Shown here piece by piece: positions 1-64,000 of a stretch of 64,000 bases of DNA. The stretch comes from a virus. Both the position numbers and the translations under genes were made by a program. The notes below the pieces were generated by a model that did no database searches, was not told where the DNA came from, and saw only the letters and a program-made list of their open reading frames with translations. The stretch spans positions 1-64,000 of IMG/VR virus record IMGVR_UViG_3300029787_000010. One strand, 5' to 3'. The first letter of the stretch is position 1. Each line of letters begins with the position of its first letter.

Positions 1-38
1 CCGAAGAGGTCGCCATCCGCTTCGTCCGAACCCAGTGA
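1..38 (+). CDS. possible C-terminal end of an upstream gene (partial)
   Basis: One frame is open from the window edge and ends in TGA at 36-38, giving a tail of about 11 residues (EEVAIRFVRTQ). The acidic and basic mix suits the end of a gene entering from the left. It is too short to identify, and it could be chance. Confidence 0.25.
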   Translation, partial: EEVAIRFVRTQ

Positions 39-222
39 GCACAGACACTCAAACATGTGTGGCCAGTAGGGGGCCTGTACCCGCCACCCCGTGGGGTGCA
101 TACCACGGAACCAACCAGCAGCGATGCTAAAGCGACTTGGCGAACACCAAGAACAGGACAGGCAGTCGCCTGCCCCACCGACCGTGGGGCGGGTGGCTGA
201 CCCAAACAAAGGAGAGATTACC
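39..222. other. intergenic stretch with two GC-rich inverted repeats
   Basis: No convincing gene is seen here. Two dyads stand out: CACCCC/GGGGTG at 85-98, with a 2-nt loop, and GCCCCAC/GTGGGGC at 172-190, with a 5-nt loop. No T-run follows either, so they are not typical terminators. The second lies about 30 nt before the start of the next gene and could be part of its 5' leader. Confidence 0.35.
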
Positions 223-444
223 ATGGCATGGGGACCACGAACACCGGAACAAGCAGAAGAACACCACCGACAAACAATGATGGCAGCAGCAGCCAAGCCG
301 CACAAGGAAAAAGCGGAACGACTTGAGGCGCGTTGTGCTAAGCAAGAGCGTGTCATTGACATACTCATCAGACATCTCAGACAGCATTGTGATGCCGACT
401 TCGTCATTGAGTTGATAGCAGAACTACTGGGGGCGGACGAATGA
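223..444 (+). CDS. small alpha-helical/coiled-coil protein, unknown function
   Basis: A 73-residue product. I chose the ATG at 223 because AAGGAGAG lies 7 nt upstream; an in-frame ATG at 91 has no ribosome-binding site and would add a Pro-rich tail across the hairpin. The protein is Ala/Glu/Lys/Arg-rich and mostly helical: an Ala run near residues 20-23, a basic helix, then a heptad-like stretch (VIDILIRHL) and an acidic end. No signal peptide or membrane segment is seen. It overlaps a possible small gene by ATGA at 441. The family is not recognised. Confidence 0.55.
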   Translation: MAWGPRTPEQAEEHHRQTMMAAAAKPHKEKAERLEARCAKQERVIDILIRHLRQHCDADFVIELIAELLGADE

Positions 445-581
445 GTCGCCTCCATTTTAGGAGGCTAAACTCGCAGCCCTACTGCGGGGATTGCCGCAGC
501 GCCACCCACACCCCCACCATCCTCACCCCCTCCGAGGGGCCATCCGATTCACACAGCCAGTCATGGCTACGCATACTATAG
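441..581 (+). CDS. possible 46-residue protein, hypothetical
   Basis: This frame opens at an ATG that overlaps the preceding stop (ATGA) and closes with TAG at 579-581, directly before the GGGAGAG ribosome-binding site of the next gene. The product is basic at the N-terminus, has a YCGDC motif near residue 14, and is Ser/Thr/Pro-rich. The overlap geometry supports it. Against it, the same DNA holds three consecutive hairpins, so the stretch may instead be a structured leader. Confidence 0.3.
   Translation: MSRLHFRRLNSQPYCGDCRSATHTPTILTPSEGPSDSHSQSWLRIL
448..540 (+). repeat. three consecutive GC-rich hairpins
   Basis: The dyads are GCCTCC/GGAGGC at 448-465 (6-nt loop), CTGCGG/CCGCAG at 482-499 (6-nt loop) and CCCCTC/GAGGGG around 527-539. 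The first pairs a CCUCC with a GGAGG, so in RNA a Shine-Dalgarno-like sequence would be hidden. They could be a terminator or attenuator for the gene ending at 444, or a structured leader of the gene at 594. Confidence 0.4.
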
Positions 582-593
582 GGAGAGAAACAC

Positions 594-869
594 ATGACAC
601 AACCAAGTAAAGAATCCACCGACGAACTGTTCATGGTGCCTACCCGAAGCACCCGGGACTTGATTGAGTTAGCCATCCGAGAGACTGAGCAACTCTACAT
701 GAACGCTCTCGGTATCGTTGACTCATGCGCTCGTAGCGTGATGAAGAACCTCGCTACCGAAATCCTCACGACCCTTCGCTCCGCTGAGTCCACCCTCCCC
801 GCCGAGGTTCCCCGTGTGTCCTACCACGAAGGAGCCGTCACCATCAGCACCGTTCAATGGGAGGACTGA
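594..869 (+). CDS. hypothetical protein, 91 aa
   Basis: Start at 594 follows AGGGAGAG by 6 nt. The product is soluble-looking, with an acidic/polar N-terminus and a central helical stretch (residues 20-65) holding one Cys, then a short beta-prone end with Val/Thr. It stops in GAGGACTGA, which supplies the ribosome-binding site for the zinc-ribbon gene that starts 2 nt later. No family recognised. Confidence 0.6.
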   Translation: MTQPSKESTDELFMVPTRSTRDLIELAIRETEQLYMNALGIVDSCARSVMKNLATEILTTLRSAESTLPAEVPRVSYHEGAVTISTVQWED

Positions 870-871
870 AC

Positions 872-1024
872 ATGACCAACAGGAGATACAGATACTGCAA
901 ATGCTGTGGAGCGAGACTCACAATCTCATTCTCTCAATACACGGACGATTATGCTTGCATCAAATGTGACTGGACCGGAGCGTTTGAGGAAACTTGGAGC
1001 ATGAAACCCTACTGGGAGGAATGA
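872..1024 (+). CDS. small zinc-ribbon protein, 50 aa
   Basis: The start overlaps no other gene; GGGAGG lies 8 nt upstream inside the end of the preceding gene. The product carries CKCC at residues 9-12 and CIKC at 29-32, a spacing typical of a zinc ribbon, separated by aromatic and beta-prone residues. It ends in Trp-Glu-Glu, the Glu codons forming a GGAGG. Small one-ribbon proteins of this kind are common in archaeal and viral genomes, and usually bind nucleic acid or protein; the partner is unknown. Confidence 0.6.
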   Translation: MTNRRYRYCKCCGARLTISFSQYTDDYACIKCDWTGAFEETWSMKPYWEE

Positions 1025-1052
1025 AACAGCCTCGCAGTCCCCTTTTTGCGGT

Positions 1053-1218
1053 GTTGTGCGGTGTATGCACTGCATGAAGTATGACCTTTTTCACCGTGGG
1101 GTTATCCTCATTATTCACTACTGTATAGAGAGTATATGTAACAATCTCTTAGTGACTTAAGGAATACCGCACAACCCTTTCCCCCATATTGCATCGTGCA
1201 TTGCATACTCCGCACAAC
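1053..1218. repeat. 23-bp inverted repeat flanking an AT-rich core: candidate operator or replication origin
   Basis: The segment at 1053-1075 (GTTGTGCGG then TGTATGCACTGCAT) and the segment at 1196-1218 are reverse complements at 20 of 23 positions. A third copy of the core CCGCACAAC lies at 1167-1175. Between the outer arms is an AT-rich stretch (about 1085-1165). No gene occupies 1025-1302. This arrangement fits iteron-like sites for an initiator or a repressor binding next to the promoter at 1257. Confidence 0.5.
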
Positions 1219-1256
1219 GGTGCAAAATTGACACTGCAAGCCATACTATTTACAGC

Positions 1257-1266
1257 CTTTATAAGG
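1257..1266 (+). promoter_or_regulatory. archaeal TATA box (CTTTATAAGG)
   Basis: CTTTATAAGG lies 37 nt upstream of the ATG at 1303. With the usual archaeal spacing of about 25 nt from TATA to initiation, transcription would begin near 1288, giving a leader of about 15 nt. The downstream A-rich stretch resembles the three repeated promoters found later in the window. Confidence 0.6.
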
Positions 1267-1302
1267 AGACATCAAACACAAACGAACAAAGAGGAATGAA
1301 AC

Positions 1303-1944
1303 ATGCCAATGACAGTAGGAATAAAGGACGGAACGAAGAAGGGATTCACAAAAGAGGAGTTAGGTTGGACCAACTCATTCACCATGGGAATACTCAGCAT
1401 GGTGACTGGCGTGAGCGACTTTGGTCGCCGTATCAGTTGGCGAACAGACGAAGTGATGACGGTAGAGAAAGCCCACGCTCGCTTCTGCATGGCTTGCCAT
1501 GTGGACAACACTTGGGATGAACTCAAGCCGTATGTCACGGACATCAACTTCGTGCAACGGATGGCTGACGCAGGCTGGTCTACCAACTGCGGTAGCAAGA
1601 CGGACCAAGAGTTCCTTGAGATAATGGCCGACACCATGGTTGAGAATGCACAGCGGGCCATCGGCGACGAGCGTGTCCACCTTGGGTGGCAACTGCGTCG
1701 CAACTTCCAAGGCACGGCTGAGCGTGAGCAGTATGCAAAAGACTGTGCACTTGGAGCCGTGCAGCGTATTGTTGAGGAACGCTACGAAGACGACGACTTG
1801 AACGCTGCTGCGGAAGAACTCGTTGACCACTTCAATCTGTACGGGATGACCGTCGCTTGGGACGAGCACGACAATGAACTGTGCTACGAAGTCAACGAGG
1901 ATGGAGACATCGTACTCACAGCCAAACTGGAAAAGGAGGAATGA
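1303..1944 (+). CDS. hypothetical early protein, 213 aa
   Basis: This is the first gene behind the TATA box at 1257 and the first use of the cassette gaggaatgaaac-ATG. It is soluble and acidic, with two Cys in FCMACH near residue 62 and another at about 97. The middle is helical and the C-terminus very acidic, with the last codons (GAG-GAA) forming the next ribosome-binding site. A second in-frame ATG lies two codons on. No family recognised; its position suggests an early, highly expressed product. Confidence 0.7.
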   Translation: MPMTVGIKDGTKKGFTKEELGWTNSFTMGILSMVTGVSDFGRRISWRTDEVMTVEKAHARFCMACHVDNTWDELKPYVTDINFVQRMADAGWSTNCGSKTDQEFLEIMADTMVENAQRAIGDERVHLGWQLRRNFQGTAEREQYAKDCALGAVQRIVEERYEDDDLNAAAEELVDHFNLYGMTVAWDEHDNELCYEVNEDGDIVLTAKLEKEE

Positions 1945-1947
1945 AAC

Positions 1948-2814
1948 ATGACGACAATGATATACAAACGAACTGTACAGAACAGTCTTGACTACGAACA
2001 AGGCCCCAGCGTGACGACGATTCTGCACGACAACTGGGACAGCATCAACGCACAGATTGCCGAGGTGCTGGAGCGCATGATACCGGGCAACCGAGAACAC
2101 TACGACTCGTACATGGTTGAAGAGTGGAACGACTGGGGCGACGAGTGGCGTGTTGAACAGCAGTACGCCAAAGGTGCCTTCATGTCCGAACTCTTCAACA
2201 GCGAGTTCGTACAGGCTGTCAAGCAGATGTACGGCTACCCTGTCCAAGCACGACTCACCATAACCGAACCCGTATTCCAATCGTTCCCCACGGAACCGGA
2301 GGAACTTGCGGCCGAGAAGAAAGCGATGGAAACATACCCTTCCACTTTCCTGCACGAGTTCACTGACCCCGACGACGACGAGGTGAACGAGGCCAATCAA
2401 GAGCGTGCGGGCAAGGCTATCAAAATGCTGTTCGCCATGTGCGACTACCTTCGCAACGGCGCACGGCCTCAACACAGTTCGTGGTGGAGTGCCATGCGTC
2501 ATTGGAAGGCATACGAGAACAGCGGAGCAATCAAAGACACCACGAATCACTTCCTGTTCACCGGACTGGGTGACCCTGCATTCTTCAACGCCGAGAACTT
2601 TGACGCACACAACATCACTTACCAAGACTACGAGCGAGCCAAGAACGATGCTGAATGGAGAGCGCACCTCGCTTACATGAAAACACCCGAGGGCAAGGCC
2701 GAAGAGAAAGCACGACAGCAAGCGGAGGCTGACCTTCGCACCTACATGGGCGAGGGTGGCTACACATCCTACGCTCGCAACGACAACGGCACAGTCACCG
2801 TGTGGAGAGACTGA
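1948..2814 (+). CDS. hypothetical early protein, 288 aa
   Basis: Starts 3 nt after the preceding stop behind GGAGGAATGAAAC. The protein is rich in Glu, Trp and Tyr. A helical N-terminal half includes an acidic run (DPDDDEVNEAN, near residues 140-150), and the C-terminal half contains aromatic and Asn-rich segments. No signal peptide, membrane segment or nucleotide-binding motif is visible. It is probably co-transcribed with its neighbours; the function is unknown. Confidence 0.7.
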   Translation: MTTMIYKRTVQNSLDYEQGPSVTTILHDNWDSINAQIAEVLERMIPGNREHYDSYMVEEWNDWGDEWRVEQQYAKGAFMSELFNSEFVQAVKQMYGYPVQARLTITEPVFQSFPTEPEELAAEKKAMETYPSTFLHEFTDPDDDEVNEANQERAGKAIKMLFAMCDYLRNGARPQHSSWWSAMRHWKAYENSGAIKDTTNHFLFTGLGDPAFFNAENFDAHNITYQDYERAKNDAEWRAHLAYMKTPEGKAEEKARQQAEADLRTYMGEGGYTSYARNDNGTVTVWRD

Positions 2815-2831
2815 AACAGGAGGAATGAAAC

Positions 2832-2978
2832 ATGACAAAGAAATGGACAACACGAACCGTAAGCAGAACATACCAAGGCCGACCCATGCGGGAGGTTGAA
2901 CGCATCAGTCTCACAGAAAGGCATCGCCGTCACCGGCTGGCCCACCCGAACGACTTGACAATGCGGAGGGATGAATGA
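2832..2978 (+). CDS. small basic protein, 48 aa
   Basis: Begins with the repeated cassette (aggaatgaaac-ATG). The product is strongly basic, with Arg/Lys/His clusters such as RHRRHR near residue 30, and ends in an acidic Asp-Glu. Such composition suggests nucleic-acid contact, but no fold is recognised. Its stop overlaps the start of the next gene in an ATGATG. Confidence 0.5.
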   Translation: MTKKWTTRTVSRTYQGRPMREVERISLTERHRRHRLAHPNDLTMRRDE

Positions 2979-3988
2979 TGGCATACATCAACGAACGACA
3001 AGAAAACGGACAACTGAAAAACATCGCAATTGTTTGCGACCTAACCAAAGAGCGAGTGGAGAAGGCTGACGACCCCGTTTGGTTTGAACCCACGCTTCGG
3101 ACAAGTAAAGAAGAGCCGGACACAGCGCAGTACGACTTGTTCTGTTGCGCCTACTGCGAGCGAGGCTTCTCACGCAAAGCACTGGACACCTTGCGTTGGT
3201 CGTTTGAAACAGACCGAGACAGTGTGTGGGAGTTCTACTGTGGCGAGTGCGAGCACGACCTTGGCATCTTCCGCCTGCGACAGAAGGCTCACGGGATGTT
3301 GCTCAACTACCGCATGACGGACGACAAGTTCCTCATCCCACACTTCACGAGGGCGAAACGCTACGGGGACATCTACCCTCTTCAAGAAGAGGACACCACC
3401 CGCTACAAGCGTGGCCTTGAACACCGCATCTGCGAGTGGTTTGACAAGCGAGACGAGGCACGAGTAACTGAGTTCTCACTCTTTGACATGACCCACTCCG
3501 AGGAACATGGCTGGGGCGTTGAAGCAGAAGGCGATTGGTGTGACATATGGGACGCTGACCAAGCCATAGCGCAAGGCTTCAACCGATTCATGGACTACTT
3601 CTCTGCACACTTCATGCACTACGACTGGTCTTGGGACCGACGGGGCAACAGCAAAGGCAAGCGAGCCTTCGGCCTCCCCGAATACCACGACTTCCGTGTC
3701 CGTGTCTATGACTGGCGGATGCACTACGAGGATGGCATCGGTGGCTTCAACGCACCTGTCATCTTCCAAGTCATGATGTACTCGGGCGACACCGAAGCCA
3801 TGACACTCACCGTGCTGTGCAACAGCGAGTCCTACGGACAGGATGACCGATGGGACAACACCGACTCGTTCAATGCACTGGACTTGTACATGGCGATGGT
3901 TGAACACATGGGCCTGCGCTACATCAGTGCCACTACTCCGATTCACATCCGCAACAAAGCGACAATCACAACACCAAAAGAGGAATGA
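2975..3988 (+). CDS. hypothetical protein with N-terminal zinc-binding cysteines, 337 aa
   Basis: Starts at 2975 or at the adjacent ATG at 2978, behind GCGGAGGG. Near residues 53-92 it has CCAYC followed by CGEC, a likely two-knuckle zinc site. The rest is aromatic-rich (many Trp, Tyr, Phe, His) with acidic patches, and the C-terminal third is beta-prone. The Glu-Glu end forms the next ribosome-binding site. The family is not recognised; a DNA- or protein-binding role is only a guess from the zinc site. Confidence 0.65.
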   Translation: MMAYINERQENGQLKNIAIVCDLTKERVEKADDPVWFEPTLRTSKEEPDTAQYDLFCCAYCERGFSRKALDTLRWSFETDRDSVWEFYCGECEHDLGIFRLRQKAHGMLLNYRMTDDKFLIPHFTRAKRYGDIYPLQEEDTTRYKRGLEHRICEWFDKRDEARVTEFSLFDMTHSEEHGWGVEAEGDWCDIWDADQAIAQGFNRFMDYFSAHFMHYDWSWDRRGNSKGKRAFGLPEYHDFRVRVYDWRMHYEDGIGGFNAPVIFQVMMYSGDTEAMTLTVLCNSESYGQDDRWDNTDSFNALDLYMAMVEHMGLRYISATTPIHIRNKATITTPKEE

Positions 3989-3990
3989 AC

Positions 3991-4143
3991 ATGAAAAAGC
4001 GACTGAGATTCTCACATCAAGAAGCAACTGTAGTGAACATCACCAACAATGGAAGCACGGTCTTCGTGACTATCCGCTTTCCACACGGTGACGAGATTTT
4101 CCTTGGGCGCATGAACGATGTGATGCTCAACGAGGAGGAATGA
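3991..4143 (+). CDS. small beta-rich protein, 50 aa
   Basis: Too short for standard gene callers, but flanked on both sides by the gaggaatgaac-ATG cassette. A basic N-terminus (MKKRLRF) is followed by alternating hydrophobic residues (ATVVNITNNGSTVFVTIRF), suggesting a small beta barrel or SH3-like fold, then an acidic Glu-Glu-Glu end. Function unknown. Confidence 0.55.
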   Translation: MKKRLRFSHQEATVVNITNNGSTVFVTIRFPHGDEIFLGRMNDVMLNEEE

Positions 4144-4145
4144 AC

Positions 4146-4265
4146 ATGACAAAACTATGCGACATCTGCCACAAAGAACCTGCGCTACCTGACTTCAAGG
4201 TATGCCAAAAGCACCACGACCAAATCATAAGTATGCGTGAAGCACTATTGAACTCGGAGGAATGA
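4146..4265 (+). CDS. micro zinc-finger protein, 39 aa
   Basis: Starts behind gaggaggaatgaac. It has CDIC at residues 5-8 and C-x3-H at 20-24 (CQKHH), a plausible treble-clef or CCCH zinc site. It ends in Glu-Glu, encoding the ribosome-binding site of ardA 2 nt downstream. Its place directly before ardA suggests co-translation. Confidence 0.5.
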   Translation: MTKLCDICHKEPALPDFKVCQKHHDQIISMREALLNSEE

Positions 4266-4267
4266 AC

Positions 4268-4864
4268 ATGACTGACACAGATATAGAACAACTGCACCCA
4301 TCACTGGGCAAGAAGAACGACGACATCCCACGGGTCTATGTGGCCTGCCTTGGATGCTACAACGAAGGTGTCCACCACGGCAAGTGGATGGACGCTGACG
4401 AACTGGAGGCCGAATGGGAACGGGAAGGGCGATGCTTCACAAGCGGGTTCTATCCCATGACAGCGTGCAAGAAAGAGCACCACGAGGAGTGGGCCATCCA
4501 CGACACCGATGGAGTGGAGTGTAGCGAGCACCCCGACATCCCCAAACTCATCACAGTTATGCGACTCATTGAGGAACATGGCGAAGGTTTCCGTGAGTGG
4601 TACAACTACTGTCCAAGCCACGCTAACTGGGACAACCCCGAAGAAACATGGCAAGACTGTTACCACGGCGAGTACGATTCCAAGAAAGCCTTTGCCGAAG
4701 AGTGGGCTGAGATGTGCGGGTACCTTGACGACATCACTGACGGATGGGGTCGCCGAATCAGCAACCCACTGCTCCGCTACATTGACTTTGAGTGGTACTG
4801 GCATGCCGACCTGCGCCACCACTTCGCATACTCCAACGGTCATGTGTGGGCGACCAACTACTGA
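4268..4864 (+). CDS. ardA: ArdA-like antirestriction protein (DNA mimic)
   Basis: ArdA proteins imitate bent B-form DNA with surface carboxylates, so that type I restriction-modification enzymes bind them instead of the incoming genome. This 198-residue product matches the family in length and motif order: PRVYVACLGCYNEG at 21-34, HGKWMDA at 37-43, EEWAIHDTDG at 73-82, an acidic helical middle with YHGEYDS near 122, and YIDFEWYWHADL near 171. Asp and Glu are abundant throughout. I chose ATG 4268, which keeps the cassette spacing; an ATG at 4262 overlaps the previous stop. It is the last gene of its operon, and a new promoter follows at 4877. An extra Cys-rich loop (ACKKEHH) is unusual for the family. 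Confidence 0.88.
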   Translation: MTDTDIEQLHPSLGKKNDDIPRVYVACLGCYNEGVHHGKWMDADELEAEWEREGRCFTSGFYPMTACKKEHHEEWAIHDTDGVECSEHPDIPKLITVMRLIEEHGEGFREWYNYCPSHANWDNPEETWQDCYHGEYDSKKAFAEEWAEMCGYLDDITDGWGRRISNPLLRYIDFEWYWHADLRHHFAYSNGHVWATNY

Positions 4865-4876
4865 CACGAGACAACT

Positions 4877-4913
4877 GATTTCAACTTCTCTTTATAAAGA
4901 ATCAAAACAATAG
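4877..4913 (+). promoter_or_regulatory. TATA promoter, copy 1 of a repeated 37-bp element
   Basis: The element contains TTCAACTT, then CTTTATAAAGAATCAAAACA. It is identical over 37 bp to the element at 14513 and closely similar to the one at 18895. CTTTATAAAG is a good archaeal TATA box. Initiation is expected near 4920, giving a leader of about 18 nt that holds the GGAGG of the gene at 4938. Confidence 0.8.
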
Positions 4914-4937
4914 TAAACCAAACTGGAGGACAAACAT

Positions 4938-6209
4938 ATGAACATACGAACTGCATTGAAAAACATGAACGAAGAACAACGAGTCACCTTTACGGACTGG
5001 CTGAACGAGAAGGACACAGGTAGCCACGGTCACAGTGTGACTGGCATTGACGGCTTTGCTAAGGCTGGCTTCCCACGAGCGTGGCTTGAGCCGATGGTCA
5101 ACCGTCGGTGGTCCAACTTTGTTCAAGTCCCCAAGGGCATCACGAAGTTGGCCAACGACACTGTCAATGGTCAGCCGATTGGATGGCACGAAGGCAGTGA
5201 GCGATGGGTGTTTCTGCTCACACCGAAAGACCAAGAGCGTGGCTACCTTGACAACAACTACCGTACTTGGACACAAAGTCGCACCAAGAAAGTGTGGGCA
5301 TCCCTGCCCGACTACGATGCGTGGAACGACAGTGAGCAAGACGAGTATGAAATTGACTCCATGACTGAACTGCACAAGCAGATTATGAAGCAACACGATG
5401 TTCACCCCGACGCCGAATATTGGCATCACGAAATGATGACCGAAGACAACTGTCGCAACTGGGGCTACAAGCACCCCGGTGTGATGATGGAGTTCCGCAT
5501 CCCCATCCGACCAAGCATGAACGGCTACGGTGACGAGTATCAAGAGTACGAGGTCACCAACAACTTCTACTACATCAAGTACGACGGGACGAAGCGCACC
5601 GAGTTCGTGGACCTCAAACGATACGCTTACTTCGTGATGAAGTCCGAGGAAGAACTTGACTCCCTTGAGGACAAGGTTGCCTTTGTCAAATCAAAGCAGG
5701 GAGAGAGTCCCGACATCGGCGCAATCGTCGGCCTCTTCGGTAGCGGCTATAACAACATTGATTGGCAAGACGATGAGCACAAGCCCCGCCCTGCCGAGGA
5801 CATTGCTAAAGAATTGCTTGCGGTTGACGAAGAAGAGAAGGCATCGTATGGGAAAGCCGTTGACAAGATGCGTCGGCAAATCCCCAACATTGACAACTAC
5901 ATCCGATTCAACGAAGACAAGACTCGCTGGGGCTACGACGACGAGAAGGCTCCACTTGGCTGGACGCTTGAAAACCTCAACTCAATGGGCTACGCCGATG
6001 TGCTGTGGAGCAACAACTTCATGCAACCTTGGGTTGACGGCATCGGCAACAGCAGTGTCATCAGTGCCTTGGCCGAACAGGTAGGTGGCGACACCACCAA
6101 GATTGTTTCACTTGGCCGTGGTTCAGCAGGTCGTGAACTTGCCGCCATCGCTTTGAAGGCGATTGAAGAAAACAAATGGTTCGCTGATTACAGCGAAGAG
6201 GAGGAATGA
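4938..6209 (+). CDS. hypothetical protein, 423 aa, first gene of promoter copy 1
   Basis: Begins 8 nt after GGAGG and is the lead gene of an operon that appears to run at least to 11725. It is soluble, rich in Asp, Trp, Tyr and Lys. The N-terminal half is mixed alpha/beta with several Trp. Near residues 255-290 there is a Gly/Ser stretch (AIVGLFGSGYNN), and the C-terminal part has a Gly-rich SLGRGSAGRELAAIAL helix. It ends in Glu-Glu-Glu-Glu. No enzyme motif is certain. As the promoter-proximal gene it is probably made in quantity; function unknown. Confidence 0.7.
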   Translation: MNIRTALKNMNEEQRVTFTDWLNEKDTGSHGHSVTGIDGFAKAGFPRAWLEPMVNRRWSNFVQVPKGITKLANDTVNGQPIGWHEGSERWVFLLTPKDQERGYLDNNYRTWTQSRTKKVWASLPDYDAWNDSEQDEYEIDSMTELHKQIMKQHDVHPDAEYWHHEMMTEDNCRNWGYKHPGVMMEFRIPIRPSMNGYGDEYQEYEVTNNFYYIKYDGTKRTEFVDLKRYAYFVMKSEEELDSLEDKVAFVKSKQGESPDIGAIVGLFGSGYNNIDWQDDEHKPRPAEDIAKELLAVDEEEKASYGKAVDKMRRQIPNIDNYIRFNEDKTRWGYDDEKAPLGWTLENLNSMGYADVLWSNNFMQPWVDGIGNSSVISALAEQVGGDTTKIVSLGRGSAGRELAAIALKAIEENKWFADYSEEEE

Positions 6210-6211
6210 AC

Positions 6212-6442
6212 ATGAACGACCACCAAGACAGCGAACACTTCGCCTACGACAAGACATGGGAAGAGATTGAAACCATGCTGGACAGGGCTGAACGCAAACA
6301 GAATCAACATTACACCGCCATGTTGGACGGGCCGAAGAAGAAACGGATGTACCACATGAGGAACTACAAAGCATTGGAGGGCGTGGTCAAGGCTCTTCGT
6401 TGGGTGCTTGGAGATAAAGACATTGACCACCCACTGGAGTGA
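6212..6442 (+). CDS. hypothetical small helical protein, 76 aa
   Basis: Start chosen at the cassette ATG (gaggaggaatgaac-ATG); an ATG 6 nt upstream overlaps the preceding stop. His-, Met- and Lys-rich with two predicted helices (residues 12-30 and 45-65). No cysteines or membrane segment. It has no recognised family and is co-directional with its neighbours. Confidence 0.55.
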   Translation: MNDHQDSEHFAYDKTWEEIETMLDRAERKQNQHYTAMLDGPKKKRMYHMRNYKALEGVVKALRWVLGDKDIDHPLE

Positions 6443-6448
6443 AGAAGA

Positions 6449-6664
6449 ATGATTGGACCAACAGCATACGAGATATACTTACAGACGAAGCACGAAGCCA
6501 TGAAGGAATACGCTGTGAAGCACAAAGGCATGCGGTACATCTACTGCTATGACTGGGGGGTTCTGTCCATGTTTGACAGCACCTTGGATTTCAAGAACTG
6601 GTGCTTCGCTGACATGATGGACAACGGCGGCGAGTACGCTGACAGAAAGGAAGTGGTAGAATGA
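6449..6664 (+). CDS. hypothetical protein, 71 aa
   Basis: Follows the preceding gene by 6 nt with only a weak ribosome-binding site (GAAGAAG). The product is aromatic-rich, with Tyr-Ile-Tyr-Cys-Tyr-Asp-Trp near residue 31 and a second Cys at about 52. The stop overlaps the next start as ATGA, which supports translation of this frame. Function unknown. Confidence 0.5.
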   Translation: MIGPTAYEIYLQTKHEAMKEYAVKHKGMRYIYCYDWGVLSMFDSTLDFKNWCFADMMDNGGEYADRKEVVE

Positions 6665-6759
6665 AACCAATTGAAACACGACACGGCACAGCACACCCTA
6701 TCGGTCTTACGACTGACAGCGACGGACAGATGACACTCGTACTGGAGTTGATTGAATGA
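6661..6759 (+). CDS. micro-protein, 32 aa
   Basis: A very short frame held between two ATGA overlaps (6661-6664 and 6756-6759), so it looks like a true link in a translation-coupled chain. The sequence is His/Thr-rich with a hydrophobic end (TLVLELIE). Its main role could be coupling translation to the following gene. Confidence 0.4.
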   Translation: MKPIETRHGTAHPIGLTTDSDGQMTLVLELIE

Positions 6760-7601
6760 AAGCAAAAATGAAATACACGAAGATTGAAAACAAGGACGCA
6801 CGAAAGTGGCTTGAGGTCCTGCTGGAACCACACAACTGGGGCAAGCGAACCTTTGACGAACTGTTGCTGGTGCAACACTACGCACAGAAATACGAGGACT
6901 ACTGGTTCACAAGGAAGAGCACTCATTGGAGTTCCCGTCAAAATGGAGAACTGTTCATCGCTGCTGAACCGAATGTCAAATTGGAAGGGAGCGGACTCCG
7001 TGGTGTGTACGCCGGCTACCAACGCAGGCAGTTCAACATCAAGAGATACATCCACGGTGGCTCAAGCACCGAGGGCCTGCTCTCTTACCTTGCGAAGCGC
7101 AAGGAGCGTGGTGAGGACACCGTGTTCCAACAACAGGTGGACGAATGTGCCCGCCGCCTCAAACTCAACTACGATAAGAACACACTGCACGGCCTTCGGC
7201 GATTCACCGAAGAGAATGTCACCGAGGAGTACATTCGTAACCGTGTGAAGCAACACCTTGTCTCCATGAGTCAAGGCAACAGCAATGGATTGTCACTCAA
7301 CTTTGTAAACTACACGATGTTCTTGACACGCAAGGATATCAGTCGTTGGGAGAGCAGTGTACCCATCCTCAAGCCACAACCTGCCATGAGTGCCGAGGAC
7401 ATCACCACTTACATGCACAACTCACTGAACTACAACCGCCTCAAGCGTGATGGGTTCTCCGACGCACCCATCGCTGCGGCCATTCCGAAAGTGGTTGAGC
7501 ACCACTGGGGAGCCACCGTTCAAGGTATCAAACTCGCTGAGACAGCCGCCCGAAGTTGGTGTGCTGTTTGGACTGAACTGATTGGAGATGAAGAAGAATG
7601 A
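6756..7601 (+). CDS. hypothetical protein, 281 aa
   Basis: Starts in an ATGA overlap. Basic and mixed alpha/beta: a Lys/Arg-rich N-terminus, an RRQFNIKRYIHGG stretch near 93, a long helical middle with a conserved-looking Arg/Lys pattern, and an Ala/Trp-rich C-terminal helix before the acidic end. The basic charge stands out among acidic neighbours and suggests nucleic-acid binding, but no known domain is recognised. Confidence 0.65.
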   Translation: MKAKMKYTKIENKDARKWLEVLLEPHNWGKRTFDELLLVQHYAQKYEDYWFTRKSTHWSSRQNGELFIAAEPNVKLEGSGLRGVYAGYQRRQFNIKRYIHGGSSTEGLLSYLAKRKERGEDTVFQQQVDECARRLKLNYDKNTLHGLRRFTEENVTEEYIRNRVKQHLVSMSQGNSNGLSLNFVNYTMFLTRKDISRWESSVPILKPQPAMSAEDITTYMHNSLNYNRLKRDGFSDAPIAAAIPKVVEHHWGATVQGIKLAETAARSWCAVWTELIGDEEE

Positions 7602-8014
7602 GCAACGAACAAGAACAAATAGACAAGAAGCAACAGCCGTTCTATCAAGAGTGGACACTGGGACAATTGAAGAACGCAAGGAACGGAGACACCGACCACT
7701 ACAGCCAAGGTAAGAACTGGGACAAACATTGGGGCATGACAGTAGGCGAACTCATTACCCAACTGTCAGCCTACCCACCCAGTCAGCCCATCGCCATCCG
7801 ACGAGATGTAGGGTGGAATGGGATGTGCAACTTTGGCATTGAGGTGGGCGAGGTTGTCGTCCGTGCCGACGGCGACGACGACTACACCCAGTGCCGTGAT
7901 GCAATGAAGAAGGGCGAGATAGACACGATGGTCATGGTTGCACTGATGTGCGAGGGCTACGGTGTTGAGAACATTGAGCCTCACGAGATTGAAGAAGAGC
8001 ACACGGAGGAATGA
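7598..8014 (+). CDS. phage-type LITQLSAYPPSQPI family protein, 138 aa
   Basis: The central part, MTVGELITQLSAYPPSQPI at about residues 46-64, fits the widespread small phage protein pattern in which a helix (V-x-E-L-I-x-x-L) leads into a Pro-rich loop and a beta strand (here AIRRD). That family has no agreed function. The C-terminus is long and very acidic. It begins in an ATGA overlap and ends with the Glu codons of the next ribosome-binding site. Confidence 0.55.
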   Translation: MSNEQEQIDKKQQPFYQEWTLGQLKNARNGDTDHYSQGKNWDKHWGMTVGELITQLSAYPPSQPIAIRRDVGWNGMCNFGIEVGEVVVRADGDDDYTQCRDAMKKGEIDTMVMVALMCEGYGVENIEPHEIEEEHTEE

Positions 8015-8017
8015 AAC

Positions 8018-8428
8018 ATGAACAAAGAAAGCAAATACACAGAACTAACGCAAGCCGAGACAATGAACCGACTGAACTACCTTGTCCAAGTACACAAGGA
8101 CAGAGATTACCCACTCTATGGGGTGAGGTCTTTGAAAATCACGCTGTTCTCACACGGCGACCTTGCACCTGTTGTCATTAGCATGACGAAGGCAAGGGAA
8201 GTCATTCGTGACACTTGGAAAAGAATGCCGCGTGATGCAGAACGCATGGTTGAAAATGGACTATTCGTTTCCGCTATCCCCACAATGGAACTACATCTCA
8301 CCAACTACGGTACACTGTGGCTGTCGGCTCACATTGAACGAGAGGCTGGCCCCGAACTGCAAGCGAAGTGGGACGCTGTTCAAGCGACCCGAGAAGAACA
8401 ATTCCCCGAACACTACGAGGAGGAATGA
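8018..8428 (+). CDS. hypothetical protein, 136 aa
   Basis: Follows the cassette ggaggaatgaaac. Mixed alpha/beta, with a strand-rich segment (SLKITLFSHGDLAPVVISM, residues 43-61) followed by a basic helix and a second beta segment (MELHLTNYGTLWLSAHI), then an acidic helical tail. It could be a small enzyme-like or regulator fold; no family recognised. Confidence 0.6.
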   Translation: MNKESKYTELTQAETMNRLNYLVQVHKDRDYPLYGVRSLKITLFSHGDLAPVVISMTKAREVIRDTWKRMPRDAERMVENGLFVSAIPTMELHLTNYGTLWLSAHIEREAGPELQAKWDAVQATREEQFPEHYEEE

Positions 8429-8431
8429 AAC

Positions 8432-9079
8432 ATGATTAGGAAATGGATTGAAAAGAAAATTGAAGCACGAGTGAACGAATACCTTGACATCTTGCAGGAG
8501 AACGAATACTTTTCCGCCTTAGAGGTGGACGAGGAAGCGATTGCAGAACATGTGGAGGTTGACCCTGCACTGGTCGCCGAACACATTGAAGCGTCGGTCT
8601 TGGTTGACTACCTTGACCTTGACGACGCACTGGACGACGCACTGGACTACGACCGAGTCGCAGACTATGTGGACATGAACAACCTTGCTGACCACATCTG
8701 CAAGTACGACCTCGCCAGCGAGATTGACAAGCACGACCTCGTTGACTACATTGATACAAGCAACATCGCTTCCGAGATTGAAGTGAACGCACAGGAGATT
8801 GCCGACCACATTGACCTGCAAGACCTCTCCGACTATGTTGCCGACGAACATGCCCTCATCAGCGCACTGATTGACAACACCGACCTCGTGAGGTTGGTGG
8901 GCGAAGAGATTCAAGACAAGGTGGCTGATGCTATCACTGACACCATGAACCACATGGTGAACGAGAACACGACCAAGGTCAACGCTGTCGTTGAGGCACT
9001 GACCTTACTTGAGGACGCATTCTCCGGCGCAGTTGTTCAACTACGCTGGGCACTTGAGAAGAAGGAGGAGAGCGAATGA
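8432..9079 (+). CDS. highly acidic repeat protein, 215 aa
   Basis: A basic amphipathic N-terminal helix (residues 1-20) is followed by about ten degenerate repeats of roughly 11-12 residues over 28-150. Typical units are VADYVDMNNLADHI and LASEIDKHDLVDYID: hydrophobic residue, A/S/V, E/D, H/Y, I/V/L, D. The repeats carry very few positive charges, so the array would be a negatively charged solenoid or stack of short helices. Related arrays occur in some marine phage proteins of unknown role. DNA mimicry is a reasonable hypothesis because ArdA is in the same early region, but a structural spacer is equally possible. The C-terminal 55 residues form a helix. Confidence 0.7.
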   Translation: MIRKWIEKKIEARVNEYLDILQENEYFSALEVDEEAIAEHVEVDPALVAEHIEASVLVDYLDLDDALDDALDYDRVADYVDMNNLADHICKYDLASEIDKHDLVDYIDTSNIASEIEVNAQEIADHIDLQDLSDYVADEHALISALIDNTDLVRLVGEEIQDKVADAITDTMNHMVNENTTKVNAVVEALTLLEDAFSGAVVQLRWALEKKEESE

Positions 9080-9243
9080 CTGACACAGAACCACACGATG
9101 ACTGGCAAAATATTGTGAATGCGTACCATCACCTGCTCACAGAAATCAAGCGGTTGCGAGCATGGAAGAAATTGGTGAGCGACATTGTTCAACAGCATGA
9201 TGGTTCACACTTGCGAGAGATGTTGAAGGAGATGATTGAATGA
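9076..9243 (+). CDS. small coiled-coil protein, 55 aa
   Basis: Starts in an ATGA overlap at 9076. Mostly one long helix with the motif EIKRLRAWKKLV near residue 23 and the end LKEMIE. The products at 9570 and 13300 share the E-(I/V)-K-(R/Q)-L-R motif, so these look like a small paralogous set. Function unknown. Confidence 0.5.
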   Translation: MTDTEPHDDWQNIVNAYHHLLTEIKRLRAWKKLVSDIVQQHDGSHLREMLKEMIE

Positions 9244-9569
9244 TTGACACAGACAAATACGAAGGACACAGCCCTGCACCGTGGTATTACAGGCTTGAAA
9301 CTGAGGACAAGATTTGGGATGAACACGGTTCCGTGTTGGACAAGAACATGAACTGCCTTGCTCTCGTTGATGACGGCTCCGAACAGTTCCCCGATGCAGA
9401 CTTGAAACTCATAGCAGACGCACCACTTATCCTTGAAGCATACAAGCGGTTGCGTGAAGAGAACGACAATCGTTGGGTTGTGATTGGAAAGTTGAGGCGA
9501 CAAATCAAGGAACTGCAAGACGACCTTGAAGACTGGATGGCTGGCGAGTACCACGCAGGAAGTGATTGA
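9240..9569 (+). CDS. phage HSPAPW...LIADAP family protein, 109 aa
   Basis: The N-terminal half shows the pattern of a very common phage family: HSPAPWYY near residue 10, a beta region ending in DADLKLIADAPLILEA at about 52-67. The usual family consensus is HTPGPW...NARLIAAAPELLEA. The C-terminal 40 residues form a coiled coil. The family is found in many tailed phages and its function is not established. It begins in an ATGA overlap. Confidence 0.65.
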   Translation: MIDTDKYEGHSPAPWYYRLETEDKIWDEHGSVLDKNMNCLALVDDGSEQFPDADLKLIADAPLILEAYKRLREENDNRWVVIGKLRRQIKELQDDLEDWMAGEYHAGSD

Positions 9570-9737
9570 ATGAAACGAACAGAATGGGAAGCACAAAAGA
9601 GAATGAAAGAAGAGGCGCAAGCCGAAGTCAAGCGGTTGCGTGAAGGTATTCGGCAAATCATAGAACACAACGAGGGTGTTGATGTTGACATGTTCGGCCC
9701 ACAGGTATCGGACAAATTGAAGGAGTTGATTGAATGA
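9570..9737 (+). CDS. small coiled-coil protein, 55 aa
   Basis: Starts directly after the preceding TGA and ends in an ATGA overlap with the SNF2-like gene. It is highly charged and helical: QAEVKRLREGIRQIIEHN near residue 17 and the end KLKELIE match the products at 9076 and 13300. A paralogue, perhaps an adaptor or oligomerisation partner; function unknown. Confidence 0.5.
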   Translation: MKRTEWEAQKRMKEEAQAEVKRLREGIRQIIEHNEGVDVDMFGPQVSDKLKELIE

Positions 9738-11725
9738 AAGCAACAGTACACAAACACAGCGACCAATACGGACAGCGACTGGCCATTGACTTCCCTTACA
9801 GCATGGCGGCCAAGGACCAACTCAAAGCAGAACTCCCCTTCCCACAGACCAAGTGGGAGCCACAGTTCCGAGCGTGGTCCATCAAGGACGAGCCGGGCGT
9901 TATCAAGAAGGCGGCTGACATTCTCACATCACACGGCATTGACTGTGCTGACATGTACGAACTCATTAAGGGGGTGGAGGTGCGTGACCCAAACTCTTGC
10001 TGGGTGGAGGTCAAGGGTCAGCGCCTCCATCTCCACTGGCCTTTCATCCGGGATGAAGGGCAGCGTGATAAAGTGCGCCTCACAGTCAAGGCAGTCAGCA
10101 ACTACAAGTGGCACAACGACATCAAGCAGTGGTCCATCCCTGTAATGCAAGCACGCACACTCTACGGTTTACTGGAGACAGTCTACCCACCACTGGCTAC
10201 AGCCATCATGGAGTGCGACCAAGTCAACGAGGACATCAACCAAAGCATCGCTCGTGTGGAGATGAGTTCCGCTGCCGAACTCAAGTCGGTGGATGCTGCC
10301 GAACTTGACAGGCGGCTGGCTCAGTCTCTCCCCGACGGCTTTGAACTGTACCCATTCCAAAAGGTGGGCGTAGCATTCGCCGAAGCATCCCATGGTCGCT
10401 GTCTTGTTGGAGACGACATGGGTGTAGGTAAGACCATTCAAGCACTGGCCTACGCTTCACTCTATCCGACCGAGCGTCCACTGCTCGTGGTGTGTCCAGC
10501 GAATGTCAAGTACAACTGGAAGAAGGAGGTTGGCCTTTGGCTCCCCGACGAATCCATCCATGTGGTCAACACCGGCAAGGCTGACGCTGTCAAGGACGCC
10601 GATGTTATCATCATCAACTACGACCTCATGGCTAAGCAGGCTGACCGCCTCAACAGGCTGGCTCCACAGATTACAGTCTTTGATGAGATTCACTACCTCA
10701 AGAACAGCAAGGCGAAGCGTACCTCTTCTTCCATCTCAGTCGGACGACTCAGTCCGAAAGTGCTTGGCTTGTCCGGTACAGCGATTGCCAGCCGGCCGGC
10801 TGAGTTCTTCAACTCACTGAACCTGTTGGCTCCGTCTCAGTTCACCAGCGAGTGGGATTACAAACAACGCTACTGCGACCCGTGGCACAACGGCTTCGGC
10901 TGGGACTTCTCCGGGGCGAGCAACACACAGGAACTCAACGAGCGGACACGAGACATGTGCATCCGCCGACTCAAGAAAGAAGTGCTCACGGAACTTCCCG
11001 ACAAGGTCCGCCAGTTCATTCCGATTGAACTGTCCAAGTCTGACAGGTCGGAGTATGATTACAAGCAGGAAGAATACTGGCACACGATGGACCACCATGC
11101 AGCCATGGGTGAGTCCTTACCACAGGGCTTCGCCTTGCAGATGATTCAAGACCTGCGCCACACATGTGGCCGACTCAAAGTGGCGGCGGCAGCCGACTGG
11201 ATTGGTACTCACAACGACAACACGGGCGGACCAATCGTTGTGTTCTGTCACCACAAGGATGTACTAAACGGCATCCTTGAACACCTCACAGCATCAAAGG
11301 ATTATAAACGGTTGAAAGTCGGTCGGATTGATGGCAGCGTCAAGGCACAGAACCGACAGCAATTGGTTGAGGACTTCCAAGCCGGGAGGCTGGATGTGAT
11401 GCTGTGCAACACAATGGCTGCGAAGGAGGGCATCACCCTCACTGCTGCTGACACAGTCCTCTTCGTTGAACGGGAGTGGGTTCCCACTGACGAGGAGCAA
11501 GCAGAGGACCGGGTGTATCGCATCGGCCAAGAGAGCCAGTCGGTTCACGCCGTCTACCTATCCGTATCAAACACCATTGACGAACACTTTGACCGTGTCG
11601 TAGAAGGCAAGCGTCAAGTTGTCAAAGCCGTTCTTGACGGCGGTGATGTAGAGGAGCGCAAGACGCTCGTCAAGGAGTTAGTCCAGCGACTCCGTCAAGA
11701 AAGAGGCTGGGCAATGGAGGAATGA
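9734..11725 (+). CDS. SNF2-family ATPase with HARP-like N-terminus (SMARCAL1-like annealing helicase)
   Basis: Members of this family use ATP to move on or re-anneal DNA; SMARCAL1-type proteins remodel stalled replication forks. The 663-residue product has two similar N-terminal modules (about residues 1-80 and 85-165), each with a WS-I pattern (FRAWSIKDE and IKQWSIPV) like HARP domains. The SF2 core follows: GDDMGVGKT (Walker A, about 227), LLVVCPANVKYNW, DEIH (motif II, about 316), LGLSGTAI (motif III), and in the second lobe QAEDRVYRIGQ (motif VI, about 590). The length matches bacterial and viral SMARCAL1-like proteins. It is the largest enzyme of the early block and starts in an ATGA overlap. 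Confidence 0.85.
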   Translation: MKATVHKHSDQYGQRLAIDFPYSMAAKDQLKAELPFPQTKWEPQFRAWSIKDEPGVIKKAADILTSHGIDCADMYELIKGVEVRDPNSCWVEVKGQRLHLHWPFIRDEGQRDKVRLTVKAVSNYKWHNDIKQWSIPVMQARTLYGLLETVYPPLATAIMECDQVNEDINQSIARVEMSSAAELKSVDAAELDRRLAQSLPDGFELYPFQKVGVAFAEASHGRCLVGDDMGVGKTIQALAYASLYPTERPLLVVCPANVKYNWKKEVGLWLPDESIHVVNTGKADAVKDADVIIINYDLMAKQADRLNRLAPQITVFDEIHYLKNSKAKRTSSSISVGRLSPKVLGLSGTAIASRPAEFFNSLNLLAPSQFTSEWDYKQRYCDPWHNGFGWDFSGASNTQELNERTRDMCIRRLKKEVLTELPDKVRQFIPIELSKSDRSEYDYKQEEYWHTMDHHAAMGESLPQGFALQMIQDLRHTCGRLKVAAAADWIGTHNDNTGGPIVVFCHHKDVLNGILEHLTASKDYKRLKVGRIDGSVKAQNRQQLVEDFQAGRLDVMLCNTMAAKEGITLTAADTVLFVEREWVPTDEEQAEDRVYRIGQESQSVHAVYLSVSNTIDEHFDRVVEGKRQVVKAVLDGGDVEERKTLVKELVQRLRQERGWAMEE

Positions 11726-11727
11726 AT

Positions 11728-12084
11728 ATGAAACCAATGACAATGATAAACCAAATAGCGAAACTGATGGCAAGCGGAGAGGAGTTCAACTTCACTGCGT
11801 TCGGTCAAGACATGGGAGCGCAAGCAGAACTGGACGATGACGGACTCATCACGAGTTGGCAGAAGTGGAGTCGTGGAGGCACGGTTGTCGTTCTCGGCGG
11901 CGGCGCTTCTCACACCCCACAGCGTGCGGCACTGAGCCTACTCAAGACGCTCGTAGACGAGACACACGACTTGGACAACGCTGAGGACTACGAGCCACAT
12001 CGCAAGGAGTTCTACAACTTCATGGGCACCAAGGATGGACTGCGCCTTTGGCCAGCCAGTGAACGCTACAACGAGGAGGAATGA
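11728..12084 (+). CDS. hypothetical protein, 118 aa
   Basis: Start chosen at 11728 (gaggaatgaat-ATG); an ATG at 11722 overlaps the previous stop. The product has an N-terminal helix, a Gly-rich turn (VVVLGGGASHTPQRAAL, about residues 55-71) and an acidic C-terminal half ending Glu-Glu-Glu. The Gly-rich loop is suggestive of ligand or phosphate binding but is not a recognised P-loop. Confidence 0.6.
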   Translation: MKPMTMINQIAKLMASGEEFNFTAFGQDMGAQAELDDDGLITSWQKWSRGGTVVVLGGGASHTPQRAALSLLKTLVDETHDLDNAEDYEPHRKEFYNFMGTKDGLRLWPASERYNEEE

Positions 12085-12086
12085 AC

Positions 12087-12335
12087 ATGGGAGTAAGTTA
12101 CATGATTATGCTTTGCACTTGTGCAGATGAAGGCTTGAAGGAAGAACATGAGATGTGTACCGACCACCAATGCGAAGGTGATGTGTGGGGCAACGAGAAC
12201 AAGCGTTATGCTGACAAGTTGATTCGCAACGCACCTCACACCATCAAGTATGTGGCGAAGTACATCACTGACAAATGGGATGAACTCGTGAGTGATGACA
12301 TCTACTGGGAACCACAAGACATGAAGGAGGAATGA
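12087..12335 (+). CDS. small Cys/His protein, 82 aa
   Basis: Behind gaggaggaatgaac. Four cysteines lie in the first 30 residues (CTC near 10, C near 24, C near 29), interspersed with His, a probable zinc-binding site. A helical second half follows (YADKLIRNAPHTIKYVAKYI). Ends Lys-Glu-Glu. Function unknown. Confidence 0.55.
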   Translation: MGVSYMIMLCTCADEGLKEEHEMCTDHQCEGDVWGNENKRYADKLIRNAPHTIKYVAKYITDKWDELVSDDIYWEPQDMKEE

Positions 12336-12337
12336 AC

Positions 12338-12505
12338 ATGGAACAAGAAATGAAAATGAAGATACATGAAATTGTAAATTACGCAACACGGACTCTTGAG
12401 AGACACGACGCAGGTGATGAACATTGGGAGACGCTATCGTCTCTCTTACGCTTTCGTGCGAAAGAGTACATCGCTATCTATAATAAAAACAACGAGGAGG
12501 AATGA
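12338..12505 (+). CDS. small helical protein, 55 aa
   Basis: Flanked by the recurring start cassette on both sides. It consists of two helices (residues 4-22 and 31-50) joined by an acidic turn. There are no cysteines. Unknown function; the neighbouring cassettes are the main evidence that it is real. Confidence 0.5.
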   Translation: MEQEMKMKIHEIVNYATRTLERHDAGDEHWETLSSLLRFRAKEYIAIYNKNNEEE

Positions 12506-12508
12506 AAC

Positions 12509-12781
12509 ATGAAAGTAACAATAGAAAAAGGAACGAAATACAGAGAACTGACAGATGAACAAGGTGTGGTGGTTGACACAATCCACTCCATGATTTATGA
12601 GTTGGAAGAATTGCTCCCTACACTGAAAGAAGTGATTGACTACAACGACCCACGGACAATGATTCCGGGTGCAACGGAAGGCTACTGCTCTACTATTGAG
12701 GGCGACCCCTATGTTCTTGGCAAAATGCTTAAGCAAATCAAAAACCTGTACGCTCGCCTGCACAGCGCAGTGAAGTGGTGA
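12509..12781 (+). CDS. hypothetical protein, 90 aa
   Basis: Starts with ggaggaatgaaac-ATG. N-terminal beta segment (MKVTIEKG), a long acidic helix (residues 30-48), a loop with one Cys, and a basic amphipathic C-terminal helix (KMLKQIKNLYARLHSAV). Probably a small helical-bundle or protein-binding module; no family recognised. Confidence 0.55.
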   Translation: MKVTIEKGTKYRELTDEQGVVVDTIHSMIYELEELLPTLKEVIDYNDPRTMIPGATEGYCSTIEGDPYVLGKMLKQIKNLYARLHSAVKW

Positions 12782-12787
12782 TGAAAC

Positions 12788-13087
12788 ATGATTGATAAAC
12801 TACCTGCGATAAAACTGACGCCCGAACAAGCACGACACTTCGCTGTCGGTAAGCGAGCGTGGGCTCACCATGGTTGGTCACAGACGCACGACGGAATGCT
12901 TGAAACAATGTACCAAAGGCCCGAAGCCATTTTCCCAGCCACCTTTTGGTGTATGACCATTGACCCCAAAGGAGTAGGCGCAATTTCAACATACGAACCC
13001 AGCAAAGGTCGTTGGGTTACCAAAGAGATATTCGCACCAGTTGACGCTGACGCTATACTGATGTGGGACAAGGAGGAAGAAGAATGA
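12788..13087 (+). CDS. hypothetical protein, 99 aa
   Basis: The preceding stop is followed by gatgaaac-ATG with a weaker ribosome-binding site. Trp- and His-rich (KRAWAHHGWSQTHDG near 22), a beta segment around FWCMTIDPKGVGAI, then an acidic tail DKEEEE that carries the GGAGG for the next gene. The family is unknown. Confidence 0.55.
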   Translation: MIDKLPAIKLTPEQARHFAVGKRAWAHHGWSQTHDGMLETMYQRPEAIFPATFWCMTIDPKGVGAISTYEPSKGRWVTKEIFAPVDADAILMWDKEEEE

Positions 13088-13296
13088 ACTATGAACGAAT
13101 GACAAGAGTGGCACTATATGTTGCACAAGCAGGAATGGAAGACTGGCCCAAGAGCAGTGTTGAGAACATGGCTGACCAATGTGGAGCCGAAGCATCCTAC
13201 GATTTCTTCCAAGCCTTACAGCGAAAGTATGGCGTTGATTGCAGTCGGCAACTGGAATGGCTGGATGAAATCTACTGGCAAGAACAGGAGGAATGA
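13084..13296 (+). CDS. hypothetical small helical protein, 70 aa
   Basis: Starts in an ATGA overlap at 13084; upstream in-frame codons would extend into the previous gene without a ribosome-binding site. Helical, Glu/Gln/Trp-rich, with two Cys (near 33 and 52). Ends Gln-Glu-Glu with an embedded GGAGG. Function unknown. Confidence 0.5.
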   Translation: MNYERMTRVALYVAQAGMEDWPKSSVENMADQCGAEASYDFFQALQRKYGVDCSRQLEWLDEIYWQEQEE

Positions 13297-13299
13297 AAC

Positions 13300-13470
13300 A
13301 TGAAAGGAACAATGATTGCACTACGAAAAGCACAGAAAGAAGTCAAGCAGTTGCGTGAAGAGAACCAACGCCTCCTTGACTACTTGATACAGGTGGCTGA
13401 TGAGTACACCGATGCAGACGGTGTCACATACGAGATTTACTGTGAGTTCGGAGATGATGAAAATGATTGA
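13300..13470 (+). CDS. small coiled-coil protein, 56 aa
   Basis: Behind gaggaggaatgaaac. The helix ALRKAQKEVKQLREENQRLL has clear heptads and matches the E-V-K-R-L-R motif in the products of 9076 and 9570. An acidic C-terminus follows. The third member of that small paralogous set, separated from the others by about 3.5 kb. Confidence 0.5.
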   Translation: MKGTMIALRKAQKEVKQLREENQRLLDYLIQVADEYTDADGVTYEIYCEFGDDEND

Positions 13471-13543
13471 CACAAACGCACACAACCTCAAAATCAAAAT
13501 TGAAACAGATGAATACATCTACTGGGAATACACGGAGGCATGA
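13463..13543 (+). CDS. possible 26-residue micro-protein
   Basis: A short frame that overlaps the preceding gene by 8 nt and ends at the ribosome-binding site of the ParB-like gene (GGAGGCATGA). Acidic and aromatic (YIYWEYTEA end). Position in the coupled chain is the only support. Confidence 0.3.
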   Translation: MIDTNAHNLKIKIETDEYIYWEYTEA

Positions 13544-13546
13544 AGA

Positions 13547-14302
13547 ATGAAAAGAAACAAGATAAAAATAATTGAATTGAAGAATGAAAAAGGTAAGCCT
13601 GTTGAAATGTTGGACTACAACCGTCCAGTTAATCGCAGCCTTGTGAACAAACTGAAAGAAAGCATGGAGAAATACGGCGTACTCTCATCAATCACTGTGT
13701 ACGATAGCGGTGATAAGTACATGGTCGTTGACGGACAACATCGCTGGACGGCAGCGAGTGAACTGGACTTGGTGATACCAGCAATCGTCATCGGCTGGGA
13801 CGCTATGAGTGCAATCGTTGAGATGAACACAATTCAAACCAACTGGACCATGGCGAACTTTGTTGATTTCTTTTCAGCACACACCGACCCTGTGGTCGCC
13901 AAGAATTATAACCTACTCAAACAGAAGAAGCAAGAATGCTCTCCCGCATTGACATACTCTTCCCTTGCGAAAATCTACGGTAAGCCGTATGGTGGCTCCT
14001 CTTTCAAGAAAGGAAAGTGGCGAATCACCGATGAGGCAAGAGGGGACCAGTTCGTGAAGCAGTTGAGTGACCTTGTTGAGTTTCTTCCTTATGCAAGGAG
14101 TGCGAGATTCATTTACGCTTACACCGATGTAGCGTATCACGAAGACTACGACCATCAACGCATGATGAAAAAGTTCAATCAAAATCATGGAGTGTCTTTG
14201 ATAACATCAAGCAATCCCAAGAACTACGGACAAATGCTCACGAAGGTTTACAACTTCCACCAATCCAAAAACTTGGTCATGTTCAAAGCAAGTTGGATTT
14301 AG
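13547..14302 (+). CDS. ParB/sulfiredoxin-fold protein
   Basis: ParB-like domains bind CTP or ATP; in plasmids and chromosomes they act in DNA partition, while many viral members are nucleases or regulators. The first 90 residues carry the family signature: a basic strand, YNRPVNRSLVNKLKESM, GVLSSITVYD, then VVDGQHRWTAA at 60-70, which is the catalytic or nucleotide-binding motif. The rest (90-251) is helical and basic, with a SSFKKGKWRITDEARG segment that may bind DNA. The DNA here is visibly more AT-rich than in neighbouring genes, a possible sign of different origin. No ParA partner is in the window, so partition in a plasmid-like state is uncertain. Confidence 0.75.
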   Translation: MKRNKIKIIELKNEKGKPVEMLDYNRPVNRSLVNKLKESMEKYGVLSSITVYDSGDKYMVVDGQHRWTAASELDLVIPAIVIGWDAMSAIVEMNTIQTNWTMANFVDFFSAHTDPVVAKNYNLLKQKKQECSPALTYSSLAKIYGKPYGGSSFKKGKWRITDEARGDQFVKQLSDLVEFLPYARSARFIYAYTDVAYHEDYDHQRMMKKFNQNHGVSLITSSNPKNYGQMLTKVYNFHQSKNLVMFKASWI

Positions 14303-14326
14303 GCAACACACACGGAGGAATGAAGA

Positions 14327-14509
14327 ATGGTAACAGCAAAAGAAGAACGATGGAGTGAACTGATGGCGAACCTTGAGGGCGCCGTCATGGTAGCGCACAA
14401 GATGATGAGAGAAGACGAGATGACTGCGTTGCAGTACGGTATATTCAACGGCACGATTGCACAACTGGAATCTTTGGCACGAGATTTATTGGAGGACTCG
14501 CACGAGTAG
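14327..14509 (+). CDS. small helical protein, 60 aa
   Basis: Starts with ggaggaatgaag-ATG. The sequence is one or two amphipathic helices with several Met (VMVAHKMMREDEMTAL) and an acidic end. It closes the operon; a repeated promoter begins 4 nt after its stop. Function unknown. Confidence 0.5.
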   Translation: MVTAKEERWSELMANLEGAVMVAHKMMREDEMTALQYGIFNGTIAQLESLARDLLEDSHE

Positions 14510-14512
14510 CCC

Positions 14513-14549
14513 GATTTCAACTTCTCTTTATAAAGAATCAAAACAATAG
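14513..14549 (+). promoter_or_regulatory. TATA promoter, copy 2 of the repeated 37-bp element
   Basis: Identical over 37 bp to 4877-4913. The TATA box CTTTATAAAG sits at 14526-14535. Initiation about 25 nt downstream would fall near 14557, only a few nucleotides before the ATG at 14563, so the first gene may be translated from a leaderless or nearly leaderless transcript. Confidence 0.8.
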
Positions 14550-14562
14550 GAGACTGAGTAAA

Positions 14563-14931
14563 ATGCCACAATGCAGAGTATGCCAAATTGAATACAAAGC
14601 GGAGTCGCTGAAAAGTGACATTACTGCGAACAAGAAAATCTGCCGGTCTTGTCGGACCGAGCAACGACAAACAACGCTACAACAGAAACAGAACTCCGCC
14701 ATCTACAACGAAGTGATGGCACTGGAGGCCCGTGTTAATCGGGTGGAGGAAACCACTCAATACATTGACACCATCGTGGAGGCGACCATCGCCACCACAC
14801 TTGACACGATGGTGGAATCATTCGTGGAGAGATTGGTCAACGAGAAGGCGACCAAACTCACCGAACAAATAGCCACATTGAATAGCAGGGTGCTGGCCTT
14901 AACAAACAAACTGCAAAAACTGGAGGAATGA
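14563..14931 (+). CDS. zinc-finger plus coiled-coil protein, 122 aa
   Basis: First gene of promoter copy 2. CRVC at residues 4-7 and CRSC at 27-30 form a likely zinc ribbon, and a long coiled coil follows (about 50-120) with heptads of Val, Leu and Ile and no breaks. This layout, nucleic-acid-binding head and oligomerising tail, suits a small transcription or packaging regulator, but no homologue is recognised. Ends Leu-Glu-Glu, with GGAGG for the next gene. Confidence 0.6.
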   Translation: MPQCRVCQIEYKAESLKSDITANKKICRSCRTEQRQTTLQQKQNSAIYNEVMALEARVNRVEETTQYIDTIVEATIATTLDTMVESFVERLVNEKATKLTEQIATLNSRVLALTNKLQKLEE

Positions 14932-14933
14932 AA

Positions 14934-15485
14934 ATGAGAACAAAGCAAGGAGAGAAAGAAACGAAGCGTGGATTTGTGGTGAGGCTACTCACTACCCATG
15001 GTGACTACATTAGCGCAGAAGACGCATGGGCGCAACTGGTGGACAAGCGGGCGACAACCATTCGGTCTGCGACCGAGTTCGGGACAACCGCAAGTTCTGC
15101 CGAAGGCAGCGGGCAACTGAGCAAGAAGCGTGGGGTGAACAGTGAAGGGAAGAGTCGTATGCTTTACGGCCCACCCGGTATCAAGACAGCCATCGGCTAT
15201 CGTGAAGCCACGGTCTTTCCCGATGGGAAAATTGTCGCTGGGCAGAAGTTCGTGAAAGGACTTGAGAAGCACCATGCCAAGGATGCCATTGAGGCAGTAG
15301 TATGGCCAAAGAACCCTGCGGTGACTGACATCCCGTTGGGACAGTTGCTTGAATACCTCGGGACCGACATGGATGATGTCATGAGCGTCATTCGTGATGT
15401 CGTATGCGACCGACCGTTGACCAAACTGCGCAAGGATTACCCCGGACTTGAAGAGATTGTCAAGCGAGTGGCAGGTGTTGAGTGA
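14934..15485 (+). CDS. hypothetical basic protein, 183 aa
   Basis: Start chosen at 14934 (ggaggaatgaaa-ATG); an ATG at 14928 overlaps the previous stop. Basic N-terminus, then a Gly/Ser/Lys linker (TTASSAEGSGQLSKKRG) and a mixed alpha/beta C-terminal half ending in helices. It may bind DNA, but no motif is diagnostic. Confidence 0.6.
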   Translation: MRTKQGEKETKRGFVVRLLTTHGDYISAEDAWAQLVDKRATTIRSATEFGTTASSAEGSGQLSKKRGVNSEGKSRMLYGPPGIKTAIGYREATVFPDGKIVAGQKFVKGLEKHHAKDAIEAVVWPKNPAVTDIPLGQLLEYLGTDMDDVMSVIRDVVCDRPLTKLRKDYPGLEEIVKRVAGVE

Positions 15486-15640
15486 TGCAGCGGATGTGTT
15501 GCGGCACTATCACCGTTGCCACTACCTGTGATTATTCCGGAATGGATATTTGTCGGGGCTGTGTTGCTTTGGAAGTAAAGAAAGGTGCCCTTGTGGTGCG
15601 CCACAAAGGGGTTAAAAGAATGAGAAAGGTGATTGAATGA
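15485..15640 (+). CDS. small Cys-rich protein, 51 aa
   Basis: Starts within TGATG. It carries CC at residues 5-6, C at 15 and C-x2-C at 23-26 (CRGC), a likely zinc site, then a basic tail (RHKGVKRMRKVIE). The stop overlaps the next start by ATGA. Function unknown. Confidence 0.45.
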   Translation: MQRMCCGTITVATTCDYSGMDICRGCVALEVKKGALVVRHKGVKRMRKVIE

Positions 15641-15933
15641 AGACAACGAAATGTTTGAACTGCGAAGAGACAGTGGACTTGGACTACACAGATGGAGACA
15701 TGGACAACTGGGGTGGCCACGGCGACCCGCATGAGTACGGTTATGTCTCTTTCCGATTCAAGCCCTGCACCTGTGGGTTTGTGACGGTGTTGGAATACAA
15801 AATCAACTGGAACTACTCACTGCGAGCATCGGAAGAAGCCAGCAACGAATCGCTTGACAACAGCAAGGAAGGCTGGAGTGCCCATATGCAAGCACCGACG
15901 CAGTTCATTGAGAAATGGAGTGAGGAAGAATGA
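15637..15933 (+). CDS. zinc-ribbon-like protein, 98 aa
   Basis: CLNC at residues 6-9 and CTC at 44-46 are separated by an acidic Asp-rich loop and a beta strand, as in a rubredoxin-like ribbon. The C-terminal half is helical and acidic. Starts in ATGA and ends in Glu-Glu-Glu overlapping the next ATG. Confidence 0.55.
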   Translation: MKTTKCLNCEETVDLDYTDGDMDNWGGHGDPHEYGYVSFRFKPCTCGFVTVLEYKINWNYSLRASEEASNESLDNSKEGWSAHMQAPTQFIEKWSEEE

Positions 15934-16076
15934 CCTACACTTGTCCTTACAACGGTAAGACCTACAAACGAGTTCGTATTGACAAAGAGAGCAAGGGCCT
16001 CCCCGATTGGTTTCGTCCCGAACACTGTTGGAACTGTGGTAGGTTCTGCCCACTTAATAGTAGGTGGAAAGCATGA
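15930..16076 (+). CDS. small Cys protein, 48 aa
   Basis: Frame bounded by ATGA overlaps on both sides. One Cys at residue 5, then CWNCGRFC at 33-40, a compact metal-site candidate, in a basic context. Unknown function. Confidence 0.5.
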   Translation: MTYTCPYNGKTYKRVRIDKESKGLPDWFRPEHCWNCGRFCPLNSRWKA

Positions 16077-16183
16077 ATTGGGCTATACACAGGGCGTATT
16101 ACATTGACCTACTCAAGAAGGGTTGGCCTCTCAAGAAGGCTTACGATGAAGCAATTAGATTAAGCGTGGAGGTGAAGGCGTGA
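16073..16183 (+). CDS. micro-protein, 36 aa
   Basis: Overlaps its neighbours by 4 nt on both sides. A single amphipathic, basic helix (AYYIDLLKKGWPLKKAYDEAI). Its last codons supply GGAGGTGA for the following GTG-start gene, so it may be as important for coupling as for its product. Confidence 0.4.
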   Translation: MNWAIHRAYYIDLLKKGWPLKKAYDEAIRLSVEVKA

Positions 16184-16332
16184 AGTGCATGTGTAAAGCA
16201 AATGACCCCGACCCCGATATTCGGGAGGAATACTGCGATGGTGCGGCCATGACCTTATTTGACTACGAGGGTAAAACATGGTGGTACTGCTACGAATGCG
16301 GCAATCACAAAGCCTTGGAGGTGAAAGCATGA
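16180..16332 (+). CDS. small zinc-ribbon protein, 50 aa
   Basis: GTG start in a GTGA overlap behind GGAGGTGA. Cysteines at 3, 5 and 19 and CYEC at 37-40 suggest a zinc ribbon. It ends EVKA, like the previous product, because both genes use GGAGGTGAA-GC before the next start. Confidence 0.5.
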   Translation: MKCMCKANDPDPDIREEYCDGAAMTLFDYEGKTWWYCYECGNHKALEVKA

Positions 16333-16877
16333 GCCTACACGAGAACTTTGGCAGTGGCAACGCTGATGCCAACCCCGACCTCAAGCCCAACGACATGGTG
16401 ATGACCCCACGACACATCGCCAAGCAGATGATTGACTTCTACCACATTCACGAATACGAGCGAGTGCTTGACCCGTGTGCTGGCGATGGTGCATTCTTTG
16501 ACCAATACCCCTCACACATCCTTGGGAAGTGGCGCATGGAAATCACAGAAGGCTTGGACTTCTTTGGTTGGAATGTGAGCCGTAGCCCTCACATTGACTG
16601 GATTATCACCAACCCACCCTACAGCATTTTCCCTCAGTTCTTGGAGAAGTGCTTTGAGGTGGCCGACAATGTGGCCCTGCTGATACCGCTTGCGAAGTTG
16701 GTGTCAAGCCTTAAGCGAATCAACATGGTCATGGACTATGGAGGCATTGTGTCAATGCGAGTTATTGGAGCGAGCAAGTGCGGGTTCCCCTTCGGGTTTC
16801 CTGCCGCCGCTATCCACATGAAGCGAGGCTACGATGGCAACACGCTGATTGAGATGTGGCCGGACGAGGAGGAATGA
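16329..16877 (+). CDS. N6-adenine DNA methyltransferase
   Basis: Transfers a methyl group from S-adenosylmethionine to adenine N6 in DNA. In the 182-residue product motif I is DPCAGDGAF at 48-56, preceded by TPRHIAKQMI, and the catalytic motif IV is NPPY at 95-98 in WIITNPPYS. This order (motif I before NPPY) and the short length suit a gamma-type viral orphan methyltransferase lacking a clear target-recognition domain. I chose ATG 16329, which overlaps the previous stop behind GGAGGTGAAAGC. No restriction endonuclease partner is adjacent, so self-protection from host restriction, parallel to ArdA, is the likely role. Confidence 0.8.
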   Translation: MSLHENFGSGNADANPDLKPNDMVMTPRHIAKQMIDFYHIHEYERVLDPCAGDGAFFDQYPSHILGKWRMEITEGLDFFGWNVSRSPHIDWIITNPPYSIFPQFLEKCFEVADNVALLIPLAKLVSSLKRINMVMDYGGIVSMRVIGASKCGFPFGFPAAAIHMKRGYDGNTLIEMWPDEEE

Positions 16878-16879
16878 AC

Positions 16880-17026
16880 ATGGGACAAATGAATGATGGA
16901 AGCGAATGCCTACTGTGCGAACTGTGGCAAGACCTTGACAGCACTGACGACTTAGACAAGTGCTGTAAGGAATGCCGAAGCGAGATTGAATGGATGCTCG
17001 CACGACGAAGAGCAGGTGATGAATGA
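16880..17026 (+). CDS. small zinc-finger protein, 48 aa
   Basis: Starts with gaggaatgaac-ATG. CLLC at residues 10-13 and CCKEC at 28-32 give a four-Cys zinc site between acidic loops, followed by a basic helix (RSEIEWMLARRRAG). The stop overlaps the next start (ATGATG). Confidence 0.55.
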   Translation: MGQMNDGSECLLCELWQDLDSTDDLDKCCKECRSEIEWMLARRRAGDE

Positions 17027-17205
17027 TGATGGATTATGAAGAAGCGATAAATCATGAAACGCTTTCAATGTTGATAGATTTAGAGTCCATCATGTTCTAT
17101 TTTGCTGACCTGTGGCAAGAGGGAATCATAACGCCCGACCAGTATCAAGTCTTCCGAGAGAGTTTTGAAAATGCTCACGAGGTCATTCGGAGGCAATTGA
17201 AGTGA
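17023..17205 (+). CDS. small helical protein, 60 aa
   Basis: Starts at one of three successive Met codons. Two hydrophobic helices (SMLIDLESIMFYFADLW and YQVFRESFENAHEVIRRQL), the first rather apolar but interrupted by acidic residues, so not a clear membrane span. The TGA overlaps the next GTG start. Unknown. Confidence 0.5.
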   Translation: MMMDYEEAINHETLSMLIDLESIMFYFADLWQEGIITPDQYQVFRESFENAHEVIRRQLK

Positions 17206-17393
17206 CCGAAGTGCTTGACGCTGAGATGAAGGACGAGTGCCACATCATGCTCCTCGTGCGACGAGACAGCGGCGATGTGTGGGAGGACTACGGTTCCATC
17301 CTACGCCTGCGCCGTGCCATTTACGACGGACTGCTTGATTGGGTGGGCGAGAAAGACGCACCCGAATGGTGGGAGGGAAAGAAGAATGTCTGA
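17202..17393 (+). CDS. hypothetical protein, 63 aa
   Basis: GTG start in a GTGA overlap, behind CGGAGGC. A beta-alpha pattern (CHIMLLVRRDSG, then a basic helix LRLRRAIYDGLLDWV) and a Trp-rich end. Overlaps the next gene by 8 nt. No family recognised. Confidence 0.45.
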   Translation: MTEVLDAEMKDECHIMLLVRRDSGDVWEDYGSILRLRRAIYDGLLDWVGEKDAPEWWEGKKNV

Positions 17394-17832
17394 GTCATCA
17401 TATCTCTTGAGAGTCTGCAAACTATGTGGTGGTTGTCTGCTTGCCGAAACGAAGTTCCGTCACCGTGTGGGGGAATACCGAGCGAGCACAGGGGGTACCA
17501 AGCACTGGTGCCTGTCCTGTCAACGCAATGTCCCAACCTTGCTCAAAGAGTCCTACACGCCTTGGGAACAACATGACAAGAACTTACACACGGGAGAGGA
17601 ATTGGAAGGTAAGCATAGTTGGATTCATTCTGCTTTCATTGACAAAGGCGAGACAACGGGGAAGTTCTACTTTTACCTTGACGGCGTTGAAGAAATCCCC
17701 GACCCTTGGGTGCGGGAGTTGGTTCGGCGATACAAGGAGACAAAGGAACAGTTGTCCGAAATGACGAACAGGTACAACGACCATGTTTCCACTGTGATGA
17801 ATTGGAGTTTTGGAGGAGAGAAGAATGAATGA
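17386..17832 (+). CDS. zinc-binding protein, 148 aa
   Basis: I chose ATG 17386 behind GGGAGGGAAAG, within the end of the previous gene; the open frame extends upstream without a start signal. CKLCGGC at residues 11-17 and CLSC at 42-45 form a ribbon with a basic loop. The C-terminal half is helical (WVRELVRRYKETKEQL). This looks like a recombination- or transcription-type zinc ribbon, but no homologue is recognised. Confidence 0.6.
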   Translation: MSESSYLLRVCKLCGGCLLAETKFRHRVGEYRASTGGTKHWCLSCQRNVPTLLKESYTPWEQHDKNLHTGEELEGKHSWIHSAFIDKGETTGKFYFYLDGVEEIPDPWVRELVRRYKETKEQLSEMTNRYNDHVSTVMNWSFGGEKNE

Positions 17833-18091
17833 CGACGAATGGTGCACAAACCTACTGGGCCTACTGACGATGCTTGACGAACTGATTCGCCTTTACGGCG
17901 ACGACGAAGAAGCACTCAAGCGTGTCGTAGGTAAATTCATTTGGCGTGTGACGCAGGCGAACCTGTCGTATGAAACACAGCCGGACTGGTCGGATGTTGG
18001 CACCTTTTTCAAGTTCGCTGGCGAGCCGGGCATCAGTCACTTGGTGGCCGAGTTTCGTCGCCGGCCTCTACCCACTGAGGCCGATGTGTGA
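17825..18091 (+). CDS. hypothetical helical protein, 88 aa; last gene of the early block
   Basis: Starts at 17825 behind GGAGGAGAGAAG. Helical N-terminal half (LLGLLTMLDELIRLYG) and acidic turn, then a mixed segment ending in Arg-Arg-Arg. Its last 24 nt overlap the tail of the convergent kinase-like gene on the minus strand. Function unknown. Confidence 0.55.
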   Translation: MNDDEWCTNLLGLLTMLDELIRLYGDDEEALKRVVGKFIWRVTQANLSYETQPDWSDVGTFFKFAGEPGISHLVAEFRRRPLPTEADV

Positions 18092-18865
18092 GAACATGCG
18101 GTTGATGGCTCGCTCTCTTTGAGCCAGCCTATTCTGTAAGGCATCGTAGCCCCTTCCACTGTGGAAATCGTGATATGAATCTTCAATGGGCTCTACGAAC
18201 TTATCAAACGGCGTCCGGTCAATTCGTCTTTGAAGTAAAGACAAATCAATTTCGGGTACATCAAAGTCAACACCGGGGTGTCTGCGACCAGTCCCCCGCT
18301 TTGGTTGAAAGTGACCCGCATCGCCAAAGTCGGGGTCATGAATGAGCACAGGCTTGGGGTCCCGAGGTGAACCTATCCCCGGCTTCCTCAATTGATACCT
18401 GTTCATCAAACCACTGGCACTGTGGTGCTCCATCCAGTTCTGTGGTTTGAGGTCAGTCAAGTTCATCGCTTCAAGAAGTGGCATTTTGTCATATACGCTT
18501 TGTTGAATGATTCTTCCTCTCGCTGTGTCTTCATTCATCCCTAAAGGACTGCCGTCAATTGCTCTACCACGGGGCTGCTGCGACAAAATTGGCAGACTCA
18601 TATCCCCTAACTCTACCGGCAATGACATCCTTTGTTCAATGGGCTGCTGCCCTGCGAATAGTCCAATAGGCATTTGACTGAGTAGTTGGTTGTAGTACAT
18701 CGCATCCAACTGAGAGGGGTTTTTGTCAAGGTCGCTGACCTTCACCACATCGGGGTTTCCTGTTTGACCAAACACCACTTGGTTCATCCCTGCTCCAATC
18801 TGTACTCCTTTGGCTGGCTGAAAGGCCGCCTTCAATATGGACCACGCTATATCAACCGGGTCCAT
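18068..18865 (-). CDS. minimal protein-kinase-like protein
   Basis: The 265-residue product carries the ordered hallmarks of the eukaryotic-like protein kinase fold: a glycine-rich loop GAGMNQVVFG at 24-33, the ATP-anchoring Lys in VVKV (K42), a catalytic loop LTDLKPQNW (D138, K140, N143) and a magnesium-binding DPDFGD (D179, F180, G181). Spacing from K42 to the DFG is about 137 residues, near normal. The part after the DFG is short (about 84 residues), so the C-lobe is reduced. It would phosphorylate Ser/Thr of a host or viral protein; targets are unknown. This is the only minus-strand gene among 39 kb of plus-strand genes, and no Shine-Dalgarno precedes its ATG. Confidence 0.7.
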   Translation of the reverse strand: MDPVDIAWSILKAAFQPAKGVQIGAGMNQVVFGQTGNPDVVKVSDLDKNPSQLDAMYYNQLLSQMPIGLFAGQQPIEQRMSLPVELGDMSLPILSQQPRGRAIDGSPLGMNEDTARGRIIQQSVYDKMPLLEAMNLTDLKPQNWMEHHSASGLMNRYQLRKPGIGSPRDPKPVLIHDPDFGDAGHFQPKRGTGRRHPGVDFDVPEIDLSLLQRRIDRTPFDKFVEPIEDSYHDFHSGRGYDALQNRLAQRERAINRMFSHIGLSG

Positions 18866-18886
18866 GTACGAGCCAAGTGCTCGTAC
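18866..18886. repeat. dyad GTACGAG-N7-CTCGTAC abutting the kinase start codon
   Basis: A perfect 7-bp inverted repeat with a 7-nt centre lies directly 5' of the kinase ATG. On DNA it is a candidate operator for a dimeric repressor; on the kinase mRNA it would form a hairpin against the start codon. Confidence 0.5.
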
Positions 18887-18894
18887 GAGATAAC

Positions 18895-18932
18895 CATTTC
18901 CTATTTCTCTTTAAAAAGAATCAAAACAATAG
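18895..18932 (+). promoter_or_regulatory. TATA promoter, copy 3 (variant) of the repeated element
   Basis: Matches copies 1 and 2 from TTTCTCTTTA through AAAGAATCAAAACA and TAG, with CTTTAAAAAG in place of CTTTATAAAG. Plus-strand initiation is expected near 18941. The box reads CTTTTTAAAG on the other strand, about 45 nt from the kinase ATG, so it could serve both directions. Confidence 0.7.
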
Positions 18933-18945
18933 TCTACTGGGTTTC

Positions 18946-18972
18946 CCGGCTCCCCCATTCCAAATGAGCCGG
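18946..18972 (+). repeat. 5'-leader hairpin CCGGCTC-N13-GAGCCGG
   Basis: A 7-bp GC-rich stem with a 13-nt loop near the predicted 5' end of the mRNA for the gene at 19002. It may stabilise the transcript or control translation. An operator function is also possible. Confidence 0.45.
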
Positions 18973-19001
18973 ACGAATTAAATACAGGATAGTGAACCAA
19001 A

Positions 19002-20555
19002 ATGAATATGCAGACCGGGACGACAGTGATTGGAAGAGTGACAGAGAGCAGAAAAGACAGGGTGTTTATGGACTACCCGTCCAATGCTGGGGTGAAGAAC
19101 CTCAACATTGAGCGACAGGACATTGAACGCTTTGAATCGTTAGACGACGGCCGAGTGGCCATCACCTTGAGTGGTGCCACAGAAGCCCAACTCTACGGCA
19201 GCAATGCCCCGCTGATTGTCACAGCACAAGACATTGCCATCGTTGAAGCGATGGAATATGGAGAACAAATACCAAACGGAGAGAACAACATGAACGAAGA
19301 ACACAACGACGAGGTGCCAAACTTTGGCACAGAAGAGCGACTGGTGATGGAAGTTGGAGCAGATGGACAGGTGTCGGTGAACGCCGCCGGTCCCTTTGAC
19401 GACTTCCTTTACGCAGGAAACAGAAAGAACAAGGCGACGGCCGACTGGGACTTCCAGCCTACTGAGAAAATGGGCTTTGTCCTGTACGAAGACGAACGAA
19501 GCGGGCAAACTTCGGCGGCGAAGATTGTGGACAACGATGGCAAGCCCATCGTGAAGCACATTTTCAACCCGAACTACGCCAACGAGAAGCGGCCCCTTGG
19601 TGCCCACCTTGGGATGTTCAGCCCGACCTACTACGCCATGCCGTATGCACGGGGCTTCCGTCCCATCTTGGACATGTGTGCCAAAAACGGATGGCCAGCA
19701 AAGGTCTTTGCTTACAGCGAAGGTAAGAACGCTCGCCTTGATGTAGATGTCACCAGCAGTGTTGACTGGGATGCAGCCGCACAGAACAAACTTGGTAGCC
19801 GATGGCAGAACCTTGGCTTTGTGAAAGAGGGCGATTATCGTGTTGGCTTCTCCATCTACAACAGTTTGGACGGGTCCTCATCATTCAAGGTCGCCGCCAT
19901 CGCTCAGCGACTGGAGTGCACTAACGGCATGGTTGTTGGCAAATCACAAACCCTGCTCAAGTTGCGACACACCAAGGGCGTTATGGAGAATTACGACTTC
20001 AACTCACTCGCTGACAAACTTGAACAAGTCATGATGTCAGCCGCTGAGGAACTGATTGAGGTTGAAGCCATGCGCAACATCACCGTCAGCGACGAAGCCT
20101 TTGAGCGACTGATGACGCTGAGTGAGAAAGCCGGCCTCATTACCAAGCCGACTGTTCACCGTGATGACAAGGGAGAAATCACCCACCTTAGCCGTGGCCA
20201 CATGTGGCGAGTCATGGGACAAGGGTGGACCAACCCTGCCAACACATGGGTCCGTGTCCAAGGTGATGACCAACACACCCTCTACCATGTCTACAACATC
20301 CTTACCGGAGCGGTGACTCACAAGCCAATCTACCAAGACAACGAGCACTACCGCAACAAACCACTGGAAGGTAAGACCCTCGGCTTCAACGCCATGGACA
20401 AGAAACTCACTGATACACACACCATGCTCCGCAAGGTCAGCGACAGTGTTATCACTGCAATCGGCGGCGACCCCAATGCGCTGCTTGACCAGTCCGAGTC
20501 AGTCCTTGAGGACCAACTCGCCTCAGTGCCACTCTTCTCGGAGGTAATCTACTGA
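19002..20555 (+). CDS. DUF932-like protein, 517 aa
   Basis: First gene of promoter copy 3. An N-terminal 60 residues form a small beta domain, and residues 60-120 are an acidic linker. From about 190 to the end the sequence follows the DUF932 pattern: YAMPYARGF, a strand-rich middle, LECTNGMVVG (about 305), RHTKG, and near 430 LYHVYNILTGAVTH. DUF932 proteins are widespread in plasmids and phages and are of unknown function, often highly expressed early. The protein is 100-200 residues longer than typical members because of the N-terminal extension. An alternative start lies two codons downstream. Confidence 0.6.
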   Translation: MNMQTGTTVIGRVTESRKDRVFMDYPSNAGVKNLNIERQDIERFESLDDGRVAITLSGATEAQLYGSNAPLIVTAQDIAIVEAMEYGEQIPNGENNMNEEHNDEVPNFGTEERLVMEVGADGQVSVNAAGPFDDFLYAGNRKNKATADWDFQPTEKMGFVLYEDERSGQTSAAKIVDNDGKPIVKHIFNPNYANEKRPLGAHLGMFSPTYYAMPYARGFRPILDMCAKNGWPAKVFAYSEGKNARLDVDVTSSVDWDAAAQNKLGSRWQNLGFVKEGDYRVGFSIYNSLDGSSSFKVAAIAQRLECTNGMVVGKSQTLLKLRHTKGVMENYDFNSLADKLEQVMMSAAEELIEVEAMRNITVSDEAFERLMTLSEKAGLITKPTVHRDDKGEITHLSRGHMWRVMGQGWTNPANTWVRVQGDDQHTLYHVYNILTGAVTHKPIYQDNEHYRNKPLEGKTLGFNAMDKKLTDTHTMLRKVSDSVITAIGGDPNALLDQSESVLEDQLASVPLFSEVIY

Positions 20556-20848
20556 TGACAGACGAACGACGAATGACAGCAGAATCAATTGACGATGATG
20601 GCAACTTCAACTACGATGGGAAGCGGTGGAGCCTACTGGGCTCCTCGCTTCCTATCCCCGCCGACGCTTCGTTGTCGGGAGAGTTGGAGCATGAAGAGGT
20701 GCTGGCAGTGGTGAACACCGAAATATCAAAGTGCCCCGTATGTGGCACCGAAGACTGCGCCACTGCGGTCATCATGACTGAGCGTTATCGCATGGTACCG
20801 ACTCGCTGTTGCAGGAAAATCGTATGGTACACGGAGGAATCAAAATGA
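20555..20848 (+). CDS. zinc-binding protein, 97 aa
   Basis: Starts within TGATG at the end of the DUF932-like gene. The N-terminal half is acidic and loop-rich; the C-terminal half has CPVCGTEDC at about 60-68 and CC near 84-85, a plausible zinc ribbon. The stop overlaps the next start by ATGA. Function unknown. Confidence 0.55.
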   Translation: MTDERRMTAESIDDDGNFNYDGKRWSLLGSSLPIPADASLSGELEHEEVLAVVNTEISKCPVCGTEDCATAVIMTERYRMVPTRCCRKIVWYTEESK

Positions 20849-21537
20849 CGATGGAAGAAGAAATTGGAGCGATACTTGACAGACTACAACCCCACCAAGT
20901 GTGGGACTTGACCGGGCAGGGCCTTGTCTACATGAAGGGGGAGGGTGAGATGCTGACGCTGATTGCCACCTTCAACACCATGGACGCTGCCAAGGTGCAC
21001 GGCGTAGTCAAGGGCGAAGCACTCAAGCGTGGATGGATGGTCAATGACGAGTCTCCCCGTGTCATCCAATCACAGGATGAACAGATGGAGTTCTCGCTTG
21101 ACCTTAAGCGTCAACAGATTGGACAGATGGTTTGTCCCGATGAAGACTGTGACCTACCCATTGCTGCCTATGATTTCCAAAACGCCAACTGGCGGTTCCT
21201 TGGTGACAAGGTAGTGGAGCAGGACGGCGAGGAGTTGTCTTACGAGGACTGGGGTGTTGAGGCATGTTGTCCTGTTTGTGACAATACCATCCTCATGCCA
21301 CCACGGGACTTTGAACTCGTGGTCGGTACTGACGCACTGGAGACTTTCCGAGGGCAGAAGCAGACTTACAGAGTTATGCATCCATCGGAAATCACTGAGC
21401 ACATTGACAAAGGGCATCTGTTCAACAATCATGGCTTGGTCATTCTCGGTACGATTTGCCCAGTGAGTGGCGAGCGACTACCCATTCACCTGCGAGGTAG
21501 AGTGGCTGCCTCATTCAACAACGAAGAAGAGGAATGA
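20845..21537 (+). CDS. hypothetical protein with central zinc cysteines, 230 aa
   Basis: I chose ATG 20845 in the ATGA overlap, behind GGAGGAATCAAA. Helical and beta N-terminal part (1-85), then CPDEDC near 93 and CCPVC near 134-138, separated by a strand region: two half-sites of a zinc ribbon. C-terminal mixed alpha/beta part with a further Cys. Ends in four Glu. No family recognised. Confidence 0.55.
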   Translation: MTMEEEIGAILDRLQPHQVWDLTGQGLVYMKGEGEMLTLIATFNTMDAAKVHGVVKGEALKRGWMVNDESPRVIQSQDEQMEFSLDLKRQQIGQMVCPDEDCDLPIAAYDFQNANWRFLGDKVVEQDGEELSYEDWGVEACCPVCDNTILMPPRDFELVVGTDALETFRGQKQTYRVMHPSEITEHIDKGHLFNNHGLVILGTICPVSGERLPIHLRGRVAASFNNEEEE

Positions 21538-21540
21538 AGA

Positions 21541-22155
21541 ATGACAGTTAAGCGGATTCAGCGAATGTGTCAGCGGATAGGCTGCACTGAAACATGGGAT
21601 GCAAGGCCATCCGACGGGAAGCGATACTGTAGGGAGTGCATCCCTCAGTCATCCAGTGGTCCAAAATATCCTTTCCGTATGCAGAAGCAATGTGCCTGTG
21701 GTGCTAAGGAGATTAAAGAGATTCATAGTGAGCAGGAACGAGTCGCACCATTTGAGTGCAAATCATGCACCGATGCTTCTGCAAACTACAAGTGGCATGA
21801 AATGCAACTGCTTTACCTTGTCATGTTAAATGATGACTTCCCCGCCCATGAGTTCGTGAGACAAGGAGTGTTCAAGAACAAGGAAGAATACTATGCATTC
21901 CGAACTTTTACAAAAGAAGTCATGCAGATTGACTTGGATTGGACCAACACGCACCCCGGCTACAAACGAATTAAGTGGGGAAAGCCAACATGGTCATGGG
22001 GCACCCTTGCCGACAATCATGCCGTTATCAAGCGTTCACCTGTACCTGTGCCACCCGGACCAGCAATTGGTACGGTCGCACCCGACTGTACGGTCGCACC
22101 CGACTTTCTTCACAAAGTACAGTTGTATGATACAAAAAGGAGAAATGAAGAATGA
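21541..22155 (+). CDS. zinc-finger protein, 204 aa
   Basis: Cysteines occur in pairs: C10 and C15, CREC near 30-33, CAC near 51-53 and CKSC near 73-76. This gives probably two zinc fingers in the first 80 residues. The middle is helical and aromatic. The C-terminal region has a Pro/Val-rich stretch and the duplicated peptide TVAPD caused by an 18-bp tandem repeat. Probably a DNA- or RNA-binding protein. Confidence 0.55.
   Translation: MTVKRIQRMCQRIGCTETWDARPSDGKRYCRECIPQSSSGPKYPFRMQKQCACGAKEIKEIHSEQERVAPFECKSCTDASANYKWHEMQLLYLVMLNDDFPAHEFVRQGVFKNKEEYYAFRTFTKEVMQIDLDWTNTHPGYKRIKWGKPTWSWGTLADNHAVIKRSPVPVPPGPAIGTVAPDCTVAPDFLHKVQLYDTKRRNEE
22070..22105 (+). repeat. perfect 18-bp tandem duplication
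   Basis: GTACGGTCGCACCCGACT occurs twice in a row (22070-22087 and 22088-22105) inside the zinc-finger gene and keeps the frame, adding six residues. It looks like a recent slippage or duplication event and may vary in copy number between related viruses. Confidence 0.8.
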
Positions 22156-22403
22156 CACAAACAATTCAGTGGAAAGCACCTTGCACAATGCGCAAATGGA
22201 AGAAGCAAGCGGAGGTGGTGATGAGTGTCGTCACCTCCGAGAAGGAGAATGTAGAGCCCACCATTGACATCCGAGTGAGGCGCACGACCGACCATCCCAG
22301 CGGCGCTGGGTGGACGAAGGAAGGCGTTCGGATGGAACTGGAGGACGCATATCAACTGGCCCAATCAATCATCCACATGGTGGACAGCCTCAAGAGTGAG
22401 TGA
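22152..22403 (+). CDS. hypothetical protein, 83 aa
   Basis: Starts in an ATGA overlap. Basic N-terminal helix (MRKWKKQAEVVMSVVTS), a strand pair (TIDIRVRRT), then a C-terminal helix (LEDAYQLAQSIIHMVDSL). Resembles small beta-alpha regulator folds, but no family is recognised. The stop region overlaps the possible GTG start of the next gene. Confidence 0.5.
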   Translation: MTQTIQWKAPCTMRKWKKQAEVVMSVVTSEKENVEPTIDIRVRRTTDHPSGAGWTKEGVRMELEDAYQLAQSIIHMVDSLKSE

Positions 22404-22404
22404 C

Positions 22405-23856
22405 ATGCTCTTGTCCTTGGCCACACAAGTGGCACGCACCCTTCGTAAGTTGCACTATGGCCGTGGCTCCGGCGACAGTGGGGAAGACTTTCGTCAATCC
22501 CTGTCAGCCATCACGGAACTCATGGAGGCTTGCGACGGAGACTACGAAGACATCGTGGACATTTTCTACCCACGGCATTCCAAGCACCCGCCCCGCTTCG
22601 TTACAGACGGCTGGGTCAAAGAGAATGTGTGTGCCGAGTTGGCCATCTCTCCCCTTGTGTGGGACGAGGTGTTCACCGGCAAACCCTTCGTACCGATGCT
22701 GGCCAAGGAGAGTGAGGGCAACATGCCGAGCAACATGACGGTGAAGCAAGCCCTCCGCCACATGCACCAACTGAGCGAGACGACTGTGCTGACCATGGCA
22801 CGGATGATGAGCGAGGACGAGGCCGAGTTGTTTTGGGCAAGGGTGCTGGGCGAGAACGCCCCCTACCCGATTGACCGATTCATTCAGCGTTGCTCTCACA
22901 TCGGTGAGGGTGAGGCGCTGAGCCTCAAAGCAGTGCGGCAGAAGTTGGACACGACATCAGCGCCCGAACTGTTGGTGAGGATGCTCAAGTATTCCAACAC
23001 TGAGGCTACACCCCTTGAACAGATTCAACCGGGTCAGCCGTTTCGTGCCCCACTCTACAAAGCGTGGACACAGACGACTGCTCCTCCCAGCATCTATGCT
23101 GAGGTGATTCGTCACCCCCGTCGCTATCTACACATCACTGAGTTCCCGACCGGCACCTTTGCTGGTGTCCTCTACAATCGGGACAAACGACCGGCGGGTA
23201 AGGTGCACAACCTTGACCTCCCATTGAACCAGCCTTGTGTGCTGGAAGTGGAGGTGCAGGGGAACATCATCAAGTCAATCACTGATATACTGTCACTGGA
23301 CGACGACTGGTGCGTGTACCAAAGACCGATGAGTGAACGGCTTGCTCTACTGAGTGGGCTGACTGTGAAAGGAACTGTCCGAACAGGGCAGCGAATTGAG
23401 GCAGGCTCATCCATTACGCACCTTACAAACGCACTGGAAGAAGGTGAGCGACTACGCCTCACCTACGACGGCCCATTCAACATCGGCGAGCAAGGAGGCT
23501 GGCTGGTAATGGATGGCGCTTACAACATCAACATGCTTCTCATGTCCCTCAAGAAAGACGCCGAGTATGAAACCCATGCAAGGCTCGGGGTATTGGACGG
23601 GATTGACCCGTACCAAGTTATGGAAGCACGGCTGTCAATGGAGACAGCCCAACACATTCGCACACGGCTGGCAAGGCAAGGCGTCCTTGTTGGTCCCCAC
23701 TGGCTACCTGTTGAAGAGCAGGCTGTGGTGGTGGCGGCGAAGGTCAACGATGTCCGACTGAGCACGATGACCATAACAGGAGAAATCCTGTACGCTGATG
23801 ATGAACTCGGATTCAGCGACATCAGTCAACTAACCGACATAATTGAAATGGAGTGA
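22405..23856 (+). CDS. divergent homologue of ATP-dependent DNA ligase, apparently without catalytic lysines
   Basis: The 483-residue product follows the archaeal ligase plan. A helical N-terminal DNA-binding part has DIFYP...WVKENVCAEL near 60-85 and MTVKQALRHMHQLSE near 115. IQPGQPFRAPL near 210 corresponds to the Gly-x-P-x-x-P-M-L-A stretch before the active site. EVIRHPRRYLHI near 235 falls where E-x-K-x-D-G-x-R belongs. CVLEVEVQG then PMSERLALL (motif III to IIIa region) follow, then EGERLRLTYDG and GGWLVM at the positions of motifs IV and V. In this alignment the nucleophilic Lys and both motif V lysines are replaced. If right, it cannot form ligase-AMP and may act as a DNA-binding or regulatory pseudoenzyme. 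The alignment is by eye; GTG 22396 is an alternative start. Confidence 0.45.
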   Translation: MLLSLATQVARTLRKLHYGRGSGDSGEDFRQSLSAITELMEACDGDYEDIVDIFYPRHSKHPPRFVTDGWVKENVCAELAISPLVWDEVFTGKPFVPMLAKESEGNMPSNMTVKQALRHMHQLSETTVLTMARMMSEDEAELFWARVLGENAPYPIDRFIQRCSHIGEGEALSLKAVRQKLDTTSAPELLVRMLKYSNTEATPLEQIQPGQPFRAPLYKAWTQTTAPPSIYAEVIRHPRRYLHITEFPTGTFAGVLYNRDKRPAGKVHNLDLPLNQPCVLEVEVQGNIIKSITDILSLDDDWCVYQRPMSERLALLSGLTVKGTVRTGQRIEAGSSITHLTNALEEGERLRLTYDGPFNIGEQGGWLVMDGAYNINMLLMSLKKDAEYETHARLGVLDGIDPYQVMEARLSMETAQHIRTRLARQGVLVGPHWLPVEEQAVVVAAKVNDVRLSTMTITGEILYADDELGFSDISQLTDIIEME

Positions 23857-23862
23857 AGAAAA

Positions 23863-23973
23863 ATGAAGACACAGCAACAAAGAAAAGCAGGACTGAGCCG
23901 ATACCGAGCGAAGTTCAAAGCCCGAGAAGCCCGACGACGAAAAGCCCTACCGAACCAAGAGGAGGAAGAGTGA
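23863..23973 (+). CDS. micro basic protein, 36 aa
   Basis: Starts 6 nt after the ligase-like stop and ends within TGATG at the next start. Residues 1-28 are Lys/Arg/Gln/Ala-rich (RYRAKFKAREARRRKA), then the tail is Glu-rich, carrying GGAGG. It is probably helical and nucleic-acid-binding, or mainly a translation-coupling link. Confidence 0.45.
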   Translation: MKTQQQRKAGLSRYRAKFKAREARRRKALPNQEEEE

Positions 23974-24230
23974 TGGCTTACCTATTGAAAGTGGATGGCA
24001 CGATTGAACAAATGGGCTGGAACCCCTCGCTTGAAGTAATTCAAAAAGCGGTGGGTGGCTACATTGAACTCATCCCAACTGGCAACCTTGGCTACATGTA
24101 CGGCAACGAAGAAGGAAAACTGTTGGGACTGCCCGTGAACAAAGCGGCGACCAGCATGATTGCATTTGATGATGTCGTCGTTGGCAATGTTGTGGTCATG
24201 GAGATTGGTGAGGAGGATGAGGATGAATGA
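23973..24230 (+). CDS. DUF3846 protein, 85 aa
   Basis: Matches the small phage/plasmid family DUF3846: an N-terminal strand with VDGT, PSLEVIQKAVGGYIELIP at about 18-35, a turn with NEEGKLLGLPVN near 48-59, and DVVVGNVVVM at the end. The length (about 85-100 residues) is typical. Family function is unknown. The start at 23973 lies in TGATG behind GGAGGAAG. Confidence 0.75.
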   Translation: MAYLLKVDGTIEQMGWNPSLEVIQKAVGGYIELIPTGNLGYMYGNEEGKLLGLPVNKAATSMIAFDDVVVGNVVVMEIGEEDEDE

Positions 24231-24499
24231 AGCGAATTAGAATATCCATTGGACGAAACGCGTGGGCCCTGCTGGAGCCGATTGGGATTACCTATAACTT
24301 GGGTCGTGAGCAATACCAAGTTATGATGGTCAACCGCATTCCACAACTCAAGGTGGGGCATATCGTGATGGAACTTACCAATGGCTGGGTTGCTATGGAC
24401 CACCGACCGCTCCGTTATCCGTTGACCGTCCCTGTTTACCGGTTCCCGTCAAGGGCCATTGTTGAACCAGTCCCGACCCATGGAGGCGAAGAAGAATGA
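24227..24499 (+). CDS. hypothetical beta-rich protein, 90 aa
   Basis: Starts in an ATGA overlap. Alternating hydrophobic residues (RIRISIGRNAWALLEPIG, QYQVMMVNRIPQL, HIVMELTNGWVAM) suggest a small beta barrel, basic at the N-terminus. Ends with Gly-Gly-Glu-Glu-Glu. No family recognised. Confidence 0.5.
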   Translation: MKRIRISIGRNAWALLEPIGITYNLGREQYQVMMVNRIPQLKVGHIVMELTNGWVAMDHRPLRYPLTVPVYRFPSRAIVEPVPTHGGEEE

Positions 24500-24657
24500 G
24501 AAAGTCAAAAAGACATGTTGAGCGAGCACAAGCGATACTCCGGAAGCGGGCCGAATTGAAGAAAGGAAGTCCACTCACTCCCAAAGAGATAGAAGAATTG
24601 GAATACAAGAAGTACCGAGGTAAAGCATCAAAGTGGGCACGAGGTGATAAGCGATGA
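24496..24657 (+). CDS. small basic helical protein, 53 aa
   Basis: Bounded by ATGA overlaps on both sides. Highly basic with helices (residues 3-22 and 29-44), including SPLTPKEIEELEYKKYRG. Composition suggests nucleic-acid binding or a ribosomal-protein-like peptide; unknown function. Confidence 0.5.
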   Translation: MRKSKRHVERAQAILRKRAELKKGSPLTPKEIEELEYKKYRGKASKWARGDKR

Positions 24658-24935
24658 CAATTGAAGACACGATACGGATAGAAATGACGAGACTTGAGCA
24701 ACTACTGGGCCGGCTTGAAGAGTTCAAGCAAGACTACGAAAGAACCGAGGTATGTTTAGATGAGAAGCACCTGTGGTACAGTCGTGGGTTTCAATCGTTT
24801 GAGCCGCCCCTTGGGCTGGTTGAACAGAAGTTGGTATGTGGCATTTGCGGTTTGGAGAAAACGAAGAAGTACAGGTTTTGTGAAGAATCAACAATTGACC
24901 GATGGTCCGACTTGAGGGAGGATGAGGAAGAATGA
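24654..24935 (+). CDS. coiled-coil plus zinc-ribbon protein, 93 aa
   Basis: An N-terminal coiled coil (MTRLEQLLGRLEEFKQDYE) is followed by a half site with one Cys near 34 and CGICGLEKTKKYRFC near 62-76. Ends in acidic Glu residues whose codons form the ribosome-binding site of the clamp loader gene, with an ATGA overlap. It could be a small partner of the replication module. Confidence 0.5.
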   Translation: MTIEDTIRIEMTRLEQLLGRLEEFKQDYERTEVCLDEKHLWYSRGFQSFEPPLGLVEQKLVCGICGLEKTKKYRFCEESTIDRWSDLREDEEE

Positions 24936-25873
24936 TGGCTTGGCGTGAGAAGTACCGACCTACCACGATAGATGAACTGGTCGGTTGTGAAGCCTTCAAG
25001 GCTGATGCACGAGACTGGACGATTGATTCGGCTCCCCCCAACATCATGTTAGTGGGTCCACCCGGTACCGGAAAGACCACAGCAGCCCGAGCATTGGCAC
25101 GCCACTTCCTCGGTGAATACTTTGACTCATCCAACTTCGTCGTCACCAATGCCAGTGATGAACGGGGCATCGGTTATGTTCGTGATGAGTTGAAGCACAT
25201 CGTCAAACACAAGGGACTGATGGTCAGTCGCCGCATCGTGTTCTTGGATGAAGCCGAGAACCTTACCAGCGATGCACAGAAAGCCCTCCGCCAAATCATG
25301 GAGGACAGTTACAAGACTACTATTTTCATTCTCGTTGCGAACGACATCACAGGATTCCACAGTGCTATCAAAGACAGATGCACTGTTTACCGATTCAATC
25401 CACTCACACCAGCCCAAGTTGAGCAAGCCTGCACCCGCATCCATGATGGGGAGCAACTTCCCGAGGAATGGGCAATGCATTACAGGAACCTCAGTCAGAC
25501 AGAAGGGGGCAGTCTACGCTCCGTCATAGACCTCCTTCAATCACTGGCCAAGACACCGGATGCCCTCGTCCAGCGGATTCGGGGGCACAGTGAGAACCTG
25601 TCAAAAGCCGCCCTTCACTTGGCGGCGGGAGACTACTCCTCGCTCAGTGCATACTTAAGAAAGGAATTGAACACTGGGAACAACCGATTCTACATTTTAA
25701 AGGGGCTGCGTTTCCGAGCAAAAGGTCTACTTGAGGAGGGCGCTGAATGGTTCGCCTTCATGAAAACTCACGGGGACTTTACGATGATGGCCACGCAGTG
25801 GCCCGATGACGATGCATCCTTCTTTGATTACTTCGTCGCCACGCTGGCGACAAATAAGGAGAGGATGCAATGA
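24932..25873 (+). CDS. rfcS: replication factor C small subunit (clamp loader)
   Basis: Loads the sliding clamp onto primed DNA using ATP. The 313-residue protein opens with WREKYRP and DELVG, the RFC box II start. It has Walker A GPPGTGKT at 42-49, NASDERG (RFC box) near 73, Walker B FLDEAEN near 104 and LRQIMED after it. The helical collar domain (about 200-313) is shorter than in cellular RFC-S (about 320-330). The Arg-finger motif SRC is changed to DRC. No large subunit (RFC-L) is in the window, so it may form a homomeric loader or use host RFC-L. It leads the replication module. The adjacent ATG at 24935 is an equally good start. Confidence 0.9.
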   Translation: MMAWREKYRPTTIDELVGCEAFKADARDWTIDSAPPNIMLVGPPGTGKTTAARALARHFLGEYFDSSNFVVTNASDERGIGYVRDELKHIVKHKGLMVSRRIVFLDEAENLTSDAQKALRQIMEDSYKTTIFILVANDITGFHSAIKDRCTVYRFNPLTPAQVEQACTRIHDGEQLPEEWAMHYRNLSQTEGGSLRSVIDLLQSLAKTPDALVQRIRGHSENLSKAALHLAAGDYSSLSAYLRKELNTGNNRFYILKGLRFRAKGLLEEGAEWFAFMKTHGDFTMMATQWPDDDASFFDYFVATLATNKERMQ

Positions 25874-25968
25874 AAACAACCTTAGAAAAGAAAGGTTTGA
25901 TATACTCCAAGCACGACGGCGATGATGCCGCCGAGCGGCGAGATACCACAAGAGGTGAAGAAAAATGA
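25870..25968 (+). CDS. micro-protein, 32 aa
   Basis: Starts in an ATGA overlap with the clamp loader and ends in an ATGA overlap with the RPA-like gene. Charged sequence (EKKGLIYSKHDGDDAAERRD) with an embedded GAGGTGAA. Likely a translational coupler; function of the peptide unknown. Confidence 0.4.
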   Translation: MKTTLEKKGLIYSKHDGDDAAERRDTTRGEEK

Positions 25969-27209
25969 GCAACGAATGGAAAGACAAAATCCGAGGCTAT
26001 GCCGAACGGATGAGCAAGACAGAAGAAGAAGCGATGAAGGAGTTCAAGGACTGGGTGCAAACCGAGTTCTCTACTTCCATTGAAGGTGAAGACGAATACT
26101 TCGTCAACGAATGGGCAGAAATGTTCGTGATTGAAACCCGAAACTTGGGACGAAGCGGCGGTGGTAGAGACACTGTTACCTTCATGGGACACATCACCGG
26201 ACTGAACGACAGCATCCGTGACCAGCGACAGACACAACGAGAGAAGGCCGTGCAGATGTTCCGTCAAGACCGGGACCGAGCCATCAACCAAGGTTTGATT
26301 GGCATTGTCAAAATCAAAGACGGCGTGTGGCATGTCAACGGCGAGCCCACCAGCGAGCGTGTTGGTGAAGGTCTACCGTGGTTTGGTTTCAAGTGCGACG
26401 ACGCCATTGTCACCCTTCTCAATACCAACCGAGAGTCCCCTTCTCATGGCAAGCCAATGGCCCATGAGAGCAAGGTGCGCTATCTACAGTTCCTCGGCAA
26501 CACGACCAACGAGTTCGTGAACAACCCGAAGATGTGGCGTGTTGCTTTGGGCGGTGAAGACATGACCGCTTCTTACAAACTCGGTCAACTGTGTGAGATT
26601 CAAGTGGTTCCCTCTTCCAATCAAGAGTCGGACATTCTCTACACCAACCGTTCCTTTGTCAACACGGTCAAGTATGCTGACGCTGGGGACTTGCCCGCTG
26701 ACTTTACAGATGCTGCTCGCTTTTGGGTGAGCAACAAGCACGACTCCTATGTCAACCTCGCCAACTTGTTGGAGGAATACGACGACAGGAAAATCCCCTA
26801 CAACGACGGCTACATCCCACCGACCATCATTACAAAGGGCTACATCAGTCGGATGTCCACTGAACCCTCCAACAACGAGTACGACCAAACAGGTCGTAAC
26901 TTCCGCATCAGTGTCACGAGCCTTGACCTCCAGTCAACCTATGGTCGTGATTCGTCTTTGTCCGAAGTCACGGTATGGATTCCGGGGCGCACCTTTGACG
27001 ACACAAACCCCTTTGAGTTCTTCAACGGGGAGGAGTGGATGCCATATGCTGAGCGCACACAAGTGCTCATTTGTGGTAAGTTGAAGTCCCGAAAGTTCCG
27101 TGATGACATGGTGCCCAGCCTTACTGCACTGGGTATCTATGTTCCCCCACGAACGGCCCGACCCGGTGCCCGTGGTGGAAACACAGACACATCGCAGTTT
27201 GAGGAGTGA
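25965..27209 (+). CDS. putative RPA/SSB-like OB-fold protein, 414 aa
   Basis: Sits between the clamp loader and the RecA-like gene, where a single-stranded-DNA-binding protein is expected. A helical N-terminus (AERMSKTEEEAMKEF) precedes three strand-rich segments that could be OB folds: VTFMGHITGLNDS (about 70), a middle region around KLGQLCEIQVVPS (about 205), and FRISVTSLDL through EVTVWIPG (about 310-340). The C-terminus is Pro/Arg/Gly-rich, then a short acidic tip (SQFEE), as in SSB tails that recruit partners. No zinc finger is seen. The call rests on position and pattern rather than a clear motif. Confidence 0.45.
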   Translation: MSNEWKDKIRGYAERMSKTEEEAMKEFKDWVQTEFSTSIEGEDEYFVNEWAEMFVIETRNLGRSGGGRDTVTFMGHITGLNDSIRDQRQTQREKAVQMFRQDRDRAINQGLIGIVKIKDGVWHVNGEPTSERVGEGLPWFGFKCDDAIVTLLNTNRESPSHGKPMAHESKVRYLQFLGNTTNEFVNNPKMWRVALGGEDMTASYKLGQLCEIQVVPSSNQESDILYTNRSFVNTVKYADAGDLPADFTDAARFWVSNKHDSYVNLANLLEEYDDRKIPYNDGYIPPTIITKGYISRMSTEPSNNEYDQTGRNFRISVTSLDLQSTYGRDSSLSEVTVWIPGRTFDDTNPFEFFNGEEWMPYAERTQVLICGKLKSRKFRDDMVPSLTALGIYVPPRTARPGARGGNTDTSQFEE

Positions 27210-27214
27210 AGAAC

Positions 27215-28258
27215 ATGAGTGCATTTGACATTTTGAAGAAACACATTGCCGAGCAAGACCAAGCCCAAGAGGCGGAAGAACCAGTCGTGGACGAAGCACA
27301 GACTACCCTTCCGCTGAATGAGCCAGCCGAACCTACCGTCAACGAGGTAGCGCCTACTGAGGCCAAGCCCTTGTATCAAAACAGTAACTATCCCCAACTC
27401 CTCAAGGAGTTCAAGGAGCAGGCTGCCATCAACGGCTCGCCCATTTTCATGGGCATTGGTGGACACAGTGGTCGGGGCAAGACCGGTATCGCTATGGATG
27501 CTTTCATGCACTACCGCAAGGACAACGAGATGATGTGGTGCTACGACTTTGACTTTGGTGCCAACGACTGCAAGCAAGCCCACTACCCCGGTGCTGATGA
27601 CATTATCCGCATTTGGAACCCGTGGGTCACACAGCCCAACGACCGCACTGCCTTTGACTACCCCAAGACTCACCAGCGTGTTATGGACCTGTGTCGCTTT
27701 GCGATTGAGTATGCCAAGAAACAGAAAGAGCCCGGCTTCAACGGGCAAGTTCTCAAGGCCCTGCTTGTCACTGCTGTTGACCAGTTTGACAATGTGTGCA
27801 TCAACAACATGAAAATCTACGACCTTGAGATGGATGCCAAGGACGCTATTGAGGCAGCCGCTTCCAAACTCAACAAAGAAATCGGTTGGAACTGGAGCAT
27901 CCGGAAGACTCGTTTCAAGCAACTGACTGCACTGTGCCGACAGTTGAACTTCCTTGGCGTGGATGTCTTTTGGGAGACACACATCAAATCGGGTGAAGAC
28001 GAGTACAGTCACGATGGCTGGAAGTTCGTGTGGGAGAAGGACGCCAACAACGACCTTACCCAAATCCTGTGGTGCAAAGACGAGGTTGTCCGAGACGAGG
28101 ACGGCAAGCCTACTGGCGAAACCCGATACAAGGTTGAGTTCACCAAGTGCAAGACGAACGCTGACCTCCAAGGTCAAGAGCGGACCTTCTTCGTCACCAA
28201 GAAAGGACAGCCGGCCGAATGGCTTGGCCTCGCCGAACTCCGCTCTCGCAGTGTGTGA
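27215..28258 (+). CDS. RecA-fold ATPase, Sak4/RadA-like recombinase
   Basis: Residues 1-60 are a disordered acidic/Pro region. The ATPase core has Walker A GGHSGRGKT at 82-90 and a Walker B-like hydrophobic strand ending in Asp (LLVTAVDQFD, about 188-197), then a strand with VDVFWETH near 248 (sensor-like) and a beta C-terminus. It is shorter than cellular RadA and lacks the N-terminal HhH domain and obvious L1/L2 loops, so a phage Sak4-type single-strand-annealing or recombination-mediator ATPase fits best. I chose ATG 27215 behind GAGGAGTGAAGAAC. Its neighbour RPA-like protein is the natural partner. Confidence 0.6.
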   Translation: MSAFDILKKHIAEQDQAQEAEEPVVDEAQTTLPLNEPAEPTVNEVAPTEAKPLYQNSNYPQLLKEFKEQAAINGSPIFMGIGGHSGRGKTGIAMDAFMHYRKDNEMMWCYDFDFGANDCKQAHYPGADDIIRIWNPWVTQPNDRTAFDYPKTHQRVMDLCRFAIEYAKKQKEPGFNGQVLKALLVTAVDQFDNVCINNMKIYDLEMDAKDAIEAAASKLNKEIGWNWSIRKTRFKQLTALCRQLNFLGVDVFWETHIKSGEDEYSHDGWKFVWEKDANNDLTQILWCKDEVVRDEDGKPTGETRYKVEFTKCKTNADLQGQERTFFVTKKGQPAEWLGLAELRSRSV

Positions 28259-28267
28259 GGTGGTTGA

Positions 28268-29026
28268 ATGCCATCTTTCACAGCGAGCCGGAAGGAGTTG
28301 CTGTCGTTTATTGACACCTTCTCCAAAGGCGTGGACAACCTTGCCATCCGAGTCAAGGCTGAGCAAATCACCGTGGCGGTCGGTGCATTGACGCATTACC
28401 TGCGTCGCAGCATGGACTGCCACGACGGGGACACCGGGAAAATCTACATCTCGGACCTCGTGCGATTCAGCGAGTTCTTGAAGGCGACGAAGGCTGCGGA
28501 AGTTACAGTCAGCCAGTCTGCACGAGGCAGACCAATACAGGTGAAGGCCGGACGGTCCAGCCTTGAATTGCCGTCGTCTACCTACATCGCCTCCGAGACT
28601 GATGTCCCACTCATTGAGCGTGTCGTCGGCAAAGCCGAGGACAACATGTGGCAGTCGTTTGGCGAAGCCAATCTACCCGCCTGTGGCAATGTCACTGGGA
28701 CAGACCTCTACGGCATCAGCAAAGCGAGCAAGGTTATCGGGTCGGGCATCACCTGCAAGGTAGACTACCGGCCCAAAGACACTGAGTTGGCGCTGATGGC
28801 CGAGCAGAAGAACAAAGGAAAAATGTTCGCCGCTGTGGAGGCCGAGCCTATCAGCGGTACGGCGGAGTCCTACCAATCACACTACGCTCACTGGCTCCCC
28901 GAACTCCTCAACACCGTTCCCGACAGTGTGGTGCAGTTTCACATGGGTGAAAGTGCCCCGTTTGTGGTGAGAGACTTAGACGGCTCATACCTCCTCATCG
29001 TATTTGACCAAGAGGTGGACGAATGA
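28268..29026 (+). CDS. probable sliding clamp (PCNA-like), 252 aa
   Basis: The length, about 250 residues, and the place between the clamp loader and DNA polymerase support a clamp. The fold pattern also fits: helix ASRKELLSFIDTF, strands LAIRVKAEQITVAVGA, helix LVRFSEFLKAT, and a long interdomain strand around 100-130. Its C-terminal strand (SYLLIVFDQEVDE) recalls the PCNA end. The sequence is very divergent, and T4-gp45-like clamps are an alternative. No PIP-box analysis was done on partners. Confidence 0.5.
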   Translation: MPSFTASRKELLSFIDTFSKGVDNLAIRVKAEQITVAVGALTHYLRRSMDCHDGDTGKIYISDLVRFSEFLKATKAAEVTVSQSARGRPIQVKAGRSSLELPSSTYIASETDVPLIERVVGKAEDNMWQSFGEANLPACGNVTGTDLYGISKASKVIGSGITCKVDYRPKDTELALMAEQKNKGKMFAAVEAEPISGTAESYQSHYAHWLPELLNTVPDSVVQFHMGESAPFVVRDLDGSYLLIVFDQEVDE

Positions 29027-29187
29027 GGCGAGATGTTTGCTGGCTCTGTGGAGGCCGCCTCATTTGGGGAGCGGACTTCAATCCCGAAGACTACGGCTAT
29101 GAGGGCGACGGCATTGTCGCTACTCTCCACTGCTCCGATTGTGGGGCCGAAGTGACCTATGTTCAAATACACGAGGAAGAAGAATGA
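29023..29187 (+). CDS. small zinc-ribbon protein, 54 aa
   Basis: Starts in an ATGA overlap with the clamp gene and ends in an ATGA overlap with polB. CWLC at residues 6-9 and CSDC at 37-40 define a zinc ribbon. Four terminal Glu encode the ribosome-binding site for polB. Its position between clamp and polymerase suggests a replisome accessory. Confidence 0.6.
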   Translation: MRRDVCWLCGGRLIWGADFNPEDYGYEGDGIVATLHCSDCGAEVTYVQIHEEEE

Positions 29188-31574
29188 TTGTTGACAACTA
29201 CCTGCCCGACTACGACGGAAGAGATGTACTCTACTGTCGCTGGAGGTCTGTGGACGGGACGCTAATTGAGCGGAATGTTACAGACTTTGAGCCCTACTTT
29301 TGGGTCAAGGCTGACACAGACCCCCGCCTCATCAAGCACTTGGTGGACCGATACCCCGGCTCACGAGTGGACCGGGAGGCGAAGGCTGTCGGGATAGGTG
29401 GTGAGAACCTTATCAAAATCATACCGTATCGCCAAGGCGATGTGTACCCCATGCGAAAAGAGATGACATCGTGGGAGGGCGACTTGACGCTACCCGACCG
29501 ATTCCTCATGGACCGCTACGATACGATGCCCGAATGGAAGCCGAGAGTGTGGCACCTTGACCTTGAGTGGGACCCGAAGGAAGACTTCACGACAGTGATA
29601 GGCATTGCTGACAACTACAGTGACGAGCGCATCGCTTTCTGCTGGTCGGAAGAATCAGCCAAATCACTGGGCGATGACGAGTTTATTGAAACAATCCGCT
29701 CCATGTCATGGGAGAACAGCAAGGGTGTAGAAAGCACGCTCAAATACCGCAGAGTCCTTTGTAACTCGGAGGCTTCTGTCTACAAAGAGTTCCTTGCTTA
29801 CCTTGAGAAGTGCGACCCCGATGTGCTGGTGGCCCACGCTCTCATGTGGGCTGACCTCCCTCACATCATCCGACGCCTTGACAACAAGGATGTTCTCGGC
29901 AAGGGCCTGTTTCGGAAACTCAGCCCACTCAATCGGGTGCGTAAGCCCGACAAAGAGAAGGGCTACGATTACACTGACCAGCCTGTTCGCGGGCGGCTGT
30001 GCTTTGATACGGCTGCCCCACTCAGCAGCGGCACTGGCTTTGAACGGGTGTGGAAAGACAGCGGTAAACCCCAGTTAGCCAGCCGAAAGTTGGACCACAT
30101 CACGGGAGAAGATGTACTGGACTACGGTGGCAAGTTGGAGATGGATGTCTTCACAGGTTGGTACGAACGCTTTGACGAGTTCGTAGACTACTGTATGCGG
30201 GATGTAGAACTGCTCAAAATGGTGGACGAACGCAACCACATCCTTGAGTTTTACATGTCGCTCCAGCAAGTCTGCGGCGTCAGTTTCCCCTCCTGTCACA
30301 ATGTCACTCGCTTTGCACGGGGCCTCATCAGTCGCCGGACTGATTGGAAACCCCCGACACTAAGCCCTCATTCCAAAGCCGAATTTGAGGGTGCTTACAT
30401 TCCACCCCCTACACCGGGTCGCTACGAGGGCGTCGCCTGTGTGGATTACAAGGGGCTCTACCCCTCACTCATCCTTAGTCACAACCTCTCATGGGAGTCA
30501 CAAGTTGACCGAGAGTATCGCTTTGACGATGATGTAAGGGAACTGCCGGACGGTACCTGTTGGCGACAGGGCGAGCCGGCTCTATTACCTCGCATCGTCA
30601 CTGAGATGTTTGAACTCCGAGATGAATACAAACGCCGCATGCGTGAATCCAAGAGCGACACAGAACGCTCCGGTTGGAACACCATGCAACTGGCAGTAAA
30701 GCGCGTCATGGCGAGCCTATACGGTATGTGCGCCAGCACCTACTGGGGTTGGTCGGCTCCTGCCATCGCCAGTGCCATCACGGCCTGTGGTCGTGAGGCT
30801 ATCCGATTCCTTATGGAAGAGTCCGAGAAGCAGGGCTACAGTGCTCTGTACGGTCACACCGACTCGGCCTTTGTCCAAATCCCATTTGATGAAGCCCCTG
30901 CTCTTGCCCGCCATTTGACAGAGACGGTTCAACGAGAACACCAAGCCAATGCCCTCTATGTGGAATTTGAAGCCTACATGCCTTATTGGATTGTAGGCGG
31001 AAAGAACCTCTACTACGGCGTGTGCTCATGGCCACCCGAGGACGAAGGTAAAGCCAAATCAGCACGCTGGGGTAAAATCAGCACGCTTGCTCCTGTGTCT
31101 CGCACCCTTGAGCGAGATGTACTCACCAAAGTGTGTAGTGGGGCCAATGAGAACGAAGTCGTGGACCATGTGCGAGGTATCAGTCTCGGTATCATGCAGG
31201 GTGACTACGCCATTGCCGATGTTGCAGGCGTCACCCGTATTCAAAAGTCATTGGACCAATACCAAGAAAGCGTGGGTGTGTCCGGAGTCAAAGGTGCCCG
31301 TTATTACAACCTCCATCTCGCTGAAAAAAGCGTTCATCCCAAGTTCAAGAAGGGAGATAGCACCAAATGGGTCTATGTGAGCGAGTCGCCTCAAGGAATG
31401 CCGCCCACTGACATCGTCTCTTATCATGAAGAAGAGGAGTTGAAAGACTTCACTCTTGACTACGACAAAATGGTGGACAAATTGGTGTCCCAAAAAATCA
31501 AACCTATTTTCAATGCACTCGGCTGGTCGCTGGACTACGCCACAGGGAAGCCAAAACCCAAGAAATACTGGTAG
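29184..31574 (+). CDS. polB: family B DNA polymerase
   Basis: The replicative polymerase, 796 residues, comparable with archaeal PolB (about 770-800). I chose ATG 29184 over an upstream in-frame start because of the ATGA overlap. Exonuclease motifs: WHLDLEWD (Exo I, D and E near 124-126), a weak Exo II around ADLPHIIRRLDN, and YCMRDVELL (Exo III, near 336). Polymerase motifs: DYKGLYPSL (motif A, about 421), KRVMASLYGM (motif B, about 505; the usual Asn is Ala) and YGHTDS (motif C, about 556; the usual is YGDTDS, so the first Asp is His). The C-terminus is basic, ending near a possible clamp-binding tail. Flanked by clamp and Cas4-like genes. Confidence 0.93.
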   Translation: MIVDNYLPDYDGRDVLYCRWRSVDGTLIERNVTDFEPYFWVKADTDPRLIKHLVDRYPGSRVDREAKAVGIGGENLIKIIPYRQGDVYPMRKEMTSWEGDLTLPDRFLMDRYDTMPEWKPRVWHLDLEWDPKEDFTTVIGIADNYSDERIAFCWSEESAKSLGDDEFIETIRSMSWENSKGVESTLKYRRVLCNSEASVYKEFLAYLEKCDPDVLVAHALMWADLPHIIRRLDNKDVLGKGLFRKLSPLNRVRKPDKEKGYDYTDQPVRGRLCFDTAAPLSSGTGFERVWKDSGKPQLASRKLDHITGEDVLDYGGKLEMDVFTGWYERFDEFVDYCMRDVELLKMVDERNHILEFYMSLQQVCGVSFPSCHNVTRFARGLISRRTDWKPPTLSPHSKAEFEGAYIPPPTPGRYEGVACVDYKGLYPSLILSHNLSWESQVDREYRFDDDVRELPDGTCWRQGEPALLPRIVTEMFELRDEYKRRMRESKSDTERSGWNTMQLAVKRVMASLYGMCASTYWGWSAPAIASAITACGREAIRFLMEESEKQGYSALYGHTDSAFVQIPFDEAPALARHLTETVQREHQANALYVEFEAYMPYWIVGGKNLYYGVCSWPPEDEGKAKSARWGKISTLAPVSRTLERDVLTKVCSGANENEVVDHVRGISLGIMQGDYAIADVAGVTRIQKSLDQYQESVGVSGVKGARYYNLHLAEKSVHPKFKKGDSTKWVYVSESPQGMPPTDIVSYHEEEELKDFTLDYDKMVDKLVSQKIKPIFNALGWSLDYATGKPKPKKYW

Positions 31575-31607
31575 CATTGAAATAGTAGACTAAAGTGGTG
31601 AAAAATT

Positions 31608-32156
31608 ATGCGCAACATTGACGAAGAAATCAAACGAACGATTGGAGACAACCCCGGCTTGGGCCGTAGTGACTTGGTAAAGAAATCCGACTTGCTGCAA
31701 ACCAAGAGCAGCCAATACATTGGGCTGCGCCTACGGGAACTGGTGAAACAAGGCATCATCCGGAAAGAGGGTAAAAAGAAGGGAACGAAATACTTCCCTC
31801 ATTCGCCAAATGAGCCAGCCAACTCAAACAAACTGGTGTCCTCTGCCCGTATTATCCAAGTCTTTGATGAAGTGAAGCGGATGGTCGTAGCCAAGAATCA
31901 AGCCTATGGCGACAGCGTCTTTGAGCCCCTACGGGTGTTCTACAAAGGCGGCGCTCAACCGGCTGACCTCATCCGTATTCGGATGGACGACAAAATCAGC
32001 CGCCTCATTCAAGGCAGTGAGGGCATTGAGAATGACGAGGATGTCATCAAGGACTTGATGGGCTACTGTGCTATCCTGCTGGTCGCCATGCGCCAAGGGC
32101 AAACACGGTTGGACGAGTACGAATACTTCAAGTTCAACCCCAAGTACAACAAGTGA
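31608..32156 (+). CDS. winged-helix plus nucleotide-modification-associated (DUF1599-like) protein
   Basis: Two parts are visible in 182 residues. Residues 1-65 look like a winged helix-turn-helix (GLGRSDLVKKSDLL, then LRLRELVKQGIIRKEGKKKGTKYF). Residues 75-175 match the phage NMAD/DUF1599 pattern: AKNQAYGDSVF, a basic IRIRMDDKISRLIQG, and DVIKDLMGYCAILLVAM. The domain is found in phages near nucleotide-metabolism or base-modification genes. The fusion with a DNA-binding domain is not one I recall as usual. A 33-nt gap with AGTGGTG precedes it. Confidence 0.6.
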   Translation: MRNIDEEIKRTIGDNPGLGRSDLVKKSDLLQTKSSQYIGLRLRELVKQGIIRKEGKKKGTKYFPHSPNEPANSNKLVSSARIIQVFDEVKRMVVAKNQAYGDSVFEPLRVFYKGGAQPADLIRIRMDDKISRLIQGSEGIENDEDVIKDLMGYCAILLVAMRQGQTRLDEYEYFKFNPKYNK

Positions 32157-32165
32157 GGTGATAAA

Positions 32166-33155
32166 ATGAGTGACAGGAATTGGGAAGCATATGCTAAATC
32201 CACCTACCAGTGGAAACAGGGAGACGAAAAGTACCTGCGCATGACCAAGACCAGTCTTACCAGCGACTTCGGCTACTGCCGCTTCCAATACAAGAAGAAG
32301 CGCATTGAGGGTCGCAAGTCCCCTACTACAGACGCCATGACCCGTGGGACAAATGTCCACGACGCCATGGAGGAGTTCTACATCAATGTCCGACCTGTTT
32401 ACAAAAAGGCACACTCACTACTCAAGAAGCAAGACCGTGAGGGGGCCAAGGCTCTCCTTATGGACGCCCTTCCTACACCGGAGGAGCCGTACCACTTGGG
32501 CGAAGAGCCCATCATTGAACAACGCATTGATTGGGAACTGGTTCGCCTTGAAGCGGACCCCGACCGATTCCTCCCCATCATCAATGAGTTGGAGGTCCAC
32601 GCCTTCGTGGATGTCCCATTCAACTTTAACGGTGAAGAACTGAGCATCCCTGTGCACTTCGCAGGCAGTATTGACCGGGGCTACCACACCGAAGAGGATA
32701 AGGTGGCCCTCATGGAATTGAAGACTGGTAAGTGGGTCGGGACCAATTTCAAGGTCCGAAGTATGAGGAAGGAGATGGCCTTCTATTGGGACTTGCTTCG
32801 CAAGGCTGACCACCCCTTACAAGATGTCACGCATTGGGGTTGGTTCTACCCTGCTGGTTACAGGGAAGACGCAGCCGGCTCCGAGAACCATGTGGCTTAC
32901 GAGAAGGTAAGTAAGCGATACCTCACAACAATCAGCAAAGCCGTCAACGAACTGATTGAGGCATATCTCACTGACAACTTCCCACCTCAGCCGTCCACCG
33001 GTAAATGCGCTTATTGCGATTTTGTAGACGAGTGCCCCGCATGGGCTGAGGGTGGCGACATCTACTGGAAAGGCGGGTGGGGCAACACGCTGACATCAAA
33101 GAGTGCTGCCCAACGACTCAAAGAATTGGAAGAAAAGAAGGAGGCGAAGAAATGA
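32166..33155 (+). CDS. Cas4/RecB-like PD-(D/E)XK nuclease with Fe-S cysteines
   Basis: A single-strand exonuclease family used in DNA repair, recombination and replication. Cys38 and a C-terminal CAYCDFVDEC cluster (C281, C284, C290) form the four-Cys iron-sulfur motif of Cas4 and AddB-like nucleases. The catalytic core is visible as GTNVHDAMEEF (61-71), HFAGSIDRG near 166, and MELKTGKW near 182 (the D...E-x-K motif), followed by the helix MRKEMAFYWDLL that supplies the Q/Y motif. It is longer than Cas4 (about 200 residues). There is no CRISPR array or other cas gene here, so it is a replication/repair nuclease of the virus. Confidence 0.85.
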   Translation: MSDRNWEAYAKSTYQWKQGDEKYLRMTKTSLTSDFGYCRFQYKKKRIEGRKSPTTDAMTRGTNVHDAMEEFYINVRPVYKKAHSLLKKQDREGAKALLMDALPTPEEPYHLGEEPIIEQRIDWELVRLEADPDRFLPIINELEVHAFVDVPFNFNGEELSIPVHFAGSIDRGYHTEEDKVALMELKTGKWVGTNFKVRSMRKEMAFYWDLLRKADHPLQDVTHWGWFYPAGYREDAAGSENHVAYEKVSKRYLTTISKAVNELIEAYLTDNFPPQPSTGKCAYCDFVDECPAWAEGGDIYWKGGWGNTLTSKSAAQRLKELEEKKEAKK

Positions 33156-33451
33156 ATGACGCAATGAACAAAATAGCCCAGTGCATTGAATACCATCTAC
33201 ATGACAAGTTTGGCATGATTAGCCAAATCAAATGGGAGCACATGGGAAAGGACAAGCGCCTTTCTGTATCATGTAACAGAACTCTCGCTGACTACTCGGG
33301 TGAGCAATCTAATCCTCACCCCTTCCTACTTGCAGAAATCGTGTTGAGCCCACGACTGATGTTGCCGGACGAAGACATTCAAATGAATGACATCATGCGG
33401 TCACTTGACGATATGATAAAGAGAGTGAAGAATCGTGCAGTTGAAACTTGA
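33152..33451 (+). CDS. hypothetical protein, 99 aa
   Basis: I chose ATG 33152 in the ATGA overlap, behind GGAGGCGAAGAA. Mixed alpha/beta: N-terminal helix, strand with LSVSCNRTL, then strand LLAEIVLSPRLML and a C-terminal helix. It overlaps the primase gene by 17 nt. Possibly a small primase partner, but nothing in the sequence proves it. Confidence 0.5.
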   Translation: MNDAMNKIAQCIEYHLHDKFGMISQIKWEHMGKDKRLSVSCNRTLADYSGEQSNPHPFLLAEIVLSPRLMLPDEDIQMNDIMRSLDDMIKRVKNRAVET

Positions 33452-34538
33452 TTATCCGCGAGAAGTCCTTGAACTCAGTACAGAAAAGGGAAGAGGCTAC
33501 AGGAAACTGGTCAACAGCAAAGAGCAGTTTGAACGATACTGGGCTGGTAAGAATGGTGTGTCTAACGCCTACATGACTGTGTATGGCTACCGTGCTACAG
33601 AAGCCCCTCACCATCGTAGGGTAAACCTCTACACGCCTATCATCCGGCACTTCGTGATGGACTTTGATGCTATCAATTTCCGAGACAGGAACCGTGCTAC
33701 AGTAGAGCCCGAAATACCACTGGAGCAAACGCTTCGCCTGCATCGGCACCTCCTTGAGCAAGACATCCGGCACGGGATTTGGTTCAGTGGAGGCGGCTTT
33801 CATGTGTGGGTGGCGCTGGATGAAACACTGACTCCGGGCGACGGCCCCCACCTATCGGCTGTCAAGGAGGCTGGCATTCAACTGGTCAATGATTGGGTCA
33901 AGGACATGGATTTGTACTGCTGTGACCCAATGGTGCCGTTTGATACGAGTGGCTTAATTCGCATCCCCAACTCTTTCAACGCCAAGCGTGGCTTTTGGAG
34001 CATCCCTGTTAGCACCGAAGACTTGGAGGCCGGACATCAGCACATTATTTTTGAAGCGATGGATGCCAAAAGCGGCTACCAAGAGTATGGCTCAAAAGGC
34101 ATCAAACTCACCATCCGACCAGTCACTGAAAAGGTGCAGATATTCAACAACTCGGACAAGGTACTGGACTTGCCAACTGTTCGTATGAACGGCGTTATCA
34201 TTCTCCCATGCTTGAATCAAGCAGCCTGCCAAATAGGTGGCAACCCGAGCCACGATGCTCGTGTCCAGTTGGTCAAATACCTCGCTAAGCGGAAGCGAAA
34301 TTTCATGCCGATTGAGCGGTTCACGAAAGAACAATTACAGGAACATGCTGACGAGATTGTTCAGTACCTCATGGGACTCAAATGGGCTGACCAAGATGAA
34401 GGAGTTACTCGTTATCAAGTCAGCACCGTCGTATTCAAAGACTACCCCCAAACATGCAAAATGCTGTGGGGCAAAGGTCTGTGCATAGGGAAATGCAGGT
34501 ATTGGGACAAAACCGGAAGCGGTGAGGTGATAGAATGA
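33435..34538 (+). CDS. fused archaeal primase: PriS catalytic domain plus PriL iron-sulfur domain
   Basis: Makes primers for DNA synthesis. The N-terminal part is an archaeo-eukaryotic primase: HFVMDFDAI (metal ligands D76, D78), SGGGFHVW (118-125) and a third acidic site followed by SGLIRIPNS (about 170-180). The C-terminal part (about 255-360) matches the PriL C-terminal Fe-S domain: C259, HDAR (273-276), RYQV (326-329), then C341, C350 and C354. Cellular archaea carry these as two subunits; here they are in one 367-residue chain lacking the PriL linker domain. The start is GTG at 33435, within the previous gene. Confidence 0.8.
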   Translation: MQLKLDYPREVLELSTEKGRGYRKLVNSKEQFERYWAGKNGVSNAYMTVYGYRATEAPHHRRVNLYTPIIRHFVMDFDAINFRDRNRATVEPEIPLEQTLRLHRHLLEQDIRHGIWFSGGGFHVWVALDETLTPGDGPHLSAVKEAGIQLVNDWVKDMDLYCCDPMVPFDTSGLIRIPNSFNAKRGFWSIPVSTEDLEAGHQHIIFEAMDAKSGYQEYGSKGIKLTIRPVTEKVQIFNNSDKVLDLPTVRMNGVIILPCLNQAACQIGGNPSHDARVQLVKYLAKRKRNFMPIERFTKEQLQEHADEIVQYLMGLKWADQDEGVTRYQVSTVVFKDYPQTCKMLWGKGLCIGKCRYWDKTGSGEVIE

Positions 34539-34768
34539 CCGAGGATTGGGAATATGAATTGTTGCTGAACATTGACGAGACTTGGAGAACGCGCGCTCAA
34601 TTCTGCAAGCCGAGTGATACGCTACGCAACATGTCGCACCATAAAATCGTCCGCCTCCTTACCAAATTGAGAGGGAAAGGCCTTGTTGAATACCGAAAGG
34701 TGAGCAACAAACACATAGAATACAGGCGTGCTTCAAGACTTCCCGACCATGCGGGGTGCCAAAGTTGA
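34535..34768 (+). CDS. small winged-helix protein, 77 aa
   Basis: ATGA overlap with the primase gene. Residues 15-65 read as a winged helix: SHHKIVRLLTKLRGKGLVEYRKVSNKH, with a recognition helix and a hairpin wing. It probably binds DNA as a local regulator. The stop overlaps the start of the nuclease gene. Similar in style to the N-terminus of the product at 31608. Confidence 0.55.
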   Translation: MTEDWEYELLLNIDETWRTRAQFCKPSDTLRNMSHHKIVRLLTKLRGKGLVEYRKVSNKHIEYRRASRLPDHAGCQS

Positions 34769-35472
34769 CGATACCACTGGTAGCGGACAGCAATGAGCGA
34801 GGCCCGCTCTTTGAGGCTGTAGAGCGCATGGCCCGCAAAGAGGGCCTGCTTGTTAAGTCGCAGTTCTTACAGGGCATGGGTGACTACAAGGCCGGAGACG
34901 GGCATATTGAATGTAAGAGCCTCAGTGATTTCTTCCAGTCCAGTCACAGCGGTCACCTATGGAGACAACTGGATAACATGGATGCCAACTGCGGCCGGGT
35001 GTTTCTTGTGGTGCATGGCGACATCGCCAAGTACATCAAAATGGCACAGAATCAAGGGCGCAAGGTATCGTACTCACGAGTGACGAACGAACTCATGGGT
35101 ACCTTCGCACGCATCATGTCTGACTTTGACTGTCACATTTACAAGGCAAAGGACCATGTGGAAGCGGCTATGTTCATTGTGAAACTTCATCAAAAGTTGC
35201 ACAAACCAGCCAGCCGACATGGTGCTAAAGCAATTACGAGAGTATCAACCAATGATGTACGCACGGATTTGCTTCTCTCAATTCCCGGCTTTGGTCCCGA
35301 TTTAGTGAGCAAACTTATCCAAACTTGTGGCAGTATAGAGGAGATGCTTTATGTAGAGTCACTGAAACGGGTCAAAGGTATGGGCCCCGTACTACGGAAA
35401 CGACTCATTGAAGTTTTAACGAGCGAAGAGCCAGTTAAGGTGGAACGGACCTATCAAAAGAAGAGGGAATGA
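34765..35472 (+). CDS. ERCC4-type nuclease (XPF/Mus81-like) with helix-hairpin-helix domain
   Basis: Cuts branched DNA such as forks, flaps and recombination intermediates. The ERCC4 nuclease core is seen in VADSNERGPLF (near residue 7), MGDYKAGDGHIECKSLSDF (about 38-56; corresponding to GDY...V-E-R-K-S-x-x-D), RVFLVVHG and RVTNEL. Residues 165-222 hold tandem HhH motifs (LLSIPGFGPDLVSKLI, VKGMGPVLRKRLIEVL). The start is probably TTG 34765 in a TTGA overlap with GGGGTG 6 nt upstream; GTG 34756 is the alternative. It belongs to the replication/repair module. Confidence 0.85.
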   Translation: MTIPLVADSNERGPLFEAVERMARKEGLLVKSQFLQGMGDYKAGDGHIECKSLSDFFQSSHSGHLWRQLDNMDANCGRVFLVVHGDIAKYIKMAQNQGRKVSYSRVTNELMGTFARIMSDFDCHIYKAKDHVEAAMFIVKLHQKLHKPASRHGAKAITRVSTNDVRTDLLLSIPGFGPDLVSKLIQTCGSIEEMLYVESLKRVKGMGPVLRKRLIEVLTSEEPVKVERTYQKKRE

Positions 35473-35473
35473 A

Positions 35474-36895
35474 ATGATGAATCACACTGCTGAAAAGTAT
35501 GAAGCCGTGCAGAGGTACCCTGTATTGAAGGGGTATCTCAGCCATTTTAGAGAGGTCAGTATAAACAACGAGATTCCCGGTCTTCTTTCGTTCTTCTTTA
35601 TATTGGGACAAGTGAGCCTACCCTTCGTCCGCATTCCCGTAGGCGGTAGCAACTTGTGTACACGGGTCAGTGTGTTTTGGCTACAGGACACAAGGACAGG
35701 TAAATCTGTTGCCTTTGAAACAATTCAAAAGGTATGTAGAGACATCGGTGTAGAAGCCATGGATTACAGTACGGGCACTGACGCTGCACTTGTCGGCTCA
35801 TTTGTCAGTGAAGATAGAGATGCGCCCCCCGTCCAGCGTAACGGTGTGCTGGCAGGGCGCAAGGCAATGAACTTTGATGAAGGCTCAATCCTGCTCAAAC
35901 CCAATCAACACTCCGAAGGGACTGTACTGTTCCTACAGTCTGCCCTCAACTCCGCTGGTACAGGTCGTAACATTCTCACCAAGCACCTTCGGGATGGAAC
36001 TATTACCATCAAGTCCGAAGTTTCACTTTGGATTACCACCTTTCCTCCGAAGGGTATCAAAGAACATGTTCTTGACAAAGGTATTTTTCAGCGTGTCCTG
36101 CTCTACTGGAGGGACTGGACGATTGAGATGAAGAAGGATGTTGCCTATCAACTGGCAGCAAGCGTTCACAAGCGTGTCAAACACGAGGTGTCCTACAAAG
36201 AAATTACCGACTTCTTTGAGGAATTACAGCAGCAACTCAAATCACGAGTATGTCACTTGGTTGGCATCACAGGGTTACAATGGGACGAAGCAGACGATGA
36301 TACTCAAGAGGAATGGGTTATGAAAGTCATGGACGAAATGTTTCTCATTGACGGGTCGTATGTCCCCGCTCTCATCAGTGCCATTGACGAATACTACTCA
36401 CTGGTAGAACAAATGGACCCCCATAAGCAAGGCGTCTGTGCCTCGTTTATCATGGGTCTACAGAATTACACCAACATCATCGCTCACCACATGGCCATGC
36501 TTGAAGGCACATGGGTGGTTCGGGGCGACCATATTGACATGGCTAAGGAGATTCTGTACGACTTGTATCACAACTTGATTCACTGGCTTGAGGCCGAAGT
36601 GAAAGTCGGTATGGGTGCCAAAGAAGCCAAGAACATGGAGATTGGCTGGAAGAAAGCCTACTTCGCCTGTGAAAAGGTGGACTTTGACGATTCTCGTGGA
36701 GACGGGTGGGTAGCCAAGTCGTCCATGTATTCTGCTTACGGGAAGCAACAGAACCTCAGTAGCAATAACTCTATCAACAAGCGTTACAACCAATACGGTG
36801 CGAAAATGTTTGAAGAAACAACCGAAAGCGGCGTCAAGAAATACACTCGGCTACGCAAGGACTACCGACAAACAAAGGTGGATAACGATGCATGA
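35474..36895 (+). CDS. putative AAA/DUF3987-like replicative helicase ATPase, 473 aa
   Basis: A Walker A-like motif DTRTGKS lies at about 71-77, after a hydrophobic strand (VSVFWLQ). A Walker B-like FDEGS follows near 134. A sensor-like strand SEVSLWITTFPP is near 183. The C-terminal helical region GLQNYTNIIAHHMAMLEGTW...HIDMAKEIL resembles the lid of DUF3987/MCM-like ATPases. Placed among primase and nuclease genes, a helicase is the missing piece, but the assignment rests on short motifs. The Gly-rich loop is degenerate. Confidence 0.4.
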   Translation: MMNHTAEKYEAVQRYPVLKGYLSHFREVSINNEIPGLLSFFFILGQVSLPFVRIPVGGSNLCTRVSVFWLQDTRTGKSVAFETIQKVCRDIGVEAMDYSTGTDAALVGSFVSEDRDAPPVQRNGVLAGRKAMNFDEGSILLKPNQHSEGTVLFLQSALNSAGTGRNILTKHLRDGTITIKSEVSLWITTFPPKGIKEHVLDKGIFQRVLLYWRDWTIEMKKDVAYQLAASVHKRVKHEVSYKEITDFFEELQQQLKSRVCHLVGITGLQWDEADDDTQEEWVMKVMDEMFLIDGSYVPALISAIDEYYSLVEQMDPHKQGVCASFIMGLQNYTNIIAHHMAMLEGTWVVRGDHIDMAKEILYDLYHNLIHWLEAEVKVGMGAKEAKNMEIGWKKAYFACEKVDFDDSRGDGWVAKSSMYSAYGKQQNLSSNNSINKRYNQYGAKMFEETTESGVKKYTRLRKDYRQTKVDNDA

Positions 36896-37037
36896 ATGCG
36901 TGGTGTGCAAAGTCCCCGAAGACAGGGACACTCTCTACGGCATTGGTGACCGTAGAGGGAAACTGGTGTGTATCTGTGAGTCTTGTTCAATTGAAATGAG
37001 AAAGGTCATAAAGAGCGTCATGGAGGTATTTGCATGA
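36888..37037 (+). CDS. small zinc-ribbon protein, 49 aa
   Basis: I chose ATG 36888, which overlaps the preceding stop by 8 nt; the frame is open further upstream without a start signal. CVVC at 4-7 and CICESC at about 28-33 form the zinc site, with a basic middle and a helical end. The stop overlaps the exonuclease start (ATGA). Confidence 0.55.
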   Translation: MHECVVCKVPEDRDTLYGIGDRRGKLVCICESCSIEMRKVIKSVMEVFA

Positions 37038-37645
37038 GCGAAGTAATGGCCATTGATATTGAAACTGAGAACTTCTCTCACGAAATTGGAGGCTGGGGCA
37101 ACACTCACATGTTCTCCCCAACGGTCGTGGCTACATGGACTGGCGATGGCGGTACAGTCTACTGCAACAAATCACAGGCGAGTGAGTTCCTACCCGAAGG
37201 TGTCAAACTCAAGTCGTTGTCTCCCGAGGTACTTGGTCGGGACATTGAAGAGCACATCGCTAAAGGAGGTAGAGTGGTCGGGCACAACATCATCGGCTTT
37301 GACCTTCCTGTATTGCGGGACAGTCTTGATTGCTGGACAGCAGGGGACCTTCTTGGTAAAGCATCCGAAACGCTCATTGATACCTCGGCAAAATTGCGGT
37401 CGGCTTCTAAATCAGCCATCCCACTCTCCGACGCTTGTATTCACACGCTTGGCATGGACAAGACCATGAAAAGTCATGACGCTCCGCTTGAATGGCGGAA
37501 AGGCAACTACGGCAAGGTAGCCGAGTATTGCCTCAAAGACGCTCAACTCTCGTACGACCTGTGGAAGTTTGGTAACAAAGAAGGCTTCGTGAAAGCACGA
37601 TGCCGAGAAACCGGCTCAATCAAGGAGTACGAGGTTGAATGGTAG
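37034..37645 (+). CDS. DEDD-family 3'-5' exonuclease
   Basis: A stand-alone proofreading-type nuclease of the RNase H fold, 203 residues. Exo I is AIDIETE (D8, E10), Exo II is VVGHNIIGFDLPVL near 84-97, and Exo III is YCLKDAQLSYDL near 162-173 (Tyr to Asp spacing of 4, the DEDDy type). It has no polymerase domain. Located between the replication genes and the chaperonin; it may process DNA or RNA. Confidence 0.8.
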   Translation: MSEVMAIDIETENFSHEIGGWGNTHMFSPTVVATWTGDGGTVYCNKSQASEFLPEGVKLKSLSPEVLGRDIEEHIAKGGRVVGHNIIGFDLPVLRDSLDCWTAGDLLGKASETLIDTSAKLRSASKSAIPLSDACIHTLGMDKTMKSHDAPLEWRKGNYGKVAEYCLKDAQLSYDLWKFGNKEGFVKARCRETGSIKEYEVEW

Positions 37646-37656
37646 GAGAGGAACCT

Positions 37657-39153
37657 ATGACAAATGAAAAGAAACAAACAGCACAAAGCATGAACATCCG
37701 AGCAGCAAAGGCCATTGCCGATACGGTGCGGTCCACCTTGGGCCCAGCGGGTATGGACAAAATGATGGTGGATGGCGGTGGCAATGTCATCGTCACCAAC
37801 GATGGGGCTACCATCCTACAGCAACTTGACATCAGTCACCCCGGTGCGAAAATGATTGTGGAAGCAGCAAACACTCAAGAAAGCATGTGCTACGACGGCA
37901 CGACGACGACCACGATTTTGGCTGGCTCTTTGCTCGCCAACACAGAAGGCTTGTTCAACAAGGGTTTGCACCCGAATGTGGTATGCCGTGGTTACAGGCA
38001 GGCTGCCCAGTGGGCGGTGGAAGCCATCACTGAGACAGCACAGGGTAGTAGCAAAGACTTGCTGAATGTAGCCAAGACAGCCATCACGGGTAAGTCGTTG
38101 GAAAGCAGCATGGACCATGTGTCCGGACTGTGTGTTGAGGCAGTGGAGCAAGCCAACGGGGACATCAAGCGCATCAATGTAGTGTGCCAACCGGGTGCTT
38201 CATTGGAGGATTCATATTGCTTTAACGGGGTCGTTATCAACACGACCTTCATGATGCCGAGCATGAGCAAGGTGCCTGCAAAGAACATCATCCTGCTCAA
38301 CACAGGGCTGTCGTCAAAGAAGGATGACAGTGTCCAAGTCAATGTGCAGAATGTTGGCGACTTCAAGAACTACCAGCAGTACGCCACCAAGGATGTGTGG
38401 GAGACGAAGGTAGAAGCACTCACAGAACTACTCCCCGAAGGCGGGGCAGTGTTCTGCCGCGACAGTGTGAACGAACTCGTGGCCGCTCTCTTGTCTAAGA
38501 AAGGCATCAGTGTAGCACACCGTGTTCCACCTACTACCCTTGACGCCATGTCGGCGCTACTGGACACACCCGTCGCTCACACTGTAGAGGACATTGGCGG
38601 AGTAGCGCAGCCGACTGAGTTAGAACAGCGCACGATTGGTGACATGGATTACATCGTCGTGGCCGGCGAAGGTAATGTCACAACACTCGTTCTGCGAGGA
38701 GCCACCCGACAGACCCTTGACGAAACAGAGCGTGGATTTGACGACGCCATCGGCGTGGTCTGCTTGGCCTTCAACAGTGACCAAATCGTAACGGGCGGCG
38801 GCTCGTCCTACATCCATGCTGCGCTCGCTCTACGCAACCGTGCGGCCGAGATTGGCGGTCGGGCGCAAATGGCCATTGAAGCCTTTGCAGACGCCTTGGA
38901 AGCGATTCCTGCGACCATCGCTGAGAACGCTGGCTTTGACCCGTTGGACACGGTGCTGGCTCTACGCAGCGCCCACCTCCTTGGCAAGAAGGACTTCGGT
39001 CCGAACATTGAGGAAGGCGGTGTCTGTTCTATGATTGGGCTGAATGTGTACGAACCATTGGCCTTGGTGAAGCAGGCGATTCAGTCAGCAAGCGAAGTCA
39101 GCATCAGCATCCTGCGCATTGACGACATCATCGGGAAGCGTTCCGAAGAGTGA
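37657..39153 (+). CDS. ths: group II chaperonin (thermosome)
   Basis: Folds proteins in an ATP-driven double ring with a built-in lid. The 498-residue subunit has LGPAGMDKMMVD and VTNDGATIL (about 30-55), CYDGTTTTTILAG (ATP site, Asp kept), the intermediate/apical region with a lid-protrusion segment (about 215-245), RGATRQTLDETERGFDDAI (near 353), VTGGGSSYIH and SILRIDDII at the C-terminus. It is slightly shorter than cellular thermosomes (about 545), mainly at the termini; the Gly/Met-rich tail is absent. I chose ATG 37657 behind GGAGAGG. It is the last plus-strand gene of the replication block, overlapping the HMG-CoA-lyase-like gene tail-to-tail by 26 bp. Giant virion proteins are plausible clients. 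Confidence 0.93.
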   Translation: MTNEKKQTAQSMNIRAAKAIADTVRSTLGPAGMDKMMVDGGGNVIVTNDGATILQQLDISHPGAKMIVEAANTQESMCYDGTTTTTILAGSLLANTEGLFNKGLHPNVVCRGYRQAAQWAVEAITETAQGSSKDLLNVAKTAITGKSLESSMDHVSGLCVEAVEQANGDIKRINVVCQPGASLEDSYCFNGVVINTTFMMPSMSKVPAKNIILLNTGLSSKKDDSVQVNVQNVGDFKNYQQYATKDVWETKVEALTELLPEGGAVFCRDSVNELVAALLSKKGISVAHRVPPTTLDAMSALLDTPVAHTVEDIGGVAQPTELEQRTIGDMDYIVVAGEGNVTTLVLRGATRQTLDETERGFDDAIGVVCLAFNSDQIVTGGGSSYIHAALALRNRAAEIGGRAQMAIEAFADALEAIPATIAENAGFDPLDTVLALRSAHLLGKKDFGPNIEEGGVCSMIGLNVYEPLALVKQAIQSASEVSISILRIDDIIGKRSEE

Positions 39154-39955
39154 TTTGCCCAGCGATGTGAGAGGCAACCTTGAGGGCTTCTTCATCCACC
39201 CCTGTGGTGAAGCCCCAAGCGTGCAGGTGAGACACCAGTGTTTCGGTGGATAGGTTAGCCCCGCTGTTGGCAGCAAACGGGCACCCACCAAGACCACCGA
39301 TACTTGAATCAATCTCGTAAATGCCGTTCATTAACGCAGCCCGAACCAACTCAAGTGCACGGTCCTCCTCACCATTGTGATGAAGATGAAGTGCTGCTCG
39401 CATACCCTCGTTCTTGGCTAACTCAGCCAATTCAGCGACCTCTTTACGAGTTCCTGCTCCGACTGTATCAGCGAAGACGATAGTGCCACCGAACATTTTG
39501 GCATCGCGGATGCAAGAAAGAAGTGTACTCATGCGAGGCACCCCGCTCCAAGGCGAACCGAAGGCCATACTAATGTAAACTCGGACATTCTCTTTGGGCA
39601 CTTTGTCCATGAAAGTTTTGTACATCAGTACAATCTCACTACGGGTCTTACCCATGTTCTTCATGTTGAAGTCCTCGCACGGCGAGAACACGATGTTGAA
39701 CTTCTCAACACCTGTCGCCACAGCACGCTCGTAACCACGCTTGTTCATGACCAGTGCACTACCACGGTCAAACACTTCCTCAGCATCAGCCATTTGCGGC
39801 ACAAGGCGAGGGTGAGCAAAACTTACTTCCTCTATAGACTGCAAGCCTGCGTCGTATAGGCTTGCGATTAACTGTCGCTTGGTTGCTGTTTCAACAGGCT
39901 GTTTCAGTGCTTGGAGTCCATCACGAGGACCGACCTCGTAGATGGAGATGTTCAC
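39128..39955 (-). CDS. hmgL: HMG-CoA lyase-like aldolase (DRE-TIM family)
   Basis: HMG-CoA lyase cleaves 3-hydroxy-3-methylglutaryl-CoA to acetoacetate and acetyl-CoA. The 275-residue product keeps the known active-site residues: GPRDGLQ (R11, D12), E42, LHLH (H190, H192, metal ligands), GGLGGCPF (C225, catalytic loop) and N234. The TIM-barrel pattern is intact, and the length is only slightly below cellular enzymes (about 300). The start is GTG 39955 in a GTGA overlap behind GGAGG. It is the last gene of the late strand and follows a small membrane protein. A related DRE-TIM lyase or aldolase substrate cannot be excluded. Confidence 0.85.
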   Translation of the reverse strand: MNISIYEVGPRDGLQALKQPVETATKRQLIASLYDAGLQSIEEVSFAHPRLVPQMADAEEVFDRGSALVMNKRGYERAVATGVEKFNIVFSPCEDFNMKNMGKTRSEIVLMYKTFMDKVPKENVRVYISMAFGSPWSGVPRMSTLLSCIRDAKMFGGTIVFADTVGAGTRKEVAELAELAKNEGMRAALHLHHNGEEDRALELVRAALMNGIYEIDSSIGGLGGCPFAANSGANLSTETLVSHLHAWGFTTGVDEEALKVASHIAGQITLRNASR

Positions 39956-40107
39956 TGGATTCCCCTCCGCATGCCATTGAAGCAGGCTTGGTGAAAGGCC
40001 TCCTCGTCTTCAATATAAATCATGGTGTCAGTGGGGTCGGGCGTTGCCAACCAAATGGTCACAAAGCCTGCAATAAATGAGAGGATGAAGAGAGTCGGCA
40101 GCAGCAT
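39952..40107 (-). CDS. single-pass membrane micro-protein, 51 aa
   Basis: Reads MLLPTLFILSFIAGFVTI from the ATG at 40107, a clear hydrophobic membrane span, then a short acidic tail ending before TGA at 39952-39954. The stop overlaps the GTG of the lyase gene, and its end carries the GGAGG of that gene. The orientation (short N-terminus) and size recall holins or small phage membrane proteins, but nothing proves it. Confidence 0.6.
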   Translation of the reverse strand: MLLPTLFILSFIAGFVTIWLATPDPTDTMIYIEDEEAFHQACFNGMRRGIQ

Positions 40108-40132
40108 GTACAGACCGAGCGCGGTGTGAAAA

Positions 40133-40399
40133 TTAAAGTTGTCGGCCTAAGTTGTGATTGAGAAGCATTTTTGACAGTGCTCCGTACTTCTTCGCCTTCA
40201 ATCTCAAGACTGATTTTTTAAGCGAGTTCTTTTTTCCTACAGGTCCCATGTCACCGTGCTTGCGCATGTAGCCACAGGTGGGACACTCGTGGATAACCAC
40301 CTGCTTCCCTTTGAGGTAGCGGGCTGAAATGGTGAGGGGCAGGGCTGTGGTCTTGCAGAACTCACAGGTGTAGGTCAGCGCATCAATGAGTGCACCCAT
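40133..40399 (-). CDS. zinc-ribbon protein, 88 aa
   Basis: Start chosen at 40399, where ATG overlaps the preceding TGA (TGATG) after GGTGAG; an upstream in-frame ATG at 40432 lacks a ribosome-binding site. CEFC near residue 12-15 and CPTC near 39-42 form a zinc ribbon, followed by a basic C-terminal tail (KKNSLKKSVLRLKAKKYG) suited to nucleic-acid or virion binding. Function unknown. Confidence 0.6.
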   Translation of the reverse strand: MGALIDALTYTCEFCKTTALPLTISARYLKGKQVVIHECPTCGYMRKHGDMGPVGKKNSLKKSVLRLKAKKYGALSKMLLNHNLGRQL

Positions 40400-41538
40400 C
40401 AACTCACCACATGGAGGTCCAATTTCGCCCATGCTGAACCCGTGTAGACGAACTTCCCGTAGTTGGTAGCGGCTACATTGACATTGATACCTGTTGAATC
40501 AAAGTTGAGGTTGTGTGCTCCGGACGGGTGATAGACCTCAATGATGTGTCCGTGAGGGAATGTGCCCGATGGGTTGAGGTTGATTGCTCCACTTGTTGTG
40601 ACTATCCAAATGTTCGGCCCGTCAAAGGTGAAGGTTTGGTTAGCCGATGTGGACAGCACTTTGACTTCATTCGGGGCCAGTCGCCATGTACCACGGGCAG
40701 GGCTTCCGCCTATGTCTCGCTGTGCACTGTAAAGCAGCACGCTATGTCCATCGGGACTGTGCGTCTGCCACATACCACCGAAAGGCGACGCCGCAAAGCC
40801 ACCACCCGAAGGTGATGCAAAAATTGAATCAATGGTCTTTTGATTGGTGTTGTCAATTGCGTTCGTGTTGGTGACTGAACCAGCCGCACCTGCGGTGAGA
40901 TGGTTGAAGTAGACTGGATTTGGCCGGACGAATATACGCTTGTCGTGTACGGTCGGCGTGTTGAGCGAGGCTGTCAACGCCCCTCCTGCTGACACCGTGT
41001 AGTGAAGGATAGCGAGTACGACGGCCTGTTGATTGTTGGCTGGTCCGGGTGCTGACAAAAATGTGTTCGGCACCTGTGGAGTCTCAGTGGCTGGGTCAGC
41101 CAGTGTCCCAAACTCGTACATGATGTTGTTATTCGCTCCCATGGCAGCAACATAAATGACGACATACGCTTCTTTGTTGACTGACGCGTGTGGTGTGGGG
41201 AGAGTTCCGACTTTGTTCGTGCTTGTTCCAATGACGGTGCTGGTGTGCGTACCACCCACGCCTCCGCCAAACTGGTAGACTACCCCGTCAAGGACAGCAA
41301 AGCCGCCCGACACAGTGATTGCGCCACCGGAGCCGACTGCTACATGTCCTTCTGTAGAGGAGCCAGTAGCGTTCCGAGTGCCCCCGTATGCCCCATCAGC
41401 CACGCGAAGGATGCCATTGCCGTGCAAGCCCTCGTAAGGATTGGTCAACGAGGGACTGGTCAAACCATCGCCATCTCGTAGCCCACTGCCACCAGTGAAG
41501 CCTTGAGCAGCGGTGTGTCCGGAGAGTGGATTAGACAT
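40399..41538 (-). CDS. Gly/Ser/Thr-rich virion protein, tail-fibre or tail-tip type, 379 aa
   Basis: Rich in Gly, Ser, Thr, Asn and Ala, with a repetitive beta pattern typical of phage fibre or tip proteins (GGSGLRDGDGL, SSTEGHVAVGSGGAITVSGG). The end, GKFVYTGSAWAKLDLHV, resembles C-termini of many tail structural proteins. Start at 41538 follows GAGGTGAAC of the previous gene's end. Late structural gene. Confidence 0.6.
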   Translation of the reverse strand: MSNPLSGHTAAQGFTGGSGLRDGDGLTSPSLTNPYEGLHGNGILRVADGAYGGTRNATGSSTEGHVAVGSGGAITVSGGFAVLDGVVYQFGGGVGGTHTSTVIGTSTNKVGTLPTPHASVNKEAYVVIYVAAMGANNNIMYEFGTLADPATETPQVPNTFLSAPGPANNQQAVVLAILHYTVSAGGALTASLNTPTVHDKRIFVRPNPVYFNHLTAGAAGSVTNTNAIDNTNQKTIDSIFASPSGGGFAASPFGGMWQTHSPDGHSVLLYSAQRDIGGSPARGTWRLAPNEVKVLSTSANQTFTFDGPNIWIVTTSGAINLNPSGTFPHGHIIEVYHPSGAHNLNFDSTGINVNVAATNYGKFVYTGSAWAKLDLHVVS

Positions 41539-41539
41539 T

Positions 41540-41893
41540 TCAGTTCACCTCTATGATAGTAGCGAAACGCAATTCATTATTTTGCGTTTTGGTCACGGCT
41601 CGGTGCGTGTAGCGGAAAAGCACAGTTGTGTCAGTGGAGTCGGCTGGGTTTTGATATTGGACGCACACCTCTTTTAGTGGGATAGTAAATGTAGATGAAA
41701 GGGGCACGACTGCCTCTACGAGAAGAGAATGGTCGTCAACGATGCGCACAGTAGGTGTGGCTACAAAAGCGGGCCTCCCTGCGCCTCCGTCTTCACTGGT
41801 AGCCAGTGTCCCATCAAATCCAAAGACCACTTGGTTGATGCGGTCTTTCAGCGTGTCAATCAAAAATCGGTTTCCTTCTGTCAGTAGTGGCAT
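41540..41893 (-). CDS. small structural protein, 117 aa
   Basis: Lies between the fibre-like gene and the baseplate-like gene, all coupled. Beta-rich: an N-terminal helix (NRFLIDTLKDRINQVVFG), then alternating strands (TVRIVDDHSLLVEAVVPLS, TTVLFRYTHRAV). Ends in EVN*, whose codons form GAGGTGAAC for the next gene. Possibly a baseplate or tail-attachment component. Confidence 0.5.
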   Translation of the reverse strand: MPLLTEGNRFLIDTLKDRINQVVFGFDGTLATSEDGGAGRPAFVATPTVRIVDDHSLLVEAVVPLSSTFTIPLKEVCVQYQNPADSTDTTVLFRYTHRAVTKTQNNELRFATIIEVN

Positions 41894-41894
41894 A

Positions 41895-43304
41895 TCATCC
41901 TCTCCAAATGGTTATTGGTTTGCGCTTTGGATTCTGTATTTTGAGTAGATTGGCTTGCTCAGTCTTCGGACGAGTGGCTTTTCCACCTATGATGCTGCGG
42001 TCCCCTTGGCCAATGATATAGCCTTCTTGGCGAACCGTTGCAGCAGTGAGTTGCCAGCGAGTGGTAATTTGATAGCGAGCACTGGTTCCAAACTCAATCG
42101 TCTCCGTCTGCCGACTCTTTTCTTGGCTGGCTTCGCTAAGTTCCACGATGTCATTCTGTTGGAACCGCTGTAGTAAATCAGCGATACCCGTGTCCATGGA
42201 TGTGACACGGAGGTCAGTCTTCTTTTGTACAAGGTGGTGGGTGGCTGTCAAGACATTGTAGTTGTCGTTGTCCGTCTGTGTTTGGTAGCGGATAGCCTCA
42301 CCCGGCTGAACCGTAGTGGCCCTCACAACCTCGTGCAAAGTAGTAGCACCTTTAGCCCGATTGGCCGCTGCTAAAAACTTGCGACCAATGGCCCTTGCAC
42401 TTGCCTTGGACACGGCCGTAGGGGCGTTGATACCACCGGGTACTTCAATGACCCCAGTTTCTTGTGCACTAAAGTCATCAATTGTGACGCTATTGCTGTC
42501 ATTCAACGCTCTCGCTTTTCCACGAACCACGAGCCTATTTGGTAGGTGCTGAGTTTCGCTTTCGGTTTTCCCACCTGTAACGGCTACATTGCTGAGATAG
42601 TGAGAGCGGTTAGATTGGAGTTGATGTTGGTAAAACAGATTACCAAATCGGTCAGTGATGAGGCGGTGCCCATCATGTCTGCTCAAGAAGCGCATAGCAC
42701 TGACACCATCTATGCCATTGAAGTCTTTGGCCACGAAGGTGGTACTGCCACGCTTCCTGCTCACATTGACGGAGTTGAGGGAAGACGATTGACTGTCGCC
42801 AAGGCGTGCAGCAAGGTCGCTTGTTCGCAGTCCTACATTGACTGGCTGTGTTATTTGCACAGTCTTTGCACTCATCCCGATGTCCGTCAGCGCCCGACCT
42901 TTGAGGTTGGGCACCATGAGTCGTGAGCCTTTAGTGGCCGTCACTACTTGGTCAACAACGAGGTTTTCCTTCGTGTTGGAATCACTGGTGACCATGGCCG
43001 GCTTCGTCGCACCACTGGACAGTTTGCCGCCTTGGTGAAACACAACGCCCTCATACCGCATGTGCTCAGTCGGCGTGTGCACTAAGTCAATGGAGTCGTC
43101 CTGCTCAGTCAGCGTGTAAGTGCGCTGGTGAGTAGGTTGAAAGTCACTTTGCTTTGGTTTGGCTACACTACGCTTGGACGCAGTCTGCGTGTAGATACCG
43201 TGGCGAACAGCATTGTCCACAAACTTAGGCTTGCGGATGCGCTTCATGACCGTAGGCTGGGCTGCATCACTTCGCCCGGTGTTGGTGTTCTTTGCGACCG
43301 CCAT
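41895..43304 (-). CDS. virion protein, possibly baseplate hub-like, 469 aa
   Basis: I chose ATG 43304 behind GGAGTGATAAC, just after the giant gene's stop; a GTG upstream lies inside that gene. A basic N-terminal tail (about 1-60) is followed by beta-rich segments with many Thr/Ser, RLVVRGKAR near 270, and a mixed C-terminal half. The layout recalls tail hub or late-control proteins, but no diagnostic motif is certain. Its stop overlaps the next ribosome-binding site (GGAGAGGATGAT). Confidence 0.4.
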   Translation of the reverse strand: MAVAKNTNTGRSDAAQPTVMKRIRKPKFVDNAVRHGIYTQTASKRSVAKPKQSDFQPTHQRTYTLTEQDDSIDLVHTPTEHMRYEGVVFHQGGKLSSGATKPAMVTSDSNTKENLVVDQVVTATKGSRLMVPNLKGRALTDIGMSAKTVQITQPVNVGLRTSDLAARLGDSQSSSLNSVNVSRKRGSTTFVAKDFNGIDGVSAMRFLSRHDGHRLITDRFGNLFYQHQLQSNRSHYLSNVAVTGGKTESETQHLPNRLVVRGKARALNDSNSVTIDDFSAQETGVIEVPGGINAPTAVSKASARAIGRKFLAAANRAKGATTLHEVVRATTVQPGEAIRYQTQTDNDNYNVLTATHHLVQKKTDLRVTSMDTGIADLLQRFQQNDIVELSEASQEKSRQTETIEFGTSARYQITTRWQLTAATVRQEGYIIGQGDRSIIGGKATRPKTEQANLLKIQNPKRKPITIWRG

Positions 43305-43308
43305 GTTA

Positions 43309-46300
43309 TCACTCCGTACTGTGGTCACCCGTGTTGAAGTTCGTATCGCCGTCTGCGCCCTTGGGGTGCAACGATTGACTGTAGCGAGGCTCTACCGAAA
43401 AGTCTTCCTTTCGTGCAGCGTCGCTGCGGAAATGTTCCAAGGTGTTCTCACTCATGACAATGCGGGCCACTGGATTGGTAATGTCAGTCTTGTCATAGCC
43501 CGTCACATCCACACCCAAAATTTTGGGTCCGTTGCTGTCCGAAGCAGTGACACTCGTGTTGGGAGCGATGCTGTAGACCGGTGAATATGGAGGACTGCTG
43601 GGCGTACCTGTCCGTGCGGACGGGGCATCACTGGTGTAGATACCGTACTTACCTCCACCTGTAGCGAGGTAGAAGTTGCTGCCGTCTTGAGGGCTGCCCG
43701 TCTTGAGCATACGCTTACCACGGAACAACTGGGCATGATGCTTGTCCAGCGTGCGCACAGGGCGCACAAGGAACTCAATGCGACTGTCGGAGACATTGGT
43801 CTTGCCGTCAGTCGGGTCATGGTTAGCGTCTTGATATGGATTGGATGTAGAAGCAGTGTTAGCCTTGCCCCAACCCTCGTCGGAAAGTGCACCTTGTCGC
43901 ACTGACCAATCCATGATGTAGGTGCCACCAAGACTCCACATGCTGTGAGCATCCGAGATTTTCAAAATACCCTTGACAGGCTGGGCTGACCAACTGAGGG
44001 CTGTCATGTCCAAGTGACCAAGAGTCTGTGAGCCGACATCCTTTGCACCACGCAGCGTGATTCGCTGACCGACGCTTCGGTTGCTGTGTAGACTATGTGC
44101 CTCAGTTGACATAATGATGTACTCTTGACTTTCACCGTCGTTGAGTTCACTCATTGTGTCCACATCAAGTCCTATACGCACACCGTCTGCACCTACAGGG
44201 TCAGTCATATCTGTGTTAGCACTGACTGTTTCAATGCTCTCACTGACCATGGCCTCGGGCTTGAGAAGGCCTTCTTCGCTGTCCAGTTCCAACCTCGCGC
44301 TGATACCACGCTCAATCTCCTCCGCTTGAAGCACATCGTTGCGTGGACGATTGAGTCCTTTACCAATAGTCGGCTCACTTGTCGGCTGTGAGAGGACGAG
44401 GCCGGTTGGCTCAATTGATTCGGACACATCCATTAGCAGACTTTCATTGAAATGCGTGGGCCAGCGCACACCACGACCGTCTCCACGGTCGCCGACACGC
44501 ATGGAGTTAGCCGGATTGAACCAATCCACCGTACCCATGTCTGTAGCATCGTTGTTGACTGTGTTGCTGTTGCCGCTTTGACGGTCGTCGTAGGATGCAA
44601 ACAAACCTCGGTTGGCAGGTCGGTCATTACGACCGCCGTCTGTGTAAGCGTTCTCCGGGTCCCACGCAGGACTGATGCCGAAGCCACGGACAGGGAACCG
44701 GCGAACATCCTCACCACGAGTGTTGCCCCACCAGTCTACAAGGTAGTAACGATGAGCGTTAGCAAGTTCGTAAATCTCCTTGCCAGCAGCATCTCCTGCG
44801 TACATTTTCCGGACAGTAGACGGGTTGCGTAGAACACGCACAGGGCAGCCAAACGGCTTTGTCATTCGGCGACCGTCGCTGTAGCGAACCTGTCGCCCGA
44901 GTTGGTCTTCGTTGAACAACGCACTGATTTGCGTCAGTCGTTCAAGAATACCCGCGTAAGACGCTGGGTAATCTGTACCGGCCTTCCAGCCGTCCGTCTT
45001 GCTATCCTGTTGTACAAACGGCCCGTGGTAGTAACCAAGCAATGCGTTGCTGTTAGCCACTTCCAAGTAGCCCCGAACATACGGTGACCAACGAGGGCGA
45101 TTCATTGGTTGACGCACAGCCATGCGGTAGCCAAAGCAGTAGTTACGAGCATCGTCGGAATCGCTGGTCATTTGTGCATAGGTACGCTCATCTACACCAC
45201 TATTGTCACGGAAACTTACACAGTCCACTCCGAACAACTTGCCACCCCAACCAATCAGCGCCTCAAGGAATCCGTCAAGGCGACTGGAACCAGCGCCGCC
45301 ACGAGAGCCGCCGGGCCAATAGCCTGCAAAGTTGAACTTGTCCGAGCCGATTGTCCCACCTTGATGTGAAAGTGCCGATGTGGCGTCCAGTTGACTGGCA
45401 GTGAAAATGGCTCCAGTGCCACCTACGGAACTGGTGGTAGAAATGCTGATTTCCATTATTGGGAAACGGTTAGTGGTGCTGGCTCCGTCTACTCCGTTGA
45501 CCGTCGCTGGACTTGGATTGTTGGACATTTTGCTGTCATCAATGACACCCCAAAGTGTTGAAACATAGAGTTTGGTCCCATCGTCACTCCAGTCAATACC
45601 TGAAACCCAAGGGGTGGTATCACTGCCGGACTGAGAAACCGAAGCAGATTTGTTAAGGAAGTAAGTACGCAAGTCAAGTGTCACATCCAAACTGGAAGTA
45701 GAGGTGTCATAAGGTGTAGACAAAGTGTACTCTCGTACATAGCCGGACGCTCCACTCAGCCACATTTTAGTCCCGTCCGAGTTGAACAATATGTCGCTGA
45801 TTGTACTTGCGCTGATTGACGCTGATGTACCTTCGGTATCGCCACTGGCCACGATGTAGGGGCTGGCAGTGGAGAATTGACGAAGAGTAGAAGCATACCC
45901 TACGAAATACTTGGTACCGTCTCCGTTCCAAGCGGCGGCACGAATACCTGTTTGGCTTGACAAATTCTTACTACCGGTGAAAGTAAAGGTGCTTGACACA
46001 TCAAATGCGGATGCGAGTGTTGCACTTCGTATGCCGCCGCCATGGAAATCTGTGACAATCATCTTTGTGCCACTGGGGTCAATATCAAATCCGTCACAAC
46101 TGTTGAGGTCCGAATCTCCAAGGCCCGCACTCTGTTGGTCGTAAAGTCCGTCAGTATTGGCAATGTCAATTTTAGAGAAAAATACATTGTCAGTATCGTA
46201 ATCGTTATTGTTACCACGGTTAGAAACAATGATGTCGTCCCCAACTACGCGCATACCTGTCAACCATGTAGTCGTGGCATGAATTTGTTGGAAGTTGATA

Positions 46301-49300
46301 CCTTTGCGGTTAGCCGTCGTCCCTACTGAATCGGACACTGCTTGTAGTGAATATGAAATGGTTTCTTCATAGGGCGGCTTCAACCAGTTCATGCCAAGTG
46401 CAAACGGACCTTTGGAAGCAGCGTAAAAGAAATCATTGTAATGGACTGTTTCATAGTGCTCGGGGATGTTATTCAGTCCTTTCTTGAGTACAGGGCTGTC
46501 CACATCACCTGCTTTTGTGTAGAATGAACGGGAACCATCGTCCGAATAGTAGGTGAATGGTCGTCCGAGATTGGGGTGCCACATACACAGGAACGCATCG
46601 GGAAGATGAAGACTGTTTGTATCACGAGTACCAGTGTAAGTTTGTAAGAGGTTACGAGTGACTATGCTCTTATTTGAATCAGTGTAGATTTCATCAGCGA
46701 ACCGGTTAGCATAAGGCCCGGTCAATTTGACGATAGTGCCCGAACCACTGACAGTCAAGTTAGTCCAAAAGTTCGGAGTGATGTTGACCACTCCAGCAAA
46801 TTGCACAGGGGAGCCAAGTGTCGCGTGAGCCAATGTGCCCACACGGTGCGTGTAAGTAGCCAATTGCCTTTCTCCATTGGAGTCTATATATTCCAATTGC
46901 TCTCCGTAATACGGGTCTACTGGGAACAACTCAGCGTTAGTCACTGTGATTGTTTTAGCAGAATCGTCTTTCGCAGTAGCACGGGTGTTGGGATTGAGTG
47001 AGCGTATTCGGAAATGCTCAGCGTAGATGTCGGGGTAGCAAGTGGGGTAGCCTGCCAATGTAATCTGTGCACCAACAGCGCCGAATGTAGCCCTGTTCAA
47101 TTGATAGTAATGGTCGGGAGTGTGCCATTCTAAATGACGGAAGTATGTCGCTGCTGCCGCTCTTGCGCCGTCTTTGTGCAACTGTGCCCACCAAGGTACA
47201 GTGATGGTGAAGCCGGGCGTGGTTTCTACGAACATGTTCGGGTGGTATGGTAGCGAACGACGACTGAATGCGGGTGAAGCAGACTCCTCTACGCCCAAGG
47301 GATTGTAGAGAGCAAGAGGTGGAAGGTTGGTGAATTGACTACCTGCATCGGGCTCAATGTCCAACATCAGTTCGTTAAGAAGTATTTCACAACCACGCAC
47401 ATCGGCCATGGTAGCCTCAGCAAGAACAAGTGTGTAGCCGCCGTCTCCACTCGTAGAGTGCTCAATAGCGATGACCGTGTTGACCTGTTGACCCGTGAGT
47501 TCAATAACAGACCCATCGGGCACATTGTTAGCAGGCCCGTTCCGGTGATAGCCATTGAATTGTTGCTTAAACAAATTTGGCTGAATAACAATTTGGTAAG
47601 CACCTACTTCCATAGGGTCGGGGAAGTGATTGTTTTGAGTGTAAGTTCCAGCAGCCTCCAGCACAATGCTATGGCCACCTGTCTTATTGGCATCTATAGA
47701 AGCAGCAATACCGTAGCCTTCAAACTTCAATTTTGTCTCTGTGAGCAAGGTGAATGCGCCGCCGTGGATGTCCGATGGAGAAACGGATGCAGTTGGGCCG
47801 GAGAACCAAATCAAGGGGTCACGATGAGGGCGCTTTCCTTCGTCACTGAACTCTTCTTCAACTGAAATAACCGATGCTGCGGAAGCGGCCCTGTGCAAAT
47901 CATACAGTCGTTGATACGCAGGATGAGCGTAATGGCCCGGCATCATTGCCATGGTGGCGTTGACATAATGGTGACCCATGCGAGGGATTGGCATCGGTGT
48001 CAATTTAGGTGTACCCAATTGTGTCATTGGAGTGGTACCGACATTTGGCCAATCAATGGTAGGCATGTCCGGGCTGGCACCGCTGTACTCTGCATGGTCA
48101 CGCAGACGGCGAGCGGCAAAGAATCGGGTGCTACCGGCTGGCATGTAGTACGATGGGACAACCTTGAGTCCAGTCTTCCCAGCCACGAATGACGAGAAGT
48201 CGGGACTGTAGACGACGCCTGTGAACTTGTTTGTCCCCACCCCCGTATACGAAGCGATGACGCCTTTATCGGTCGTCGGGTCATAAACGCGCAGGAAATA
48301 CCGACCGCTACTTTGCTCGTTTGAATCTGTCCATGTAGCCGCTTCGGGTGTAGACCCGACGGTGATTTCTGTACCGCTGAAACTGGAGTAGGTCAGTTCG
48401 TCAACATCGTACCGATGCGTCATGGTCGCACCCATTTTTGTCACATGGAAGTGCAGGGCACGGTCGTGTGGCTCATAGGCTGTCTTGAGAGAAGCGTTAT
48501 CCGTATGTTGCTGCCAGCCCTGCGTTGAACTGTTAGGGAACGCAAGTCGGTCATTACTTACATCTGACCCATCTTGAGAAAGGTGTTCCCACCCATTGTT
48601 CTCCCAAGTTGGCCAAAGGCGAGGACCGGTGTAGGTATCAGCAAAGGTGTCCTTGACAGCCCCTTCTCCCTGCAACGGGTGCATAATACCGCCAGCCCCC
48701 ATCGTTTCGGTTTGGTAGCCCTGTATTCGGTCAAATCCGGGTCGCACGATGATGTTGCCCGGAATCTCGTTCGCAAGTGGTAGACGGATGCGCATGTTTG
48801 GTGAGACACCGTCACCGGCAAGCGAAGGGGCCAAGCCCTCAAGGTCCCGGTCGCTGACATGTCGGAAGTCATAGATGATGGTACCCAGTGGACTACCTCC
48901 TTCTAACCGGTGCTCTTGCCCTGTATCGTCAACGACCTGTAAACTTCGGAACTGCAATTCTTCGTTGGGTATGTTGAGTGCACTTTCTACAAGTGGATAG
49001 TTCAGTTCCAATTGCGGATGGCTCAATTCTTGCGCTTGGATAAGTGGCATCATGGCTTTATTTGTGGTTTCAAAAGAAAACCGATTGTTACCAAGGACTT
49101 TTTCACCCACTGTTTTGTAAGTTGAGGAGTCTTTGCGCACGACCCATGGTGTCATGCCCAGTCCACGAGCGTTGCTGGCAGGAAGCGTGAGGTTGCCACC
49201 GTCCATTCGCTTCCAAACGACATGTTCTTCAAGGAAATTACGAGCAGCCTGTCGCCCGTTGTAATACTTGTACAGACCTTCACTTGTGCTGTAATACTGT

Positions 49301-52300
49301 ATTTTGGTTGTCACACCCGTACACTCAACTCCATAGGTTGCACTGTCTTCGTGATTGGCGCGTGCCGGTACGATTGACTTATCCCAAAACAAATCACCTG
49401 TCGGACTGTGACAGGCATCGCCGCGACTAATGTGAGAAGCGGCTGTGACTCGTGAATGCCAGTAGGCTTCCGTGCCGACCGCTGGATAGGAGGTGGCTTT
49501 TTGTGGGAAAGAAGTTGTTGTATTGACCATAGTAGCCTCAATGTGAGGCCCGGCAGTAGCGTGTGAAACATAGCGGTCTTTGTTGTGTACCTTACCAGTG
49601 TTCCAAGCAACCGTGCCAGCATTAGCAAGCGTGGCACTTCGTTTCACATCCAACCAGTCCCCCATGGCAATAATGCCGTCTCGGTCGGTCTTTGCGATGA
49701 GTGGCAATTCGCTTTCGTGCGTCACAGCAATCAAGTGTCGGGAAGCAAGACCATGAACGCAACTTTCCGATGACAAAGTAGTGATGGTGTCTATAGAGCC
49801 ATGAGGGGAAACGCTGCCTATACAAGACTCTGCACTACCGTATGGAGAGAACCCTAAGAATGGGTGCCATGCACCGAGTCCGGCAGCAAAGGTGGAGGTA
49901 GTGCCTACTTCCAATGAGTTGAGATATGAGTATCGTTCACCTGCCCAACCTACTGCGCCAATCGGTTTCGTGCGGTCAACGGCGTCCATAAGTCCGTTGA
50001 AGTGCACTTGTGTACGCTCATTGATTGATTCATTGGAATTGTCGTAGCGATGCGTACCAGCCTTGGTCCACACATACACTTTGACATTTGGACCATTGAA
50101 TGTTGCAGAAGGTATGGCTGCCTTTGAAACTGGGTTGACAATGTTACTGTTGGAGGTAATCGTATTGACACCAAGCGTAAAAGTAGCGCCTGTGTACGAA
50201 ACATAGGGTGCAAACCCACTGACTGCTCCATCGCTAACTCTTAGCCAGCCGTATTGAGGTAGTGTGGTAGGAATGGCAGATGTCACTGTAAGGGTCGCCG
50301 CAGTTGGTCCGGAAGCATGTTCAGTGTAACCTGTGTTTTGAACTGCATCCAGTGTCACCCAACCGTAGCGGTCTTGCTTTGCAGCGTGCTGCATAGACGG
50401 TAAGAAGGTTCCACCAATCGCTTTCAATGGTTCAGTACCGGGGAAAGTGTTGATGGATGTAGCGACAACAGCCGCTAACTCTTCTGCATTTTGGCAACGC
50501 GTGGCATCAATGATGAAAATGTTATCAGTGTGGTCCATAGCGGCTTCGGAACCGTAAGTGCCAAGGTATGCTTTGGCCAAAGCAGAAGCAACACGGAACA
50601 CCGACGGGTTTTGTGATGTGCCCGAACCTGTTGCCAATCGCTGGGTGGATTTAGGATGCTTGATGTTACGGATGATATGGTTGTCCAAGAAATGCCCACC
50701 GGGATGGTAGCCGCCGTCCATGTGCCAAACACAGCCACTGGCATGCGTTGTCGGCAAAGAAGCGTGCCCCATCGCCACACCGGCAACATTGGTGAAAACT
50801 TCATTCATCAAATGAGCGTTTGCTGGAGGACTTGATGCTCCTAATTGACTTTGATAATAGCGCCCTTCTCCTGCACTTTGACCGTAATAAGTGGCGTTGG
50901 GTGAACCTTTAGTCGGCTCCCAATTTAAAATGAAATTGAAACCTTGGACATTGGTCTTTTGGTATTCTTTTGCAGGAGGTAACCTTGCTCCGAAGCCTTG
51001 GATAGAAGCATCTCCGTGCGTGATGATGTTTGGAAGAAGAGAAAGACCCGACACTGGGTGATTTGTGGGTACAGCACTGTAGCCGTTACCTGTTTCAATG
51101 ATGTTTGAAAGTTGGGGCTCAAAGGAAGCAAAGTTGTGAGGCACGGCTTGACCCGGTCCAAAGACGAGATAGGTGGTAGAATCGTCCGCTTGTGGCGTAG
51201 AGTCATAACGGGCATGAGGATGTCCAAAGCGTATGACAATGGGGCTTGGACGAGCGCAATTCACAGTGAATCCTCCTCCAGCATAAGTGACACCAGTAGA
51301 TGATGCATTGGTGTTGTTCCCCGCATCCAAGTCCGGACTTAGCATAGCGTCTTGATTGAAGAACGGCATGTGATTGCGACCGTTATGTTGGTTGAGGTAA
51401 GGTGTTCCGGGGAACATAGCCAGCATAGCGTTAGCGTCAAGTAATGCGTACGAACCTGCAACCTCACCTACATTTTGCATTCCACTCGCACCTGTTGGTC
51501 CATCGGCGTACGGATGCGTGTAAAACTCCGAGTAGTCATTTTCTGTACCGTCGTTGATGTCTACGGTCACGCCCGAGAAACCGCCGCCAAAGTACAGAGG
51601 TACCCACCGGTCGGGACTGGGCTTACCCCCACGGAAGTAAAGGAAAGGCTCCCCGTGTTTACTTCCCTTCGTACGAATGCCTTGCAGGTATCTACTCTTC
51701 GCAATGCTGTTTTGCTTTACCAGTATGTCTCCTGCCACAGCAGTTGTCAAAAAGTCGTCGGAATGAGAAACTATGGTTGCGTGGTAATGAGAAGTTGAGC
51801 CAGCGGTGCTTTGCACACGAGCCCAGTTTTCTTCACCTAACCAAAGTACAACTTGGTTCCCCCATGAGTTACTGTCATTTGAGGCCGGCGTTAATGCCAA
51901 GAACAGTAACTCGTTATTGCTATTATCTGTTTCAATGTGAGGAGTACCAGTGTTGATAGTGGCGATTTCAATCATTGGTGAGTTGACCATGGGTATGATT
52001 CGGTCGCCGGGCAACCTGTAGAAGTTATCTCCACGCAAATTTTGACGCCACAAATCAGTGCTGACAATGTTGTTTTGACTGTTGACCAAAACTGGAGTAG
52101 CCGTGTTAGCGTTTGGACCTCGGAACTTGGTGGTAATCGTCAACAGCGTCTTTGGTAAGTAGCCACAATCAATGCGCATACTGTCGTTGATTTGACTTGC
52201 ACTCAAATCAGCATCAGCGACAGAGGCTTGAATACCCAAGTCGGGGGTCAATGAAGACTCAAAGAGATGGTTAAGTGGTACGACACGGTCTTTGGAACTG

Positions 52301-55300
52301 TAGGCTTTGATTCGCACAGCGCCGGGCTTTACGCCCCACTCACCCAAAGTGCGCCCGTCGGGAGCGTAGAGTCCAGTGCAATCAAAGGTAGTGGCTGCCA
52401 CATCGTCTGTGTTGGGGTCATCCATGTTGATGGCAAAGTTGACGGCCGCTGCCATCACTTCGTCTGTTAAAACACAAGTGAAATTGATACGAGGGCTCAT
52501 GATACGAGTCACTTTTCCACTTTGATAATTGGACCCTATATTCTTGACACCATACAAAAAGTGCTCATTGGACCCGCCAATACCAGCCTTACCCTCATGT
52601 GAACGAGAAGTATAGTAGTAGACTTCACCATTGTTGCCCGAGCCCATGTCATTCAACTGAATCAGCCCACTGTCCGGCAGTCCGAGATAACCAAGAATAT
52701 CTGTGTGCGTGAACGAACCACCATTGTCGTATGGCGAAGCGAGCGTGAACTTCAAGTTGTCATTTGAGCCGTCCTTTTCAACGGAGATGGAAATGCCCAC
52801 AGCAGGAGAATTGTAGTTGTTCCAAAGGTTGCCCTTGAACGACGACTTCGTCCCTGCTGTATAACGCCCGTTGACATCACCTTTCCCGGCCATGTGCTTA
52901 CCGACAGTGAATCCGCCCTGCCCAACATCTCGGTCATCAAAGTAAATGACAATTTCATCGTCAAGTGTTTCGGGGAGATGTGTCAAGTCGCCTGCAAAAG
53001 CCTCGCCAAACTGCCTGTACACGAAGCGTACAGTGTGAGACTTACCACGATGGTCAGCGAGTCGGATGCCGTACATTTGCCCATCACCAATTTTGTCGGG
53101 GCGTATCTCATCGTCGGGGATGTAGGAACCAGCCAACTGATTGACCAAGCCATGCTGCTTTGTCCCAATGTGCTCGTTGTCTCCGTAGATGTGGTCAAAG
53201 CGGACATTTTCCCCATCGGGACCATAACCCCAGCGACTACAATCGGGTGCCCATCCGGGTATGCCAGCCTGTGTCAATCCGCCAAAATTGATGCGACCAA
53301 TCGCCTGTGACCCTACTCGGAGTCCGTTGACGATGACTTGACCACTTGCTTTGGGCTCAAAGTTTGAATCAACAACTGTGTTAGCACTGCGCCCAGTAGC
53401 GTGCTCAGTGGTTGATTCTGTGTTGAGGGAAACGCTGCTTTGAATCTCGGGACCAAAGTCCAAGTTGTTTCGGTATTCGTCCGAAGTTTGCTCAACAGGA
53501 AGGTATTCTCGTAGCGTGGTGATGGGAGCAAACGGGCGACCGAGACGGTTAATTGGCATAGGTGCAGGGTGCATATTTTCGCCATCCTTTTCATTTGGTT
53601 GACACCAATAGTTGCGGAAGCGGCCACCATGCCCAATCAAAAATTCCGGACGATAAGGCGTCTGTGCACGGGATGCGTCTAACCACACACAGAAGTTGCG
53701 ACCGGATGCACCGGGAACCGTTGAGTGGATGACAACAGAATAGCCTTCTTTCCCATCTTCATCAGTGACAATGCGTCCCAAATGTGCTCGCATGTAGCCC
53801 ATATGACTACCACGGTCATGGCTACCAAACGCTGTGTCTTTGTTCCAAAACGGAGCAGGGTCATGAGTTGAGCCCGTAGCCGCAAAGTCAGCGCGCTGAT
53901 GTCTTGCTGCTGGGTCTTTGATACGCCCTGTGTTGACAGAAGTCTCACCCTTACCCAAATCAAACCGCTCACCTTCACCCAAATACTGGTCCGCTGGACG
54001 CCGTGCGTGAGTGCGTCCGTTCTTAGCACCTGCTTGATTGATGAGTCGGACCACCTCTTTTGCGGCTGCCTCAATATCAGTTACACCTTCTTTGACACCA
54101 ACCTCGCCTAAATCAATAACAAGGCGGCGAACGAAGTCCATGTTCGTCCAATGCGGGAGATGCTGGAGGCGGTCCTCTTCGTGAGTGGATAAATCAAGTG
54201 TAGATGAACGAATGCCCTTCATTGACAAGAATGCAGGAATGACTCTCGTCCCATCGGGGGTATCAAAGAATGTAGCCTGCTCAGTAGTGTCTTTGAGCAT
54301 TTGCTGATGCAAAGTGTTGGCCTCGGATGTATCAACCGTGGCGTCTTGAGTTCGTGGCATGATTGAACTGACTTGAGGGGTTTGCTCATGATAACCAGTT
54401 GCGTGGCTACCTATCGCTACATTTGCGTTCCAAGTGCTGTTATGCGACATTGACGCTTCTACAAATTCGGACGACGCACTGCTTGCCAAGTTCTTGTTTT
54501 GTGAGGCGAACCCTGCTGCGACATCAATTCCGGAGTTTCGCTTGTCATTGTCGTGGGCCCCGGAACCTTCGTTGTCAGTGCCAATTTTGACAGCGGCTGG
54601 ACTTGACTGAACTTGCATGTGCAAATCTTGGAACGCTATGAACTCCCGGTCATGAGCGACATCGTAAAGCAATACCCTCGCATGCTCTTCTGTAGACTGG
54701 TATGGGTCAAGGTATGCTACGACAGGTATAGCAGATGACAAACCGAGTGATTCATAATTCATCTCAATCGTTTTATTCACATGCTGTACGAAATTGCGAG
54801 CCGTTTCCAAACAAGAGTTCCCAATCAAAAAGTTCTCCAATGGTAGACTGCTACGAGGTATAGTAGCAAGGTCGCCCTCTCCACCAAGGAATCCTTCCCA
54901 CACCTCGCCTTCATTCAATGTTCCACGACTCTTGCAGAAAAGGCCTTCCGTGGCGTGAGGGTTCGTGTAGTGCATGTTCATCCACACAGTGTCACCAGCA
55001 CGCAGTCCACCCGGACAATACGGATTTGCCCAAGCCGTATTGAGGAAATAGTTGGTATTCACCTCGGGGAAAATAGATGTCGTAGTGTGCACATCTATGA
55101 GTGTGATTTCAGTCCCAACTGGAGGATTAAAGCCCGAATCAATTGAAACCAGTGCTAATGAATTACCAGTGCGAGTGTTGTAATGAGCATGTTTAAAGGC
55201 ACTTGCGGTGGTATCATAGTACCTTACACGGTAAGCATAATTGGAGTTAGCAGTTATGTCAAGAGGGAAATCCGACCCGTCTTTCAATACAAGAGTAGGA

Positions 55301-58300
55301 CTACTAAAAGAAGAAACGATGCCTTTCGCACGCTTGTTTTTGATGCGTGCCAAATGTGGGTTGATAGATGGCCCTGCTCTAAACTCAACCGCACTGACAT
55401 ACTGTTTGAGCCCATAGTCAATGTTTCCACCCTGTGTCATGGCGTTCGCTCGGTCAAAGTAGAACGAATCCCGACCCTCATAACCTGCACTGGAGACTAA
55501 GGGGTTGTCAGCCACGCTTTGGTAATTGAGGTTTTCATTGTCAAGCGGTGGCATGACTTGCATGCCCACTTGAAACTCTCGTTTGAAGCCCGCTGAAAAA
55601 GCCCAGTTGTCATCAGCGGCAGCGTTCCCCGCCACTTCTAAATAGCCATTTGCAGTGTTGACCCCACTGTACATGACCCACTCACCATTAGCAGTGTACG
55701 CTGTCCGTAATCGCAAAGCGCCGTTGATGTTTGCCACAGTGACAGGTATTGATGATGGAGCGGGAAAGACCTTGTGATTCGTGACATAAACTCGGCGATT
55801 AGCAGCATCATATTCAGCACTGACAGTTGTGCCTTCTCGGTGGGTTTTGTCTACGACTGAAACAGAATAAGCACTGTGTAAGGCAGGGTCTTCCGGCGAT
55901 GTGCTCGTCGGTCGCCTCCCTACCGGATTCGGTGACCAAGAAGGAGCGGTATATGTAGCATCCAAATGCAACTTCATACTGTTGTCCGGTCCAACCAAAG
56001 CGTTGAAAAATTGGTCATGGAATAATGGAATCTCAACCATAGCACGAGTGCTGGCATACTGCGTGCCCAGTTGATAATCATGCTGAACGCTGTTCAATGA
56101 TTGGAACATACGGTCGTTAATTGTTGTACCATCGTGCACAACAGAACCCTCGTCAAACTTGTTATCCACATGTAAGTTATTGCCTACTGATATGCCAACA
56201 GCCGTTTTCCAAGCCGCAAAAGAATCCAATTCTCTTCCGTCAAAGTCCACGAAAGTGCCCAAGCCTCGTTGACCTGTACTTGAAGTAAAGGTAAATGCAG
56301 TTCCTGTCTTTGATGAATATGTAGCGTAAGCAAAAGCATTATCGGTACCAGTATCAGTGGAGACTGGTTGCTTGAAGTAAATACGCCCATTTTGAGGGAA
56401 GCAGTATGTGCCCCACGATGCCAAGTCAGTGGCGGCGTTGTTTAACGGAACAACAGTGATAGTGGTTGAGCCAAGTGCACTCACTTTAGTTACGCAATCT
56501 CGTCGCAGCGACCAGCCAAGGCGTGAAACAGCACTGGGACTAAAGGTGGGCTTTGTGTTGACAGCCCCTTGACCGGGACCGCCCATGGTCATGGTGACGA
56601 CAGGGGCACCGGGCATAATCTCCTTGACAACAAACGAGTCGGGCGCACCATCGCCTTTGACATTGACGGAGTTGGACAGTGCGTCAGCCACTAACCCATG
56701 TGCTCGCAAAGTAATGTCTTGTCCGTTCATGGACAACTGGAAATCCAATACTTTCCCACGGGACATGACATATTGTACAGCGACTTTATTGGGCGTTGTT
56801 GAGTCTTCCTCAAGCGTCAGCATTTTTGACAGTTGGTTGAAACGAGTGCGGTCATTGGGTTGAACAATAAGTCGTACACTTGCTCCTTGGCCACGATGAC
56901 TGACAATGTCAAACACTTCATTGATAGGAGTGCCTTGATTGCTGTTGCTACGAGATTGGCGTATGGGTTGGTAGAACAGTTCTTCTCTGTGAACAATCGC
57001 CGCTGTGCTTCCCGAAGAAATGGTGATACTGGTCGCTGATAATGCTGAAATCTCACCCAAATTTTGACCATGTAAACTGTAAAGCGGAACACCAACAGCG
57101 AACACAGTAGTAGCATCAACGCCACTGACGGTAAAGTTAGTAGTAGATGCCGCATAGCCACCTGCGTTATTGACGAGGACGCCTGTGCGGACACGACGAC
57201 CATGAGCAAACTTTGCTTTGAAATTACCATTGGAGTCAACCTCCGAACCAAGGTCTTCTACTTCGGACGGGGTTACAATCAATTTATGGAAGTAGGACGG
57301 ACGAGCGTTATCATCGTAGAACGCAGTGGGTATGATACTTGGTGCACTTTGTGGACTGTCCGATGAGTGAGACGGCAGGTAGTTTTTAGGTGATTTTGTT
57401 TCATCCAAAGCCCCTTCATGCAGCGTTCCTTCTGTGTCATCACCGATTAAGTCGCCGTCTTCAAAGTAAAAATCCGATGTTGCTCCAAACTCAATGACAC
57501 CACCGGGAGCGTAGAGAACAGCAGTGCCGGCTGCAATGTCCGTATGCATGATGTCCAGCACTCGTGTGCCCGAAGTCACCTCTACGCTGGCCTTGGGCAC
57601 GGTCTTGTTGACAATCAGTGCGCTGCCGTCAAGTGTTGTCCGTACAATAGCACCAGTCACTGCGGCTGTTTGGAAGGCTGAGGTGGGTGCCGAAGAAAAG
57701 GTAAGAGTGGCAGGTGAATGACTGATAGTCACAGTGATGGACGATGCTCCTGCAACTTCGGAGCCAATGAATACCTTGTCAGCCGTCGTTGTTCCTGTGT
57801 CCTTACCAAACGCTTTCGTGCTTTGTAAAGTGATGACATTGCTGCTGTAGTTTGCTGCCAAGCGACCTGTAGCAGCGTACTGCAAGCCCGTGCCACCGAA
57901 GTCAATCGCTTCGTAGTGAACTTGTACAAAGGGTGCATAATCGTGAGTGGCCAGTGTTGGGAGTTTAAGGATGGCAATACGAGGCTCCGACGAAGGTGTA
58001 AGGTGACGAGTATGCTCAGTTCCTGTCGGGTCCGTGTCCTGTAGACCTTTGAGTGCAAACGGCTCTGCATCAAATCCTGTGCCCCCAATAGCCAGTAGAC
58101 CACGCTTTGTGTCATCAATGCCAGCCATTCCATTTTCTACGACCTGTGTAGGGCTTGAAGTAAAGGTAGCGTGGCTAACTGAGAAATCACCAACTTCGTC
58201 ATGGAACGCTACTTCCGAGCCAGCCACGACGACATCTTTCAACTGACCATAGCGACCTGTAAAGGTGGCTTCCATAATTTGAGCAACGGCGTCTACTGAT

Positions 58301-59769
58301 TGTTCTACAAAGGCAGCACTTGCTTCGGGTAAAACACCCATAAAGGGGTGGCCAGCGACATGGTTGAGCGTGTGTCGCCCAGTATGTCCAATCAAGAACT
58401 TGTCATCCATCCGAGTCGTGGCCGAGAACTTGGTGTAGTCATTATCAGTGATAGCCATCGTTGTAGAGAACATGATGCCGTGATTTTGCAGGTCACTTTC
58501 ATCAATCAAAACTTGTCCTTGCCGGTGAGAAAATTGTGTTCCTGTTCCAACCTTTTGGTTCGGGTTGTCTTGACCCGCATCTACCAAACAATCCCCAGTC
58601 ACAATCACGCCAATACCTGCGCTGTGTGTCATCAATGCTCCACGACGACCCGTGCTGGCATTTGAAGCAAAGTCCAAATGAATGCTCTCTACAGTCATGG
58701 TCCCAGCAGAAGCATCTACCGCAGTGATGCGCATACGCTCGGGGGCTTCTCGGTTTGGAATACCAGTATCGTTGTCATAGCCCAACGGGTTGATAAGCAA
58801 GTTGTAAGGGACATGCGGTATTGAAACAGTAGAAGTCGTACCTCCGCTGTTTGTACGAGTCACAGCGTAATTACCAGTTGATTGGGGCGAAGTGGTCAAA
58901 GTAACTGATGACTCACCTGCCTTTCCAGTGAATGAGTCAACCAATGTTTGAGCAAGCGTAGTCCCAATGCTGATAGACGAAGACACACCTGTCTGCGCAG
59001 ATATGGAAGGTAGGTCAAGAACTGTCGTGAACGGCTCTACAGGCTCTTCAAATCGCCAAAGTCCAATTGTACTGTCACTCTTGATAGGCATTTCAAAACG
59101 AGAAGCAGCGTCGGAAGCCCCACGCATCCAGTGAATGGCTTCAATGACTCCACGATATTCACCTCCGGTACCGCCGATACTGAGGGTCGTAGGGTAGAGC
59201 ACAAGTTCATGGTCTTCTGTAAGTTGACGCTGTGCCACGACAGTACCGTTAATAGCCAGTGAAAGGACTCGCCGGTCAAAGGTCGCCGTGACCAGCATCA
59301 ATTCTCGGTGCCCCAAGTTAAGGGCCGTAAGGTCATTCTTCCCTTTGTCCTGCGCACTGAATGTGTCGTGTACATCGTCACCTGCTTGTGGAAAAGTAAT
59401 GCCGTCCCAATAAGCAATTTCGCCGTCGGGCCCGGACACACTTTTCGCAGTGCTCAGTGTAAATGTGTTGACAGCGCCGTTGTTGGCGTTTCGCAACTGA
59501 ACTTGGAAATGAGCCGGGCCCGGACTTGATGGGCTGCCGACAATGAGGCGGCAGATGTTTTCTTGTTCCCACACGATACCTCCCGAGTCGGGGATGACCC
59601 ACGCTTCAAGTGTAAACGAAGAAAGTGAATTGAGTGGTGACTGGTTGTTCAAATCACTCCCTTCGTGCAACTCACCGAAGTTGCTTCGGAAGTTCATGCG
59701 CGGGACAGTGACACCATCAGTGACGCCATTGAAGAAGAGAGCGTGACTTGGCTTCATCAATAACGACAT
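43309..59769 (-). CDS. giant virion protein, 5,486 aa, LamG-like N-terminus
   Basis: A single frame of 16.5 kb, about 0.6 MDa, a quarter of the window. It starts at ATG 59769 (TGATG overlap, behind GGGGTGAATTG) and ends in THSTE-like codons followed by TGA. Residues about 25-245 form a laminin-G/concanavalin-like domain (LSSFTLEAWVIPD, FDRRVLSLAINGTVV, TLSIGGTGGEYRGVI). Near 4500-4760 there are beta-propeller-like repeats with SDGTKMW and DGTKLYV. The rest is Ser/Thr/Asn/Gly-rich, beta-prone, with no long coiled coils and no signal peptide. This fits a modular host-binding tail fibre, shaft or adhesin. It is flanked by structural genes and, by its size, a likely chaperonin client. Antisense open frames here are shadows. 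Confidence 0.85.
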   Translation of the reverse strand: MSLLMKPSHALFFNGVTDGVTVPRMNFRSNFGELHEGSDLNNQSPLNSLSSFTLEAWVIPDSGGIVWEQENICRLIVGSPSSPGPAHFQVQLRNANNGAVNTFTLSTAKSVSGPDGEIAYWDGITFPQAGDDVHDTFSAQDKGKNDLTALNLGHRELMLVTATFDRRVLSLAINGTVVAQRQLTEDHELVLYPTTLSIGGTGGEYRGVIEAIHWMRGASDAASRFEMPIKSDSTIGLWRFEEPVEPFTTVLDLPSISAQTGVSSSISIGTTLAQTLVDSFTGKAGESSVTLTTSPQSTGNYAVTRTNSGGTTSTVSIPHVPYNLLINPLGYDNDTGIPNREAPERMRITAVDASAGTMTVESIHLDFASNASTGRRGALMTHSAGIGVIVTGDCLVDAGQDNPNQKVGTGTQFSHRQGQVLIDESDLQNHGIMFSTTMAITDNDYTKFSATTRMDDKFLIGHTGRHTLNHVAGHPFMGVLPEASAAFVEQSVDAVAQIMEATFTGRYGQLKDVVVAGSEVAFHDEVGDFSVSHATFTSSPTQVVENGMAGIDDTKRGLLAIGGTGFDAEPFALKGLQDTDPTGTEHTRHLTPSSEPRIAILKLPTLATHDYAPFVQVHYEAIDFGGTGLQYAATGRLAANYSSNVITLQSTKAFGKDTGTTTADKVFIGSEVAGASSITVTISHSPATLTFSSAPTSAFQTAAVTGAIVRTTLDGSALIVNKTVPKASVEVTSGTRVLDIMHTDIAAGTAVLYAPGGVIEFGATSDFYFEDGDLIGDDTEGTLHEGALDETKSPKNYLPSHSSDSPQSAPSIIPTAFYDDNARPSYFHKLIVTPSEVEDLGSEVDSNGNFKAKFAHGRRVRTGVLVNNAGGYAASTTNFTVSGVDATTVFAVGVPLYSLHGQNLGEISALSATSITISSGSTAAIVHREELFYQPIRQSRSNSNQGTPINEVFDIVSHRGQGASVRLIVQPNDRTRFNQLSKMLTLEEDSTTPNKVAVQYVMSRGKVLDFQLSMNGQDITLRAHGLVADALSNSVNVKGDGAPDSFVVKEIMPGAPVVTMTMGGPGQGAVNTKPTFSPSAVSRLGWSLRRDCVTKVSALGSTTITVVPLNNAATDLASWGTYCFPQNGRIYFKQPVSTDTGTDNAFAYATYSSKTGTAFTFTSSTGQRGLGTFVDFDGRELDSFAAWKTAVGISVGNNLHVDNKFDEGSVVHDGTTINDRMFQSLNSVQHDYQLGTQYASTRAMVEIPLFHDQFFNALVGPDNSMKLHLDATYTAPSWSPNPVGRRPTSTSPEDPALHSAYSVSVVDKTHREGTTVSAEYDAANRRVYVTNHKVFPAPSSIPVTVANINGALRLRTAYTANGEWVMYSGVNTANGYLEVAGNAAADDNWAFSAGFKREFQVGMQVMPPLDNENLNYQSVADNPLVSSAGYEGRDSFYFDRANAMTQGGNIDYGLKQYVSAVEFRAGPSINPHLARIKNKRAKGIVSSFSSPTLVLKDGSDFPLDITANSNYAYRVRYYDTTASAFKHAHYNTRTGNSLALVSIDSGFNPPVGTEITLIDVHTTTSIFPEVNTNYFLNTAWANPYCPGGLRAGDTVWMNMHYTNPHATEGLFCKSRGTLNEGEVWEGFLGGEGDLATIPRSSLPLENFLIGNSCLETARNFVQHVNKTIEMNYESLGLSSAIPVVAYLDPYQSTEEHARVLLYDVAHDREFIAFQDLHMQVQSSPAAVKIGTDNEGSGAHDNDKRNSGIDVAAGFASQNKNLASSASSEFVEASMSHNSTWNANVAIGSHATGYHEQTPQVSSIMPRTQDATVDTSEANTLHQQMLKDTTEQATFFDTPDGTRVIPAFLSMKGIRSSTLDLSTHEEDRLQHLPHWTNMDFVRRLVIDLGEVGVKEGVTDIEAAAKEVVRLINQAGAKNGRTHARRPADQYLGEGERFDLGKGETSVNTGRIKDPAARHQRADFAATGSTHDPAPFWNKDTAFGSHDRGSHMGYMRAHLGRIVTDEDGKEGYSVVIHSTVPGASGRNFCVWLDASRAQTPYRPEFLIGHGGRFRNYWCQPNEKDGENMHPAPMPINRLGRPFAPITTLREYLPVEQTSDEYRNNLDFGPEIQSSVSLNTESTTEHATGRSANTVVDSNFEPKASGQVIVNGLRVGSQAIGRINFGGLTQAGIPGWAPDCSRWGYGPDGENVRFDHIYGDNEHIGTKQHGLVNQLAGSYIPDDEIRPDKIGDGQMYGIRLADHRGKSHTVRFVYRQFGEAFAGDLTHLPETLDDEIVIYFDDRDVGQGGFTVGKHMAGKGDVNGRYTAGTKSSFKGNLWNNYNSPAVGISISVEKDGSNDNLKFTLASPYDNGGSFTHTDILGYLGLPDSGLIQLNDMGSGNNGEVYYYTSRSHEGKAGIGGSNEHFLYGVKNIGSNYQSGKVTRIMSPRINFTCVLTDEVMAAAVNFAINMDDPNTDDVAATTFDCTGLYAPDGRTLGEWGVKPGAVRIKAYSSKDRVVPLNHLFESSLTPDLGIQASVADADLSASQINDSMRIDCGYLPKTLLTITTKFRGPNANTATPVLVNSQNNIVSTDLWRQNLRGDNFYRLPGDRIIPMVNSPMIEIATINTGTPHIETDNSNNELLFLALTPASNDSNSWGNQVVLWLGEENWARVQSTAGSTSHYHATIVSHSDDFLTTAVAGDILVKQNSIAKSRYLQGIRTKGSKHGEPFLYFRGGKPSPDRWVPLYFGGGFSGVTVDINDGTENDYSEFYTHPYADGPTGASGMQNVGEVAGSYALLDANAMLAMFPGTPYLNQHNGRNHMPFFNQDAMLSPDLDAGNNTNASSTGVTYAGGGFTVNCARPSPIVIRFGHPHARYDSTPQADDSTTYLVFGPGQAVPHNFASFEPQLSNIIETGNGYSAVPTNHPVSGLSLLPNIITHGDASIQGFGARLPPAKEYQKTNVQGFNFILNWEPTKGSPNATYYGQSAGEGRYYQSQLGASSPPANAHLMNEVFTNVAGVAMGHASLPTTHASGCVWHMDGGYHPGGHFLDNHIIRNIKHPKSTQRLATGSGTSQNPSVFRVASALAKAYLGTYGSEAAMDHTDNIFIIDATRCQNAEELAAVVATSINTFPGTEPLKAIGGTFLPSMQHAAKQDRYGWVTLDAVQNTGYTEHASGPTAATLTVTSAIPTTLPQYGWLRVSDGAVSGFAPYVSYTGATFTLGVNTITSNSNIVNPVSKAAIPSATFNGPNVKVYVWTKAGTHRYDNSNESINERTQVHFNGLMDAVDRTKPIGAVGWAGERYSYLNSLEVGTTSTFAAGLGAWHPFLGFSPYGSAESCIGSVSPHGSIDTITTLSSESCVHGLASRHLIAVTHESELPLIAKTDRDGIIAMGDWLDVKRSATLANAGTVAWNTGKVHNKDRYVSHATAGPHIEATMVNTTTSFPQKATSYPAVGTEAYWHSRVTAASHISRGDACHSPTGDLFWDKSIVPARANHEDSATYGVECTGVTTKIQYYSTSEGLYKYYNGRQAARNFLEEHVVWKRMDGGNLTLPASNARGLGMTPWVVRKDSSTYKTVGEKVLGNNRFSFETTNKAMMPLIQAQELSHPQLELNYPLVESALNIPNEELQFRSLQVVDDTGQEHRLEGGSPLGTIIYDFRHVSDRDLEGLAPSLAGDGVSPNMRIRLPLANEIPGNIIVRPGFDRIQGYQTETMGAGGIMHPLQGEGAVKDTFADTYTGPRLWPTWENNGWEHLSQDGSDVSNDRLAFPNSSTQGWQQHTDNASLKTAYEPHDRALHFHVTKMGATMTHRYDVDELTYSSFSGTEITVGSTPEAATWTDSNEQSSGRYFLRVYDPTTDKGVIASYTGVGTNKFTGVVYSPDFSSFVAGKTGLKVVPSYYMPAGSTRFFAARRLRDHAEYSGASPDMPTIDWPNVGTTPMTQLGTPKLTPMPIPRMGHHYVNATMAMMPGHYAHPAYQRLYDLHRAASAASVISVEEEFSDEGKRPHRDPLIWFSGPTASVSPSDIHGGAFTLLTETKLKFEGYGIAASIDANKTGGHSIVLEAAGTYTQNNHFPDPMEVGAYQIVIQPNLFKQQFNGYHRNGPANNVPDGSVIELTGQQVNTVIAIEHSTSGDGGYTLVLAEATMADVRGCEILLNELMLDIEPDAGSQFTNLPPLALYNPLGVEESASPAFSRRSLPYHPNMFVETTPGFTITVPWWAQLHKDGARAAAATYFRHLEWHTPDHYYQLNRATFGAVGAQITLAGYPTCYPDIYAEHFRIRSLNPNTRATAKDDSAKTITVTNAELFPVDPYYGEQLEYIDSNGERQLATYTHRVGTLAHATLGSPVQFAGVVNITPNFWTNLTVSGSGTIVKLTGPYANRFADEIYTDSNKSIVTRNLLQTYTGTRDTNSLHLPDAFLCMWHPNLGRPFTYYSDDGSRSFYTKAGDVDSPVLKKGLNNIPEHYETVHYNDFFYAASKGPFALGMNWLKPPYEETISYSLQAVSDSVGTTANRKGINFQQIHATTTWLTGMRVVGDDIIVSNRGNNNDYDTDNVFFSKIDIANTDGLYDQQSAGLGDSDLNSCDGFDIDPSGTKMIVTDFHGGGIRSATLASAFDVSSTFTFTGSKNLSSQTGIRAAAWNGDGTKYFVGYASTLRQFSTASPYIVASGDTEGTSASISASTISDILFNSDGTKMWLSGASGYVREYTLSTPYDTSTSSLDVTLDLRTYFLNKSASVSQSGSDTTPWVSGIDWSDDGTKLYVSTLWGVIDDSKMSNNPSPATVNGVDGASTTNRFPIMEISISTTSSVGGTGAIFTASQLDATSALSHQGGTIGSDKFNFAGYWPGGSRGGAGSSRLDGFLEALIGWGGKLFGVDCVSFRDNSGVDERTYAQMTSDSDDARNYCFGYRMAVRQPMNRPRWSPYVRGYLEVANSNALLGYYHGPFVQQDSKTDGWKAGTDYPASYAGILERLTQISALFNEDQLGRQVRYSDGRRMTKPFGCPVRVLRNPSTVRKMYAGDAAGKEIYELANAHRYYLVDWWGNTRGEDVRRFPVRGFGISPAWDPENAYTDGGRNDRPANRGLFASYDDRQSGNSNTVNNDATDMGTVDWFNPANSMRVGDRGDGRGVRWPTHFNESLLMDVSESIEPTGLVLSQPTSEPTIGKGLNRPRNDVLQAEEIERGISARLELDSEEGLLKPEAMVSESIETVSANTDMTDPVGADGVRIGLDVDTMSELNDGESQEYIIMSTEAHSLHSNRSVGQRITLRGAKDVGSQTLGHLDMTALSWSAQPVKGILKISDAHSMWSLGGTYIMDWSVRQGALSDEGWGKANTASTSNPYQDANHDPTDGKTNVSDSRIEFLVRPVRTLDKHHAQLFRGKRMLKTGSPQDGSNFYLATGGGKYGIYTSDAPSARTGTPSSPPYSPVYSIAPNTSVTASDSNGPKILGVDVTGYDKTDITNPVARIVMSENTLEHFRSDAARKEDFSVEPRYSQSLHPKGADGDTNFNTGDHSTE

Positions 59770-61064
59770 CAATTCACCCCTATTACATGGTCCGCACTGA
59801 CTACTTGTAAATCAAACCTGTAGTAGTTTTCCGCACCTTCTTTGCTCATGTGGAATGATTCGGGTATCACCGAAATGCCACCGCTATTGAGGGTCGCACC
59901 TCGCGCCGTAACCTTAGCCCACGCATCTCCAATGACATCGCCAATACCATCTATAGAAAAGCCAAACACATCTTCAATCACACTGGATTCGGGCTCACCT
60001 GTTTCTTCTTGGCCACTGCTGTCAAAAGCGCCGATGTCCATCGGCAGCGTACTCGGGCGAGTGTTGCGAAGCGAGCCCTTCTGCAAAGGAGACACTTTGC
60101 CCGCAGTGAGAAAAAAATTGCGTACAACAGGCGTAATGTCGTTTGAAGTGATGAGTGAGTTGTAGGGTATTTGGATGCCTCGTAAAAGGTCCTTGTCCTT
60201 TGTGCTATTCGCCAGCAAACCAAGCAAATTTTGGGCCTTATCACCTGCGCTCAAAACCTTACCTCCCAAGCCGTCCGAACTGGTTTTTTGAACTGCGATT
60301 GGGACCGGCCGACCTAATCCTGTATTCATAGCGAAAAACGGATTGTATCGCACAGCGTCGTTGACAAAGGTGTCCACCAATGTTAGCGTAGTACCCGAAA
60401 CGGAGTCATTGAAAGCATCAGTCACTTGCTTTCCACTCACGCCGTCCACGCTACTTGTTTTGGTAATTTCAGTGGTCAATTGAAGGGCATCCTGTACGAT
60501 AAGTGCTAATGTGCTGGCGGGGTTTGAGTTGGCTGAACTGTACATCACACCGCCAACCGGGACATCAATTTGCACTTTGCCTGTTTTTTCAGCCAAATTA
60601 AACGATGCGTTGACAGATGGTGTAGCGGAGCCGCCTGCACGGTTTGAAACAGAACTGTTGAATTGTAGGACTATGTAGTTGCCCGACAGAAGCGAAGCAC
60701 CACCATTTGGTGAGTTGTATCGCCAGTAGGCTGGCTGCAAGCCGATGAGCGAAGATTGTAGGTTGGTCTGTGTCGCAGTGTTTTGTACATTAACGACAGG
60801 TGTAGTTGTCGGCAATATGTTGGCGAAGTTCATGACGAGGGACGAAGGTGCAGAAGTAGTAAGGGCGCTCATAGGGTCGTCTTGAATGATGCCTTGTACA
60901 CTGATGACGATTTGGGGTATGTTGGTATCAATGGCTGCACGATAGGAACTGATAGGTACAGGGAATGCAGCCACTGTCCGCTCGGCCACGATGTTGATGT
61001 CGGTGGCGTCCACGAAGACCTCATGTCGGTCTTTCTCGCCAAAAATCAGTCGCAGCGGAATCAT
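59769..61064 (-). CDS. structural protein, paralogue of its neighbour, 431 aa
   Basis: Shares with the 551-residue neighbour the segments SAGDKAQNLLGLLANS (neighbour: SAGDKAQDLLGIVANS), GIQIPYNS (GIQIPYDS), RNFFLTAGK (RNFFITHGK), an N-terminal region and GGK/V-type repeats. Both are beta-rich and Ser/Thr/Asn-rich. This gene starts at 61064 behind TGAGGTGCC and ends in GVN*, giving the giant gene its ribosome-binding site. A virion tail protein, possibly tube, sheath or baseplate; the exact role is unknown. Confidence 0.55.
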   Translation of the reverse strand: MIPLRLIFGEKDRHEVFVDATDINIVAERTVAAFPVPISSYRAAIDTNIPQIVISVQGIIQDDPMSALTTSAPSSLVMNFANILPTTTPVVNVQNTATQTNLQSSLIGLQPAYWRYNSPNGGASLLSGNYIVLQFNSSVSNRAGGSATPSVNASFNLAEKTGKVQIDVPVGGVMYSSANSNPASTLALIVQDALQLTTEITKTSSVDGVSGKQVTDAFNDSVSGTTLTLVDTFVNDAVRYNPFFAMNTGLGRPVPIAVQKTSSDGLGGKVLSAGDKAQNLLGLLANSTKDKDLLRGIQIPYNSLITSNDITPVVRNFFLTAGKVSPLQKGSLRNTRPSTLPMDIGAFDSSGQEETGEPESSVIEDVFGFSIDGIGDVIGDAWAKVTARGATLNSGGISVIPESFHMSKEGAENYYRFDLQVVSADHVIGVN

Positions 61065-61073
61065 CGTGGCACC

Positions 61074-62729
61074 TCACAGGATAAAGTCCGACGCAATCAT
61101 TTGTAGTCGGAAATTGTAAACATTGGATTGGGCTTGGTGTTCAAGTTGAAGGTCCGTGATAATCGCTTTGATACCTTTGGTTCTTGCACCATTTTGTGTT
61201 GAACTGAATGCGTCACTGGCTGGGTATGGGTTGCTGGAAGACAACTTGCTATCCGTTGATTTGCTCTTACCGTGTGTGATGAAAAAGTTGCGCTGCTCCT
61301 TTATCTCGCTGCTTGAAGTAGCGGAAGAATCGTATGGGATTTGAATGCCCAAGATGTAATCCCCCTTGTCGCTGGCTTCATAACTGCGTAAGTTCTCAAC
61401 AGCGGTCATAACTGCTTCGGAAAATTCGGAAGGAGTAGACGAATTGGGCTGAAAGTTTTGACTGTTGGCTACAATGCCAAGGAGGTCTTGCGCCTTGTCA
61501 CCTGCTGATTTGACCTTCTTACCAGCCCGACCACCAGTGAATCCAGTTGACTCAAACGACACAGCGTAGGGAATGTTGTCTTGAATGGTGCCTTCCAATG
61601 CCCCTAACTCTACATCGGTCTTCTGTGTAATCGTGAGGAAGGTTTGGTCCCCTCCAACTCCAGCAGATGTCACTGCCGAATAAACATCTCCGACTTCTTT
61701 CCCTCCAGCAGCGTCAACACTCCGACTGCACATTCCTCCGACATTGGTAGGCGAACTGCTGTTGAATGCATTCATTACGATGTGTGCCAAGACCTCACCG
61801 GGGTTGGTAGCAGTGCCTATACTACGGGCTGCTCCATTTTGGAAAGCGGGGGCCGTTTGGTCAAACATGTGATTGATTGGAATAACCACAACTGGCATGG
61901 TGTCATTCAAAATAGAAGAATAGGGGACATGAGTGGCTGCCAGTATTTTGACAGCATGGCCGTTTGTCGGCGTTGTGTTGGAATCGTTGAATAGTGTAAT
62001 GGTGTTGGAAGTGACGCTGCTGACAGCGCCGAAAAGGTTCGCAGCAGAACCGTTACCAGTTATAGTGAATGAGTTGGACTGAGCACCAGTGGTTTCAAAC
62101 CATTCACGCGGGTCCCCTCCAGTCACGGTAATGGTGCGAGTTGAACTATTATAACTGTCAACGACAAGGTTTGTCGTTCGGAAACGATTAACATAAGCAT
62201 ACGGCTCTTGGACAGAGCCACTTCGCCTGCTATCAAAGACGAAGCGAACATGACGACTTCCTACAGGTTCGTCTGTCTTGTACCAGTAGCCAACGGGTAA
62301 ATCAAAGTATTTCCCATGGAGATTATTGAGGTAAGCAAAATGAGTATTGCTGGGCGTAGTTGGTGGCATAGTCGGCAATAAAAATCCAATGTCTGCAAAG
62401 CGAGAGAATCCGGATTTAGTACCAGTTGAAGGAGGGAAAAGGTTCGTGTGCCCATTACCGGGAGGGTTAGCGAATGGAGCATCCGTACCAAAGTCCATCG
62501 TAGCCGTGGCAAACTCGGACTTCTCTTGCCCTTTGTCATCCACGAATGTTCCTTCCAACTCCAGCATGACAGCGGCCATGTTGAGGTCAATACCAAATTT
62601 CGCACCGTCCGTGAAAGGCGTTGTGATAGCCGAAGAAGTCCGGTCTACGACAAACTCCACCTTGTGAGCCAAGAGTTCAATGGTGTCACCATCCTCTCGC
62701 ACAAGTCGGACAGGCAATTGCTCTACCAT
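61074..62729 (-). CDS. structural protein, paralogue of its neighbour, 551 aa
   Basis: The longer member of the tandem pair. It carries VEFVVDRTSSAITTPF near 24, a central beta domain (about 180-330) with TITLFNDSN-type strands, SAGDKAQDLLGIVANS, LGIQIPYDS and RNFFITHGK. The insert and greater length separate it from the 431-residue copy. It starts at 62729 just after the 154-residue gene (TTTGAGATG). A tail or baseplate component is likely. Confidence 0.55.
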   Translation of the reverse strand: MVEQLPVRLVREDGDTIELLAHKVEFVVDRTSSAITTPFTDGAKFGIDLNMAAVMLELEGTFVDDKGQEKSEFATATMDFGTDAPFANPPGNGHTNLFPPSTGTKSGFSRFADIGFLLPTMPPTTPSNTHFAYLNNLHGKYFDLPVGYWYKTDEPVGSRHVRFVFDSRRSGSVQEPYAYVNRFRTTNLVVDSYNSSTRTITVTGGDPREWFETTGAQSNSFTITGNGSAANLFGAVSSVTSNTITLFNDSNTTPTNGHAVKILAATHVPYSSILNDTMPVVVIPINHMFDQTAPAFQNGAARSIGTATNPGEVLAHIVMNAFNSSSPTNVGGMCSRSVDAAGGKEVGDVYSAVTSAGVGGDQTFLTITQKTDVELGALEGTIQDNIPYAVSFESTGFTGGRAGKKVKSAGDKAQDLLGIVANSQNFQPNSSTPSEFSEAVMTAVENLRSYEASDKGDYILGIQIPYDSSATSSSEIKEQRNFFITHGKSKSTDSKLSSSNPYPASDAFSSTQNGARTKGIKAIITDLQLEHQAQSNVYNFRLQMIASDFIL

Positions 62730-62730
62730 C

Positions 62731-63195
62731 TCAAATACCCCTGCTCACTCCACTGTTCTGCAACGAGCCGCCCATTTTGGAACGGAGTTGCTTAGACACC
62801 ATGGCCCCAAGTTCTTCTGCCAGTTTCTTCTTGTCACTGCGGTCAGTGATTCCGGAGACATCAATTTTGATAGCGCCGATGTTGACATTTTGGTTTTGTT
62901 CTACTGAGCCAGCCGGCTGATTTTGCGGAAGGGCATCGGTCTGCTGAGGAGGTCGGAACGCTGTCTGCTGTGCTTCTTCTAACACACCCTGCACATTGCG
63001 CATGGGCTCAATGCTTTGCATTTGGCGCAATGCCTCACGCAAATCACGAGTGCGGGTGTGTGAAACATTCATGATGCGATTGAATCCACTGAGTTCGTCT
63101 CGTAGCCGATTCATGTTTTTGGTGGAATCATCGCTGTATTCAGCGAAGCGACGCATGGAATCAACTGTGCGTGGGTCAAGGTTCTCGTCTACCAT
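62731..63195 (-). CDS. helical virion or tail-assembly protein, 154 aa
   Basis: Residues 8-70 form a coiled coil (KNMNRLRDELSGFNRIMNV and REALRQMQS). Residues 80-115 are a Gln/Pro/Asn-rich linker, and the C-terminal 45 residues (DVSGITDRSDKKKLAEELG, then KQLRSKMGGSL) resemble the C-terminal helical segment of phage tape-measure proteins. It sits where a tape measure normally follows the tail-assembly genes, yet is far smaller. Starts behind GGAGTGATGAAGT. Confidence 0.5.
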   Translation of the reverse strand: MVDENLDPRTVDSMRRFAEYSDDSTKNMNRLRDELSGFNRIMNVSHTRTRDLREALRQMQSIEPMRNVQGVLEEAQQTAFRPPQQTDALPQNQPAGSVEQNQNVNIGAIKIDVSGITDRSDKKKLAEELGAMVSKQLRSKMGGSLQNSGVSRGI

Positions 63196-63201
63196 ACTTC
63201 A

Positions 63202-63468
63202 TCACTCCAGTGGAGGCACATAGTCATAGCCCAAATAGACTGCGTCGGTTCGTTGTGCTTCTTGCTTTTTTCTCATTGCCACTGCCCATGCCAGCAGTTG
63301 TCGTGCGTCTTGTGGTCCCAGTTCCCTCACTTCTCTCAGCCCCATGTTGTAATGTGTCATCAGCAAGTATTCGTTTCCTTCTCTTTGTAAGCGAAGCCAG
63401 TCAGTCGTTTGTTTACCCGTTATAAAGTCTACAACGACGCTGACTTCGCCTCCCGAAAACTGAGCCAT
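63202..63468 (-). CDS. small tail-assembly-type protein, 88 aa
   Basis: Overlaps the upstream gene by 40 nt in the -1 frame, with no Shine-Dalgarno before its ATG at 63468. The product is alpha/beta with basic helices (RQLLAWAVAMRKKQ). Overlapping pairs here in phages often encode tail-assembly chaperones G and GT, sometimes made by -1 frameshifting. I see no good slippery heptamer, so ordinary coupled initiation is also possible. Confidence 0.5.
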   Translation of the reverse strand: MAQFSGGEVSVVVDFITGKQTTDWLRLQREGNEYLLMTHYNMGLREVRELGPQDARQLLAWAVAMRKKQEAQRTDAVYLGYDYVPPLE

Positions 63469-63725
63469 TCTACGACTTGGTCGGGATGAGGCACCAGTTC
63501 TCTAAGCGCCATACCTTCTGTGATGGTCAAGTCCTTGAAAGAAATGTTGTCGGGCATATCAAGCCACATATCAAACGCAGCGAGCCAGTATTGAACAAGG
63601 TTGAACTCGGAAGCAGAAAACAATGCTGCGAGAGATTGAACTTCAAAGAAGGTCGGCTCATGCACAGCCACCTCTATAGTCTCTCCATCAATGTCAATTT
63701 TCGTCTGTTTGGTTTTCCTCGTCAT
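63429..63725 (-). CDS. small tail-assembly-type protein, 98 aa
   Basis: Start chosen at ATG 63725; GTG 63731 is the alternative. It has an N-terminal beta segment (KIDIDGETIEVAVHEPTFF), then helices rich in hydrophobic and acidic residues (VQSLAALFSASEFNLVQYWLAAFDMW). This size and fold pattern match tail-assembly chaperone-like proteins that precede the tape measure. Overlaps both neighbours. Confidence 0.5.
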   Translation of the reverse strand: MTRKTKQTKIDIDGETIEVAVHEPTFFEVQSLAALFSASEFNLVQYWLAAFDMWLDMPDNISFKDLTITEGMALRELVPHPDQVVEWLSFREAKSASL

Positions 63726-63927
63726 ACTCACTCACTTCGTCGTTTGAGGCAGCCTCTTCCGAGGGGTCCTCTTGAGAGTCTGTCGCCTGCTCTTGCGAGG
63801 GGGCGGTGTGCTCTCCAAATGGGTCATCCGAAGCACGACCTGCTTCGGGATTGAATACTTCGTCTTCAACAACTTCGGCCTCGTGCTCCGAACGAGGGTG
63901 TAGTCGTGAAGGGCGTTTCATGGGCAT
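63694..63927 (-). CDS. acidic disordered protein, 77 aa
   Basis: Begins at one of two close ATGs (63927 or 63921). After a short basic start (MPMKRPSRLHPRSE) it is highly acidic and Ser/Gln-rich throughout, with no predicted fold. Overlaps the next gene by about 32 nt. Such acidic tails may scaffold assembly. Function unknown. Confidence 0.45.
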   Translation of the reverse strand: MPMKRPSRLHPRSEHEAEVVEDEVFNPEAGRASDDPFGEHTAPSQEQATDSQEDPSEEAASNDEVSEYDEENQTDEN

Positions 63928-63935
63928 GGTATCAC

Positions 63936-64000
63936 TCAGCAATGGAAAAGGGTGTCGGTGCTAATGACCTTGACATTTTTTGGATGAATCATGACACGAG
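63936..64000 (-). CDS. C-terminal end of an upstream structural gene (partial)
   Basis: The minus-strand frame enters from the right edge and ends in TGA at 63936-63938. It encodes a tail of about 20 residues (VMIHPKNVKVISTDTLFHC) with a beta-prone pattern. Its direction, and the close start of the next gene, fit a late structural gene cut by the window edge. Confidence 0.4.
   Translation of the reverse strand, partial: RVMIHPKNVKVISTDTLFHC

What the first reader, a model, noticed from the sequence alone, without database searches (positions are those of the whole stretch)
18068..18865. Minimal eukaryotic-like protein kinase encoded alone on the opposite strand
The product has, in order, a glycine-rich loop (residues 24-33), Lys42, a D-L-K-P-Q-N catalytic loop (D138, N143) and a DFG (179-181), all visible in the sequence. 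The C-lobe after the DFG is only about 84 residues, far below a usual kinase. It is the only minus-strand gene in the first 39 kb, has no Shine-Dalgarno, and its start is covered by a perfect dyad. This suggests a separately regulated effector that could rewire host signalling.
Basis: partly seen in the sequence, partly recalled or inferred. Interest (0 to 1): 0.75.

Follow-up and report, generated by a model that had tools for sequence, protein, structure and literature searches.

The report
Tagged viral kinase, probably packaged cargo
A virus of marine archaea carries a stripped-down protein kinase whose first 13 amino acids are a tag shared with more than a hundred otherwise unrelated proteins of the same virus group, which suggests that these viruses pack a swappable set of enzymes into their particles and inject them into the host.

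Summary
The ORF is real and is a kinase. Seventeen orthologues from magrovirus-type contigs keep G26, K42, Q97, D138, N143 and D177. AlphaFold on an orthologue gives pLDDT 89, pTM 0.87, and Foldseek returns kinases. The C-lobe is truncated. The start-site dyad is not conserved.

The larger result was not in the finding. Residues 1-13 (MDPVDIAWSILKA) are a detachable tag, consensus PMDxAWxLLK. In 11 related records it was found 63 times (1.8 expected), mostly at N-termini, also between domains and at C-termini, on otherwise unrelated proteins (ADP-ribosyltransferase, HD hydrolase, GNAT, peptidase-like, second kinase family). A DNA form matched at least 119 viral stretches, 117 sharing proteins with magroviruses, against 5 chance-like hits in 257 Gb of cellular genomes. 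Tagged genes run with the capsid gene (52 of 54), which explains the lone minus-strand kinase. Between two 97% identical viruses the kinase body is swapped right behind the tag.

Best reading: a capsid-targeting tag, like T4's CTS, on an injected effector kinase. Packaging and activity are inferred.

The parts
18068..18865 (-). Tagged minimal kinase ORF, 265 aa
   Evidence: ORF and translation; 17 family members; fold of an orthologue
18827..18865 (-). N-terminal tag, residues 1-13, MDPVDIAWSILKA
   Evidence: Shared with otherwise unrelated proteins of this and related viruses; low-confidence detached helix in the orthologue model
18767..18796 (-). Glycine-rich loop, residues 24-33
   Evidence: G26 invariant, G24 15/17; loop between first two strands of the model
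18740..18742 (-). K42, strand-3 lysine
   Evidence: 17/17
18575..18577 (-). Q97 in last strand of the N-lobe
   Evidence: 17/17; strand 88-94 holds the equivalent Q93 of L040
18437..18454 (-). Catalytic loop D138-L-K-P-Q-N143
   Evidence: D138 and N143 17/17, K140 14/17
18326..18337 (-). Metal-binding D177 with P178, D179, F180
   Evidence: D177 and F180 17/17, D179 2/17
18866..18886 (.). Perfect dyad before the start codon, not conserved
   Evidence: broken in L001, no general fold signal
19002..20555 (+). Divergent conserved neighbour, 517 aa, the synteny marker for the kinase
17810..18091 (+). Conserved convergent neighbour whose 3' end overlaps the kinase gene end by 24 bp

Best explanation
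The protein is a minimal protein kinase carried as cargo by a magrovirus, a tailed virus of Poseidoniales archaea. Its 13-residue N-terminus is a capsid-targeting tag: a short amphipathic helix of consensus PMDxAWxLLK that docks tagged proteins in the growing head, probably at the scaffold, and may be cut after the Lys by the head maturation protease. The kinase domain leaves the particle with the DNA at the next infection and phosphorylates a host target early, much as the packaged ADP-ribosyltransferase Alt of phage T4 modifies host proteins. Shown here: the ORF, the kinase fold in an orthologue, conserved catalytic residues, truncated C-lobe, the shared tag, its virus specificity, its co-orientation with the capsid gene, and exchange of the body behind the tag. 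Inferred: packaging, cleavage, injection, catalysis and host target.
For: Kinase: G26, K42, Q97, D138, N143, D177 invariant in 17; AF2 pLDDT 89.4, pTM 0.87 for L040; Foldseek PDB best match AceK E 2.9e-4, prob 1.00, the listed rows kinase-like; viral models led by T7-type phage kinases; profile match to a second tagged kinase-like family with the tag removed, E 6.1e-7, score 54 against at most 20 in 40 column shuffles. Tag: 63 motif hits against 1.8 expected, 62 beside a start codon; at least 119 viral stretches against 5 in cellular genomes; 117 of 119 share proteins with magroviruses; 265 tagged proteins in 127 clusters; PARP, HD_4, GNAT, ParB-like domains, the same kinds as in phage-packaged polyvalent proteins; 52 of 54 motif-bearing ORFs on the capsid-gene strand; tag is a separate low-confidence helix. 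Exchange: constant leader and tag with replaced body. Precedent: T4 internal proteins share only a 10-20 residue N-terminal targeting sequence removed in maturation.
Against: No proteomics: no tagged protein has been seen in a particle. The kinase gene sits among early genes and its timing is unknown. Tag copies between domains and at C-termini are unlike T4's purely N-terminal CTS. AF2 failed on the window protein itself with 8 rows (pLDDT 36); the good model is an orthologue 37% identical. TM-scores to known kinases are only 0.2-0.4. The alpha-C Glu is not clearly conserved.
Confidence: 0.62

Rival explanations
1. The tag is mainly a processing site for the head maturation protease rather than a targeting signal: it marks where proteins and polyproteins are cut after xLLK, and packaging depends on other features.
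For: Tag copies separate domains in multidomain proteins; the protease-scaffold junction reads ATFRILKED and the capsid N-terminus SELLKAD; HK97 protease cuts after a Lys (own knowledge).
Against: Conservation extends upstream over P-M-D-x-A-W, more than a cleavage site needs; most copies are within a few residues of a start codon, where cutting would release almost nothing. Chance LLK in the capsid protein cannot be excluded.
Confidence: 0.15
2. The tag docks proteins elsewhere, for instance to the tail, a membrane or a replication compartment in the infected cell, and the kinase acts on viral proteins during assembly.
For: An amphipathic 10-residue motif usable at either end is a generic docking motif; no particle data exist.
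Against: The domain set (ART, HD, GNAT, ParB-like) is that of packaged effectors; the exchange of bodies behind the tag fits an arms race with the host.
Confidence: 0.13
3. An early, non-packaged kinase that shuts down or retunes the host from new transcription, as T7 gp0.7 does.
For: It lies in the early region, divergent from an early gene; T7-type kinases are among the nearest viral folds.
Against: It carries the tag of the late-strand class and is co-directional with the capsid gene. The repeated promoter-like element in its leader fits the early genes of the other strand better.
Confidence: 0.1
4. A kinase fold without protein kinase activity: a pseudokinase, or an enzyme acting on RNA or small molecules.
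For: Archaeal RNA kinases Ark1/ArkI and small-molecule kinases such as LicA and APH are among the structural matches; the missing C-lobe normally binds peptide substrates.
Against: All ATP and metal-binding residues are invariant, so a pseudokinase is unlikely; AceK, haspin and other protein kinases rank highest.
Confidence: 0.25

Closest known systems
T4 capsid targeting sequence (CTS) of internal proteins IPI-III and Alt
   Same: A short N-terminal segment is the only thing shared by diverse late-made proteins, one of them an ADP-ribosyltransferase
   Different: Different sequence (PMDxAWxLLK), also between domains and at C-termini, on far more kinds of protein, in an archaeal virus; packaging and cleavage not shown
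Kinase-PolyVal domains of phage polyvalent proteins (PF18762; Iyer et al. 2017, PMC5512222)
   Same: Loss of the C-lobe, intact active site, conserved Gln in the last N-lobe strand
   Different: No match to the Pfam model, no conserved Glu before strand 2, stand-alone with a tag, archaeal virus host
T7-type phage protein kinase (gp0.7 group)
   Same: Kinase fold; among the best viral structural matches
   Different: TM-score about 0.36, no sequence match, carries the tag; T7 gp0.7 is an early, non-packaged protein (own knowledge)
AceK, isocitrate dehydrogenase kinase/phosphatase
   Same: Best PDB match, probability 1.00; a D-x-D metal site there recalls the window's D177-P-D179
   Different: TM-score 0.39 at most, larger protein with other domains; D179 is not conserved in this family

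Membership tests
Protein-kinase-like fold | Two-lobed kinase fold | tested here: met
   AF2 of orthologue L040 and Foldseek; met for N-lobe and catalytic core
Protein-kinase-like fold | Gly-rich loop, strand-3 Lys, catalytic Asp, Asn, metal Asp | tested here: met
   17/17 for G26, K42, D138, N143, D177
Protein-kinase-like fold | Glu of helix C paired with the Lys | tested here: inconclusive
   Position 55 is D in 12 and E in 1 of 17; the window has D54-A55
Protein-kinase-like fold | Complete C-lobe | tested here: not met
   Only 74-103 residues after the metal Asp
Kinase-PolyVal (PF18762) | Match to the Pfam model | tested here: not met
   0 of 10 records at E 10; no Pfam match for any member
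Kinase-PolyVal (PF18762) | C-lobe lost, active site kept | tested here: met
Kinase-PolyVal (PF18762) | Conserved Gln in last N-lobe strand | tested here: met
   Q97 17/17; equivalent Q93 lies in strand 88-94 of L040
Kinase-PolyVal (PF18762) | Conserved Glu N-terminal to strand 2 | tested here: not met
   Position 25 is A, S, Q, E, V or I in alignment A8
Kinase-PolyVal (PF18762) | Insert between conserved His and Asp | not tested
   No conserved His could be assigned before D138
T4-type capsid targeting sequence | Short N-terminal segment shared by unrelated proteins | tested here: met
   127 clusters after masking; 62 of 63 hits beside a start codon
T4-type capsid targeting sequence | Genes of the late class | tested here: met
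   52 of 54 motif-bearing ORFs on the capsid-gene strand; strand only, timing not measured
T4-type capsid targeting sequence | Strictly N-terminal | tested here: not met
   69 internal and 13 C-terminal copies against 88 N-terminal
T4-type capsid targeting sequence | Removal by the prohead protease | not testable with these tools
   Tag-like sequence at the protease-scaffold junction is suggestive only
T4-type capsid targeting sequence | Presence of tagged proteins in particles | not testable with these tools
   No proteomic data at hand

The most novel reading that the evidence does not exclude
Magroviruses use one short linear motif as a general cargo address and processing site: it loads more than a hundred kinds of effector domain into the head, and copies between domains let the maturation protease release separate effectors from polyproteins. 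The kinase is one exchangeable cargo.
Probability: 0.42. Interest if true: 0.92.

Novelty: new variant of a known kind. Interest (0 to 1): 0.78.

Why it matters
Magroviruses are abundant, uncultured ocean viruses. If the tag is a packaging address, the injected arsenal of a whole virus order can be listed from sequence alone, and a portable cargo peptide becomes available. It would also mean that an archaeal host is hit at entry by a viral kinase, an ADP-ribosyltransferase and a nucleotide hydrolase. No paper in the library searched holds both 'capsid targeting sequence' and 'archaeal virus', and the magrovirus survey read mentions neither kinase nor motif; subscription papers, including the first magrovirus description, were not available.

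Tried and rejected
Single-sequence searches of Pfam, PHROGs and PDB gave nothing useful; the best PDB sequence hits were homeobox chains at E near 1. A Klebsiella phage hit (E 0.01) lies antisense to an annotated gene and shows none of the kinase motifs in frame, so it was dropped as chance. The first AF2 job, on the window protein with 8 rows, failed (pLDDT 36). PF18762 gave no match in ten records. The dyad as a conserved regulatory element was rejected. A repeated 28-bp element upstream of the kinase reads better as a promoter of early genes on the other strand and says nothing about the kinase. Host origin of the tag was rejected, since cellular genomes lack it. No relative of the kinase in GTDB contigs and none of the multi-tag protein in GenBank phages. 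Sequence profiles of the second kinase-like family also found no known family.

Full report
Setting. The window is bases 1-64000 of a 104,980-base virus record. Replication-type genes (PolB-like, RFC-like, group II chaperonin-like; my reading of the ORFs) run on the plus strand to about 39 kb; capsid-, protease-, portal- and terminase-like genes follow on the minus strand.

The gene. The ORF at 18068-18865 (-) encodes 265 aa. Its relatives were found first by sequence (87% identical) and then by position, immediately upstream of and divergent from the 517-aa neighbour. Further scans brought the set to 17 including the window. Some related contigs (L005, L011-L016) have no copy at this place; they are fragments, so absence from the virus is not shown.

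Kinase. Across the 17, G26, K42, Q97, D138, N143, D177 and F180 are invariant. The metal Asp is D177. K140 is lost in three members, which have Arg at position 142 instead, so the loop reads D-x-G-P-R-N; tyrosine kinases use the same Arg position (own knowledge). In the most compact members the distance from D138 to D177 is 17-19 residues; the window has 39 because of an insertion. Sequence searches of Pfam, PHROGs and PDB found no family. AlphaFold of the compact orthologue L040 with all 17 rows gave pLDDT 89.4 and pTM 0.87. Against the PDB the best match is AceK (E 2.9e-4, probability 1.00) and the 50 listed rows are kinase or kinase-like folds. Against viral models the first rows include T7-type phage kinases. 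TM-scores are mostly 0.2-0.4, as expected if the N-lobe and catalytic core match but the C-lobe does not. A second family of tagged proteins (L225, L138, L181) shows the same motifs; profile comparison with the tag removed gives E 6.1e-7, score 54 against a maximum of 20 in 40 column shuffles.

The tag. Searching virus records with the kinase profile returned weak hits to the N-termini of unrelated ORFs. Inspection showed that the first 13 residues, MDPVDIAWSILKA, are shared by about ten ORFs of this record, nine of them in a minus-strand cluster at 96.5-104.1 kb, outside the window. In 11 related records a simple expression for the motif gave 63 hits against 1.8 in shuffled ORFs, 62 of them beside a start codon; a broader one gave 70 against 1.1. 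The consensus is P-M-D-x-A-W-x-L-L-K. Copies also occur between domains and at C-termini: one 839-aa ORF has five copies, and one 1191-aa reading (L143:43-3615) has seven. After masking the tag, 265 tagged proteins fall into 127 clusters, 98 of them singletons; some singletons are fragments or very divergent relatives, so the number of true families is smaller. Recognisable domains are PARP-type ADP-ribosyltransferase, HD_4 hydrolase, GNAT, DUF6321 and ParB-like; an HExxH motif is visible in two more.

Specificity. Of the 119 viral stretches 117 share proteins with the magrovirus genomes.

Position. In nine records with an identified capsid gene, 52 of 54 ORFs carrying the motif lie on the capsid-gene strand; the two others are poor matches (ALSSWTSLK, VDRSWEELK). 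ORFs of 200 codons or more split 241:206. The kinase follows this rule although it sits among early genes, which is why it looks alone. Strand is a proxy: expression timing was not measured.

Exchange. Between G016 and G024 the DNA is 97% identical through the neighbour, the leader and the first 20 codons of the kinase, then unalignable, then 98% identical again about 280 bp after the stop. Similar breaks occur within the first 54 codons in two other pairs, while two further pairs align throughout. The delivery end is constant and the enzyme body is replaced or diverges fast, as expected in an arms race.

Interpretation. T4 internal proteins are diverse and share only a short N-terminal capsid targeting sequence that is cut off in maturation. 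Iyer and colleagues described phage-packaged polyvalent proteins with ART, kinase, GNAT, ParB and peptidase domains, including kinases without a C-lobe and with a conserved Gln in the last N-lobe strand; Q97 fits. The present protein fails the PF18762 model and lacks the conserved Glu before strand 2, so I do not file it there. The protease-scaffold junction GINPEATFRILKED and the capsid N-terminus GSELLKAD resemble the end of the tag, which hints that the tag is also a cleavage site; this is weak evidence.

What is shown and what is not. Shown: gene, fold at family level, residues, tag, specificity, orientation, exchange. Inferred: packaging, cleavage, injection, activity, target, timing. The dyad reported at the start is real but not conserved.

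Noticed in passing
G000 96522-104052 (same record, outside window; L054, L055, L098): Minus-strand cluster of about nine tagged ORFs beside the late genes, including one with HExxH (102743-103591).
   Followed up: yes
L143:43-3615 and G016:4968-7487: Multidomain proteins with seven and five tag copies separating domains (GNAT-like, ParB-like).
   Followed up: partly
L225:3036-3935, L138:3834-4955, L181:9524-11920: A second family of tagged kinase-like proteins; L181 has two kinase-like copies in one ORF.
   Followed up: partly
L164:2712-3191 and its 30-member cluster; G005:35347-35772: Tagged PARP-type ADP-ribosyltransferases and tagged HD_4 (RelA/SpoT-like HD) hydrolases, sometimes as tandem genes with the same tag (L169, L183).
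   Followed up: partly
window 39128-39955 (-): Gene resembling HMG-CoA lyase or isopropylmalate synthase, conserved next to tagged genes in many magroviruses; possible auxiliary metabolic gene.
   Followed up: partly
window 43309-59772 (-): Single open frame of 5487 codons in the late region, probably a giant virion protein.
   Followed up: no
window 18905-18933, 4886-4914, 14522-14549: Near-identical 28-29 bp element in three intergenic regions; probably a promoter of plus-strand early genes.
   Followed up: partly
G000 83518-84837 (outside window): ORF between portal-like and terminase-like genes contains a LAGLIDADG-like stretch (FFDADGSIYI), suggesting a homing endonuclease.
   Followed up: no
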